DNA from: Ptychodera flava
Taxonomy: Eukaryota > Hemichordata > Enteropneusta > Ptychoderidae
Reading direction: 5' to 3'
Length of the DNA stretch: 64,000 nt
NCBI RefSeq assembly: GCF_041260155.1
Contig: NC_091944.1
Coordinates: forward strand, 19,744,772 to 19,808,771
The notes beneath the pieces are model-generated. The model made no database searches. It saw only the letters and a program-made list of their open reading frames with translations, and had not been told where the DNA came from. Below are positions 1-64,000 of the stretch, in pieces. A program made the translations under genes and the position numbers. The first letter of the stretch is position 1. Each line of letters opens with the position of its first letter.

Positions 1-787
1 AGGCTACCTCTTGCAAACGACTTGGCAGATATGCCGATGGTGCGAGACGAAAGTCACTTATTCAGTTGTGCGTGACTAAAATGAGAACGTATTTTTGACG
101 GGATGGCAAGACTTGTTCCTCCCATGGAACGGATATGAACGACTCGGAAATACCATTACAAACTGGTGTCCGACGTACTAAGCTGGGCTTCAGCTCTGCA
201 AGTTCAAGCCAGGCAACGTCCTTCACCGCCTTGGCGCGTGCCATTCAATGGACGTAGCTTTGGATTTTTTATTTATTCCATCGTCCGAAGTATTGGCTCT
301 GGTTTGCAGGCAAACGTATCCTCTTGCCGACGCATTAGTAACTACGTACGCTGTTTGCGTACAGAGAATTCAAAAGGTGACATAAGGTCAATATGCTACG
401 GGGATACCGCCTGCAGTTAGCAGGGACTGCTTTGTTATGCAAACCAGCTAGCAGTACAATATGGCTGCCAGGCATGTGGACACGTCGATGGCTAGAACAA
501 TGGAAGCATATTGCGTTGCACCCGTGCATCGCAAAAGTGAACTGAAGACTTGGGTGTAGTGACTGGTTATCACTGGTTAGCTGCAGCCCAAGCCATGTCG
601 GTACAAACCCGTACCTGACTGAGGACCACTCGATTAAGTCAGTAATGAACGGTAACACTCGTAAGCCAACTCCCAACTGAGCTGGCTAAACTACGTTGAG
701 CTGTGCTTCAATGGCTCAGCCATGTCGTTAATACAACGGCAAAAACGTAGTTTTTGTGCTACACTGCCAAGTCGTTTAACCCTTTTC
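1..787. repeat. 787-bp direct repeat, copy 1 (left edge cut by window)
   Basis: This stretch recurs almost unchanged at 1208-1990, with only scattered substitutions and small indels. It starts at the first base of the window, so its true left end is unknown. It contains CCTGCCAAGT/ACTTGGCAG-type words on both strands, which also appear at 785-795, 1098-1106, 2330-2345 and 3226-3265. The short reading frames here show no recognisable protein and are mirrored on both strands, so I call it non-coding repeat DNA. Confidence 0.85.
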
Positions 788-2455
788 CTGCCAAGTCGGT
801 GAAAATCCGCTTGAAATTCGGTGTAGCTAGAAGCTGAGCAGCCACGGCCGTTATCCTCCTAAGGCGGTGGAAATCGGGCTCCTTTTTGGTACCCCCTTTC
901 CTGCCTAGTCGACGGAACTACGTGTAGCAAAACCTTGCTCACGCTAGGGGTCGTTCGAGGACAGGTTTTGGGCGAGGAACGGCGTTGCTCTCGAAATGGG
1001 TTCACAGGGAGTCCAAGGACAGGGAAAGGTGCAGAAACCTGTCCGCCAGTCCCCCACACCCGAGGGGGGCTGGTTTTTTTTAACCGCTTTTTAGCGGACT
1101 TGGCAGGATAGCATGGTGACGTTTTCTGGCGGAGTTGGACGTACTTGGCTGCCTGGCACTATAGAGATTGCTGCCGAACTTGACCAACTCGGCAATGCTA
1201 ATCTAGAAGGCTACCTCTTGCAAACGACTTGGCAGATATGCCGATGGTGCGAGACGAAAGTCACTTATTCAGTTGTGCGTGACTGAAAATGAGAACGTAT
1301 TTTTGACGGGATGGCAAGACTTGTTCCTCCCATGGAACGGATATGAACGACTCGGAAATACCATTACAAACTGGTGTCCGACGTACTAAGCTGGGCTTCA
1401 GCTCTGCAAGTTCAAGCCAGGCAACGTCCTTCACTGCCTTGGCCGTGCCATTCAATGGACGTAGCTTTGGATTTTTTATTTATTCCACCGTCCGAAGTAC
1501 TGGCTCTGGTTTGCAGGCAAAGGTATCCTCTTGCCGATGCATTGGTAACTACGTACGCTGTTTGCGTACAGAGAATTCAAAAGGGCACATGAGGTCAATA
1601 TGCTACATGTACGGGATACCGTCTGCATTTTAGCAGGGACTGCTTTTGTTATGCAAACCAGCTAGCAGTACAATATGGCTGCCAGCATGTGGACACGTCG
1701 ATGGCTAGAACAATGGAAGCATATTGCGTTGCACCCGTGCATCGCAAAAGTGAACTGAAGACTTGGGGGTAGTGACTGGTTATCACTGGTTAGCTGCAGC
1801 CCAAGCCATGTCGGTACAAACCCGTACCTGACTGAGGACCACTCGATTAAGTCAGTAATGAACGGTAACACTCGTAAGCCAACTCCCAACTGAGCTGGCA
1901 AAACTACGTAAAGCTGTGCTTCAATGGCTCAGCCATGTCGTTAATACAACGGCAAAAACGTAGTTTTTGTGCTACACTGCCAAGTCGTTGGAGGTACGTA
2001 TTCAATTGCCCTACCCTGGGGAAACAGGACAGGTTTGACGGTGCTTCTGCACCCCTAGCACGACCCTCAGGGCCTCTGACTAACAGACGAGTGAGGTGAT
2101 GTTTGTGCCTAGCGGACGTGCGTAATACTGAAGGAGTTTATTTCCGAAAAAATAAACATGAAACGGCAATAAAATGACGCACTCCCAGGGGCAAACAAAG
2201 CCGGTGACCTCAATTTTTTTCTGCAGCAACCCTTGAGCTCCTTCCCTGTCTACGGGCATGTAGAAATTATCGAAGTCTAACACGTATAAGTACGGCTAAA
2301 ACTACCTGAAAATGGGCGATTTCTGCCAAAATGCCTGGCAGGATAACATGCAGGAGAGCCAATCTTTTGCAGGCACATATTATGGGGCGGTTTTCTACTG
2401 ACTTGGGAGGATAACGGAAAAGGGCGCTCGGCAGGAAAAGGGGTATACCATTAAT
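776..2455. mobile_element. Possible TTAA-type non-autonomous DNA element enclosing repeat copy 2
   Basis: The left edge reads TTAA followed by CCCTTTTCCTGCC. Near 2423-2442 the sequence GGCAGGAAAAGGGG is its reverse complement, and a TTAA follows a few bases later. This would make a 1.7-kb element with short inverted ends around the second 787-bp copy. The right TTAA is not directly adjacent to the inverted end, so the boundary is uncertain. No transposase is visible. Confidence 0.35.
1208..1990. repeat. 787-bp direct repeat, copy 2
   Basis: Second copy of the sequence at 1-787, in the same orientation and offset by about 1207 bases. The similarity stops at about 1990, where copy 1 goes on with TTAACCCTTTTCCTGCC and copy 2 goes on with unrelated sequence. 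The copies are close enough that the duplication must be recent. Confidence 0.85.
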
Positions 2456-5160
2456 TAACCAACAAATTTACAGAAACAGTGTAGCGCACATTTTTGACAG
2501 GAACCTGATACTTATTTATCATATACCATATGGTTGTCATGCATGTCTGCCAAAACTTTCAAACTACTTTGTACAAAAGGAGGTCATTTTACTACACTGA
2601 GACAATTTTTGTTCTGTAAACTTTCACTCACGTGTCAACTTGCTACAATGTACAGTTGTAAGCAACTAACATTTAGACTTACTTTCATTCAAAGGTTTAG
2701 GCATCAGGGGAGAATATTGAGTAACATTTAAGTCCTCAGCAATAACTTGTATAATTTGGGTGACAATAACATTACATTTTCAAAGGTTCATGAAGGTAAA
2801 AAGTCAAGATACAGAAGCTGGTGCCTTATATAAATTAATCACTGTTGTGATCAACTTCCAAATAAAGCTGTAAACATGAATTTATGCTCTGGACAAATTT
2901 AGTTAGTGCTTGGCACTTTGCTATTGATATATGTGAATTCAATCATTTGATGGTGAAGGCTCTTTACATCTCCCTGCCAGTCTTTTGCGCCCCGTTTATA
3001 AATCCTGACCTTGGAAAGACTAAAAGACCAGTATAAATACAGCATATGCATGCACATCTTCATTATTTTCGACACTGAACTCTCTAACAGTTGCAAGAGC
3101 TTAGTGGTCCAGCACTTTTCTAACAACTGCAAGCATTGCAAATTTGTGTTTGCTGGCTTAGAGACTCTGAAGAGCAGCCACTGATGTCACGTGGATGAAA
3201 AAATTGTTTGTAAACAGAAGACCCTTTTCCTGCCAAACAGTATCACTCTCCCATCTGCCAAGTCAGAAAAAAGCGGTTTGGAGCCAAAACCTTACATATT
3301 TTCACCCACATGGCTTGGTCTGTGATAGCAGACAATACATGCATCTGTTTTCAGGGACCTTCCAAATGTTCAAGTTTTTGTTAAAATGCACCATATGGGG
3401 CATGTTGTGCTACACTATTTATAACCAGCTTGACCTGGAGGTAAAATATAGCGATAATCACTCACGATATATTACATGCAACTGATTTCAGTCTGTCTGT
3501 TGAAAGAGAAGCTGTGTCAAATGCTAGTGAAGTGTGTCTCCTCTACAGCTGTACAGCCAGCTTGATGCACTACTAGTGCTTTTTAGAAAGTTTCTGGCGC
3601 AAAATTTGTTTGCATAGTACATGTATTGGTGTGCAGCTGACTGAAATACCTAAATTTACTCTCAAAGGGTTCAGAAATGTTGAAAGTTATTAGTTATGTT
3701 GTATCACAGACCATGGTGGTAACCCCTGTGCACGGGCTACAAGTAAGCTCTACAGTCACTTACAGGTGCAGAGGAGACAAATCCATGCCAATTTAAATTG
3801 ATTGCACACAAGGTGTCATTGAACAGTGCAGTATGAGTTCTGGCATTGTTTGTAAGTTATACACTAAATACATGTATTACTAGTATATACATTACAGCTT
3901 TGTGAATACCAGTGAATTTTGGGAATATACTCCTTCCAGGCTCACAATGACGTAAAGCAAACTTTGGCACTCCATTATGCCCTAGCTCCATGTGCCATGC
4001 AAAGTTTCCTTTCGTCCATTATTCTTGTCGGGGTACATAATTGTGTACAGTAAACGTATTTGATTGTGAATTAAAAATTAACTTGAGGTGGATATCTATT
4101 GGCTGACAAGCGAATCGCACAAAATCGGGCAGAAGTTTATTCAACAGAGGCCGGGAATAAACGAGACGAATCTGAGACACTCTTCAGAAGAAGGGGCAAT
4201 CATGGTCAAACACGAGAAATTGGAACTACTTGATACCCAAGACAAACAACGAATTGAACCTGTATAGATGTACATAGCGAGAGCTGCGGTCCAAATTTCG
4301 AAATTTGCAATTCAAAATATTTACACTCCCCATCACACTGTTATGTTACAGGGTACCCTGCGAATGTTACCTCATTCGTGGTTACGTCAGCGGTGGGGTT
4401 CTACCTCAAACTTGAATGTTACAATGTAAGGATGGGATATCGACCAACTTATCGCGAAAAATCTGAACGCCCCGCACAAAAAGTTCTTAGGAAATGCAAA
4501 TTCTGCTCGCGATACTCAAAATTTGACAGCCATGGATGATAAGTGTGATTTTTACAGGGAGATAAGCGACCTTTCTTCGATCGAGGATCAACATCACAAA
4601 CGTCCATGTGCTTCGACTTTCTCGCACACACACATCATGGAATGGTTCACAAGAAAAGTAACCTTTCATCCAACAAAAATCTACACATATAGCAGAAACC
4701 TACTTACAGAGCAATTACTAAATGTCCTGGTCAAAACTTGCGTCTTAGAAAACTAGTAAACAGTAGGAAGAACCTCGCAACATCACCGGGGCACGACAGG
4801 CTTGCTTGGAGAAGTATTTCACAGGACGACAATGATGCTCCGATTGTCCGATTGTGGCGCATTGTCTTTGCGCATAAACTTTGGAAGAACGAATGTTTAT
4901 CACAGGGAGATATTTGACAGCTGTAGCGCATGTATTAATTCGATAGAATTCCTTCTGGACATCCTTAAAGTGATTATCAATATTTTTGAAAATAATTTAG
5001 CGATTATTCGAAATCAAGTTCGTCATTGTCATTGCGTTCACAAAATTTTTCATACTTTCAATCAGTAGTGTCTACTCAGCACTCACCCATGTCAGAAATG
5101 GTTGCGCCACATTATTTAAATACGTAATCAGAGATAGATCTGCTGGGCTGAACCGGAAAT
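2456..5160. other. No gene seen; AT-rich intergenic DNA
   Basis: No splice-consistent coding segment or recognisable protein was found on either strand. A degenerate CCTTTTCCTGCCAAACAG word at 3222-3240, followed by CTGCCAAGTCAG, looks like a fragment of the repeat family at 776-2455. The short open frames at 4449-5068 overlap each other on opposite strands and have no recognisable motif. Confidence 0.5.
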
Positions 5161-5200
5161 TTTTGTGACGTCAGGGCGTTAGATCTCGTTTGATTGGCTG
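5160..5200 (+). promoter_or_regulatory. Possible CRE/CCAAT promoter cluster
   Basis: A perfect palindromic CRE (TGACGTCA) lies at 5166-5173, and an inverted CCAAT box (ATTGG) at 5193-5197. They are about 740 bases upstream of the MRNIP start codon, in a locally GC-richer stretch. A non-coding first exon is plausible because an acceptor-like TCTCTGCAG ends at 5890. The assignment to MRNIP is inference. Confidence 0.35.
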
Positions 5201-5313
5201 TCCTCACGTTCGCGGGCAACTTCATGTACCACATCCCACTCCCGACAGGAATGTAAACAAGTGCACTACTGTACTGGAAGAACTAGTAGGTAACTACATG
5301 GAGCTAGACACGG

Positions 5314-5347
5314 ATGGATGTACAAAGATCTATGTTTGTACATCCAT
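5314..5347. repeat. Perfect 13-bp hairpin
   Basis: ATGGATGTACAAA at 5314-5326 is repeated as its exact reverse complement at 5335-5347, around an 8-base loop. It lies in the presumed 5' region of MRNIP. It could be a small foldback remnant. Confidence 0.7.
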
Positions 5348-5560
5348 GGTAACTGTGTGGTGAAATAATGCCATTTACTACTGATTTGCTTATTTCATCG
5401 CCACCTGTTATGTCTTTCCCTTTGATGCGATTCACAGCCATTTTCAGCTCCCTCCGCATCTGACCCAACGTGCCTCGGTGGTCAACTTCTGCTCGGTGTT
5501 CCTTGTTGTTCTGGGGTCAGCATCACTGTCGTCGACAGTGACACTTCTGTGTTGGAAAGG

Positions 5561-5614
5561 ACAGTCGCTTGTGGTTCGATACAAGGCGCGGCATATCGAA
5601 CCACTAGCGACTGT
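5561..5614. repeat. 21-bp inverted repeat
   Basis: Arms at 5561-5581 and 5594-5614 match at 20 of 21 positions (ACAGTCGCTTGTGGTTCG type) around a 12-base loop. This is one of three stem-loops stacked in the 500 bases before the MRNIP coding start. Confidence 0.75.
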
Positions 5615-5713
5615 GTTGGGAAGTACACCAGTGGCTGAAGCTGCAGTACAGTAGCTCGACGTTTGGACTGTGCCTAGGGTGTGTGGGTCGGACGGCAAAA
5701 CCAACTGTTTTGC

Positions 5714-5813
5714 GCACAGGCACGAAACACGTCGCTTCGTGATCGGTACTGATTCACAGTGAACAGAGAGAGAATTAGTACCAATCGCAAAGCGACGTGT
5801 GTAGTGCCTGTGC
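5714..5813. repeat. About 36-bp imperfect inverted repeat
   Basis: GCACAGGCAC at 5714 and GTGCCTGTGC ending at 5813 are the outer ends of arms of roughly 36 bases. The arms also contain ACACGTCGCTT and its complement and carry a few mismatches. It ends about 95 bases before the MRNIP ATG, so a long 5' UTR would carry this stem. Confidence 0.65.
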
Positions 5814-5908
5814 TTCAAACAAGTACATCAGGAAAACTAATTTATCATTTGAGACAATTGACCATGTGTCATGCTTACTTATCTCTGCAGCTTAGTAAAC
5901 AACTAATC

Positions 5909-8900
5909 ATGGGTCAAGAGTTCAATGTCCTGAGATGTTACCAATGTAATGTCTTTCAAGTACATCAAGTAAAGAAGAGCAAGAAGTGGGCATGTAAAAT
6001 GTGTGGAGCAAAACAATCCTTGAAAAAGGTATTCTTTCCAGCCGTGCACACTTCATAATATCATTGAGGTAGAAAGAAAGCTTATGCACTGCATTCACTT
6101 TAATTTTGTTTTGCTTTTAGGGCGATATTTTTACATTTTTTTTCTGAGATCACATGGAAATCCTCAGAATTTGTTCTGTAAGACACTGCCTGAATATGAA
6201 ATGCCTCTTATTGTGAACACTTTGTAAAATACCAACTCTCAAGTCATCAGTAACGATGTAACTAGTGGGAGATTTTGCTGGTTTTAAAACAATATTTAAA
6301 AAGATTTCTCTCACAACCTTTGTACTTTACCAAAGAAATCGAAGGAAATTTTTTATCTCTGGCTACGAGGAAGATTACTAAATGCTAACTCTTGAAGATA
6401 CTTGTAAACAGATTTTATTCAAGAATTAAGATTCTTAAAGGGTCTGTGATCGGCTAATGGCTGTCAATGACAATCACACATTTTTAATGAAAGTCACATT
6501 TCAAACAAATTTCATTGAAAGAAGTAATGTAACGTGATAACGTAAACGGGAGATGATTGTAATTATGAGTGTTTGTGGTGGACTGTCTGCACACGTCTTT
6601 TTACTACACAGTGTCAGCTCCTGATATTCCACTAATGCAGTGGATCAAAATGAGCAGGTACTTTTCGGTGAACCACTGTACAGGATCATCCAGGAGTAAG
6701 CTTTACATACCGTATTTCTTACTGTGTACAGATTTATGGCCAAGGAACAGGGGCAGACTGCAGAAGACACGTTCAGAAGTTAAACATGATGAGAGGCGAC
6801 ATGAAAGAAGAAGAAAGCACCATGAGAGATGAAGATCAAGGTGATCATGGGGAAATTTGGGAAAATTCTGAAAATGATGACAGTAACAATGATTATTCTC
6901 AGGTAAGAAAATCTTGGAAAAAAAATACCCTGGTCTTATACATAAACAATTTTGATGTGAGAAAGGCTTTTTTCAGTCAAATATGTTTACATGTAAGACA
7001 GAGCCTTTGCAAACCTTGTATTTGTACATGAAAAATTACTTTCAAAGAGCATTTCGTAACGTTGGACTAGTAGTTCATAGTGCCTGCTGTTATGTGAATT
7101 GATAAAAGTGTTTTACTGTCAAAATTCATGCTTTAGATATGCTGTACCAGCCTATTAGGCTGGACTGTGGTTACGCTAGAGTAATCATGATGAATGGACC
7201 TTGCTATTCTACAGCATAGCCAATACCGGAGAAATTTTGAATTCAAGTTTGCAAATATCTTTTTACAAACACTTCAAAGACAAAATTAGTTTTAATTGGT
7301 ACAATTAAAGAGAAACAAATTTACAATGAAGTACCTGGCTTTTTAGGTATTTTAATGTTTCTACATTTGTTTTATTCATCTTAAAAAAAAATAAATTGAG
7401 AAAATTACAAATTGCAAAGATTTGATAAGGCCCGCATGTTTTTAGATGACTAAAAAATCCCATTCATTGTTTTCAGAATTCTTCTGAACCAATGAGTTCT
7501 GAAACCAAATGGACACAGTTTCTTGATGCTGATCAAGATGAAGGTGCTTGTCATGATTACAATGAAGAAGATGGAATCTCGTACACTACCGATAGAAAGG
7601 ACTTTGATAATACTCGTAAAGCAAACCGCAGAGAGTGGAGAAAGAGGTCAGTGAAATCTGTATTTAACAATAAGGAGACCTTTTGAAATGTCAAATGTGT
7701 CGTTGTAATGCAGAGGTATGGCTGTGTGCTTTACAGACAGGTAAAATAATATAGAACTTTAACTTTTGCCCATTGGAAAAGAGAGGTATAATGATTAGGG
7801 AGGTACAGTTTGACTTTACGCAAAAATTTAAAAGATTTCTGAACTATTTTTAGTTTATTCTGTAATTTCTTGAAACTTCCTCCACACACACCTATAGCAA
7901 CATACATGTATGTAATGTGTGCATAAGTGAAAACACATGTATTTCAGTCAATGAGATTACTCCTTAGAACGGCAATGAAATTTGCTCAGACAGCACACCT
8001 GGGAAGTGTCCATAAAGACAGGTTGCACTCTATCAGAGCAATATCTTATAGCTCCGATTTATTTTTGAAAATCACTACATTGCATTGACCCTTGAAGAAG
8101 GTGAAGTAAATAAAATAACCGTAGGAGACATAGCTGATTCTGATTCTGTAATTGTTGAAAATTCTCAAGGAAGTGATATTTTTTTATTGTATTTCAATGA
8201 ATTTGAATAACCTTATATTTTGAAACCATATCGCGTAATCCATAATTCATGGCAGGAAATGGGAGAGATCCTGGTCAGCATCAGAATCCAAAGGAAATTG
8301 GAAGTATGGAAGAAAACGGTCAAGAGGAGAAGACACTACTGATAGTTGCTATCAGGTACATCACATTTATTACTGTAATACAGTACGCTGCTATTATCAA
8401 TCAATAAAAGTTACCCATTGTTTAATAGTGTTTTGTAAGATTTACCACTATCAAAACTTGTCAGATGCCCTTAAAAACCTTGACCCAACACTATTTTAAT
8501 AAAAAATAGAATTATCTTTTCACCTTCATTTTCTTTGGTAGAAGTTCAACTTAAGCATAGAAAACAATGAGATACGGCAAATCCATTTCTGGTGAAAGTG
8601 CGATTTTCATTGGTTTAGTGCTTTGAATTTTTAATAGTCAGCATGTTATCAGGACACGAACATTGATCGCCCTGATGATTACTCTTTACCAATATGTTTT
8701 CATTGTCTCTGTATTTATTTGATATGTTCTCAGGATTCAGAAAGAACAGTTTACCAGACAAAATCTGAGCAAGCCTTTCTTCAGAGGAACACAACCGTCA
8801 GTGACCATTCATATCTTCAGGGGATTAAAAACACATCAGATGATGATGTATCTGTGAGGTGTGTGAGCAGTGATGGAAAATCCAGGAAGAGTGACCATAG

Positions 8901-9441
8901 ACCAACCTTCATGGCCATGGAAAAACCCAAGTCTCCTTTAAACCAAAAGCCTGAAACCCCTGCTACTGCAAATTCAAAGTGGAGTGCATTTCTGTCAGTT
9001 TGTGAAGATGGGGATTCTCAGCAAGAAGCACAGCATTCTGGTCTTGATTCAGACAGTGAAAGCTCCCAATACGCATCAAATGCTGGCAGTATTAATGTAA
9101 GAAATAGTGGCCAAAATCAGTTCTGTTCCAAGCAGGGTGTTATTGAATCAAACATCTCAAAGTGGGACATGTTTGTCAGGAAAGACCTGTCTCATTCAAT
9201 GGCCACTCACAGCCAAACATTGGATGACTGCACCAAAGGACACCAAAGCAGGGATTTTGAAGTTTCTTCTTCATCTCCCACATGCAACATTACTCCCGCA
9301 GTACGTGACATCAGCCGTATAGGGAAATTTATTGGAAAAGACAAGGTCAATAAAACAAATCTAACTGTATCATCTACTAATTTGAAAAGCACATTTGAAG
9401 TTGATGACGAACTTGACAGTATTTTGAATGACCTTGAGTGA
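5909..9441 (+). CDS. MRNIP: MRN complex-interacting protein (MRNIP), five coding exons
   Basis: Exons 5909-6028, 6732-6902, 7477-7646, 8256-8355 and 8734-9441 join in phase to give 422 residues (human protein about 343). In vertebrates MRNIP binds the MRE11-RAD50-NBS1 complex and supports ATM signalling at double-strand breaks in the nucleus. Residues 1-58 carry the family signature: C10xxC13 and C29xxC32 as a zinc ribbon with HQVKKSKKW between them, then GTGADCRRHVQKLN. A basic REWRKRKW cluster at about 149-156, split by intron 3, matches the known nuclear signal region. The middle is acidic and Ser-rich. A K-W-x-x-F motif recurs at residues 108-112, 269-273 and 330-334, and the tail is acidic (VDDELDSILNDLE). 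The frame is open upstream of 5909, but an acceptor ending at 5890 and homology favour this ATG. Confidence 0.93.
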
Positions 9442-10530
9442 TGTGGTCATAAAATGGATTGCAGGGATATATGTGTCTCTAAGCCTGAAAGTTCACGAAT
9501 GTTCATGGTCAGAACTTCCGGTAATATGAAGCAGGTACTGCCAAACAAAATTTAAAGTAAAAATGTCACTCTGGTAAATCAAAACCTCTGGATGCTTCTC
9601 AAAAATTCTGTTGGGTTTCATCTTATTTTGTGCTATTTCCATGATATCGGTTCAGCATCTTATTTTGTGTTCCAAGAGGCAACATGGCAACTTTTAAAAA
9701 ATATGGAGCTTATTCATTTTTTTCTCATGAAAGTGCATATTTTGTTCTGTTGATGTCATCAGTACGAGAAAATTGAAAGCCTTGTGTTTCTTCTTATTTT
9801 GTCCCATAAAATATGACAGTCCTCGACATCAAATTTCTCACATGAAGCAAACCCATTCATCAAAAGTAACTTACTATGTCCCTTTGTTCAGTAATCATAC
9901 TACCAATAACAGACCATGTATTGCAAAATTATACCTAAATGCCCTGAAACCCAATGATGTAAGCCTGCTTGTTTTGCTCATGCTCATGGAAATAATCATA
10001 TACGAGACATGGTACAGAGTCTCCTCTTGTCTGTACATGACCATAGGCAATACTAACTTAATTGTATTTTAAATCAACTACTTTTAGATGTTTTCTACTG
10101 TGTGAAATGTACTCATGAATATTCATACAAACTGAGACGCTGTAGAAAGATAGAGTAGCTGAGTGAGCCCATGGAATTCCATGTCAGTGCTTGGCTAGAA
10201 ATGATGCCAGGCAGTGATGCCAATAAAAGTCCAACCTGATATGTATAGTTGTATATATGTATAGCTGAAGTCATCAGCTCTTGTATGTAAATAGGTTTTT
10301 AGGTTATCCAGGGGAAGAGTTCAAACTTATCTTGTGGAATTCTTGATCGTTGGCAATATTCTGTCTCAAAACCAAGCCATGATTGTTACATTGTGACAAA
10401 ATACTCTTTTGTAGAATCATTTGTACAACCATTGAATCATGTGGTGCTGAAAACAGTGTCCTGTCATATAGCTACAGGAATGTGTATATATCGTATGAGA
10501 AAACTGTCCAATAAAACCACATTTTAATAT
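9442..10530 (+). other. Probable MRNIP 3' UTR
   Basis: AT-rich sequence without a convincing gene. AATAAA signals lie at 10222-10227 and 10510-10515 on the same strand as MRNIP, so the transcript probably ends near one of them. An open frame at 9773-10072 has no recognisable content. Confidence 0.45.
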
Positions 10531-11600
10531 TTTGGGTTATATTTTTTTGCATTTTTGAACAGCTTACCCGCCTATCTTTCGAAATTTTGAGTGAATGTGA
10601 AACAAAATATTTACCAATAGTTTTACTGAAAAGTTACCAACCTTTAGATTTTTGTTGTGAAGATATCCATATGTGACAGTGGGCATTACCATTAAAAGAT
10701 TGCCAATAATATTGCTTTGTAACTACAGCTTACTGCAGAATTAGTCTGCTGATGTGCACTGGCTCAGAAAGTTACATCTGATTGGTTGATTGTCACTATT
10801 TATAGCAAGTTAGGGAGTCTATTGTGTATAATTCGATTATAAGGTAAGATACAGCCAACCAATTGTATAACAGCTTCAGAATCTGAGATGCTGCACATTA
10901 GCCCGAATTAGTTTGGCTCAGTGGTTGTTATGTCAGGAATGGTTTTGTGAAGCACTGTGCTCTTGGCAAAAGAATTAAAGAATTCTAAAATATTTAATTG
11001 TTGACTCGTCAAATTTAAGTGCAAGTACTCCATAATATAGTATTCAAACTAGATAGGCAACTGTCTATAGTGGCAATCAGATCAGATTGAGTATTGGATG
11101 CTTTGGTACTAAAACATTAAAAAGTTCAAAGTGTATTATTTTCGAGTGAGCTGTGTTTGCTAATACAAAAACATGACTCTACTTGACAAACATTGCATAG
11201 GGCCCCTATATTTAAGCTCCTCCCCAAATAGCAAGTGATACACCATAAACAGTTTGAGAATATTCCTCCATTATCAAAACTTTGCAGTCTCCTGTGGTGC
11301 GCCCTCAACGACAGTTCCAAAGTTCTTTGTATGCGTGCAATCACGTCAATTTCCTGACCATATACTCTGATGGTCAGGCTGACATTCGTGTTGTTTCAAC
11401 GAATTCTATGTCTCTACTCTGGCGGTATCAAAAGACAATCAACTGTTCCTCTGTGCACAGGTGAAAAACAACGGAAAAGAACAAGGGATGCGGCAGGTTT
11501 TCCAAAACCCTCTAACTCGTCATATATTTTTTGGTTGGCTGGCACGATTGAAAGATAAAAAAAAATGATAAACAAAATTATGCAAACCTTTAATCAAAAG
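10531..11600. other. No gene seen
   Basis: AT-rich spacer between MRNIP and the next plus-strand gene. Short frames at 11126-11558 overlap on both strands and show no recognisable motif. The last few hundred bases should include the promoter of the gene at 11878, but I see no clear core element. Confidence 0.45.
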
Positions 11601-11877
11601 ATTAGTACAAAATATATCCTCCGTGTGAGAAAGTCTCGTGCGGCCTTATATGTGCAATAATTTTTACGAATGCGCGATTAATGCTTTGTTGAAAACCGCC
11701 AGTAGCTTAGGTCGTCCGAGTTCAGGAATCCCACAACCCGCTGTTGTACACATGTCACACAAAACTAGTGCACCAGTACGTGAGGCGTTCGATTCTTCGA
11801 TGAACTCGTTATAATGCCATCCGTCGACCTTGCTCACCGAATTTTGACTGGCAAACGATGTAACCGCCACACTCAGA

Positions 11878-14800
11878 ATGACATCAGATAGCGACCGCCG
11901 CGAGCGGAGCTGGTTGTACTACATCGGCATCGTCGGTACAGGGGTGGTGACTTTCCCAAGTTGCTTGGGGTTGTTACAGCATCTTGTATTCAAACAACTT
12001 CATCTGAGCGCGTCTATGACGTTGTCACCTCTCCTAGGATTCGTATCAGTTGCTACCACAGGGATTATATCGTCTATCAGCATATGTGTGGTATCACCTG
12101 TATTGAAACGATTCTTGCACGACCATGGCACATCAATCAATACAGGTACAGTGCACAGGCGTACGGATGTTTCCTAGATCGTCGTCGGATGGGAAGTGAC
12201 GGACACTGCATGCACCGTGAGGCCGAAGGCCGAACCTCGGTACTGTATAACAATACAATACCGAGGTTCGGCCTTCGGCCTCACGGTGCATGCAGTGTCC
12301 GTCACTTCCCATCCGACGACGATCTAGGAAACATTCCGTACGCCTGTGGTACAGTGTGGTCATTCATTGGCAAATGTGGCAGTTCGCCAGATGCTATAAG
12401 TTGGTTATTCGTCATTGATCGACATGTTCGTTGATTCATCAAAGCATATGATAAAATATATATCATAAATGTATTAAACTTTACTTTACTTTACTTTATT
12501 GCTCAACAACACACTCAAGGAGTGTGGTAAGGCAAAAATTACAAAACTCTGCAAACACTAGAAGCTGCTGCTGGGGGAGGAACTAAAGTACAAGAAATAA
12601 TTTGGCAAGAGGTAGTTTATCTTTGTGAGTAAAGATATACATGAACTTTTCTCTGTCACTCAAATCAAGAAAGCCAGGATTATGCAAACTTGTGGATGAA
12701 AATAGACTATCTCGATAAGCTCTGTATTTTGGACATTCTATTACAAAGTGAAATTCATCCTCAACTAAAGACTTACAATACTTGGCAGTATCTTTCATTT
12801 GCAGGAACTTTTGGTATCGACCTTCTACCCAGTTCTGTTATTCTTAGTTTTTCAGCCACCTCCTATAGGTAAAAGATCTTATATCTAGCAAGTAACTTTA
12901 AAATTAAAATTTTGTCTTAAATAGTCTGTAAGTTCGGAGCTTATTCCTCTGCATTCCACACTTCCTTGTATCATATTATGAATGTTTCTCAGCCATGTTT
13001 GTTCATAAATTTCACGTAAACTATCATATACATTATTAACTGTGGAATTGATATTGCAAACACTAGACCATATATCACTCCCACTGTAAGAGCTCAATAT
13101 GCTTTGTATATAATTAGACCAATCTGAATTCAACCTGGATGTATAAGCAGATCTCAGTAAGATGACATCTGATAAAACAATCTATGCAGTATTTGAGCAT
13201 GTGCTTTATCACCATAAAGTGAATTGGATATCTACCCAGCTCTCCAACAACACCATCAGACGGTGCATGTTTAGAGACTCCTAGGATAAATCTATAATAA
13301 GATATACTAACATCATTGAGAAAGTTACACTCATCATTAATTTCATGTCCCCATATTTCACAGCCATATGTCATAATAGGAACAATTAAACTATCAAAGA
13401 GTGATAATGCAACTTTTACAGAAAGTGAACCATTTTGAAGGCCCTTACGAAGGCTGAAAAGAGCTTTCATTGCCTTCAATTTAAGATTGTGAAAATTACC
13501 TTTGAATTTACCATTTGGGGTAATGACAAAACCAAGGTAACTACTCTTTCACTAAGTCAAGAGTCACTCCATTGTAAGTGAGTGTAACTCCTTTTACAAG
13601 ATGACTACTTTTGTTGAACACAATAACTTTCGTTTTCTTTATGTTAATAGATTAAAAAGACGCATGGCTTTTGTGTCTTTTTGGCCAGGTAGATATAGAT
13701 ACACGAAAACGCTGAAGTTGTGATATGCAAAAAAGTACCTTACAGTTACACCCATGACATAAATCTCGGGGAGCTGTAATATTAAACCTTACTGCAATCC
13801 GTAGAGTAGCACCTCTCTACAGCTTGGTTGGGTTGTATCGGGGAATGGGGCACAACACACAATCGAGGGAGTGGTATGACGAAGGATCATAGGAAATTTG
13901 ACCTTAAACAGCACTAATTGGACATAAACTTAAAAGTGATATTGTACAAGAGAAAAGTGATAGATTATTTTTTCTCAATACAGGACAAAGACAACGTGAA
14001 GATGATTCAAACATCAGGTTTTTTAATCGTTGCACAGTTATTTACAATTTAAAGAAGAGGAATCTGATGCAGTTGGTACTGTTCAGTCCAGATAAATATA
14101 TACTGTGATATATTTTTGAAGTTCATATTTGGTCTCACTTTCTTGTGCTCGTAGATTCCAATACACATGATGATGACAACACTGATAAAACAGCTACACC
14201 TGAATTCATGCAATGCCTTCCTGTCTATGGTGTTGTCAGTGCTGCTGTCTTCAAGCTTTTCAATGGACATTTTAAATCTGTACTGCCAAGTGATTTGGTC
14301 AAACCAGGTAAGGAGACATGGTTTATTTTTACCGCGGCATACTTGCCTGAGTATAAGCCCCTCTCCTGCATATTGTGTTGCCAAACCAGGGGCTTATACT
14401 CAGACAAGTACCGTGCATACTGTGACATCGGTAGTGTGATGTAATCTTGCTATCATCCATTAATCTACCACTTTGTTGGTTGTGTTGTGTTGACATACAC
14501 ACAAAACCATAGACAGTGGAGTCCAAGATCTCCCGATCCACTGTCTGTGACACAACCAAGTAAGTCAGGAGCTACAAGTTGCTACAAGTTGTCAAATCAT
14601 AAGCTACCGTAGGTTTGGGTAAATTAATCAATCCATCAACAGTTTACGTGATGGTTTCTTTGCTAATATGAACAAAAATGAATTCAACGAATTTGCTTTG
14701 AACTGCGCATGGTGACTCCATCAAACTCTGCCAAAGTTCCCCAATCCTTTCAAAAACATTTGTATTCATATTCATTCATATGCTGAAGAGAGATAAACAA

Positions 14801-17800
14801 ACGAAGCAGAAAATAGACAAACTAATGCAATCGGATTGATTCAAATCACAGTTGTGAAAAAGTTAAACCAGTTCTCCCATCTGTATACATTCATTGAAGG
14901 CAATAATATTTATCTTGTAAAATCATATGTATTGCACAGTTTATTTCGTCACATTTAATCTAGATATTCTTGTGTAAAAGAGAAGAAAAATAGATAAGTC
15001 TTTAATACATCCAGGCTGAATTTCAACTTCTGCATATTGTGTCTGTCAGGTGCTTTTGCCAGAGAGAGTGTCCGTGCTACCGTGAAGTATGCAAATAGTT
15101 CTCAAAGGAAGAAAATACAGAGTATAGGAAAGCAACATGGTTGTCACAGTTGTGGAAGATGGTTGAAGGTGAAGTTTTACATCGCTGATCACCAACCACC
15201 TATAGCTGTAAGTATTCAATATATAAACTGCAAGTGATCCTGTAATTATGCTAAACATTTGATAAACAAAAAAAAAAATGGTTAGAAGTCTATGTGATAT
15301 ATTCTTTAACCTTTTCACCATCATGGTATGGTCCAATTATCAATGGGCAGTGCGGACCTGTTAAGGTAGTATGCGCCTCAACAGTGAAAGCCCTAAACTG
15401 TTGCTCAAGCTGTCCTCAAAGAGTATTTCAACCACTCTCTTTCAAAATTAAGAATGAAAAATCGGGGTTCACTGCGCAAATTTTGGAACTAGAGAAACAA
15501 ATTACCAAAGATTTACTGATATTTGAAATTCAAAATGACTGCCATCCCTATATTAAATATATGGAAGGAATATTAGATTTTTTTAAAAAGTAAGACAATA
15601 AAAAGTTTACCAAGAGCTTTAAAATGAACCCCACAAGTGATATATCAGAAAAGAATTGTAAAAGTTTGAGAGTCTGAATATCTGTCCCCGAGGCACATTC
15701 TACACAGTATGGGAAAAATTCTGATGCCCATCACAGGATTATGGCCGTACTGTACTGCAGTAAAAATTTTACAGGACTCACATGTGTAATGAACCAAGAT
15801 AAACAACTATTTGTATGATTCATTGTCAAATTTATGCCAAAATGACTTTTTGCATTGACCGGAACGTCGGTATGTATTGTTTCAGTTATTTTGTTTCTTT
15901 GTCTGTAAGGGCATATACCAGTGGAAGCATTGAATCATGTGCTGTTCATGCCATATACCGGTAGATATCACTGACTTGGTGGCAAATCAATAATTCTTTC
16001 GAAAGTAATTCATAAACTTAAAGGGGAAGTTCACCAAGGATGATTTTTACATATGTGGTAGCTCTGTGGTCATTTACCCAGGAAAAACTATTTTCACCAT
16101 TTATAACTCGCAGGATTTTTTATAAAAAACGATAAAAAGTACAGGAAGTTGCCCATGTAATTTGAATCATGGGAAAAAAGCTCCAAACTTGGAGCTTGCA
16201 TAATGTGATATGGAAGGGACCATCTTCGGATGGGTATGGCCCCCACATTGTCCACTCACAGTAACACAGTAGTAAACAGCAACACAAAATCTGACAGTGG
16301 AAAGTTTATTACAAGTGATTCATTGTTTATGCAAGGATACTCAGTATAAACAAAAATAATGTAAATACGCACAGCCTGGTTTAAGCATGGGTGAGTGGAC
16401 AATGCCATACCCATGGGAAAATGGTCCCTTCCATATCACATTATGCAAGCTCCAAGCTTGGCGCTTTTTCCCATGATTCAAATTACATGGGCAACTTCCT
16501 GTACTATTTCTATCGTTTTTTGTAAAAAATCTTGCAAGTTATAAATGGCGAAAATAGCTTTTCCGGGGTAAGTGACCACAAAGCTAGCACATATGTAAAA
16601 ATCATCCTTGGTGAACTTCCCCTTTAAAGAGCATTGTCTAACATTTCTAATACATCATATGTAAATGCCATCAATCAATATGTACATTATCGGTGAACTG
16701 TGTTTAACTTTGAAAAACTGAATGGTGTTCAAGTCGCAACCCAGTAAGACCGTCAGGCTGAATTTGAGTGAATGAATTCCAAGATTTTCAATGGTGACAT
16801 TTTAGGGAGTACACAAGGAGCATGGCACTTTGCTGTGCTGTAGGCAAGCTACTGGTTACATGAGAGTTAAGAACGTGTGTGTTAGATTCACTAAGTCAGT
16901 GGAATGCTAAGGGAGCGTTCAGTTTTTACGGCCTGGGGGGGGGGGGGCCGGCAAAATCTTGTCGCCGGTGTAAAAAAAATATAGAACCCCCCCCCTGCAT
17001 TTTCTGTGAAAAAAAGATGACCCCCCCCCCCTTTGTCAGACGAAAAAAATTGATGACCCCCCCCCCCCCCCCCCTGAAAAATAACAAAAACCCATATGTC
17101 AAATTTACCCGCATGGTTTGGATTTGAACTTCGGTACACGACACACTTTATTCGTGTAGCAGAGATGCCAGTGCACAAACTTCTCAGCCACATCCATTGA
17201 AACGTCTGTTAATTAGGACGACTGTAAGGCAATTTTTAACTTCATTTCCATAGACAACTCATGTCCATGGACATTGTATAAAGTAAACTTTATTGGAGTG
17301 GTTCGCCAAAGGCAGCCCTCCGGTTAAGAGGGTCATGGGCCATTACGTAAAGTCAACTTTATTCTAGTGGGCCACCAAAGGAGGCACGCCGGTAAAGAGG
17401 GTCGATCATGGCCATTGCATAAAGTAGACTTTACTGGACAGGGCCGCTGAAGGCGCGCGGCCATTACCATTATTCAGTGCGTGATCCCAGGGGTCCCTCA
17501 AAAATGTTTCTAATACAAGCCGCGGCTTCAATTGGGAATTTTACGGTAAGATTGCCATGGGGTATTACAAAAAGTCAATTTATTGTAGTGGGCCGCCACA
17601 GGCGGCCCGCCAGTAAAGAGGGTCAATCATGGCTATTGCATGAAGTAAACCTAATTGGAACGGCCCGCCAAAGGCGTCTGCCCGTTAGAGGGTCATGGGT
17701 AGTACATAATGTATATTTATTGTAGTGGGCCGCCGAAGGCGGCCGCCGGTAAAGAGGATCGATCATGGCCATGGCATAAAGTGAACTTTATTGTTGGTAT

Positions 17801-19827
17801 TATGTTTTTGAAAATGTGGTGACCCCCCCCCCCCCCTTTCCTACCAGTGAAAAAGTGATGACCGCCCCTTTGCGGATTCCAAAATTACGATGACCCCCCC
17901 CCCCGGATTTTGCCCCCCCCCCCCCCGGCCGTAAAAACTGAACGGTCCCTAACTTACCAGAAAAACCATCAGATTTGTATTTATTTTGGGAGATTTTGTG
18001 CATAGCTGTAATGTCAAATGTTTACTCTTACACCACAAAAGAGATTTTAAAAAGATGTAACAAAAAGACATAACTTTCATGTAAGAAAACTCTTTTTATA
18101 ACCTCATTCCATGTTTCAAGTACTGCTTAAAGGGAAACGGTAGTCGGAATTGCGCCTGTTTGAGTTTCCTGATTACAAATAATGTATTTTATGCACAACT
18201 TTCATCAATTACCATCGTACCTTGGAACCCAATGTTTGCATTGATCGAAGGGGTCCCATACAACCTTTGAGTGCAGTTCCGACGACTGAATCCCTTTAAA
18301 ATTGCATCAGAATTTTTCCCATACTTTGTTGCAAGTAAACTTTCAAGAAAACGTGACCAAAAGTATAGACTTGGTTCAAGTCTGTGATTTGTGAATGTTT
18401 GAGTGGAGTAAACGCAATGATTTGTATGTTGCTTTCTGAAACGCGCGCGTGAGTGGACGCGATGAGTAGGGTGAACGCGATGAGTGGAGTGAACGCTATA
18501 CAGCGGAGTTTCACCCGGAATCACAGACTTGGCTTTCTTGCACGATCTGCGTTGCTATAAATTATTCATGAGATGACGTTTTTCTTTACTCATATATTAT
18601 TCATAAGATGACATCGCTAAATTTTACACATTGGGAGGAGTTACCAATTGACCCAAACGAGACGTGCATAAAACTCACATGGCATTGTTGACAAAATGTC
18701 GAGTGCGATCACTCCCACAAAAGTCAGCACGACCTCTGTTGTATCACCGAAAACGCGTGAAAATATCTGTGTTGTTTGTGGGGCCCATGTTGCAAAATGC
18801 GAAAATCGTCGCCGGTTTATTCAAGGATGGAAAAAGACACCGTCCTTACAGTTGTAGCCTGTTCTTGTGCCCAAAGCGAAGGAAATCAAAACAATGTGGG
18901 GCGACTTCGTATGTCAGTGATTTTCCGCTGCCGGTTGGTGCGCAGACGAACACATCTTTTTTCCTCAATGTAACTCTCAACAAGCTTTCTTTGGTAATCT
19001 CGCATGATTAGCGATGGTCGACCGATCAGTAGTAAAACGCGGTTGATGTACGAACTTGATGCCATTATTCGCCCAGATATAAAACGTATAGTACTCGATG
19101 TCTAGCTTTGCACGGAGATGACAACAAACTTTTTAATGCATGCAGAGGTTTATTAGCAATGCGTTCTTCTTATTGGCCAGAATAACGGCGGGGGCTGTCA
19201 ATCATTTTATATTTGCTCTACGTCACTGTGTACACAGTCCGTCTCACCGCCTGTACTTTGCAAGAAGTCCAAGTCGGTGAATCCGGCAGAAACTAACTCA
19301 CTACTGCGCAGACTCAAACGTGACGCATTCAATCGCTGGGAAAACCTGGCGTGAGCTGCCAAATTCCGGATAGGTTTGTACAAAATAGGAGAGACACAAG
19401 AGAAACTATTATAAATGATTTTATTTTTAAAATTCACCGACTTGAACCAAGTCTACCAAAAGTATTGCAATATCCAGTTTTGATTATCATTTCTTTTTCT
19501 CTCAAGAAAATTACATTGTTGTGAAACGAAACACAATAATAAAACATATAAATTCTTTTCTCCTTTCTGTTTGTTCACATCTTTTGATCCCCACAGATTG
19601 TGTTGCAGAATTCCAAAGCCAACAGGAAACCTCTTCAGGATCAGAGATTTTACCCACAATGCACCAAGTGTGCCAAGAAGCAGAGACACTGCGTCAGCAA
19701 ACCAGCTGTGAGGAAATTGGTGACGCACGCAACATCGCTGAGAAGATATCATTTCTTTCTTCCACTTCCCTTGCTCCTACCACCATCAACTTTACAGCTT
19801 GTCATGGACCTTTTGAAACCAAGGTGA
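11878..19827 (+). CDS. Unrecognised membrane protein with CxxC-DHQPP-CxxC signature, four coding exons
   Basis: Exons 11878-12145, 14155-14307, 15050-15207 and 19597-19827 join with matching phases (1, 1, 0) into 269 residues. I do not recognise the family. Exon 1 has two hydrophobic stretches, at about residues 13-38 and 47-75, so the N-terminus is likely membrane-embedded. An Asp/Thr-rich linker follows, then a third weakly hydrophobic stretch around LPVYGVVSAAVF. The conserved-looking core is FARESVRATVKYA, then HGCHSCGR, then FYIADHQPP, then QRFYPQCTKCAKKQ. Two CxxC pairs and the His/Asp of DHQPP could bind a metal, as in HNH-like or zinc-ribbon folds; that is inference. Intron 1 starts 9 bases before a 195-bp palindrome and also holds a LINE. 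Intron 3 is 4.4 kb and full of MITEs. AATAAA at 20355-20360 could end the transcript. Confidence 0.75.
12154..12348. repeat. Near-perfect 195-bp palindrome in intron 1
   Basis: Arms at 12154-12242 and 12259-12348 are reverse complements with about one indel, around a 16-base loop. The GC-rich arms contain GAGGCCGAAGGCCGAAC. The near identity implies recent origin or ongoing homogenisation. It begins 9 bases after the exon-1 donor. It has no obvious target-site duplication and no coding capacity. Confidence 0.9.
12478..13660 (-). mobile_element. 5'-truncated non-LTR retrotransposon (LINE), reverse-transcriptase C-terminal part
   Basis: Read on the minus strand, the fragments follow the order of a LINE ORF2 tail: KTKVIVFNKS, then ALSLFDSLIVPIMTYGCEIWG with ILGV and GELGRYP downstream, then a Cys/His segment VEDEFHFVIECPKY near 12740. 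The reading frame is interrupted by at least a frameshift near 13545, so it is inactive. The 3' end at about 12480 carries an AATAAAG/TAAAG tandem tail and a small CACTCC/GGAGTG stem. The order of motifs suits CR1/L2/Jockey-like elements, but the clade is not certain. It lies antisense in intron 1 of the gene at 11878. Confidence 0.85.
14339..14411. repeat. Inverted repeat just inside intron 2
   Basis: GAGTATAAGCCCCT in the left arm is answered by AGGGGCTTATACTC in the right arm, extended by ACTTG/CAAGT, giving arms of about 24 bases. It begins about 30 bases after the exon-2 donor (14308). Nothing coding. Confidence 0.75.
14475..14559. repeat. Nested inverted repeat
   Basis: The outer arms TTGGTTGTG (14475) and CACAACCAA (ending 14559) enclose inner arms AGACAGTGG and CCACTGTCT. 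It is a small foldback next to the one at 14339, in the same intron. Confidence 0.65.
15306..15364. mobile_element. 59-bp TTAA-flanked mini-MITE
   Basis: It starts TTAACCTTTTCACC and ends GGACCTGTTAA. A related copy is at 32857-32923 with the same CCATGGT core and a TTAA right edge. The TTAA edges resemble the target duplications made by piggyBac-type transposases. It abuts the next element directly. Confidence 0.55.
15363..15704 (+). mobile_element. About 340-bp MITE, GGTAG..GCGCCTC family, copy 1
   Basis: It begins AAGGTAGTATGCGCCTC and ends with the near reverse complement GAGGCACATTCTAC. The same internal sequence recurs at 29399-29746, 34123-34470 (inverted), 34761-35117 and 50488-50860 (inverted), plus a partial copy at 34480-34670. 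Shared words include CAACCACTCTCTTTC and AGAGCTTTAAAATGAACC. There is no coding capacity. Confidence 0.8.
16018..16627. mobile_element. 610-bp TTAA-flanked foldback MITE
   Basis: It starts TTAAAGGGGAAGTTCACC at 16018 and ends with the exact complement GGTGAACTTCCCCTTTAA at 16627. The inverted arms run about 250 bases each (to about 16268 and from about 16375) with few differences, around a centre of roughly 105 bases. TTAA edges point to piggyBac-type mobilisation. It lies in intron 3 of the gene at 11878. Confidence 0.9.
16908..17951. mobile_element. 1.04-kb inverted-repeat element with poly-G/poly-C tracts
   Basis: The left end AGGGAGCGTTCAGTTTTTAC and the right end GTAAAAACTGAACGGTCCCT are inverted copies. 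Each is followed inward by GGCC and a long G or C run. Several C9-C16 tracts preceded by TGA sit behind each end, and a 70-bp minisatellite fills the centre. The Pro- and Gly-rich frames here come from the homopolymers and are not genes. Confidence 0.85.
17278..17795. repeat. About 70-bp minisatellite inside the 16908 element
   Basis: About seven degenerate units recur, marked by AAAGTNAACTTTATTG near 17280, 17350, 17420, 17569, 17642, 17711 and 17780. Each is followed by a GGCCGCC(A)AAGGCGGCC-like palindrome and GGTAAAGAGGGTC. Some neighbouring pairs also match over longer stretches, such as GATCATGGCCAT. Confidence 0.75.
18127..18299. mobile_element. 173-bp TTAA-flanked MITE
   Basis: It starts TTAAAGGGAAACGGTAGTCG and ends CGACTGAATCCCTTTAA, with inner GGAATTGCG / TGCAGTTCC also partly complementary. 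The TTAA edges and A/T-GGG start are like those of the other TTAA elements in the window. Intronic. Confidence 0.65.
18696..18857 (+). other. Coding-like fragment with a C-x2-C start motif
   Basis: ATG at 18696 opens 53 codons containing ICVVCGAHVAKCENRRRF. This resembles the N-terminal zinc-binding segment (CxxCG...RR.L/F) that begins many multi-copy invertebrate proteins. It stops at 18857 with no consensus donor at the end. It lies in sense orientation in intron 3 of the gene at 11878. It may be a gene fragment, a lone exon or chance. I cannot assign a function. Confidence 0.3.
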
Positions 19828-21180
19828 TGACCTTTGGTTGTCAAGGTTATGACCCTGTCTTCTCAGTAACACCTTGACAACAGCAACAAGCAAACGTACC
19901 ATGACTGCAGTTTTCTAAAACTCTTTAGTTGTCAATGATATAGTTGAACAGAGGAACCGGCACTAAAACAAGTCAAGGGATTTTTGTCAAATCTTTTCAG
20001 ATACTTCCTTCCATTGTTTCATGTCAATGAAACAGAATTTAAGGTTATTTTTATTCAGCAACAGTGTTAGGGTATGTATTTGAGAAGCAATCATAAAAAC
20101 TTATCAGTCAAATTCAAATGATGATGACTTTGTCCTCTTTGACAGTGGTATAATTTTTGTATTTACCAAAAGTATAATGTATTAACAAAGACTTATACAC
20201 ACAAGAATTATCATAAAAATATATTTCATCCTAATTTCAATTTGTGCCGAAGAGGGATTCTTTTAAATATGTTTGAGTAATTTTGACTCATAATTATTAT
20301 TTGTGAATCAAGAGTGTTGAGGTTTTAAGGGTCTGTACTATATATCTTTTCAAAAATAAAATAAAATCACATTATTTGTTTGTTTTTACACCTGGAAGAT
20401 GTGAAATACCTTCTTGATCTTAACTTGTTCATCCCCATTCTCCGTAAACAAATCCATACTTGCCATTGATAACAATGGAGTTGGGTGAAACCATGGTTGT
20501 AAAGGGGGTGAACCTATTCAGTCACTTGTATTTGTAAAGGCTAATCACTACTTTTTAAAGTTAGAAATAACGCATATGCCAAAAACACGGGCTACTTATA
20601 TTCCACAAGTGAACGTGGCTGACACGTATATTTTACCATATACGGATATATGCAAATTTGTAGTGACTGACTTGTCTAATAATATGGACCACAAACCCAT
20701 ACAATGTCAAACAATGACATGATGAGCATCCAAAATGACCTTGCCCTACTTCATACTGAGTTTGGCACTTTGCCAGAACAGCTGAGGTGGCTCATTAGCA
20801 TATATTCATTGTTAATATCTGATATCATGTAATAGGCCACTTGATCTCAGTGGCCTGGCCATGAGGAGAGAGCCCAGGGTAACCCCTTCTCTATCAGCAT
20901 CTTTGAGATATCTAAAACAGGATCAACCTATATATAATACAATGATGTAATACCAGCAAAATTCATGACTTTGTTCACTTAATAGAATGCAATACAAAAA
21001 TGGGCAATTAAATTTTGCGATGTCACTGAGGACAAATCTGTCCCTATAAGTGTAGCATGCAGATACCTGCAAAAAACTCAATCAACCAGCATTGTTGTGT
21101 AAAGGATGACAGTCTGTCTTTGTAGAGTTCATCCGATGCTAAATGAACCATATTTATTTACATTGACATTTGAATTATTC
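19828..21180 (+). other. Probable 3' UTR, then spacer without a gene
   Basis: The sequence after the stop at 19827 is AT-rich, and AATAAA at 20355-20360 is a plausible polyadenylation signal for the gene at 11878. From about 20400 to 21180 I see no gene, repeat array or RNA gene. Confidence 0.4.
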
Positions 21181-21183
21181 TTT

Positions 21184-22832
21184 TTAGCTCCGCTGTCAGC
21201 GACGCGGAGCTTATCAAATAGGTTGATTTTCCGTCGTCGTCCGTCGTCGTCGTCGTCCGTCGTCGTCGTCGTCGTCGTCCGTCGTCGTCCATCAACAATT
21301 GCCTTCTCCTCTGAAACCACAAGTCCAATTGCTTTGAAATTTTATATGCAGCTCACTTGGGGTGACCTCACTTAAGTTTGTTCAAATCGTAGTGAAATTT
21401 GCATATTTGTATTTTTGGGCATTTTTTGGTGTTTTTGGTAAAAAAATCTTCTTCTCTGAAACCGCTTGTCTGATTGCTTTGAAATTTAATATGCAGTTTA
21501 CTTAGGGTGACTTCAGACAGATTTGTTCAAATTGTGGTGAAATTTGCATATTTGTATTTTTAAGGCAATTTTTGTCATTTTTGGTAAAAAAATCTTTAAA
21601 AATCTTCTCCTTCAAAACTACCAGTCAGATAGCTTTGATATTTGGTACATATGTCCCTAGGGATGATCTATTTCAGATTTGTTCAAATTGTGCAGAAATA
21701 TGCAAATTTGCATTTTTAAGGCAATTTTTGCGATTTTTGGTCAAAAAATGTATTTCTCAAAAAGTACTGGTCTGATAGTTTTGAAATTTGGCATACAGGT
21801 TTCTATAGATGAACTAAGTAATATATATTGGATTTCTGATGAAATCTGTAATTTTGTATTTTAGGGGCAATTTTTGCCATTTTTGGTCAAAAAATATGTA
21901 TTTCCAAAAGTACTCATCTGATAGCTTTGAAACTTGGTATGCAGGTTCCTACAGATGAACTAAATGATATTTGTTGAAATTATGATGAAATCTGCAATTT
22001 TGTATTTTTGGGGCAATTTTTGCCACTTTTGGTCAAAAAATGTGTATTTCCAAAACTACTCATCTGATAGCTTTGCAATTTGGTATACAGGTTCCTACAG
22101 ATCACCTTAATGATATTTATTGAAATTATGATGAAATCTGCAATTTTGTAATTTTGGGGCAATTTTTGCCATTTTTGGTCAAAAAATGTGTTTCTCAAAA
22201 AGTACTGGTCTGATAGCTTTGAAATTTGGTATACAGGTTTCTACAGATGAGCTAAGTAATATATATTGAACTTCTGATGAAATCTGTAATTTTGTATTTT
22301 TGGGGCAATTTTTGCCAATTTTGGTCAAAAAACGTTTATTTCCAAAACTACTCATCTGATAGCTTTGAAATTTGGTATAGAGGTTTCTATAGATGAACTA
22401 AATAATATTTATTCAAATTATGATGAAATCTGCAATTTTAAATTTTTGGGTCAATTTTTTCCATTTTTGGTTAAAAAATGTGTTTCTCAAAAAGTATTGT
22501 TCAACAGCTTTGAAATTTGGTATACAGGTTTCTATAGATGAACTAAATTTGATCTTTTGAAATTATGATGAAATCTGCAAATTTTATTTTTTGGGGCAAT
22601 TGTTGCCATTTTTGGTCAGAAAATTTTATTCTCCAAAAAAATACTCATCAGATAGCTTTGGTTGACATGTTCTTAGGGATGATCCAATGTGATATATTCA
22701 AAGTACAATGAAATCTTCTATGGTCACTGCATTGAGCTATCAAAGATTTCCACCTTCTTCATCAACATGTGTCAAAAATAGTTATTCTCTACATAAACAC
22801 AGCGGAGCTATATCGGCCGCTAGGTCGCTTGT
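21184..22832. mobile_element. Hairpin-headed tandem-repeat element
   Basis: The left end is a hairpin, TAGCTCCGC..GCGGAGCTT, followed by a GTCGTC-rich run (21229-21290). An array of about 147-bp units follows. The right end shows GCGGAGCTATATCGGCCGC at about 22802. The layout (hairpin head, GTC-rich run, then units with TCTGATAGCTTTGAAATTTG) resembles multi-copy repeats seen in several marine invertebrate genomes. The mechanism is unknown and no protein is encoded. Confidence 0.65.
21310..22720. repeat. Tandem array of about 147-bp units
   Basis: The word GATAGCTTTGAAATTTGG recurs near 21628, 21773, 21918, 22066, 22211, 22356, 22502 and 22650. More diverged units lie at 21320 and 21470. Each unit also has GGCAATTTTTGCCATTTTTGG. 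Middle units are the most alike and edge units the most diverged, as expected from unequal exchange. Confidence 0.88.
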
Positions 22833-23575
22833 TTCATCTCTACCAATAATATAGTATGATATGTTTTCAGAATGGATATTAATGACTCTTTACCAGTCCA
22901 GGACCAAACCACCATATAATGTTTTGAAATGTAATGGTTGTGTGGGGCATTGTATGAGCAAATATTTACTTTTAATTTCATGAATATACATTCCGGTAAA
23001 AAATTCAACCTAAAAGCGGTGATGTGCCATTGATGAGACATGTTACTGTACCAAAATTTTTCTGGCGCCTCAAAGTTTTACACTTTTCTGGTCTGCTTTG
23101 TGTGTGGACATAATTTGAATCCTGTGAAATAATATGTAATATTATCGTTAATTTCCCCCATAGAATGAACAAGGAGTATGGCTCACATTTTCAGTTTCAA
23201 CTATCGGTAAAAATTAGGCACATTTATTGATCTCTAAGCCCCAAACTTGTCACATTAGTGTGATCTGTGATTTTATTCTTTATTTAAAAAGGATTCGTGA
23301 AAGATTCCTTCAGAAAATTCAATGTGGAGGCACATCTACCTAACTTCATAGTGGATAGTGTATACTATGTGGTGGTGTATACATAGACTTGCAGCCTGCA
23401 AATGAATGTTGCTGAAACCATGCATGTGTGAGAAAATTATATAATATATTATATATTAAGGTTGGTCTCACACACAGGGACACTTTCACTCTGTGTTTTT
23501 GCGGAAAGTCTTTGAAGACGAGCCAATGGTGTTGGAACCCCAGTACCATTTCTGTTGTCTGTCAGTAGGACTGCA
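22833..23575. other. No gene seen
   Basis: AT-rich spacer between two repeat elements, with no recognisable coding or RNA feature on either strand. Confidence 0.45.
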
Positions 23576-25470
23576 TTAAAGGTATACTGTCACCTGTTCC
23601 AATCTTGCCACAGTTACCACGTCCATGGCCAGAAGTCGGGATTTTTTCATTTTAGACATTTTTACATTTTAGTAGTGCATGTTTGACATGTTAGGTCGGA
23701 ACTAACGTGACCAAAAAAGCCAATCGTGCAAACCTATCGTGTATCGTGCACGCCTAACGTGTACGGACCTAACGTGTCTAAAATGTCTAACGTGCATGTC
23801 ATTTTAGGTTTTCATCATGAGTCAAAATCTATCATGCCAATCGTGCAAACCTATCGTGTATGGTGCAAACCTAACGTGTACGGACCTAACGTGTCTAAAA
23901 TGTCTAACGTGTATATCATGACTGTACTATTCAACTTATCTGGAGACCCTAAATGACATACATGTTAGACATTTTAGACACGTTAGATACGTACTCGTTA
24001 GGTATATGTACGATACACGATAAGTTTGCACGATTGGCATGATAGACTTTGACTCGTGGACAACCTAAAATAACAAAGACGTTAGACATTTTAGACACGT
24101 TAGCTCCGTAAATCTTAGGTCGGCACGTTATACGATATGTCTCTAACTCTATCATGCCAATCGTGCAAACCTATCTTGTATCGTGCAGACCTAACCTGTA
24201 CGGACCTAACGTGTCTAAAATGTCTAACGTGTATGTCATTTTAGGTTTTCATCATGAGTCAAAATCTATCATGCCAATCGTGCAAACCTATCGTGTATCA
24301 TGCAAACCTAACGTGTACGGACCTAACATGTCTAAAATGTCTAACGTGTAGGCCTATGTCATTTTAGGTTTTCATCATGAGTCAAAATCTATCATGCAAA
24401 TCGTGCAAACCTATCGTGTATCGTGCAAACCTAACGTGTACGGACCTAACGTGTCTAAAATGTCTAACGTGCATGTCATTTTAGGTTTTCATCATGAGTC
24501 AAAATCTATCATGCCAATCGTGCAAACCTATCGTGTATCGTGCAAACCTAACGAGTACGGACCTAACGTGTCTAAAATGTCTAACGTGCATGTCATTTTA
24601 GGTTTTCATCATGAGTCAAAATCTATCATGCCAATCGTGCAAACCTATCGTGTATGGTGCAAACCTAACGTGTACGGACCTAACGTGTCTAAAATGTCTA
24701 ACGTGAATGTCATTTTAGGTTCTCAACATGAGTCAAAATCTATCATGCCAATCGTGCAAACCTATCGTGTATCGTGCAAACCTAACGTGTACGGACCTAA
24801 CGTGTCTAAAATGTCTAACGTGCATGTCATTTTAGGTTCTCCACATGAGTCAAAATCTATCATGCCAATCGTGCAAACATATCGTGTATCGTGGAAACCT
24901 AACGTGTACGGACCTAACGTGTCTAAAATGTCTAACGTGTATGTCATTTTAGGTTCTCCACATGACTCCAATTTCTATCATGCCAATCGTGCAAACCTAT
25001 CGTGTATCGTGCAAACCTAACGTGTACGGACCTAACGTGTCTAAAATGTCTAACGTGTATGTCATTTTAGGTTCTCCACATGACTCCAATTTCTATCATG
25101 CCAATCATGCAAACCTATCGTGTATGGTGCAAACCCAACGTGTACGGACCTAACGTGTCTAAAATGTCTAACGTGCAGACTTTTACAGTGTTTAGTCATG
25201 CACGTTTGCCTTACACGTTTGGGTTCTATAATGTACAATGGCATACAACTCCCCATAGCACGATAGCTTCAACAATGTGAAACGTGCATTTTACCATCTA
25301 CTGGCCATAGCTCAGTTACCATGGAAAGAGAAAATCTAACCAATCACAGATTTTAAGCGGATGGCCGCTCTTTAAAAACAGCACCCTCACATGGGCATTT
25401 TGAATACCAAGGAACGCCCTTTTGACCATATATGGTCATTATTTAGATTACAGGTGACTGTATACCTTAT
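23576..25470. mobile_element. 1.9-kb TTAA MITE carrying a minisatellite
   Basis: The left edge is TTAAAGGTATACTGTCACCTG (23576). The right edge is CAGGTGACTGTATACCTTAT (ending 25470), its complement with the last TTAA worn to TTAT. The right 200 bases match, in inverse, the small MITE at 51364-51552, including AACCAATCACAGATTTTAAG. That small copy lacks the minisatellite, so the array expanded inside a MITE. Confidence 0.85.
23690..25190. repeat. 117-bp minisatellite, about 13 units, with an inverted block
   Basis: Units carry CCTATCGTGTATCGTGC, CCTAACGTGTACGGACC and TAACGTGTCTAAAATGTC. They are forward at 23690-23930, inverted at 23950-24130 and forward again from 24140 to 25190. Within a unit, CCTA(A/T)CGTG recurs three to four times, so the 117-bp unit is built from a shorter word. 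Because 117 is 39 codons, one frame stays open for 208 residues (24394-25020); I regard this as a by-product of the period. Confidence 0.92.
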
Positions 25471-27650
25471 GAAAAGGGGAACCTCAGTAACATTTACCAG
25501 AGTACACTTTGTCAATACTATTCCGAACAACTGAGGCATATTCTAGCTCGGTTCTGACATAAGCTTTGTAAACCATGAGCAACGCACAGACAGGCATCCC
25601 TTTTCCAAATCATTTAACATGCAAAGTAATCCTTGAACATGGAAATGATTTGGGTTGTGTAAAAGGTAACCTCTGAATCAATATTGAGATTAATTTTGAT
25701 TATTTCATCAGCTTTTGCAGGGTGCTTACATGAATGAAACACTGCTATTAATTATTGAAGGTTGCAATTTGTCATTGATTCAACATAGTACTATGGTTAT
25801 GCACACAGTCTGTATGTACGGTAGTCCACAGGCCAGCGTAATTGGCAAGCCCAAAATACAACACACCATTAGATTGGCAAAAAAGTTCAGTTAAGATTCC
25901 TGTCTACTGTTTGAGCCCTCCGTAGCCCTTTAGCTAAATTATTGCCGTTTCAACTACGACCCCGTCGCTTTTAGTCTCATCAAGTGAGTGATATCTTCGA
26001 TCTATGGGATTCAACTTCTTCACCAGTCTTACACAACTTCAAACTCTGTGACTCGGATGATGTGAAGAACAGCCAAGCTACAGCAGTGTTCAAGTAAAGC
26101 AATCAAAGCTGTTTGTGCAAAAAAATGTTAATGTGCAGTTTTTCAGTGGATGGGAAAATGTAAAAACTAATCAGAAATTTTCACTGTGTGCAGGGAAGAA
26201 ATTCTAGTTTTTACACTGGACAGGGAGAAATTTTCTAGTAGTGTATACCTGAAGATAGGTAGAGGGAGGGGAATGCTTTGGTTGATAGAACCTTAGGGAA
26301 GAGAGTGGTGTCAGTGCTGGGGAAAGGGCAGTGTGGAGCTTGAACTGTTGTTGTGGGGAGTAGAGAGAGAGAGAGAGCAGGCCATAGATACTGGAGGGCA
26401 GTGGGTATTATAATTCAGTTTAAGGGCACTTTGCATGTGCTGGTGGGAGGGCAGTTACAAAGGGCTTCAAATATGGCTGGTGGCTGGAGGAAACGCGATT
26501 GAAATTTTTTTTTTTCAGATCCCCCTTAATCCCAACAAAAAGATTTCAAATTCCTCCAGCTATACAAAATTTTTCACGCTCCCTCCAAATCATATAGCGA
26601 AATATTTATTAGGGATGTATGCGCACAAAAAATATACATATATTGTGCAGTTCTGCGTGCAGATGTTTGACACTACCTTATATGACGCATACAGTAGTGG
26701 TTATAGAAATGTTGTCAGCAGTTTGTAGAGCCATATTCTTAAGGAAAGTTTCTAAATTGAAGGCAGATTCTTAAATTGATTCATTTTTAAATGATTCAGT
26801 CAACTTTTTTGGATTAGTCTATGTTGACTTGATTTTGACACTGGTCTAGGCAGTGGAACACCCTTAAGAGTGCTCGAAATGATGATCATGAGAGAGTATG
26901 CAAATTGTGAATTTCTGGCTACGTTTTGCCAGCGGCGAAAAACAGTATGTGACCTACTGGAAAAAATTTGTTACTTACAGAATTGGCAATACTGGAAGAT
27001 TGAAATTTTCTATCAAATAAAACTTATTTCTGAAATTTTGCGTCTAATTATGCCAAATTTGGTAAAAAATAAACACTTTTATTCACACATTTTTTTATTT
27101 TAAATGAAGAATCTTTACCATTCAACGTTTTATTTTTGTGATATTGTACAATGACAATGTCGCCATTTCATTCACTGCATGAACTTGAATGGCTTTTAAG
27201 TGATTTCCATGAAAAACAGTGACTTTAGGTTTGTAGAAAATCAAGCATGGTGACCCCATCTTTATCAACTGCATTCTTGTTCAACTCCCTATGGCATGTT
27301 TCACTGTCCAATAGTAACACAGCCTGTCTTTGTGTATTGTGAATTTGTATGATTGACAAATGACTTTCAGTCTGGACTGTAATTCACAGGTTTTGTTGAC
27401 AAACTGAATATGGTATGTTTCAGCATACATATTTTCAGGTCCCCTTTATACACGACCTTCAACTCCCCCTTGCCTCTACCAACCCTAGAATTATCAAATC
27501 TCCCCTGAATTCCTTCAGCCCCCCTCCTCACCAGTATTTGTGAATGCACCCTAGGGACTTTCCCCACCCCAATGCTTGTGCAAGGTCTAGGTCCATGCTG
27601 GAAATTCCCGCCTTTGCTAACAATCTAGCTGCAGCTGCAGCAAACCGGAT
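25471..27650. other. No gene seen
   Basis: AT-rich DNA with a short GA run at 26365-26379 and G-rich stretches around 26230-26470. No splice-consistent coding segment was found. The last part probably grades into the CREBL2 upstream region. Confidence 0.45.
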
Positions 27651-27659
27651 TTACTAGCT

Positions 27660-27876
27660 GGCGCAATCGCGCAAATTTGCATCGATGTGATTGGCCAGAA
27701 ACTTTGCATAAATTATGGCTACCCAATGGCAACCAGGATATTGTACTATTGATCACATGACTGTCAGATGACCATTATATCATGTTTGTTTTTATTTTGG
27801 TTCGAGAGCAGTGACATTGCAGAAGTTGGCGAAAGTTTTCCCGTAAAATCGCGTATTTCCTCTATTTCAACGATAA
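27660..27876 (+). promoter_or_regulatory. Possible CREBL2 promoter and 5' UTR
   Basis: An inverted CCAAT box (GATTGGCC) at about 27689-27696 and a direct CCAAT at about 27722 lie roughly 155-190 bases before the CREBL2 ATG. No clear TATA box is seen at a fixed distance. A TAA codon directly precedes the ATG in frame, which marks the translation start. Confidence 0.4.
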
Positions 27877-30489
27877 ATGAGCAGCCTCCAAGAAGGCACG
27901 ACATTCATTTTCTCTGAAGCTGGCGTCATGAAGGGTGACTCGCCAAACATGAGGCGAAAAGACGAAAACAAAGTGAAGGTAAGCTGGTAGTTTCTCGGTG
28001 CCGTGTATGGTACAGTTTGTGTCCGAAGGTCACTTCGCTATGGTTTCGAGAAAATTCTATGCAAGTCGTAACATTTCAGCGAAATAATATCTGTTTCCGG
28101 ACCACAATGACTTGTAGTTGCATCTTCCTCCGAAGTTTCCCGATTTTACAGCGAAACAGTGAGTCAGTGGTCGTCATGCAGTGTCAAAATTCCGTACCCG
28201 TAGCGATTGCGAAATCGATGGTTCGCCATCTTTGTTTACAATCAAAAATTATGCTCGAGGTCGTTGACACGGCATTGTTCTGTGCGATTCTGTGTATCAA
28301 CAAGGAAGTTGTACTGTAACCAACGCGCTGGCAGGTTTCACAAGTGCTTTCTGTATTCAAAGTATATTTCTCGCCACGTTATTTTGATCATGTTTAACTG
28401 TTCGTAGATTATTCTTTATCATTTTCATGAAATTTTACAAATAATTTTAATTAAGTGGTTCCCCATGGAATCCGAATCCGGTTGAGCTCAGAGCAAGTTC
28501 CTGGTTTCTGAACTGAAAGTGACACAGGTGACAACGGGAAGCCAGAATGTACACAGCAATCACTACCAACAAACATAATGCCCTGGTCGTCCTTGCGAAC
28601 AGGGTACATGGTATTTTTCATGCATACCACAAACACCTGTTCTTATAGCGCTGATCGCAAATGACGTCACTGTTCTCTCTCATTATTATGCACAAATAAA
28701 CATTTGTCCGCATTTACTACATAAATGACGAAAATAAAATCTGCGAGTGTTAGAATGGCTATCTAGCGTCACACTTATTCGTATGCATTGATGACTGAGA
28801 CTTTACTAGCTGCAATAACAGCCGCGCATACAACGACAAAATTTGTCTGGATTTCAGCATATTTGTCCGAAAGTCGCACTCGTGCTGCTATATTTAGTAA
28901 CAAACCTGAAATCGCGATTAACGCTATTGCTTTTGCGGCAACATTCAAAATTTTTCTCAATGTTTATGTTTCTTTCACCAAACCCTCTACCAAGGCAAGC
29001 AAATCCCCCCCTTTCCTAACCCCAACCCTAAGATAAAAGATACTTCAAGCAAGTGTCACTGTACACCAAAATATAAAAAAGTTACATTTTTATAACACTG
29101 CTTGCTGATGTTTGTAGCTACTAGAGTTTTTTATATGGAACACTAAATTTCTTGTACAGAGAGTCTCCAGCAAGGCAAAGAAGCCAGGTACAGGCAGGAG
29201 AGGGAGAAAGCCATCAAAGATAGATCAGAAAGCCAAACTTGAAAGAAGTCGACAGAGTGCAAGAGAGTGTCGGGCTAGAAAGAAACTCAGATACCAGAAC
29301 CTGGAAAAAATGGTTGGACAGAGAGAGAGAGAAATCAGCAAGCTCAGAGAGGAATTGGAAACAGTAAGTTTGTATTCTGCCAACGGATGACTCTTTTTGA
29401 GGTAGTATGCGCCTTGAAAGTGAAAGACTGACACTTTTGCTCAAATTTTCCTTAATGAATCTTCCAACCACTCTCTTTCAAAGTCAAGAATAAAAATTGG
29501 GTTTCACTGTGCAAATTTTGGTACTTAGAGAAAAACAAATAACCCAGGATTTACTGAAATTCAAAATGCCGCCGCCCCTGTGTTAACTCTATGGAGAAAA
29601 ATAAAATTTTCGAATTTCGAAAAACTAGGCCAGTGAAAAATTTTCTTACACCAAGAGCTTTAAAATGAACCCCCACAAGTGGTAGATGAGAAAAGAAATG
29701 TAATTGTTTGAGAGTCAGAATATCTGTCCCCGAGGCATGTTCAACGTTTACATCAGTTGACTAATGTTGCATGCATAATAGGGTAGTCTGGAGTTGAAGG
29801 TAGGGGTTAAGTATGTGTAGCATGAACATTTTGGCAAATAGAAGACTCTGTTTTTGCCTAGGTTTTAGAACATTGGTGAATCACTCTGGAACTACAGTAA
29901 CATTTCTGCAGCCTTCAATTGTCACTGATAGACCAAGGGGAAACCCTGTAAAATAACTTTGAAACCCCAGTAAAATTTATCTGCTTACACCCTTAACAGA
30001 ATCACTGAGAAGATGTCGCGAAAGTCTAAGAAGTTAAAGTTAGGCTGTTATCTAATGTATAAATACATTATCATACAAAAGTTTTGGCCTTCAATCAAAG
30101 TCTTATATGTTACATAAGACATGAAGGATGTATTCCAGCAGTTTTCTAAAACTGTACAGAATATATCCCAAGGAAAAGGGCATACTTTATATCGTTTTAA
30201 TTAATATGATAGCAGATTATAGAAATTGATTTGCCTCAATTTTCAGTAGAAATATCGCATAATAGGTGCTATTGCTGAATATTTTATAAAAACTCCTACC
30301 ATCATTTCTTTTCCGCAGTACAAAAAGTGGTGTCAGTTGATAGATGAAGGGATTCTACCACCGGAAATAAAGAACATACTCAGACTGGCAGCAGCCACTG
30401 GGCACGGAAACAAGCATCTGTCAACTTGTGACGGAAATGGAATGAACGACACTGCAAAAACACAGATTCCAAAACAAAAACTGCGTTAG
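27877..30489 (+). CDS. CREBL2: CREB-like protein 2 (CREBL2), bZIP factor, three exons
   Basis: Exons 27877-27978, 29160-29363 and 30319-30489 join in phase 0 to give 158 residues (human 120). In mammals CREBL2 is a small nuclear bZIP protein that works with CREB. The start is fixed by an in-frame TAA immediately before the ATG. Exon 2 encodes GRRGRKPSKID and the basic region LERSRQSARECRARKKLRYQ (about residues 61-80), nearly identical to the human one. A short, weak zipper (L82, L96, L100) follows. Exon 3 encodes YKKWCQLIDEGILPPEIKNIL, again matching the family, then a divergent tail. The first 34 residues are longer than and unlike the vertebrate N-terminus. Intron 2 contains a MITE at 29399. 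AATAAA at 31230-31235 is a candidate 3' end. Confidence 0.95.
29399..29746 (+). mobile_element. GGTAG..GCGCCTC MITE, copy 2
   Basis: Starts GAGGTAGTATGCGCCTTGAAAG and ends GAGGCATGTTCAAC. It matches copy 1 at 15363 over its length in the same orientation. It lies in CREBL2 intron 2, 35 bases after the donor. Confidence 0.8.
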
Positions 30490-31240
30490 ACAAGCAGAAG
30501 CTGTAGTATTTGTGACACTCATAATTTGTATCTATGTACGGTTCTGCTTGCCGTGTGATACATGCTATGACCAGGTTGCCGTTTACAAGTAGGGAGAATT
30601 TTGTCTCCGTTAAAAGCAACTGGCGATCGTATTTGCATTTACATCTTGTGTGAAGTGAAGTACCATCCTGTTCCAGTGCTAGGGTCATTGCATCAGAGCC
30701 AGCGGTAATTCTCAATCTAGTGCGGGCTCTGAGTCTGAAAATGCGATAAACTAGTTAAATTCATCCATGCTAGCAATGATTGTTCTGCACTTCATTCATC
30801 ATCTTTTGCTGTCGTCTTCATCATCTGAGTGTTTCTATGAGATGACAAATTTGAAGATATATAAGTATACAAAGTGGAAAAAAATCCAGAGTGACTATCA
30901 TCGGAAACTTGCACCGAAAAAAAAGTTCAAGATATAAGGACTGATTCAACCACTTTACATCGAACAGGCATGGCTAGGCCAACAGTGACATCCCTTTTAT
31001 GTCACTTTGGCTCATGAAGAGAAGAACTTGTTGCGATGAAAAATCTTCAAAAAATGACAACGGGAACAAGCGTAATCACTTCATGGGAGTGCAATTATTT
31101 TAGCAGACGTTTCCTTATTATCTTCATAAAAACGTTAAATGAAAAAAACCAAAAAAACCTTAGAAATTGTACTGGAAAAAACAGAACTTTACAAGAATAA
31201 GAAGAATGGAGAGGTTATATTATGTGGAGAATAAAGATTC
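30490..31240 (+). other. Probable CREBL2 3' UTR
   Basis: Non-coding sequence after the CREBL2 stop, with AATAAA at 31230-31235. The long minus-strand frame at 30380-30715 is antisense to exon 3 and the UTR and has no recognisable content. Confidence 0.45.
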
Positions 31241-34122
31241 AGCTGGGACTGAAATCTGACAACTGAAATAGTGCACAGTATATCTTGCCAAATGTGAAGC
31301 ACAAATTACTGTATATAACGTATATGCGGGTCTGAAAGTCAACAAATCTTCTTTTCATGTCGACCTTTTTCTTTCACTGGACGTCTTATATAGCCAACCT
31401 TAGAACTCTGAAAAAAGAAATTTGATTTATTTTTTCCAATACACTGCCATGTGTAGAGAGAAATGGCTAATTCTTTGATTCATATGTTATCACTTTATAA
31501 TCTCAGTAACATTCTTACCGTAAAGAAATTTACATGTTTGACATGTATAAAATAGATTTATCGTCATATTCATTTACAAATCTAAGCAAGCATCAAATGA
31601 GACCACGTTGATATTCCGCTTATGTAACTTGTTTCAAATCGAAAGAAGAGAGCGTATCTGAAATTTCTTTCCTCTTTTTTCAATTATTTTTTATCAAAAA
31701 TTTACCGCTCCCAGCTGAATTGGAATTCAGGTATATGCTATACGTGTCAAGGCTAATGTATACTGTATATGTGTTTTTGTGGCTGTGGCAGTTTGTTCGT
31801 TTTGCGTTTTCTCCAGTGATCAATACCATTGTACATTTTTTGTGACCTTTTCCATGCGGAAACAATGTGTTTAGAGTTTACTGTGCTATTTGACTGAAAT
31901 CAGGTTATATATAATTAACATTTGACAGACTAGGGAGAAATTAGCAGAGAAAAAAACTATACATGTACATATGTATCATTTATTATTTCATTGTTATATG
32001 CCTTTAAAATAGTCTGATATATCTGCTGTTTGGAAAGTGGAGTGAATTTACATTTTTTCTCTGAAATTGATACTTTAATATTTATTTAATACACAGAGTT
32101 TGAGATTTTATGTATTTATGTCTATACTGGAATAGGTTGACTATATCGTAGATTGGTAGAATGAAAGTGGGACATTCCAAAGGTTGTAGGCTTTCACAAG
32201 TTACAAAATTCTATCAACCTAGTATTACTTCCGTAATAACACATCCTTTGTGATTATTGTTGTATTTTATTTCATTCCATGCATCGCCACACTCCCTCTC
32301 CCTCTTGAGCCCGGCAAACGTTTAAGGATGGTAACACCAGTATTCGTGAGAAGAATTCCAGATTTCTGACCTCTGGTACTACTTCATTTAAATATGCATA
32401 TGAATATTTTTGCATAAATTTAAATATCCAAAATGATAACATCTGAGACATGATGCCCATCCAGTCATCTGATGTGGCAGCCATCACAGTTCCCCAATTT
32501 TTATAATTACATTGATCACAATATTAATAATATAGTTGATTGCAAATGTCGAAAATAAGACAAAAATCTCAATAATGCAATATACATATCCCAGCTGTCA
32601 GCTCATTAAAGGTTTGAAAATGACAGGACTTTTGCATGCAATATGCTTTTGTAAGCTGCAGTACATACAATAATTTTGTTTATTTTTAAGTTATTCTGTA
32701 CTTAGTTGGCGATTTTCGAATTGTTTCCTAGAATTACATGATACTTTCCATTGTGTCTAGTGGAAATACTGCCTGATGGATGAGGAAAGTGAAAGGCGAC
32801 GCTGTGCCAGGTCAATCTGTACAACCGGTGTGATTTGGCGTAAATACACATCTTCTGTAACCCTTTCACCACCATGGTTTGGCCCAAACCCATTGTAATC
32901 AATGGTGTGTGTGAACAGGTTAAGCATGTAGGACAGATTTAACTCATGCTCTGACAAAACACTGCATCATGTCATTCTCCACTGTACAGAGTTCAGTTTT
33001 GTTTGCTTTCATTAATCAAGATTTGTTGATTACTGATTTTTATTTTGTTAATTACTTTATCAACTTGCATGTCAAGATAGCAAACATTTATGTAAAACAT
33101 TCTCTAAATGAACCCACTTCACTCCCTCCCCCCTCTCCCAGAATATAAGGTCCAACATTCCTATCAATAATTCAAGGATTGGACCTTGTTAAGTGGGATG
33201 GAAAGGTGAGAGGTCATCACGTTGCTCTGATGGTGAAATACCTGTATTGTATTAGGTATGCATTTTATGTAAACTTCAATTTCTTCCTGTCACTGATATT
33301 TACATACAATGTACATTACTCCTATGCAACACACTCTATAAACACATCAAGATGGTTGACTAAATAAAAGGATACAATAAAGAGATGAACAATGTATGTG
33401 ACTTTTATTTTTTTCAATACAAAGATATGCCTGTCCTGTATAATTTTTAATTTGAATGTCATCCACATGTAATAAAGTTTTATAATAGTGAAGCTTACAC
33501 ACACAGAATCAAAGAGTTGTCGTGCTTATATAAGACTACGTCACTTACACAGTAATGCTGCACAAAAGAATATTATGTTTTTTCATTTTGTCCAGTGCCC
33601 TGTCTCATGGCTTGATAGGCAAACAGAAAATTGGCAGTTATCAGTGACAGTGTGCTGTGACAGTATACCATGAATATCCCAGATTGTGAAAAAATCTCAG
33701 TATTTTTTCCCAATTTTGCAGATTTTGGAGGGACTTTCTAAACCATCCCTGTACAGTGCTGTTCATGCAATGGAAGAACACTGATTAGATCCATAGTTAT
33801 CGAGCGCAGGAGTGCCCAGAAACTAACAGGTGCAGCGGGTGTGTCCCACAAAGTGGACATGGTTTGACCTCTGACCTCTCCTGTCATGCAACATGGTTCT
33901 GTGTTAGTCATGTCAACTCTTTCAGATCCTGCAATCTGTAGAACTCCCTATCAAAGCATTTCAGGTATAGATAGCACTTAGAACATAGTCCCAAAGTTGT
34001 TCCAGGATCACCTCCTAAATTGAATATTGCTGATATTACAGAGAGTATGCTGTTAATTACAATAATCAGTATATAGATTATCAAAAACAGAAATTCCAAT
34101 ACAGCTTTGAGATTTTCATATA
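31241..34122. other. No gene seen
   Basis: AT-rich spacer between CREBL2 and the minus-strand acyltransferase gene. Apart from the small MITE at 32857 I found no repeat array, coding exon or RNA gene. Confidence 0.45.
32857..32923. mobile_element. 67-bp mini-MITE related to 15306
   Basis: Starts GTAACCCTTTCACCACCATGG and ends GTGAACAGGTTAA. It shares the TTTCACCA(C/T)CATGGT core with 15306-15364. The right edge keeps TTAA and the left is GTAA. Confidence 0.5.
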
Positions 34123-34470
34123 CTAAGGTAGAATGCGCCTCGGGGGCAGATAGACTCTTAAATTTCAATTCTTTTCTGATCTACCACTCATGGGAGCTCA
34201 TTTTAAAGCTCTTGGAGAAAGAAAAACTCTGCCTAAGTTTTTCGAAAATCCAAAATTTAATTTTCCCATAGAGTTAAAACAGAAATGGCTGCCATTTTGA
34301 ATTTCAAATATCACAAAATGTTGGATAATTTGTTTCGCTAGTTCAGAACTTTGCACGGTGACCCCCCCCCCCCCCCAATTTTTTATTGTTGATTTGGTAA
34401 GAGAATGGTTGAAAGTTTCATTGAGGAAAGTTTGAGCAAAAGTTTAGGTCTTTCACTTTCGAGGTCCTCA
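34123..34470 (-). mobile_element. GGTAG..GCGCCTC MITE, copy 3 (inverted)
   Basis: Inverted relative to copies 1 and 2: the GAGGCGCATTCTACC-type end comes first at 34125. A C15-C16 tract interrupts it near 34363. The far end is degenerate (CACTTTCGAGG). Confidence 0.7.
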
Positions 34471-34479
34471 TGAGTTCAT

Positions 34480-34670
34480 AGATCCATCCAGTGTTAAAGC
34501 TATGGGGAATTTTTTGTTTTATTTTCACAAAACTATGAGTGTGAAAACTGTATTTACTTCAAGAGCTTCAAAATGAGCTTGCGTAAAAAGTAGATCAGAT
34601 CAGCAGATCAGTTATATTGTACAAATTTTTGAGTCGGAATATCTGTCTCAAAGGAAAGTAGAGTCTATTC
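34480..34670 (+). mobile_element. Partial GGTAG..GCGCCTC MITE
   Basis: Only the right half of the family is recognisable: AGAGCTTCAAAATGAGC, then GAGTCGGAATATCTGTCTC. It is more diverged than its neighbours, with a short AGATCAG repetition at 34594-34612. Confidence 0.55.
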
Positions 34671-34760
34671 ATTTAATTCCAAGATATCAATGAAGTAACT
34701 ATAGAAAATCTGAAACAATTGATGTTCTTCATCATAACTTTCTATCCGCAGTGAACAGCT

Positions 34761-35117
34761 TAAGGTCGTATGCACCTTGAAAGTGAGATTTAAACTTTTG
34801 TTCAAACTTTCCTTAATGGCAATTTCAACCTTTCTCTTACCTAATCAACTGAGAACAAAAATCAGGGTCATCGTGCAAATTTTGCACTAGAGAAACAACC
34901 TTAAACTTACCAATATTTCAAATTCAAAATGGCCGCCATCTCTGTGTTTACTCTACGGAGAAAAATTAAAATTTTTGATTTTCGAAAAAAACTAAGACGA
35001 TAAAAAGTTTTCTTTTTCCGAGAGCTTTAAAATGAACCCCCACAAGTGGTAGATCAGAAGAGCATTGTGAAAGTTTGAGAGTCCAAATATCTGTCCCCGA
35101 GGCTCATTCGACTTTAA
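34761..35117 (+). mobile_element. GGTAG..GCGCCTC MITE, copy 4, TTAA-flanked
   Basis: Starts TTAAGGTCGTATGCACC and ends GAGGCTCATTCGACTTTAA. This copy shows TTAA at both edges, which suggests that the whole family also inserts at TTAA. Internally it is close to copies 1 and 2. Confidence 0.75.
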
Positions 35118-35379
35118 GGTGAAACTCTATAGATTTACATACTTATCAATATAACATGGTTTAAACAACTAAGACACAATAAAGAAACAGACCTGTCAAG
35201 TCACCGTAGTGATCTGTGCAATTGATATTGATTCATTATGTAACTCTGGAAAAATACAGGTAATTTTTACGTTCTCTAAAAACCCTCAGGAATAGTATTC
35301 AAAATGGTCCATGTCCATGTGCTGTCCTTGAGATCAACAATTAGAATGTAAAATAGCGTGATTTATGAAGTAGCTTAGG

Positions 35380-35658
35380 TCAAAGGTAAACAACTTCTGG
35401 GCTGCTTTTGTCGTGATGACCTTTCTTGATCATCCGGAGGAGAGTCTTTTCTGCGGAAGACAGAGGAACTTCCACTCCCAGAGTTAAAACAACAGCTGAC
35501 ATGTAAGACAAACAAACAACGCCCAGGTAGAAATACACCTGTGTAAACAACAACGATAAAACAACAGGAAGAAGTTACAGACCAATGTTGTAAGTTCCTC
35601 ATGAAATATCTTTTATACCTATTTGAAGTGATGTATCACTGAGAAGCATACTCACACG

Positions 35659-35719
<61 letters not shown>

Positions 35720-38194
35720 CACAAATTCCATCCGGAGGAACTATAGAGAAAGCTTTTATTCTGTGTGACTTTGAATTCCTACAACTTCTAAATATGCAAC
35801 AAGGATAACATTCATTTTCTTTCAAAATAATCAACATATTATAAAAAGTTAACTTGTGTTGCCTATTTAAATATAACCTAATATTTACCATATTCTCATC
35901 TGTATAGTGGTACAACACCTCCCTGCATGCATTGTGGCTTTGTATAATAACAGGATGAATCAGGTAAACACAGTATGTCAGTCGTGAAACTGGTATCCAT
36001 GCTTTCCATGACAAGAAATGGTTTATTGCACCTATTAAGGAAAAATGCATGAAAATGTCAATTAACGTCCTTTCTGACATAGAAATGCATTTTTTTTGCT
36101 TTAACGTTGTTCTCGTTGATGTTAACTTCTGGAATTTGTAATCTACCCGCCTTTAGTATAACATATGACGAGATTACGGTGTGAAAACGACACCTCTTTA
36201 TTTGTGAATTTGTCTCAACTTTACAATGTATTCTGTGATGTCCAATCATCTTTCAAACTACAAACTAACTTTTAGAAAGTAGTGAATTAGATACAGATAA
36301 AGTGGGAATTTCAGTCCAATAAATTCAATGGAAAATTTAAATTTTGTTGGAAGATTTTTATGTTGAAATTGCTTGACGCAAAGCTTCAGAGAGTAAATAC
36401 TTCTCTGCATGGCGACCGAAACAAAAGTCAGGAGCATTTATGCCTACTTTTATAGAGGGCGCTCGCCCCCACCATGCTTTACTCAGCGCTAGCGCTCAGA
36501 ATACCATCTCATCCTCACCTCCATAACTGCAATGACATGCAAAGATGACCCATGCTACTGCCAAACCAAAGGTTACTTTGCTGAAAGTAATGTAGAGGAC
36601 TGCTACCGCCTTGGGAAACAGCTCTCCCTGATATGTTGGATATAGCCCCAGTACAATAGCAAGACTAATAGCCCCGGAAATGCACCAGAACAATATGTTA
36701 AAAGTCTGAGAGAGAATAGAAACAAAACAAACAAAAAAGCAAGATGTGGAGTTTAGGTAAACAATCAGCTCATTTAGTCATCAATTCATAAATAGGCTAC
36801 TGAGAATCGGCGTATTTTTGTCGACGAATATTTTCATTTGCTGATCTGAGGAACAGAGTCATTCATAACATTCAGAATTATAATTTTAGCCCAATTTATT
36901 GCCGGTAATACCGTTTATTAATTTGTTATTTATTTCTTCATTCATTTATTCATTTTTTTCTTTATCATTTTATTATTTATTTATGTTTGTTTGTTTGTTT
37001 GTTTGTTTGTTTGTTTGTTTGTTTATTGTCTTATTTATCACATTTATTTCGTTCTTAAACTCACTTGCTTGATCTTCACGCTCTTTCCGTCCATTCTGTA
37101 GAACAGGAACCCCAGGAGTACGCCAACGATATAGGCTTGTATACGATAGTATGGTTTGTCGTATAACCATCCTCCGAGAGGGTTGTAGATGACCTTATCA
37201 CTGTATGGTCTGACATGATTTGAGAAGAGAGGGAGGAATAAATTTCGTTTGTGACGTTTAACTCTTGCGTGTTCACTATTCCGTATATTTAGTTTCTATC
37301 GCTTACCATACCCGTATTTTGAATAGTATAGCCAGGCCTTTACAAATAAAACGTTTGGAACTTTCAGTTAAACCACGCTATCCTTTTCTGAACATCATCT
37401 TAAGAGGTATCTTTGTATCATCTTTACCATCAAAGAATCCCTTAGGCAAGCACCGATTTCTTCCTGAAAAAGTTGTGTGCTGGTGTTCTTCAGTCTAGCG
37501 TGCCTGGAACTTCTTGGGCTTTGACAGTATTAGTATACATCACAAGCGCCCGTGGGCTGGGTAGTCTGCTCGATCGATCGAGCAGAAAATCGATCGATCT
37601 AGCAGACTACCCAGCCCACGGGCGCCTGTGATATACACCTATGTTTGCTTGTGATACTTTTCTTACAAGTCATACTGCTACCTGATTGGAAAACATTCAG
37701 TAAGATCTTAGATGACCATTATAATCTGTTATGTATAAGGTAAATAGTAGCGGTTTAGTGCTTTCCCTGTCCCAAGACACACTATATATGACGCAAACAC
37801 TCCTGCAAACTCGAGGCTCTGGCCAGTCATGGGTTTAGATTGCGGTGTGGAATTAGGATTTACCGCATTCTAGCGTACCATAATTTGACAAGAAAAATAC
37901 AATTGTGTATTCATGAAATTTTAATACGACCCTGAAGTGTGCAGTATATAAGACTCACTTGCTGTTTAAATCTGGACTGAGGCCAACCACGCTACTTATC
38001 ACTGCCGTGGAGATGAACGATGCTATGCAGACTCCAACAAGAATGCCCAAGCCCACTTTCCAGCGCCTTGAAACCAAAAAGGCAAGATAATAACATTCAT
38101 TTCTCTTTCTCTGCATATTTTTTCTTCGTCAATCTCAATAATACTCCTTTTCTACGTGTCTGCCCATGTCCCCTTTCTGTCAGCCTTTCTATGA

Positions 38195-38242
<48 letters not shown>

Positions 38243-38468
38243 GACATATATCTTGTGCTTTTACTATATAAACTTTGTATAGTCATGGAGTAAGGAAAGA
38301 GAATACACGACGGAAGCACGAATTGTTATATTTAGAGATGAAGATCTACATTGATTCGATATTGTGACCTACCTGTATAGAAGTATTACAAATATGGGTG
38401 TTATCAGATGAAACTGCATATCCAGAGCCAGGTACCACGCCCAGGGCATACACTGTTAGAACGAAAGT

Positions 38469-38512
<44 letters not shown>

Positions 38513-41500
38513 TACCATGACTACCGCCATCACCACTACCATCCTCCTCCTCCTCCTCATCGTCATCACCACTACCACTACCACCACCACAATCATCATT
38601 ATCATCGTCGTCGTCGTCGTCGCACCATCATCGTCGCCTTGAACTATAAATCAGTGAGACCACCATCTCAATCGTTCTTGCCTTATCACTGTTAGAGTCG
38701 CATCACCGTAAAATACAAGTGACATTATCTGACAAGCACTTTCAAAAAATCGCGATATCGAGTCCTATGGAGTTGCTTTACTCGCTAGTCAACTCTTACC
38801 TGCTTTGTGAAATGGAAGAAATTATTGACGTAGAGTAAGTTGCTCCACCAGTACTCCGTGCAAAGGTCTGTCTTGCTTTTAAGGTAGTGCCATCTTGGCC
38901 CAGTGCTAGTGTGTGGTATGATCGTCGTCCATAGCAACATCACAAACATGTAAACGGGTGTCAGTCTCCAATAACGATGGAACAGAAACATCGCCCAATT
39001 CGTTTCACCATGTGAGATCTTTAACTGTTTCAAGGTTAGGTATGTAACTAGCATTCCACTGATGGACAGAGAAGAACACGTATAGTTTTGAGCACATTAT
39101 TGTTCTTATAATGTCTTCACCACAGTCACAAAGTCAGTGCAAGTTCCAAGGCCGTAAAATCGTCAAAGTTTAGAAATCTGACCGCATGCGCAGCACAACT
39201 GTTCTGTCTGTGCCCCATTTACCGTACACTTCTACCACACAACTAGTCCGCGACACACTACAGCGGCTAAAGCTTAAGTTCACTATGTCAGGGAGACTCG
39301 AAAAATTACGTTTGACGAAATTTTTCACTAAAACATATTGATCGCGATGCCAGGAATATAAACTGACTCACTGGTAAACGCATATGTAAATCAGCTGTGA
39401 ACAAACTCTTGAAATACTTGGTTTGTATTGTAGCCGTCAAGAAACCCTTAATAATGTCTTTTTTTTTCAAACAGCATGTTGAAGACTGACTAACTTTCAA
39501 GGAACATGTGGTGGTCGATTTCGTATATTCCTTTCTGATTTGTTGGCCTAGTCTACAGTAAGTCTTCTCAGTCGCTGATATAAATGTCTCACCTGATCAC
39601 AAAGAAAGTATCGACCGCTAAATACCCGTTGAGATAGATCTGGGCAGACAGTCTCTTCAGAACAACATTCAATATATAGTTTGGGTTATCTGTAATCAAG
39701 AAAAGTTGAATACAGGCAAAGATAGTGTACCAACAACTATTTATACGGTAGCAAGACTATAAAAGGAGAGTCGATTCCTTTATATTGTAATTTTTACTTT
39801 CAATTACGTCTAAGACAAGAAGTCAGCTACATCACCTTGCACTAAACTGACAGCAAAATTGATTGAACAGACGTAGGCTTAACCCCGCCTACTGAGACGA
39901 AACAGGGATAGCCCTGAAATGCATTGGCCCATCTGCGCCATGATACTTATCAGTGCTTGTCTATAGGGTGCCTTTAGTGATGACGAAATGCCGAAGTACC
40001 CCTAGAATGGTGTTGAATTGCCTGCTGCTCACCATGACCCAAGTGTTCTCCTGTCTTGCCTCAAAGAGACAAGGAAACCGACACACTTTTCTCTCTCTCA
40101 CAATAATATGCTAGTGAACTGACGACTTCTCTGCTAAGATCAGCAGTTCTTGATGTCAAAAAAAGCACCATTCCATTTGATATTCACATTATGCGTGAGC
40201 AGTATTTGAAGATTCATAGATGATTTTGCAATTTTATCTAGATTATCATCATCATCATCAGCAGCAGCAGCACCACCAGCACCACCACTACTACCACCAT
40301 TACCACTAACCCCCGCCACCAAAATCATCCTTGCCACCGCAACCATCTATTCAATCTCAACACTAATAACTCCTGTCGTCTACAACAGCACTAAAATTGT
40401 AACCCAATTGTAGCCGTGCCAAAGCACAAACTCAACAGCAATTTAACCCTTGGGCCACATTGCCACTATCAGGAAAGTGCCAACCACAACAGATAGACAG
40501 GTATATTTAGCAAGTGCGAGAAGAATTACGACCTATACCAGGAAAGTATCGTCCTGTGTACTGATACGTATGTCCCAAGATGATCCAGACACAGCTGATG
40601 ACGCGGATGCCATGGAGACAGGTGATTGTTCCAGCAGGTTGAGTAAGACACGTCCATCTTTTGTAACTTTGGAGGACGGAGAATGACAAGAAGACGTCGG
40701 TCACGATGCCTGCAAGAAATCCTATACCTTACAATGAATAATGGAGAGAGTGGGGCTTTGAAACAGTCGTTAATACTGTGGGGATGTCTTGAGAGCCACG
40801 GCTCGAAAGTTTATCTGAATTATAAGAGTACCTGCATGATAGCCACTGTCTATCATAGCTGAGTCAGGCAAAAGTTTTCGTCGTCCTGTATATACTAATC
40901 TCCACTTCCCTTCATACCTTGTAATTTGAACACTTCGACAAAATTACTTCAGATGTAAGGCAAACGAATCTAACAACGCACACAATTTCTGTGCTTTCAG
41001 TCTTTCTAAAACAAATGATGAAGGTCGAATGGTATGACAAATACTGTAGAAATGCCTAACATTGATTGAAGAATATAACGAAGAACATGACAGCAAAACT
41101 ACGATCATGAGTGCTAAGCTTATAATTCTCAGCGAAAATATTCCCGTTTTGTATACCGTCAGTCCGTGAGCAAAACTACGATCATGAGTGCGAAGCGTAT
41201 AATTCGCAGCGAAAAATATTCCCGGTTTGTATACGTCAGTCCGTGAGCAAAACTACGATCATGAGTGCTAAGCTTATAATTCTCAGCGAAAATATTCCCG
41301 TTTTGTATACCGTCAGTCCGTGAGTGTGTCTCAATATTATGCTGCGAAACTTATCTCAGTGTACGGAGAGCGATTATAACTAAACTGGAGAATCTCAGAC
41401 TACATCACGTTCAGGTTTGTCTGAAGCTGGAAGTTTCACACAAAGTTACACCACACCCGATTTCCTCGTCATCCGCTGTTGCTCGCCTCCAGTTATTACG

Positions 41501-43904
41501 TGTTTATCGTTGTCGACGAAATCAGCACCTCCCTGACGATGACGCATTAACCATACATCGTACAACGTCGCAAGTGTCAAGGTCACTCCAAGTAGCGAAT
41601 ATATGAAACTGACAAAAAAGGCAAGAAAATCATTCTGAATGATCAATACAATATTTTTTATTATAGCTTTGTCAAAACCAGTGAATTTCGTTCCGTCTTC
41701 CCCAAAGAGTATTACTGGTAATGCATCCGATTATCCAGTATTGTAGCTCAATATGTTTCTACATCTACAAATTCTCTGGCATTGCAAATTCACAAGCAAT
41801 AATGTACCCCTCCCGGCCCATAATGCACTCCGTGTATGAGGCTTCGCCTCTCCTCGTACACTATGTTTTGCAAAATTTGCTTTTGTCCGTCCATTGTGGG
41901 CCGGAAGACGGTGCGTTATCTCTCAAACAAAAAAGTCGTAATTTACCAATAATTACCAACCAAGTGAGGACAATTTACGAACTACATTTCAATTTGAATT
42001 AATCAGTCATGCTCAACAAAAATATACGGTTTAGAAATGTGCCTTTGGATTTTTTCAGCAATGAAAATGTGCATGTTGAGCTCAAAGCATTCACTTCAGA
42101 AGGAAACGATGTAATTCACGTTTAATACTGTAAGGTGCTTTAGGTAAAATTATTTTTGCCGTCCGCGTGCTTGTAACTTTTCAGAGAAAATTAAGAAAAC
42201 AAACACAATATTAACACTATTACAAAGAAAAATATTACCTTTCCAAAAGAAACCAAATAAAAAAATGCTTATGTTAATACTTTTTTTGTCTGTATTTATT
42301 TTTTTTTGCCTGGCTGGCTGGTGTAGGTTTTTCAAAACTTCACTGACGGCAAACAAAGAATTTTCTTAAAATGGCCTAATAATGAAATGACATACATTGC
42401 TATAATTGCACCCGTTGACAGGGGTTCATCTTTTGTACAATGGACGTTAACTTTACCAGATGTGACGTCGGCTGCCACCATCGCTGAAAATATAGAAAGA
42501 TGACAATCTGGAATGTGAACAATATCTGGCTTTTAACGATAGCCACAGTACAATAAACCCACCGATTCCTCTTTCATCTTTCAAAATGACGTCATAGAGG
42601 CAGAAAGGGCACAGAGGCAACTCGTAACGCGCCCTGACTTGCATGTTATTCTAAGAACTCTGCCATTTGCGCGTGAAGTTGACGTTTCTGGCTATATATG
42701 TTGTTCTGGATCAAAGATGTACTGGGGTTGACAAATTAACCCTTTGAGCGCCAAAGTCAATTTTTGTCATCTTTAGAAAATATACTCCAGTCATTTTTTT
42801 CAAATTTTTGTTAAAATTTTGAAAATAAACTGTAGCAAATGAAATGTGATGTCCATTTGGTCCAAAATTATTGAAAAATTTCAGAAAAATTCATAAAAAA
42901 TTGGTAAAATGTGGCAGTAAAATTTTGGTGGGAAAAATTACAGCACTCAAAGGGTTAAGACCAAAGACTTTCTTCTGAAAGTCAAGTAAGTTTATTACGT
43001 TACAAAATACAATCATACGGCAGATGTTAAGTTTTGAAGATAATGAAAAATAAGGTTGCCAGAGTCATATAATTTTGCCCCGTCGAATGCAATGCTGTTA
43101 ACACTGAACTTACCGTGTGATAATATTACAGCCACTTCTGAGTCTCGACAAGTGTTCGGAAAACACACCCCCAGCTCTGCACGTTTCTACAACAAAAGGG
43201 AATGTTATGATGACCTCAGCTTCTCACTGGCTCGCAACGCCCCATACTGCAGATGAGCAAGGCAAGACTTGCACGTGTAATGACAGACATCGTATTTTAG
43301 GAGTCTAAAGTACGCAATTAATGCAGGTTATTACTACGTGTTGCAATGTTCATAAGCATATAATAGTAACCAGATAAACGATTAAAATTTCACAAGAGAA
43401 AATAGCTGGCGTCATTATAATCGTGCAACAGGTGGTTTTACATGTATGTTACAATGCACTTCAGATACACCAACCTCAAACAATTAATTTGCCACTGGTT
43501 CTATTTCAGCTTCATTCGTTCTTTTTGGCCGACCTAGAGCAGAGACTTCCTCTCAACATAGAAGGCAACGAAAAATGTGCGGGTTTCTGTAACTCTGTTG
43601 ACCGGCTTTCAGGGAACCAGGGGGTGAACAAGTTAATAGAAGGTCTATTTATAGAATGTAAAAGATTACCCCCCCCCCCGGCAAATTTTTCCACAAATCA
43701 TCCGTACTGTACCCGTTCCTTTGTCGTCACCGTTGCTAGACAGTACTGAGACGAAAACGGCCTTCCCTGCGACTGGGGATCAGCTTCTCGACAGAGGTCA
43801 AAATTTCCGAGAAATTTGTAACTCTTCGTAAATTCTGCTTCGGGCATCACTGTTCCGTACGAATAGTACACTAGAATGTTAAAATAAATAAAAAAATGAA
43901 TGAA

Positions 43905-43943
<39 letters not shown>

Positions 43944-44510
43944 ATTAGCCTAATTAATTACTTAATTAATTAATATTACGGTTTGAGCGTGGTCATACTT
44001 TCAGAAATATATATTACCTTAATTTCGTATGGAATAAGACAATTGATTTGAACATTCCAGTGTCGTCCATTAATAGCTCGTGACATGCAAGGTCATCTCA
44101 GGTCATACAAAGGCCTCCAAGGGTCCTATGTTAAATCTGGATTGCTTTAAACGGCACACAATGCAACGTGAGTCGGAGACAGAGCATAGTTTAACTGTAT
44201 ATATTTTTGTACAAATAACGTCAGCTACGATATGTTCTTTTAAAATCGGATCAGATTCATGAGATCACTCACTCTGTTTTGCGTAAGTTCTTCCAAGTCG
44301 AAAATCTTCAAGGGACATCGCCGTATCGTTATGGCAGCGGGCTGTCAGATTACACCCACTTTCACCACATGCTCCGACACGGAGGGAGGTCAGCGTGCCC
44401 GGGATTTGCCGTGCAATAGTCGAGGTGCCACCAGAAAAGACAACGGCTTGCTCACTGTTATTTTTAGGCTTGCCCGTTTCAGCAGCTTGACATGGCCATG
44501 GCGCCCGCAT
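35380..44510 (-). CDS. NRF-6-like multi-pass O-acyltransferase (acyltransferase 3 family), about 14 exons
   Basis: Exons in transcript order: 44273-44510, 43713-43870, 43114-43186, 42396-42483, 41457-41634, 40539-40709, 39593-39689, 38800-39058, 38373-38452, 37959-38066, 37065-37209, 36519-36705, 35889-36031, 35380-35538, about 690 residues. The family is named after C. elegans nose resistant to fluoxetine. The N-terminal part is the cysteine-rich NRF domain (ARCHNDTAMSLED, KFLGNFDLCREAD, LGVCFPNTCRD, VHCTKDEPLSTGAI). Then come a membrane segment ending YDVW, CLHGIRVISCVWIILGHTY with family-typical His residues, LNGYLAVDTFFVISG, CMPWAWYLALDMQFHLITP and a last conserved RLTYCVYLIHP. About ten further membrane segments are expected. 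All phases agree except the exon 4/5 junction, which I could not resolve. A signal-peptide-like MAARALVAQQ...FLYVCACLLTLC sits just upstream (44626-44508) in another frame, so the true start may be 44626 or 44593. Confidence 0.9.
35663..35716. repeat. (TC)n microsatellite
   Basis: About 27 uninterrupted CT units in the last intron of the NRF-6-like gene. The RERERE frame on the minus strand is its shadow. Confidence 0.95.
36984..37025. repeat. (GTTT)n microsatellite
   Basis: About ten GTTT units, 40 bases beyond the exon-11 donor of the NRF-6-like gene (37065). Confidence 0.95.
37546..37625. repeat. 80-bp near-perfect palindrome in an NRF-6-like intron
   Basis: Arms at 37546-37580 and 37591-37625 match at 34 of 35 positions around a 10-base loop. 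They carry GCGCCCGTGGGCTGGGTAG and CGATCGATCG. Weaker complementarity continues outward (TATACATCACA / TGTGATATACA). Together with 12154-12348 it is one of two very young GC-rich palindromes in introns. Confidence 0.9.
38197..38239. repeat. (CT)n microsatellite
   Basis: About 21 CT units in the intron between exons 9 and 10 of the NRF-6-like gene. Confidence 0.95.
38469..38625. repeat. (ATC)n microsatellite grading into mixed triplets
   Basis: About 14 perfect CAT units, then CCT-, CAC- and CGT-type triplets up to about 38625, 16 bases upstream of the exon-9 acceptor. The poly-His frame here is a by-product. Confidence 0.92.
41091..41323. repeat. 78-bp tandem repeat, three units
   Basis: Units start AGCAAAACTACGATCATGAG near 41091, 41169 and 41246. 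Units 1 and 3 are nearly identical, while unit 2 differs at several places (GCGAAGCGTATAATTCG). This suggests that a two-unit block was copied. It lies in the intron between exons 5 and 6 of the NRF-6-like gene. Confidence 0.9.
42736..42958. mobile_element. 223-bp TTAA-flanked MITE
   Basis: It starts TTAACCCTTTGAGCGCC and ends GCACTCAAAGGGTTAA, which is complementary with one change. The interior is AT-rich and non-coding. It lies between exons 3 and 4 of the NRF-6-like gene. Confidence 0.85.
43882..43945. repeat. (AAAT)n microsatellite
   Basis: About 14 ATAA/AAAT units with one impure start, 12 bases upstream of the exon-2 acceptor of the minus-strand gene. It is a T-rich tract on that strand. 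Confidence 0.92.
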
Positions 44511-44626
44511 AGCGTTAACAAGCAAGCACAAACGTAGAGAAAATAGGTCGAAGTCTTAGCAGTTTTCTGCTGCGCGACAAGAGCTCGAGCAGCCATTTTC
44601 GTGCACGAAGCATGGAGGTTATCCAT

Positions 44627-45520
44627 TTGCTTCCTCCATACCGTATTGAAAACTGTATTTCACACTTTGTTATGTAAAATCCGACCTCAACGTTGTTGAC
44701 CCAAGCCTTCCGCCTTCCAAGCGTTCCCCTCCAAAATTCTCGGAAGGTCAAAATAAAACGATGTCAATTACAACCCCTACTTGTCACTCAATGAACCATT
44801 TTATGACAATAACAATGCTTCCCGGCCAGTAAAGCCTAAACGGATGATCTGTTGTGTCTATAGGTCATGTAATTGCCAAGGAAAAGGAGTGAGCTGCGTT
44901 TCAAGTTGGCCCAAGGACCCAGTTCTACTGTGACCTACCCCTATAGAATGTATCAACAAGGCCTATACTTATCCGAAAGTTAATTGTTCCTGGTACACAT
45001 ACACGAAAGCTAGCTATCTTCGACGAGCTAAAATGGTATCATTGCCGCAATGAAAACATATGTGTGTATACCCTCTTTTTAGAACGGAAAACAAAACAAC
45101 AGATGTATACAGTGGCCTATGGAATGATCAGGTAATATACCGTAAAATGCTAATCTGAAACTCGTACCAATATTACAGATTTAGCCCGACGGTGCTCGAG
45201 TCTAGATTATATTTTGTGTCTTGTTTGTTTTCACTACCTGTAAGTTTTCCTCAATTTTGTTGGGAGGACATCGATATATACTTTTGTTGGTTCTAGGCTA
45301 ATATTCTTTACACAGATGATTTTTAATGTTAAAGGGAAGACGTCGGCTGAACTGCCCTCAAAGGTCGTATTGGACCAATGCGACCAATGTAAACACTGTA
45401 TCCAAGGTACGTTCGTGATAGATGAAAGTTAAAACATGCCATGTTTGTCATAATGTACATATTTAACTTTAAATGTTGCAGCTGTATTGTGCGGCGCGCC
45501 GATTATTTCAAAATTATTTT
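44627..45520. other. Upstream region of the NRF-6-like gene; no other gene seen
   Basis: No recognisable exon on either strand. The promoter of the minus-strand gene should lie in the first few hundred bases, but I see no distinctive core motif. Confidence 0.4.
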
Positions 45521-45529
45521 AAATATTTG

Positions 45530-46000
45530 TGAGGATCCAGAAAAAAAATCGCTGGGGCGCGATAACAAAAAACGACGGGGCATGGTCATCCAATATTTAA
45601 AAAGTCGCTGGGAGAAAATAAAAACGGAGAGGGTACTGAGGTAGATAGAGAAAAAAATCGCTGGAGTGTGAATAAAAGAAAGGAGGGGTACATCCAGAAA
45701 AAATCTTGGGGTAATGAAAATACGAGGGGGGGGGGTAACATCCAAAAAAAATCGCTGGGGTAAAAAAAAGAAAACAGGGGGTACTATTGTAGTGGTAGAT
45801 CCGAATTAAAGAAAATCGTTTGTGTCATTAAAAAAAAAGGGAGGGGGAGTTAGCGCTGGTGTAAATAAAAAATGGGTTGGTTAGATAATTGTGAGGATCA
45901 AGAAAAAAGTGAAGGGTGGGAGAATACAGTTTCAAATTACTTCAGATATTTGTGGTGATCCGGGAAAAAGGCTGGGGCACATAAAAATTGGAAAATCCAG
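45530..46000. repeat. Degenerate minisatellite with AAAAAATCGCTGGGG units
   Basis: AAAAAATCGCTGGGG or a variant recurs near 45541, 45599, 45650, 45695 and 45745, followed by A-rich spacers and GGGGGTA. Unit length varies around 50-60 bases. A GATCCAGAAAAA-type word also recurs at 45532, 45895 and 45957. No gene is visible. Confidence 0.7.
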
Positions 46001-46049
46001 AAAAGAACACACAGGGGAGAGAAAAACCGAAGTTATCACCCTTCACTTT

Positions 46050-49000
46050 GGAAAAAATACGAGCGTATCATGATGCAAAACTTTTCAGTGGCTTTATGAA
46101 TGTCAGGAAAAAAGAAGAGATATAAAAGGATACTGAAAAAAAAACGAGCCGTACTTGTTGAAAATGTGGAGTACTTGTTTGCTGGGAAAAATTAAGATAG
46201 GGGTCGCTACCACACAACCGCGGTGTTGACGTGATTCATGTAGATATTGTGCATGAAATACGTTGTATGTAAACAAAAAGGTCGCACAGGCTTGTAAACA
46301 AGAAAGTTGCATGGATGCAGTTCTGATGACCTCTTCTATTTAATACTCGAACAGTGTCACAAATGCTTCTCTGGATGTTATGTCTAAATGAAAACTGTCT
46401 ATTTGCTCGAGAGGCAGAGTGTATACGATGTATTTGTTTAAATCTTATATTCTTCTCCCACTTCTAATCAACACTTAGAAAACATAAACTTAAAAACATC
46501 GGAATAAGATCAATATTGTGACTGCTTTCTTTGTGACTAAAGTGTAATCCTGACTTTTGAGTGCCCATCATGATGAGCCGACTACGTGCGTAATGTACGT
46601 GCTCAATAAATGTAAAGTTAGGAAGCCTTCATCTTGTACGGGGAGTGGGGTATCGGGCAAATCATGGGGTGGTTTACAAAACTGTTGCAGAGGCGGTTGA
46701 ATTCTACAATAGACAGTTTAAGGAGGGTAACATTTAACAGAGGATTTTTATGAAACCATGACAATAACGACTTAATCGATGAAATGTATACACAATCATA
46801 GACCCGCACAATGGTAATGGAACATTTTTTGTCGAAACATCTGACATCACTTCTTGGTTGTTTAACCAGAGGTCCATATATCTTTCTTTAACGACTTTGA
46901 CTTTGTTGTGTGCATATATACTTAGTCTTTGCTGTTCTGTGTTTGTATTATACAATGACTTTGCAATATGACTTTTGACAAATGATTTTTGGATTAGCGA
47001 TGGGTATGATTGCTCTTAATAATCTGTAGATAAAGTCTATGAACAATTCAAAAAGCATTCTACTAAAATCAATGCTGGTTGTAACAGCAAACCCTATAAG
47101 CTTATATGCTGACTTTAGCATACTTAATAGGAACACATTTGCTACTAAGCTTTGAATTGCGTGTACTCTGCATAAATCAATGCAGGTTTAAAATGATACG
47201 ATATGAGTACAACCTTAGTACTGTACTACAGTCTTTGTATAGATACAACTGTTTTCAGATTTTGTGGAATGGGTTCGTTTTATTGGTCGTCAATTTATAC
47301 CGGACCCGCTGTAGTCAACAACAAACAAGTAACTATTTATTGAAAACTCTTGTGAACACTGTATAATGGATCTCAAGGTTTTACACCTAACGCTAAATAT
47401 AGTAACGATCTAAGTAATTGTACCTTCTTTCACATCAAATTTATAATAGAGACATATGAATACAACTGCAGCGGGTTGCAATATATATTAATACAGCTAT
47501 ATGACAGTTTGCGAATATTCTATCGATACAACTACATCAGTTTGAAAACGAAGAAGAACGGAACATACAGTTCAGTCAACACACTTAGCTTGAGACTTGT
47601 CAATTTCTGACGATTCATTTTGAGTGTCAGGTTCGCTGATGTCAACTACGGGTGGCGGCACTCTCACGGGAAATATTCATCCATGCGTGTTCCCTGAATC
47701 ACGCAAAAAGGAAGTGGTTTTTGTTAATCGATTCATCATTTTCGATCCAAAATTCGTACTTTTTCCAAGTATCTGTCCCGTTGTTAAAGGATAAGAATTC
47801 CTATCTGATACCAAAATCACAAAAAAGTAAAGCCTGAGTCTCCTATTTACAGAACTGCCCTCCTCTCCACATATAAACGTATACTACTACGACAGGCGCC
47901 AAGCGATCCATTGAGCACCGGCGATGATGTGTGTATATATACCGTACTATATACCTGATATGATATGCATGATATATGGTATATCCTAACTCAATATATA
48001 AATATGTATATATGAAATTTTAAAGCAAATAAAATTTCCCTTACTGAGGATCATGTGAATATGTGATACTCAAGTAATATTTTCCAAACATATTTGATAT
48101 GTATTAATAAATTATCACCATATTGCTCTGCGAAGCTGTATTGAGCATTGTGCCTCCTGCAACGCCTGAAAAGACATAAGCAAGTTTTCGGGCATATATG
48201 TATGTATGCATATACATTTACACACCGAGTGGAAGCTAATAAAGGCTTTACGCACACATATGAAGTTAGCAACGATGTATAGATGATATCAACTGTAAAC
48301 GTACTTGACTAGAGTTGGATGACTGAAAGTGCATATGTCTTATGTTAGGAATTACATCTCAAAATATCAGTTCGATATTCATGAGAGTCGGTGAGGCAAA
48401 CTAATAACAATGAACCATTCTTCTTCACAAAACTGAACCTAAAGATGTTTGGCATTTTTTGCCGTTCAGCATATTGTCGCTTTGCAACTTTCAATATAGC
48501 GCTACTTGAGTAGACGGAAGACCACGAATTTGCCAGAGGTGCTTGTCAAATAGGTGACCCCTATACTACATCTCACAATTTGATAACTTTTTTACGGAGA
48601 CAAGTGATCGCTAATTTATTGTGCAACATTGTAGGTATTGGATTGTTAAACTGCGAGTTTATTTACTGTGAAAAAAGCTAAGCGTTTTCCGAAAATCTGA
48701 TCCATTTTTTATAGCTACCATATTTTTCACATTTCTCAAAAATGGTAGGTGTCCCCATAGCTGAATGTTGCGATGTTACAAATTACTCATAAAAACACGT
48801 TTGTAACATAAACAGAAAAACAGATGTGCTTACATATGCAAATTTTAAAAACATTAGTTCACCATCCAATTATCCCAAATTAGTTCCAATCGTGTTCCTA
48901 TTACTTTCTTTGATTTTTGTCATTTTCATTCGAAAAAATGTTACACATTCATCCACATCAAATATAGTACGAAGCATGCCTGCGCTCAATGCTGATGTTT

Positions 49001-50485
49001 TCTTTTTGTATATCTAACAACATTGCGTGATCATTATTTAGCGGTACATTGATATTCAAAATGTCTAGTCTGATTGTGCATTTTGGCCTATTTTCATGTA
49101 CTTATTACTGATAAGGAGTACAAAAACCCTGCTCATTTGGAAGTGTGTCGTTTGTTCGCACTACATTTCAGATTCCACTGTATGCGGCCTCCCATTCATC
49201 AAATTATACGCCCGCATTGGGTGTGGAGACAGCGAATGACCAAATACATTTCACTCGCGCAAGACAATAGTGTTCTCAAAATCCTAGCATCAAGATACTA
49301 AGGATGTGACAATATGGAGTCTCACTGGCGCATACTGCTTAAAATAATCTTGGGGTGCACTTATTTAAATGAATTTGTGGTATTTGTTAAGCTGTATATG
49401 ATATTAAGGTACAAATTGACAATTGACAGCAAAACTCACACTTAAAAATCGATCGTCGCGAACCTGGTAAGCTACCACAAAGGCTCCATTTAATATCATT
49501 TTTCGCAGGACATATATTTACTTGATAAATATTTCAATGTAGAACGAAGGATTGACGATGTTTTTACGAACACTATTACTCCACTTATCCACTAATGAGA
49601 GAACAAGGCAGTGAGAATGCGCCTTCAAGTACAATAAGAACGAATGTCTATAACCCGGTTAGAAACCCAGTTAAAACGTCCTACAAGCCTTTACATGTCA
49701 AACGCGGATAATCATGTGATCATAATACCTAATGAATACTGAAATTGTGAGGATATTAGATTTTCAACCGTCATAACATGCTTGATAGTTTATTTGAGAA
49801 CTATTTCTGTCGGCGTATGTAAGCCGAGCAGAGAGTAACTAATTGAACTAAACATTTATTTTCAGGCAAAATAGTATTTTTATTACTTGCCTTTTCACAG
49901 TAAACGGTATATGACATTAATAACATGCAGGGCATTTTCAAACAATTTTCTCATTATCGACGAGCATCAGACAGATTTTAACGAAAGTCAAAATAGCAGT
50001 GCGCGCATGGATATTTTACATCTAGCATCAAGCGTCTACTTTGACATGGTTCAGCGGCCCGCTAACTCCCCGGATGTTCCTATATAAATCAATGCACTGG
50101 TAACTTCTGATGATGTTTTGGTAAGTTTTGTCCACAAGCTTTTGTCTCTTTCCCTACAAATATATCATAAAACACAGTATTGACCTACCAACAAATTCAT
50201 CGTATTTTGTATTTTATGATGACTGTAAAAATGCAATCATAATGGAAAGTATTCATATATGGCTGTAATGACGAGTTGAAGAACTTTTTGTGGGTAGAGA
50301 GTTTCCTTTTATAGAATAACAATAACACAAATATATTGCTATTAACTGATCACAGAGTGATTAGTTACGATCATGTGGTTCGGAGGCTTTTACAATAAAT
50401 CCCTCTCTTCTATGATGCACTTTTGTCTTCAAATTCGAAAGTCATGCAGGAATAAGCTGCGACAACCGGCCTGCCTCGACAAATT
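46050..50485. other. No supported gene in 4.4 kb
   Basis: AT-rich sequence. The only coding-like stretch is a minus-strand tail of about 35 codons at 47572-47676 (PPPVVDISEPDTQNE..., ending in a stop) with a stop just upstream and no good acceptor. An A/T dinucleotide-rich zone lies at 47930-48020. Nothing else was recognised. Confidence 0.45.
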
Positions 50486-50487
50486 TG

Positions 50488-50860
50488 CAAATTGAAGATG
50501 GAGTTCGCCTCAGGGACGGAAATTCAGATTCCCAAACGCTTACAGTACTTTTGATATACCACTTGTAGCTGCTCATTGAGAAACCCACGGAGTATTCAGC
50601 TTTAAATGGTTTATTTATGTTTAAATCGAAAATGTAATTTTTCCCATTGATGAAACACCTCATTGGCGGCCATTTTGAATTTCAAGAGTCTTTGCATTTG
50701 GATAATTTGTCTCTTGTACAAAATTATGTACAGTGACCCATGGATTTTATGCTTGATTTCGAAAGGGAATGGTTTAAAATGTCCTTACGGAAAGTTAGAG
50801 ATCAAAAGTTTAAGTCTTTCAATTCCTAGGCGCGTAGAACCTTAATTTCAACCTGTAGAT
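50488..50860 (-). mobile_element. GGTAG..GCGCCTC MITE, copy 5 (inverted, diverged)
   Basis: Inverted relative to copy 1: GATGGAGTTCGCCTCAGGGAC opens it, and CTAGGCGCGTAGAACC closes it. Internal words such as GGCGGCCATTTTGAATTTC are shared with copy 3. It is more diverged than the others, so probably older. Confidence 0.65.
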
Positions 50861-51363
50861 GATAACTAATCGAAAATCTTGCTTACCTTGAACAGTTTTG
50901 ATGGCACAGTGTCTTTAAACAACATGAGATATTAACAAGAACTCAACTGTAACTTATTAACGTACTACCTTGACTAGGATGATAACCTGTTGCTCTCATT
51001 GGACGTTCAAATGTACTGGAAGGTCAATTCAAAAATTAATGTTTTCGAAAATGAGAACATGAAATATCTCATTTTCAGAGACCATTTTTAAGGTTTTACG
51101 GACTCTTCTTGTGTTCTATGTCAAAATCTATGCCGTAAAAAGTTTAAGCCTACAGCCTCAACACTTTACAGTAGGGTCGGACGTAATATTAAAGTAAAGC
51201 ATGGGCTTCATCCTGTAAAAGAACATTTACACTCAAGGAGTGACTCAATCCCTTGGTTATTAAAAAGTGAGACTTAAGATATACGCGGATTGCGGCTTTA
51301 CACAATCAGATTTTCAGCGTTTTAAGATTTTTGGGATTCGATAATGTGACAAGGCATACCGCC

Positions 51364-51552
51364 TTAAAGGTATACAGTCACCTGTAATCTAAATATGCCC
51401 ATATATGATGAAAGGGGCGTTCCTTGGTGCCATGTCCATGTGAGTGTGCTGTTTTTAAAAAGCGACCAACCGCTTAAAATCTGTGATTGGTTAGATTTTC
51501 TCTTTCCATGGTAAGTGTGGCAAAATTGGAACAGGTGACAGTATACCTTTAA
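51364..51552. mobile_element. 189-bp TTAA MITE in unit A
   Basis: It starts TTAAAGGTATACAGTCACC and ends GGTGACAGTATACCTTTAA. The unoccupied site is preserved in unit B near 53955, which confirms a TTAA insertion after the duplication. It is the short form of the element at 23576-25470. Confidence 0.92.
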
Positions 51553-52734
51553 TAATAGGACTATAATAGCGATGACGTCATGATAGAGGTGTTTTTAGTA
51601 GAATGACTTACTAGACACATTAAAACAAACAATTAAATAAATATTAGATTATAAACAAACGTGTTGGACAACGCTTGGTTTTGCAGTACCGTGATGTTCA
51701 GTAAGGTACACTGTCTTTAGCTAGCTGGGGTCATGATCCGTAATATTAGAAAGGGTAGCTTCCTTGAATAAACTGGCGGTTTGACCCAACCGTTATTTTA
51801 TGCTGGTTATATGATCCGAAAGACAGTTGTATTCTAAGTAGGTTTGGCAAAGGTAGCTGTTGGTGAAATAATAGCAATACTAGATGACAGCTGTATGCTC
51901 ACAATAAACAGAAGGCATATGAACGGTTAAGATAAATATCGTTTTAATCATCTGGGCAGTGTTACCGTCTGGTACGTCCTACTTCAGAACGGTTGTGTGG
52001 AAGGTTTGAAATAAAACACAATGGATATTTTTAAATATTTGGAACAGTCAGTTAAAAAATCGATATTAGGAACAATGGGAAGTAGTAAGCTTAATATTAC
52101 GTCTTGTTGGGTGACGTGTATATATTTGTCAACTGGCAGATGTCTAAAATTCACATATTTCCATGGTTGATATTATGGTGCTGTGTCATTTTATTGTGCC
52201 AACTATACCTGGCAGAAAGCGTCGCTCAACTATGTTATTAACCATGTTTGTTTGCTCACTTAACTTGTAAACGTGGGCAGCGCAACTCTCCGTCTTGTGT
52301 GTTGAAAAATTGAAGATTTTCATGTGTAGCTATTTGCATATCTATTGATGTCACTTTGTAAGCTAAACACCGATGACATCGCTAAGAGTGCGTGTACTAG
52401 AAATTGTGGAAATATGTCAGTACATTAACCCTATTGGTACCTAATTCTCGGAATTCTCGAGTTTTTCCATAATTCATGGAAGTGGTAAAAATAGACAGAC
52501 ATATCAATGAGATTTTATTCGACAAACTAGTCTGGTAAAGCTGTATGGCGCATCTGCTCAGGACAAACAAAGATATCGAGATATTTCGAAATGCAAGAGT
52601 CTGCTCCTGTAACGTCACAATGCGATACAAAGTTTGTTTTGGGACCGTGTTTATCAGATGATGCGTCTTCTGAACTCTTGAGGTTAATGTTAGAAATCCC
52701 TTTGTAATTTTTCTGTGTTATATTAGGAACTATG

Positions 52735-53304
52735 CTTATTTCTACCATAATAGAAACCTCGCCATAAAACTAAATCTTGATAAGGTGTACACTCTTCAAA
52801 AGAGAGCGGTACGTACGCTTTTTGAATTAGGAATTAAGAATTTCCTTCAGATGCTTCATTTTATATGTTTGATGTTATGTCAATTACACAGATAATTTTT
52901 TATATCATGGCAATGCTAAGTTTCAAATATATATGAATGGTTCTGGACCACAGTATTTATCTCATTTATTCACTCCAAATCTTAAGGAATGTTCATGATT
53001 ATTACACATGCTCTACCGCTCGTCAAGATTGTTATGTACCTAGATGTGTTTAAATGTTGGACAACGCATTTTTCATTCCCACGCCACTGAAGTGTGGAAT
53101 TCATTACCGATTGATTTCAGAGAACTATCCAGCCTGAGTACATTCAAATGCAAATTGAAAGAATATGTCAAAAGCAAAGTGCTTTGTGATTTACTTTTGT
53201 TTGTATTTAATCTTTTTCTTTTCTTGATGTATTTATGAGCCCGATCGAAATACCATTCGGCCGCTCTATAAAAGTGTAATAAATAAATAAATAAATAAAT
53301 AAAT

Positions 53305-53335
<31 letters not shown>
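52735..53335 (+). mobile_element. LINE 3' end in unit A
   Basis: Coding-like remnants read KVYTLQKRAVRTLFEL and then EVWNSLPIDFRELSSLSTFK, as in the extreme C-terminus of CR1/L2/Jockey-like ORF2. The frame is broken in several places. The fragment ends in an (AAAT)n tail at 53278-53331, the usual end of such elements. The same fragment is in unit B. Confidence 0.75.
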
Positions 53336-53925
53336 ACAAAGGTTCACGAAAGGAACTGCTGCTTAGTAGGCGAATTCAAAACATGTCGAATTCAACAATG
53401 TCATTTGGACTGTGGTGAGATGCTCGACCTCTTCTGTGTATACATGATGTCATGTAAACCTTTCTGTGGAACACCCCTGTCTGTTAATTTGAACACGGCT
53501 GTTGTTCCATTCTGCTTCTGACACCATAAAAAGATATCGGAGCTTTGAAAATACAGTCTAAGCATAAACGTACCGTCATGAATTGTGTGTCACGTGGTAG
53601 TATGATGGGTTTGCCGGGTACGAATTTTTTTTTAAGTAAAAATAAATATTTATGAATTTCAATGTCTTTCAGAGTCTGTGGCTAAGTGTTGACTCCAGTA
53701 CCACCATTTTTGATGTGTAAAAAGGAGTCATATATATGTCAGTAAAAAGTAACACCTCTGAATCGACTTAACTCAACAAAACGTTAAAAGTGTGTCGTCT
53801 GCTTCTCCTCGGCCCAAATACTATCATGCTGATTGATCGGGGACAGTCGTAAGCTCCTCGGCAAAAAGGTTTGCTGTTACTCGAATAATGAGACTAGATT
53901 TGTGCGTTTTGTTACGTGGATTTCT

Positions 53926-54288
53926 GGATCCGATAACGTGAGAGGCATACCGCCTCAATAACGGGACTATAATAGCAATGACGTAATATTACTAGAGGTG
54001 TGTTTAGTAGAATGACTTAATAGACACATGAAAACAAACAATTAAGTAAATATGTTGGACAGCGCTTGGTTTTGCATTACCATGAATTGTTCAGTTAGGT
54101 ACTCTGCTTTTAGCTAGCTGTGGTCATGATCCGTAATATTAGAAAGGGTAGCTTACTTGAATAAACTGGCGGTTTGACCCGACCGTTATTTTATGCTGTT
54201 ATATGATCCGAAAGACAGTTGTATTCTAAGTAGGTTTGGCAAAGGTAGCTGTTGGTGAAATAATAGCAATACTAGATGACAGCTGTAT
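53926..54288. repeat. Tandem duplication unit B, left part
   Basis: It matches 51325-51890 of unit A without the MITE, including GGTTTGGCAAAGGTAGCTG. It is cut at 54288 by the 6.3-kb inverted-repeat element and resumes at 60601. Confidence 0.88.
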
Positions 54289-55740
54289 TAGTCTAGTCGT
54301 AAGGTAGGGTTCCCATGCACCCTATGGATGTATTTTTTTAACTTACATTTTTGTAATCCATAGGGTCTATATTTAATGAATTTTGATGTTCCCAAAATCA
54401 AATAGTGTCCTATGGGGTTCATTTTGCGCCATCTTTGCCGCCATCTTTGCCGCCATCTTTGGTTTCAACAATGGGGTAGGGGTCACGTATTTACCGCTCG
54501 ACGGAAACAGAAACAATAAAATAACTATAACGTTACATTTTTAGAAAGCCAAGATCATGGCCTTTTCATTGATATATAACTTAATAGGGATAAATTAATA
54601 TTCGAACGTCGATTAGACTTTATATCGGCCATTGACCGTAAATCGTAAATTTGCTAAATTTCACACCCTATAATTAAGTTCCCGTTCCTCCAAACAATTT
54701 TTCATAAGGTATTTATATATTTTTTGGAAGAAATCAGTGCAATAAACAAGAAAAACAACATTAAAAGTATGTGTCTTGAGATTTAGTGGGTGCATGAGCT
54801 TGTTTTCTTATTACGCGGTATGCCATATATCCGTGTGTAACATAAGGGGTAGGGGTAATGTTACCCTTTCTGTTTCGAATCATGAATGATGAAACCATAA
54901 AAATGTTACATTGTTTGAAAGTGCTGCATCAGACCTTTTTAAAAATATATAGATTTATGGGGAAAAGTTGCATATTTAAAAGTTACAAAGCTTAAACCTT
55001 TCGGTTTGTGTCGATTTTAAGTGATTTTTTAAGACCGAAATTACAACATATGGGGTAGGGGTAATGTTTCCCTTTCTGCCTCGAACCATGAATTATGAAA
55101 CCATATAAATGTTATACTGTTTGAAAGCTCTGAAATAGGCCTTTCCAAACATGTATAGTTTTATTGGGAAAAGTCCATATTTGAAAGTTACAAAGCTTAT
55201 GCCTTTCAGTTTGTGTCAATTTTAAGTGATTTTTTAAACAAAATTATAATATAAGGGGTAGGGGTAATGTTTCCCGTTCTGCCTTGAACCATGAATTATG
55301 AAACCATATAAATGTTATACGTGTTGAAAGCTCTGAAATAGGCCTTTCCAAACATGTATAGTTTTATTGGCAAAAGTTCCATATTTGAAAGTTACAAAGC
55401 TTAAGCCTTTCAGTTTGTGTCAATTTTAAGTGATTTTTTGAACAATATGCACAAAACAGTTAGTCCGTTGGCCAGGTATCGAAATCATCCCCTCTAAGGC
55501 ATTTTACCCTCTATGATTTTCTGTTAGCTAGTATTCTCAGCTGTCATAATCTGCTTAATTTCCATTTAACTGATGGTGTGTGAGAGTGTAACGACTTGTT
55601 TGTGAAGGGCTGTCACGTAGTAAAATAGGAATGGGTTAGGGGTAACATATTTACCGCTAGTCGGAAACAAAACCAAAAAAGTACCATAAACAATACATTC
55701 TTAGAAAGCTAGAAAGCCCAGATAATCCCTTTACCATTGG
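54289..55740. repeat. Left terminal inverted repeat of the 6.3-kb element
   Basis: About 1.45 kb, complementary to 58935-60597. In order it holds the end sequence, three 12-bp-spaced GCCATCTTT motifs (54428, 54440, 54452), a GGGGTAGGGGT box, an AT-rich stretch and three 204-bp units. Just inside, 55627-56040 is a diverged direct copy of 54470-54865. Confidence 0.85.
54840..55440. repeat. 204-bp subterminal tandem repeat, three units
   Basis: GGGGTAGGGGTAATGTT recurs at about 54847, 55052 and 55256. Each unit also contains CATGAATTATGAAACCATA and CAAACATGTATAGTTTTAT. The opposite arm has four such units, which accounts for most of the length difference between arms. Confidence 0.88.
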
Positions 55741-56510
55741 TATACAACTAAATGGGGATAAATCGATATTCAACATCGATTAGATTTTATATCGGACATG
55801 AAATGTAAATTGTAAAATTTGCTTAATTTCAAACCCAATAATTAAGTTCATGTTCCTCCAAACAATTTTTACAAGGTATTTATATATCATTTGAAAGAAC
55901 TTAATGCAATAGAGAAGTAAAAAACATTAAAAGAGTGTATCTTCTTGAGACTTATGGGGTGCGTCGATTGTTTTCCTAATATATGGTATGCCGTACATCC
56001 CTCTATAATATACATTTAAGGGATAGGGGTATGGGTAATGTTTCCTCTCCTACCAAACGCAGCGAATAAGGAAGCCACATAAATATCATATCTCTGAAAC
56101 ACTAACGCAGTTGTTTTTCCAACAAGATATGGGGTAAACTCTAAAATTATGCAGTGACAATGCCTAAACTCAAAAGTTTGTGTTACTTTACTGACATTTA
56201 CTTGTTAAAAGGAACATAGAAAAATACTCTATAGGCATTAAATAGCACTAAAAATTAAAATGGTGGTTAATAAAAGACGTTTTACTCATTTCAATAACTC
56301 AAATTAGGGAAAGAAAGTTAACAGCTATAATATGTCAAAAATTATATATTCCAAACCACAAACACTAAATTGGATGTCATAGTCGTCATGCTAAGTTGAT
56401 ATGACAGCAGCAACAATCAATCCCTTTTCTTTAATTGTATCGCGAGAGATATATAAGCAATAAATCACCACTTTGAAAGGATACCACACGGTTTCGACCG
56501 GTAAACAACA

Positions 56511-56539
56511 TATACGCACGAACTTTAGTCGTGTGTATA
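56511..56539. repeat. Small hairpin in the core of the 6.3-kb element
   Basis: TATACGCACGAAC and AGTCGTGTGTATA form 13-base arms with two mismatches. Weaker outer complementarity (GGTTTCGACC / GGTCAAAACC, CCACAC / GTGGTG) extends the foldback to about 56490-56575. Confidence 0.55.
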
Positions 56540-58137
56540 AGGAGTGAAATGGTCAAAACCGAGCTCGAGTGGTGTACCCAACTTATAGGGGTTGTTTATC
56601 GCTATATTATATCAGTATATTGAAACTTGTGATGAAAATAAAAACAATGTGAAAGAAACCCACTTTGGAGATAGGAATGGCCAACTTTACAGTATATCGT
56701 AAATATATGCACAGTCACGTGACCGTCTGGGCAAATCAGAGCTCACTATTAATAGTGTTACTTTTAATACCACACGGGAACACGAGAGAATCTTTTATCG
56801 CTCAAAACCAATCACCATTAATCCACAATATAGCTTCTCCATACTAAGATAAGATGGATCGACAACACTTTACCTTCCTTACCAGAAAAGAAGAGATCAT
56901 AACCAATTTTTTGAAATTATTTTACAACGCAGAACACTATATACTCCCAATGAGGATTACATTTTCGACTGGGTACTAAAATTCAATAGCAAAATAATTC
57001 TGGAACTAAAACCCGAAAAGCCAAATGTCACAGAACGGCGAACAAACACTTTCTACATTAAGCAATAAGAAGGCGAGACAAACCTCAGAAAATGACTAAA
57101 AAGGCTTATATTCCCATTGACACCTCAATGTTTAAAATGCCTTGTGAGTGAATCTATCATTAGTTTCTTATCATGGATGACATTTAACCAATGTTATACC
57201 CTGACGTCTTTGAGCAAAGACCCTACAAACGGACGTTTTAGGGTCAATGCTTGAAGATACCATTCCCACCAGCATGATCAAATCAGAGAGACTAGATTGA
57301 TCTAACTTTCGAGCTAGATCAGCCACCAGCAGCTGAGAAAAAATAAGTCAACATAATCATCAGAGTCAAGCGAGCTAGACAACGGCTTCACACATTATAC
57401 TACACAGAGAGGACATTCTTACAATTCACAAAAAGCGTTCAAAACTTCGTTAAAGGCATTGTTCGCGATCCCAGGGACGGGCATGGCTGGTTGCGTGGCA
57501 AATGCAAAATATCAGTCATGCTGAATCAAGGTGTAATCAAGTAATAGCTTATTTATAGATTGGGAAAATCCTAATCCTGATAGTAATTATGGAATATAAA
57601 CTTTGTGAAAAGTTGAGAAAATTTGCCACTTCTTTGATTTGTATGTTTTACATTCCATGTTGTACAGTACTGCCTGTATTATACATGAACAGTCAATACA
57701 TCCGGCAAGTATTCTGTGCTGTTCTTTTATAGTTAGGTCCCCGCAGTCCGAGATAAGTCTTTCTATAGTGTCAACCATTCTCTTCGATTACTGTAATCTA
57801 CTCCAATAAATTCCCATTTAACTCATTTGTATGATTACAGGGAAGCCTAAGCCTATCTCTTACAATCTAAGATTTGAGATATTTGACAACAACATGTATG
57901 CAATTTTCATATTTTTCATAGGCCTAAATAATACATAGAATAAAGTCATACTCAATGTTTTGTCCAATTGAAAGTCAAATTTTCAACGAAACAAGTAGAG
58001 GTGGCCATATGTAAGCAAAACGAGAATTAATATTAGCAAAGATGGATATTAATTAAGCCTTTCCCATTTCCGATCCCAGTTACTCATACAACGGGATATA
58101 AGCGAAAGCCAAGAGTATCGAATGTGTTGAAACCTAA

Positions 58138-58572
58138 GTGGCCCCTATTCAGTACCACGTAGCCTACAGGTACACCTTAAAGAATACTTACCAGGCCAAA
58201 ATACCGAGTGTTGAATTCCTTCAAAAGTGGCAACACCTGGAAAAACACTGCGGCAACCAATTTATCACCCCGATCTCTAACTATTTACCTCTACACCCAA
58301 TAAAGCACCGGGACTCAAGACAGTTGTACATCACAAACTTAAGAGAGCGATCGAAGACACTCGCTACACAGAACGCAGGATGGAAGGCTGCAAAGACGAT
58401 TCTTCAAATAGGCAAAAAAGAGGCTAAAAACAACACAAACATTCACAGCAACGACGATAGGTCGGGCTTTCTTCCTATACTACGGTACAAAACCAAACCA
58501 AAGGGTCTTTCAAAGGCCATCGCACTTCCCTTAAAGCCCGGCTCGAAATGGACTAGGATCATGATTGATTAG
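58138..58572 (+). CDS. 144-codon open frame in the 6.3-kb element, function unknown
   Basis: ATG at 58138 to the stop at 58570-58572. The product is basic, with QAKIPSVEFLQKWQHLEKHC near the start and TLATQNAGWKAAKTILQIGK and KAIALPLKPGSKW towards the end. The composition looks like a real protein, and this is the longest intact frame in the element. It has no membrane segment, no cysteine-pair motif and no catalytic signature that I can name. I do not recognise the family. It is most likely an element-encoded accessory protein or the remnant of one. Confidence 0.5.
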   Translation: MAPIQYHVAYRYTLKNTYQAKIPSVEFLQKWQHLEKHCGNQFITPISNYLPLHPIKHRDSRQLYITNLRERSKTLATQNAGWKAAKTILQIGKKEAKNNTNIHSNDDRSGFLPILRYKTKPKGLSKAIALPLKPGSKWTRIMID

Positions 58573-58934
58573 TGCCAAGTTTGGTTGGGCGTTTTGGGGC
58601 ATGGCTCTGCATAATGAGTCTGTTGGTAACGGTTGCGATCGTTCGCATTATCTGCGGATCTGTTTGCTCTCAGATCACGCTTAGGCTCGGACTAATATAG
58701 ATGCCTAGATGTGAACCCCATAATAGATACGTACAGCCTTCGTTTCCAGGTTCGTTTCAGTCATGCCATGGCAAATACTCGAAATAAAAAGAAAGGAAAT
58801 CTATCAACTTAATCAAACAAGAGTTTGCTTGAATGAATTTACCGAAGTTTCAGGCCATATCAACGTTCATTGTGTGAATGATTCGGCTATGGACCGCCAT
58901 GTACATACGGAATATTGGCGCCGTCTAAAGTCGA

Positions 58935-60597
58935 ATAATTATCAAAAAAGTAAAAAGCTTATATCTGGGCTTTCTAAGAATGCATTGTTTATGGTACTTT
59001 TTTGGTTTTGTTTCCGACTAGCGGTAAATATGTTACCCCTAACCCATTCCAATTTTACTACCGAGGGCGTGACAGCCCTTCACAAACAAGGCGTTACACT
59101 CTCACACACAATCAGTTAAATGGAAAGTAAGCAGATTATGACAGCTGAGAATACTAGCTAACAGAAAATCATAGTGGGTAAAATGCCTTAGAGGGGATGA
59201 TTTCGATACCTGGCCAACGGACTAACTGTTTTGTGCATATTGTTCAAAAAATCACTTAAAATTGACACAAACTGAAAGGCATAAGCTTTGTAACTTTCAA
59301 ATATGCAACTTTTGCCAATAAAACTATACATGTTTGGAAAGGCCTATTTCAGAGCTTTCAAACAGTATAACATTTATATGGTTTCATAATTCATGGTTCA
59401 AGGCAGAACGGGAAACATTACCCCTACCCCTTATATTATAATTTTGTTTAAAATAATCACTTAAAATTGACACAAACTGAAAGGCATAAGCTTTGTAACT
59501 TTCAAATATGGACTTTTGCCAATAAAACTATACATGTTTGGAAAGGCCTATTTCAGAGCTTTCAAACAGTATAACATTTATATGGTTTCATAATTCATGG
59601 TTCGAGGCAGAACGGGAAACATTACCCCTACCCCATATGTTGTAATTTCGTTCTTAAAAAATCACTTAAAATCGACACAAACTGAAAGGCATAAGCTTTG
59701 TAACTTTCAAATATGGACTTTTCCCAATAAAACTATACATGTTTGGAAAGGCCTATTTCAGAGCTTTCAAACAGTATAACATTTATATGGTTTCATAATT
59801 CATGGTTCGAGGCAGAAAGGGAAACATTACCCCTACCCCATATGTTGTAATTTCGGTCTTAAAAAATCACTTAAAATCGACACAAACCGAAAGGTTTAAG
59901 CTTTGTAACTTTTAATATGCAACTTTTCCCCATAAATCGATATATTTTTAAAAAGGTCTGATGCAGCACTTTCAAACATGTAACATTTTTATGGTTTCAT
60001 CATTCATGATTCCAAACAGAAAGGGAAACATTACCCTACCCCTTATGTTACACACGGATATGTGGCATACCGCGTAATAAGAAAACAAGCTCATGCACCC
60101 ACTAAATCTCAAGAAACATACTTTAATGTTGTTTTTCTTGTTTATTGCACTGATTTCTTCCAAAAATATATAAATACCTTATGAAAAATTGTTTGGAGGA
60201 ACGGGAACTTAATTATTGGGTGTGAAATTTAGCAAATTTTACGATTTACGGTCAATGGCCGATATAAAATCTAATCGACGTTCGAATATTAATTTATCCC
60301 TATTAAGTTATATATCAATGAAAAGGCCATGATCTTGGCTTTCTAAAAATGTAACGTTTATAGTATTTTATTGTTTCTGTTTCCGTCGAGCGGTAAATAC
60401 GTGACCCCTACCCCATTGTTGAAATCCAAGATGGCGGCCAAGATGGCGCCAAAGATGGCGCCAAATGAACTCCATGGGACACTATTTGATTTTGGGAACA
60501 TCAAAATTCATTAAATATAGACCCTAAGGATTACAAAAATGTAGGTTAAAAAATACATCCATGGGGTGCATGGGAACCCTACCTTCCGACCCGACTA
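58935..60597. repeat. Right terminal inverted repeat of the 6.3-kb element
   Basis: About 1.66 kb, complementary to 54289-55740 and about 210 bases longer. AAGATGGC motifs at 60428, 60440 and 60452 mirror the left-arm triplet. The end reads CCTTCCGACCCGACTA. Confidence 0.85.
59240..60040. repeat. 204-bp subterminal tandem repeat, four units (right arm)
   Basis: ACATTACCCCTACCCC recurs at about 59416, 59618, 59824 and 60028. Units next to each other are more alike than units at the same position in the other arm, which fits local homogenisation. Confidence 0.88.
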
Positions 60598-60600
60598 TAT

Positions 60601-62590
60601 GCTTCACAATAAACAGAAGGCATATGAACGGTTAAGATAATATCGTTTTAATCATCTGGGCAGTGTTACCGTCTGGTACGTCCTACTTCAGAATGGTTGT
60701 GTGGAAGGTTTGAAATAAAACACAATGGAATTTTTTAAATATTTGGAACAGTCAGTTAAAAAATCGATATCAGGAACAATGGGAAGTAGTAAGCTTAATA
60801 TTACGTCTTGTTGGGTGACGTGCATATTTGTCAACTGGGAGATGTCTAAAATTCATATATTTCCATGGTGGATATTATGGTGCTGTGTCATTTTATTGTG
60901 CCAACTGGTAGAAAGCGTCGCTCAACTATGTTATTAACCATGTTTGTTTGTTTGCTCACTTAACTTGTAAACGTGGGCAGCGCAACTCTTCCGTCTTGCG
61001 TGTTTTGAAAAATTGAAGATTTTCATGTGTAGCTATTACATATCTTATTGATGTCACTTTGTAAGCTAAACACCGATGACATCGCTAAGAGTGCGTGTAC
61101 TAGAAATTGTGGAAATATGTCAGTACATTGACCCTATTGGTACCTAATTCTCGGAATTCTCGAGTTTTTCCATAATTCATGGAAGTGGTAAAAATAGACA
61201 GACATATCAATGAGATTTTATTCGACAAACTAGTCTGGAAAAGGAATTTGGCCTGTATGGTGCATCTGCTCAGGACAAACAAAGATAACGTGATATTTCG
61301 AAATGCATGAGTCTGCTCCACCAGTAACGTCACGTTGCCATACAAAGTTTGTTTTTGGACCGTGTTTTAAGATCATGTCTTCTAAACGCGTGAGGTTTTA
61401 ACAACCTTTAGAAATGTTAGAAATCCCTTTGTGTTTATATCAGGAGCTATGCTTATTTCCACCATAATGGAAACCTCGCCATAATACTAAATCTTGATAA
61501 GGTGTACACTCTTCAAAAGAGAGCGTACGTATGCTTTTTGAATTAGGATTTGAATTCCCTTCAGATGCTTTATTTTATGTTTGATGTTATGTCATTACAC
61601 AGAGAATTTTTTATATCATTGCAATGCTAAGTTTTAAATATATGAATGGTTCTGGACCACAGTATATCTCATTTATTCACTCCAAATCTTAAGGAATGTT
61701 CATGATGATTATACACGCTCTACTTTTTGTCAAGATTGTTGTGTATTTAGATGTGTTTTAAATGTTGGACAACGCATTTTTCATTCCCACGCCACTGAAG
61801 TGTGGAATTCATTACCGATTGAAATCAGGGAACTATCCAGCCTGAGTACATTCAAATGCAAATTGAAAGAATATGTCAAAAGCAAAGTGCTTGTGATTTA
61901 CTTTTGTTGTTTTTAACCTTCCTTTTCTTGTTGTATTTATGAGCCCGATGAAAATTACTTAAAATCAGTAATTCGGCCGCACTAAAAAAGTGTAATAAGT
62001 AAATAAATAAATAAATAAATAAAAACTTCCACCAAGGGAACTGCTGCTTAGTAGGTGAATTCAAAACATTTCGAATTCAACAATGTCATTTGAACTGTAG
62101 TGAGATGCTCGATCTCTTCTGTGTATACATGATGTCATGGAAACCTTTCTGTAGAACACCCTGTCTGTTAACACGGCAGTTGTTCCATTCAGCTTCTGAC
62201 ACCATAAAACCAGATATCGGAGCTTTGAAAAGACAGTCTAAGCATAAACGTACCGTCATAAATTGTGTGTCACGTAGTAATATGATGGGTGCCGGGTACG
62301 AATTTGTTTACCTAAAAATAAATATTTATGAATTTCAATGTCTTTCAGAGTCTGTGGCTAAGTGTTGACTCCAGTACCACCATTTTTGATGTGTAAAAAG
62401 GAGTCAATATATGTCAGTAAATAGTAACACCCCTGAATCGACCTCACTCAACAAAACGTTAAAAGTGTGTCGTCTGCTTCTCCTCGGCCCAAATGCAATT
62501 CATGCTGATTGATCAGGGACAATCGTAAGCTCCTCGGCAAAAAGTTTTGCTGTTACTCGAATAATGCGACTAGATTTTTGCGTTTTGTTA
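60601..62590. repeat. Tandem duplication unit B, right part
   Basis: It resumes unit B directly after the inserted element (GCTTCACAATAAACAGAAGGC) and matches unit A from about 51897 to 53925. The boundary at about 62590 is where TTTTGCGTTTTGTTACGTG passes into unrelated sequence. Confidence 0.88.
61445..62025 (+). mobile_element. LINE 3' end in unit B
   Basis: It corresponds to 52735-53335 in unit A, with EVWNSLPIEIRELSSLSTFK-type coding remains and an (AAAT)n tail near 61998-62022. Broken, and already present before the duplication. Confidence 0.72.
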
Positions 62591-63487
62591 CGTGTGATTT
62601 TACGTGGAAGCGTAAGTCACCATCCATTTAATATGTGTACAATTCTTTCAGTTTTCCGATGTTTTTGAAGTTCTGCCGTGATTACAAATGTTATGACCCT
62701 CCCAATGACACCAGAGGAGTTTTGGAAGTTAACGAAATCATGATTAACGCAAGATACGATTTCACCACTTTTAAATGAAATTGCCCCTTTGGCATTTATT
62801 ATTATAGCGCCGATGAATATTGCAGTACGTTGTTGCCTGCTCAGTGACTGCAATTTTCAGGATAGTCGGGTAAAAAGAAAGAGTTTTCCCTGCTATTTGT
62901 GGCCATCGGTCGGAACAGATGTGAGTTCCAGACAAAGAATATAAATATTGTCAGAAAAGTTGGGCGTGTAAAGGCCTATATAGTAATAACGTTACGTATA
63001 TTTAAATGAGGTCATAATTTATATGTTACAAGTGATGTTCTTTTTGCGGGACATAATATGCAAACGACCACGCCCAACACTGCACTGGTTACTTATAGTC
63101 CCGCGAGACCGAAATACTTCATCATTGTGCGCTGTTATTGGTTTGGCGCTGTAATTGAGGCACGTCAATAGATATTAGATTGAAATTGCAAGTTTTGTTT
63201 CCACTGCCCTGCTTACGCATAAATTGGTTGTGTACCGTTTACTTTTGCCACAGCTGACCCATGAGAAATACATTGCTGCCCTCCTGATCCTGTACAGGCG
63301 GCCTTGACATATCGGGGGACGTGACGAAAAAGTACCCGGATTTTCCCGCTCAAATAATTCATCTTCACCACACATAGGGGCACACACGAAGTAACGCAAA
63401 TAGCATTTCAGTTGGAGGCAGTTGTGCCGACACAGTGCTGAGATCTCGCAAACAATCCGATCCCAAAAAGTGTAAAATACAGTTGCC
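62591..63487 (+). other. Upstream region of the gene at 63488; no other gene seen
   Basis: It contains an inverted CCAAT-type box (TTATTGGTTTGG) at about 63136-63147, roughly 340 bases before the next start codon. The 111-codon frame on the minus strand (63175-63510) overlaps the start of the next gene and has no recognisable motif. Confidence 0.4.
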
Positions 63488-63539
63488 ATGAATATGGTGT
63501 TGGGTCGCATCTATCTCATACTAATCTGCCTGATATCAA
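63488..63539 (+). CDS. First coding exon of a secreted or membrane protein (partial)
   Basis: ATG at 63488 is in fair context (purine at -3) and encodes MNMVLGRIYLILICLISS, a typical short signal peptide. A consensus donor A|GTAAGT follows at 63540. The remaining exons lie beyond the window, so the protein cannot be named. No continuation exon is evident up to 64000. Confidence 0.55.
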
Positions 63540-64000
63540 GTAAGTATAATTTCACTGGAAGACATTTTCATATTTTCAAACAACATTTGATATGATTTTC
63601 ATGTCCCTATGGAGAGATGTCAATTTATATTGTTCTTACCCATGCAATTGTTATGGCTGTTTTTGTGTACATATGTATACATTTCCTTGTTGATCGTAAA
63701 GGCTCGTTGTCTTTGTGCTGTATGTATGGAGCTACATTTCGACAATTACCATAACTTTCTTTTATAACTAAAACAAAATACTAAAATAACTGATAAAGGC
63801 AATCGCCACTTCGTCTCGAGATTTTCCCCAATGTTTTCTGACATCGCCAACAAACGAGCTGCAACATTTTACTATTGTTAGTTCTTTTAGTCACCGTTTT
63901 TGTTGTTAGAAACATAGTCAGTATATTTGTTAGAAGGAATGCTATGTATGTTTCAACAGGATGGTATAAAGTGGTCGGGGAAATCCACTGGATCGTCACA

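Follow-up and report, generated by a model that had tools for sequence, protein, structure and literature searches.

A probable non-autonomous foldback-type transposon with long inverted arms and a paralogous empty site in the genome of Ptychodera flava

Overview of the locus

The analysed window was a 64,000-nucleotide stretch of contig NC_091944.1 of the hemichordate Ptychodera flava. Pfam searches covered 28 of its 39 open reading frames (ORFs) of at least 100 aa (8 at E ≤1 and 20 at E ≤0.1), and the sole credible match was MRNIP, an animal gene. An ORF at 24352–25020, located within a 117-bp tandem array, yielded Herpes_UL73 and DASH_Ask1 matches that passed the curated cut-off in sum but not in any single stretch, and which we judged to be artefacts. 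The remaining matches of the searched ORFs were below the cut-off, and an Rfam search of the whole window at gathering scores returned nothing. The window also contained a tandem duplication, one unit of which is split by an inserted element:

51535–53923, + strand: duplication unit A, without the element (93.6 and 95.3% identity to the element's two flanks)
53938–62600, + strand: duplication unit B, split by the element (flank alignment)
51894–51896, + strand: unoccupied target TAT in duplication unit A (sequence comparison)
54286–54288, + strand: left target duplication TAT (empty-site comparison and phase test)
54289–60597, no strand assigned: whole element, TAGTC...GACTA (empty-site comparison and phase test)
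60598–60600, + strand: right target duplication TAT (empty-site comparison and phase test)

Borders, target duplication, and empty site

The original prediction described an inserted element with termini of TAGTC and a TAT target duplication, whose borders could be read from an unoccupied site in duplication unit A, and each of these points was borne out. In the left flank (51535–51896 against 53938–54288), 320 of 342 aligned bases were identical with 7 gap events, and in the right flank (51894–53923 against 60598–62600), 1858 of 1949 were identical with 39 gap events. At the site itself, duplication unit A reads GACAGCTG-TAT-GC without interruption; because the empty site is retained there, the duplication of its single TAT (which lies within CTGTATGC) on both sides of the element could be read directly. 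The element is accordingly 6309 bp long, with the termini TAGTC...GACTA. Among six boundary phases (−3 to +2), a 3-bp duplication and matching ends coincided only in this phase, where 8 of 10 terminal bases matched, compared with 0–3 in the other five, which were thus ruled out. When up to 3 mismatches were allowed, the terminal 20-mer occurred in the window only at the element's two ends (mean of 0.01 expected from 100 shuffles). The duplication length of 3 bp, like the family status of the element, is unreplicated, since it was obtained from a single insertion.

The duplication came first and the insertion second, unless duplication unit A lost an element without trace. The identity between the arms of the element (98.0%, against 93.6–95.3% for the duplication units) fits an insertion younger than the duplication, and would likewise be in keeping with homogenised arms.

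Arms and their repeats

The element consists of two long inverted arms, each containing tandem repeats, and a core. The features of the arms and of their copies in the core were as follows:

54289–55709, + strand: left arm, 1421 bp, 98.0% identity to the right arm in reverse complement
58969–60597, − strand: right arm, 1629 bp (alignment with the left arm)
54427–54459, + strand: three YY1-like sites CGCCATNTT, 12 bp apart (motif from PMC7481187)
60428–60460, − strand: three YY1-like sites CGCCATNTT, 12 bp apart (motif from PMC7481187)
54470–54837, + strand: outer arm unit A, co-linear with the ~204-bp unit L2 across ~140 bp
54838–55445, + strand: three ~204-bp tandem units, L1–L3, with GGGGTAGGGGTAA near the start of each
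59237–60049, − strand: four ~204-bp tandem units, R1–R4, where R3 is the extra unit and the R1 motif is one base short
55630–56018, + strand: A′, a diverged copy of outer arm unit A (78.6%) that spans the boundary between left arm and core
56019–56220, + strand: R′, a diverged ~204-bp unit in the core (local score against L3)

The arms had been estimated at about 1.5 kb with 204-bp repeats, in agreement with the lengths and units measured here. Between the arms, 1385 of 1413 aligned columns were identical with 14 gap events, one of which reflected a complete additional 205-bp unit on the right side. Units at the same position in the two arms were highly similar (98.5, 99.0, and 97.5% for L1–R1, L2–R2, and L3–R4, respectively), whereas identities within an arm were lower (82.4–93.9% among L1–L3 and 83.1–96.6% among R1–R4). 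The nearest relative of the extra unit R3 was L2 (98.0%), which is what unequal exchange would give. However, of the 16 columns that distinguish R2 from R4, R3 agreed with R2 at 9, with R4 at 5, and with neither at 2, in mixed order; a single clean exchange is therefore unsupported, which counts against the explanation favoured below. Also listed against it were the 28 mismatches between the arms, which comprised 9 transitions and 19 transversions, and their distribution, as 13 of the 28 fell within the outer 200 columns (reached in none of 20,000 permutations), the opposite of selection on terminal sites.

Older copies of the arm sequences were also recognised. The segment 54470–54832 was 78.6% identical to 55630–56000, indicating an older outer-arm copy that, on the left side, crosses the end of the inverted repeat and enters the core, and R′ scored 46 in local alignment with L3 (60 shuffles: mean 17.6, sd 2.2). 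With up to 2 mismatches allowed, GGGGTAGGGGTAA gave 16 matches in the window, 12 of which fell within the arms, A′, and R′ and represented 11 places. The other four, each with 2 mismatches, were located at 58285 in the core and at 40300, 43666, and 45726 outside the element. R1 was missing from these matches because its motif is one base short, and was recovered with a looser pattern.

Coding capacity of the core

The following features were assigned to the core, which is 3.26 kb long:

55710–58968, no strand assigned: core without recognisable coding function (Pfam and shuffle tests)
58138–58572, + strand: longest open frame of the core, 144 aa from stop to stop (frame scan)

No recognisable transposase had been predicted for the core, and Pfam searches of six read-through frames of 55711–58962 likewise gave nothing above the cut-off, the best match being Golvesin_C (E 0.47). 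Two frames of the element also gave Pfam matches only below the cut-off (best E 0.047). A gene with many frameshifts or introns, or a transposase family without a Pfam model, could escape such a search. PHROGs gave weak matches for four of the six frames, five in total and all to families whose function is not known (best E 0.026), and the PDB sequences returned one match (E 0.96) for the three + strand frames; all were judged to be chance. No relatives of two core open frames, including the 144-aa frame, were found in IMG/VR, a collection not intended for animal genomes.

A frame as long as the 144-aa one was reached in 11 of 300 shuffles of the whole core and in 4 of 300 shuffles of 57900–58700, and frames of at least 144 aa were present in 5 of 19 core-sized pieces of the window, the core's own included. 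On the + strand, A exceeded T in all nine 600-base windows of 55801–58800 (A 0.32–0.38, T 0.23–0.32). The 3-base periodicity was 0.88–1.56 in core windows and up to 2.63 in arm windows, and therefore gives no support for coding.

Searches for further copies

The element was present as a single copy in the window, where blastn against the remaining sequence detected no further copy and no autonomous partner was seen. Exact scans of IMG/VR and GTDB for the terminal 20-mer and the motif of the ~204-bp units, and of IMG/VR for the motif common to outer arm unit A and A′ and for a 45-base stretch of the ~204-bp units, found none of these sequences. The blastn searches of the left arm against a plasmid collection and of the whole element against a phage collection yielded no match. 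These blanks say little because the IMG/VR, GTDB, phage, and plasmid collections are not meant for animal genomes.

Comparison with known transposon families

The element has terminal inverted repeats with a short target duplication, as in class II transposons, and long arms with internal tandem repeats, as in foldback elements. The closest architectures are those of Tetris and Galileo of Drosophila, both of which have longer duplications. The arms of Tetris from Drosophila virilis share the layout of an outer flanking domain, variable-number tandem repeats, and an inner domain, and a 37-bp stretch of its tandem repeats resembles the flanking domain, a relation paralleled here by the likeness between outer arm unit A and the ~204-bp units (PMC4079207 for Tetris). 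According to the same source, Tetris arms reach 1735 bp, their tandem repeats are ~220 bp long, and the middle of the element has no apparent coding capacity. The likeness is one of described layout, and Tetris duplications are 8–10 bp against 3 bp here (PMC4079207); a Mutator-type foldback element (Tetris, Muta1), which needs an 8–10-bp duplication, was thus rejected.

Galileo generates a 7-bp target duplication. It belongs to the P superfamily and has a THAP transposase, whereas the Pfam search of the core found no THAP domain. Its arms are likewise long and internally repetitive, and its THAP domain binds them, with further binding sites in the tandem repeats (PMC3688188). As in the present element, repeat number may differ between the two arms of one Galileo copy (PMC4168063).

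Regarding families with 3-bp duplications, Tc4 shares both the fold-back structure and the duplication length, but its group duplicates TNA within CTNAG (PMC11071193), whereas TAT lies in a different context here. CACTA/EnSpm agrees in duplication length but needs ends of CACTA or CACTG, according to a plant annotation guide (PMC10741241), and PIF/Harbinger duplicates TAA or TTA (PMC10741241); neither was retained. Pangu, NuwaI, and NuwaII (PHIS), with ANT, CWG, or TNA duplications, were also rejected. Zator, Academ, and Chapaev3 are grouped together as having 3-bp target duplications, and these superfamilies are candidates. The Zator duplication length is given in PMC10045372. Zator elements carry a transposase related to ISAzo13; the core here had no Pfam match above the cut-off, as would also be the case for a non-autonomous Zator member.

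ProtoRAG has ends that differ from those of the element and generates 5-bp target duplications. It encodes RAG1-like and RAG2-like proteins, whereas the Pfam search of the core found nothing similar. In the arms of this lancelet transposon, YY1 sites (CGCCATNTT and GCCATCTTG) affect transcription and recombination (PMC7481187), and YY1-like sites, matched by sequence, are thus common to both elements. This likeness may serve as a lead rather than as a sign of kinship.

Under the Repbase rule, assignment to Zator, Academ, or Chapaev3 requires that the outermost 11 bp align with a catalogued element whose duplication length is the same (PMC4455052). Titles and the opening parts of abstracts in the literature revealed no foldback element that combines a TAT duplication with TAGTC termini, but terminal sequences are not text-searchable, so a published description may still exist. 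The earlier view that no family can be named stands, partly reflecting the collections searched, while the foldback architecture itself is known. The element belongs to a familiar type but combines its arms and duplication in an unusual way, and it is represented by one copy.

Origin of the element

Overall, the inserted element is very probably an animal class II transposon with foldback architecture, of the cut-and-paste type and either non-autonomous or long dead. Counted in its favour were the empty site with its exact 3-bp duplication, end symmetry in that phase only, the restriction of the terminal 20-mer to the two outer ends, the closer match of repeat units by position between arms than within an arm, the higher identity of the arms than of the duplication units, the lack of a coding domain in the core, and the parallels with Galileo and Tetris. 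A transposase encoded elsewhere in the genome would act in trans, recognising the outermost ~25 bp as well as the GGGGTAGGGGTAA...TTTCCC motifs that recur in the long arms as putative binding sites. It would pair both ends, excise the element, and insert it into a target cleaved with a 3-bp offset between the strands, repair of which would produce the TAT duplication. The element entered duplication unit B once the ~2.4-kb tandem duplication was in place, and recombination may have kept the arms alike while altering the unit number.

Transposases lost from the core itself offer a related account, in which a formerly autonomous transposon carried a gene that has decayed beyond recognition or whose family Pfam does not model. 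The A excess is consistent with this account, being frequent in transposase genes, as is the marginal length of the 144-aa frame in the shuffles. Against it stand the lack of Pfam matches above the cut-off in the six read-through frames and of a credible PDB match in the three + strand frames searched, the unsupportive periodicity, and the commonness of similarly long frames in the window; arms that are 98% alike also suggest that decay after insertion alone would hardly have erased a gene. We consider it unlikely, with odds that overlap those of the favoured explanation. An undescribed animal transposon superfamily with TAGTC ends, a non-palindromic 3-bp duplication, arms built mostly of a diverging ~204-bp repeat of putative binding sites, a new transposase, and host YY1 acting as in ProtoRAG would be considerably less probable still.

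Long arms flanking an unrelated core would also be expected if two separate elements in opposite orientation had carried 3.2 kb of host DNA, but the terminal 20-mer (≤3 mismatches) lies at the two outer ends only and not where the arms meet the core, and this distribution led us to reject such a highly improbable composite. Replication errors or misassembly can also produce long inverted repeats. However, an inverted duplication or assembly artefact is contradicted by the clean insertion relative to the empty paralogous site with its 3-bp duplication, and 28 mismatches plus one additional repeat unit distinguish the arms, which are therefore not one sequence assembled twice; this origin is left with hardly any probability.

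The locus pairs a long foldback-type element with a clean empty site in a paralogous copy, and the borders and duplication length could thus be obtained without guessing. The element suggests that the foldback design, with its long tandem-repeat arms, also occurs with a transposase making 3-bp duplications, which would support the proposal from Galileo that such arms give transposase binding specificity (PMC3688188). If the family is active or abundant, the long arms could generate inversions and satellite arrays in the way described for Galileo (PMC4168063) and Tetris (PMC4079207).

Insertion site and borders

A head-to-tail duplication extends across 51535–62600, where the following features were distinguished:

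51535–53923, duplication unit A, without the insert
53938–62600, duplication unit B, interrupted by the 6309-bp element
54289–60597, the element (6309 bp)

The flanks of the element were identical to duplication unit A at 320/342 and 1858/1949 aligned bases; GACAGCTGTATGC is uninterrupted in that unit at the insertion site, and TAT is present to the left and right of the element in unit B. Among six boundary phases tested, only the TAT-duplicated phase combined a 3-bp duplication with symmetric ends (TAGTCTAGTC and TAGTCGGGTC, 8/10 matching); thus, the borders of the original prediction are correct, as borne out by both the empty-site comparison and the phase test. Because duplication unit A reads through and TAT is doubled in unit B, the insertion postdates the duplication, unless the element was lost from unit A without trace.

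Structure and evolution of the arms

The left and right arms, 1421 and 1629 bp long, respectively, were identical at 1385/1413 aligned columns, with 14 gap events.

Arm structure, from the outermost part inward
Terminus, ~180 bp, holding three YY1-like sites spaced 12 bp
Outer-arm unit A, 54470–54837 on the left arm
~204-bp units, three (left) and four (right)
Other sequence, ~180 bp
Start of A' (a diverged copy of outer-arm unit A), innermost, where the inverted repeat stops
55630–56220, A' and R' (a diverged copy of the ~204-bp unit), older copies continuing from the left arm into the core

On the right, sequence comparison revealed no counterpart of A' and R' past the inner edge of the arm. 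A variant of GGGGTAGGGGTAA lies at or near the start of the arm units, with at most two mismatches except in the right-arm unit R1, whose copy lacks one base. Since outer-arm unit A is co-linear with the left-arm ~204-bp unit L2 across ~140 bp, much of the arm seems to be derived from a single repeat.

Units at the same position in the two arms showed 97.5–99.0% identity, and neighbouring units within one arm fell below this (at most 93.9% on the left and 96.6% on the right); the extra right-arm unit, R3, was nearest to L2 (98.0%). These relationships suggest that the unit array predates the arms becoming mutual copies, with a subsequent gain or loss of one unit, most simply through unequal exchange. 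R3, however, matched its neighbours R2 and R4 in a mixed manner with no single switch point. Mismatches between the arms were concentrated in the outer 200 columns (13/28, equalled in 0/20000 permutations), a pattern that may reflect homogenisation of the inner arms after the ends started drifting. Transversions outnumbered transitions (19 and 9, respectively), for which we offer no explanation.

In the 64-kb window, CGCCATNTT occurred seven times, six in the two arms and once outside, at 28224; the latter and a single GCCATCTTG match at 38889 were the sole matches to these two patterns outside the element. ProtoRAG, a lancelet transposon, carries this same motif in its arms, and YY1 is described as affecting its transcription and recombination (PMC7481187); in the present element, the likeness is one of motif, and a promoter role for its YY1-like sites would be hypothetical.

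Core of the element

A Pfam search of the six read-through frames of 55711–58962, which is blind to a fragmented gene or a family without a model, returned nothing above cut-off. PHROGs gave five weak matches to the core, all to families of unknown function, and no credible match to PDB sequences was obtained for three of the six core frames. The longest core frame (144 aa) was of a length attained in 11/300 shuffles, and frames of at least 144 aa were present in 5/19 core-sized pieces of the window, the core's own counted. Three-base periodicity was 0.88–1.56 in windows of the core and reached 2.63 in those of the arms, and thus did not support coding. Given the absence of a domain match, the unremarkable frame length and the uninformative periodicity, the element looks non-autonomous.

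Other features of the window

A Pfam match to MRNIP, an animal gene, was found in the frame 6672–7031 (E 2.7e-10), which makes an animal genome the most likely source of the window. The 267-aa frame at 8638–9441, which itself matched no family above cut-off, may belong to this gene as a later exon. At 16022–16623, a ~600-bp inverted-repeat element (arms 121 nt, 92%, TTAA counted in) has AGGGGAAGTTCACC ends and TTAA on both sides (16018–16021 and 16624–16627), and resembles a Kolobok-type MITE. Two 82-nt arms at 12167–12334, 99% complementary with a 4-nt spacer, form an almost perfect hairpin, which may be a palindrome or a fold-back introduced during assembly. Two tandem arrays, 21303–22660 (146-bp units) and 23679–25200 (117-bp units), lie ~1 kb apart, and a ~1.2-kb tandem duplication occupies the window start (78–1984; 95–99% identity in the three pieces listed).

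Proposed mechanism and family placement

Most likely, a transposase encoded by an intact relative at another genomic locus would bind the element ends, and the element would have moved through a cut-and-paste reaction staggered by 3 bp. The transposase would probably also bind the repeated arm motif, a role taken over from Galileo, whose THAP domain binds near the end, with further sites identified in the tandem repeats; specificity is proposed in that study to come from the repeats (PMC3688188). The mismatch cluster at the outer ends counts against this simple picture.

By architecture, the nearest published element found was Tetris, which has long arms, tandem units (~220 bp), a unit-related flanking domain and a non-coding middle, as in our element, but is described with 8–10-bp target duplications rather than 3 bp; its placement in Mutator is a suggestion of its authors (PMC4079207). 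Repbase is reported to sort non-autonomous elements by duplication length and the first 11 terminal bases (PMC4455052). Among the candidates by duplication length, CACTA did not fit the element ends, and PIF/Harbinger, Pangu, NuwaI, NuwaII and Tc4 did not fit the target sequence. Zator, with its 3-bp duplication, is a candidate by duplication length. Chapaev3 and Academ duplications are 3 or 3–4 bp. We therefore call the element a TIR transposon of foldback architecture, without superfamily placement.

The original prediction of an insertion with an empty site, a 3-bp duplication and repeat-built arms was confirmed, and its caution over naming a family was justified. The general kind of the element is already known; its unusual trait, as read from one insertion, is that long arms built of repeats occur together with a non-palindromic duplication of 3 bp.
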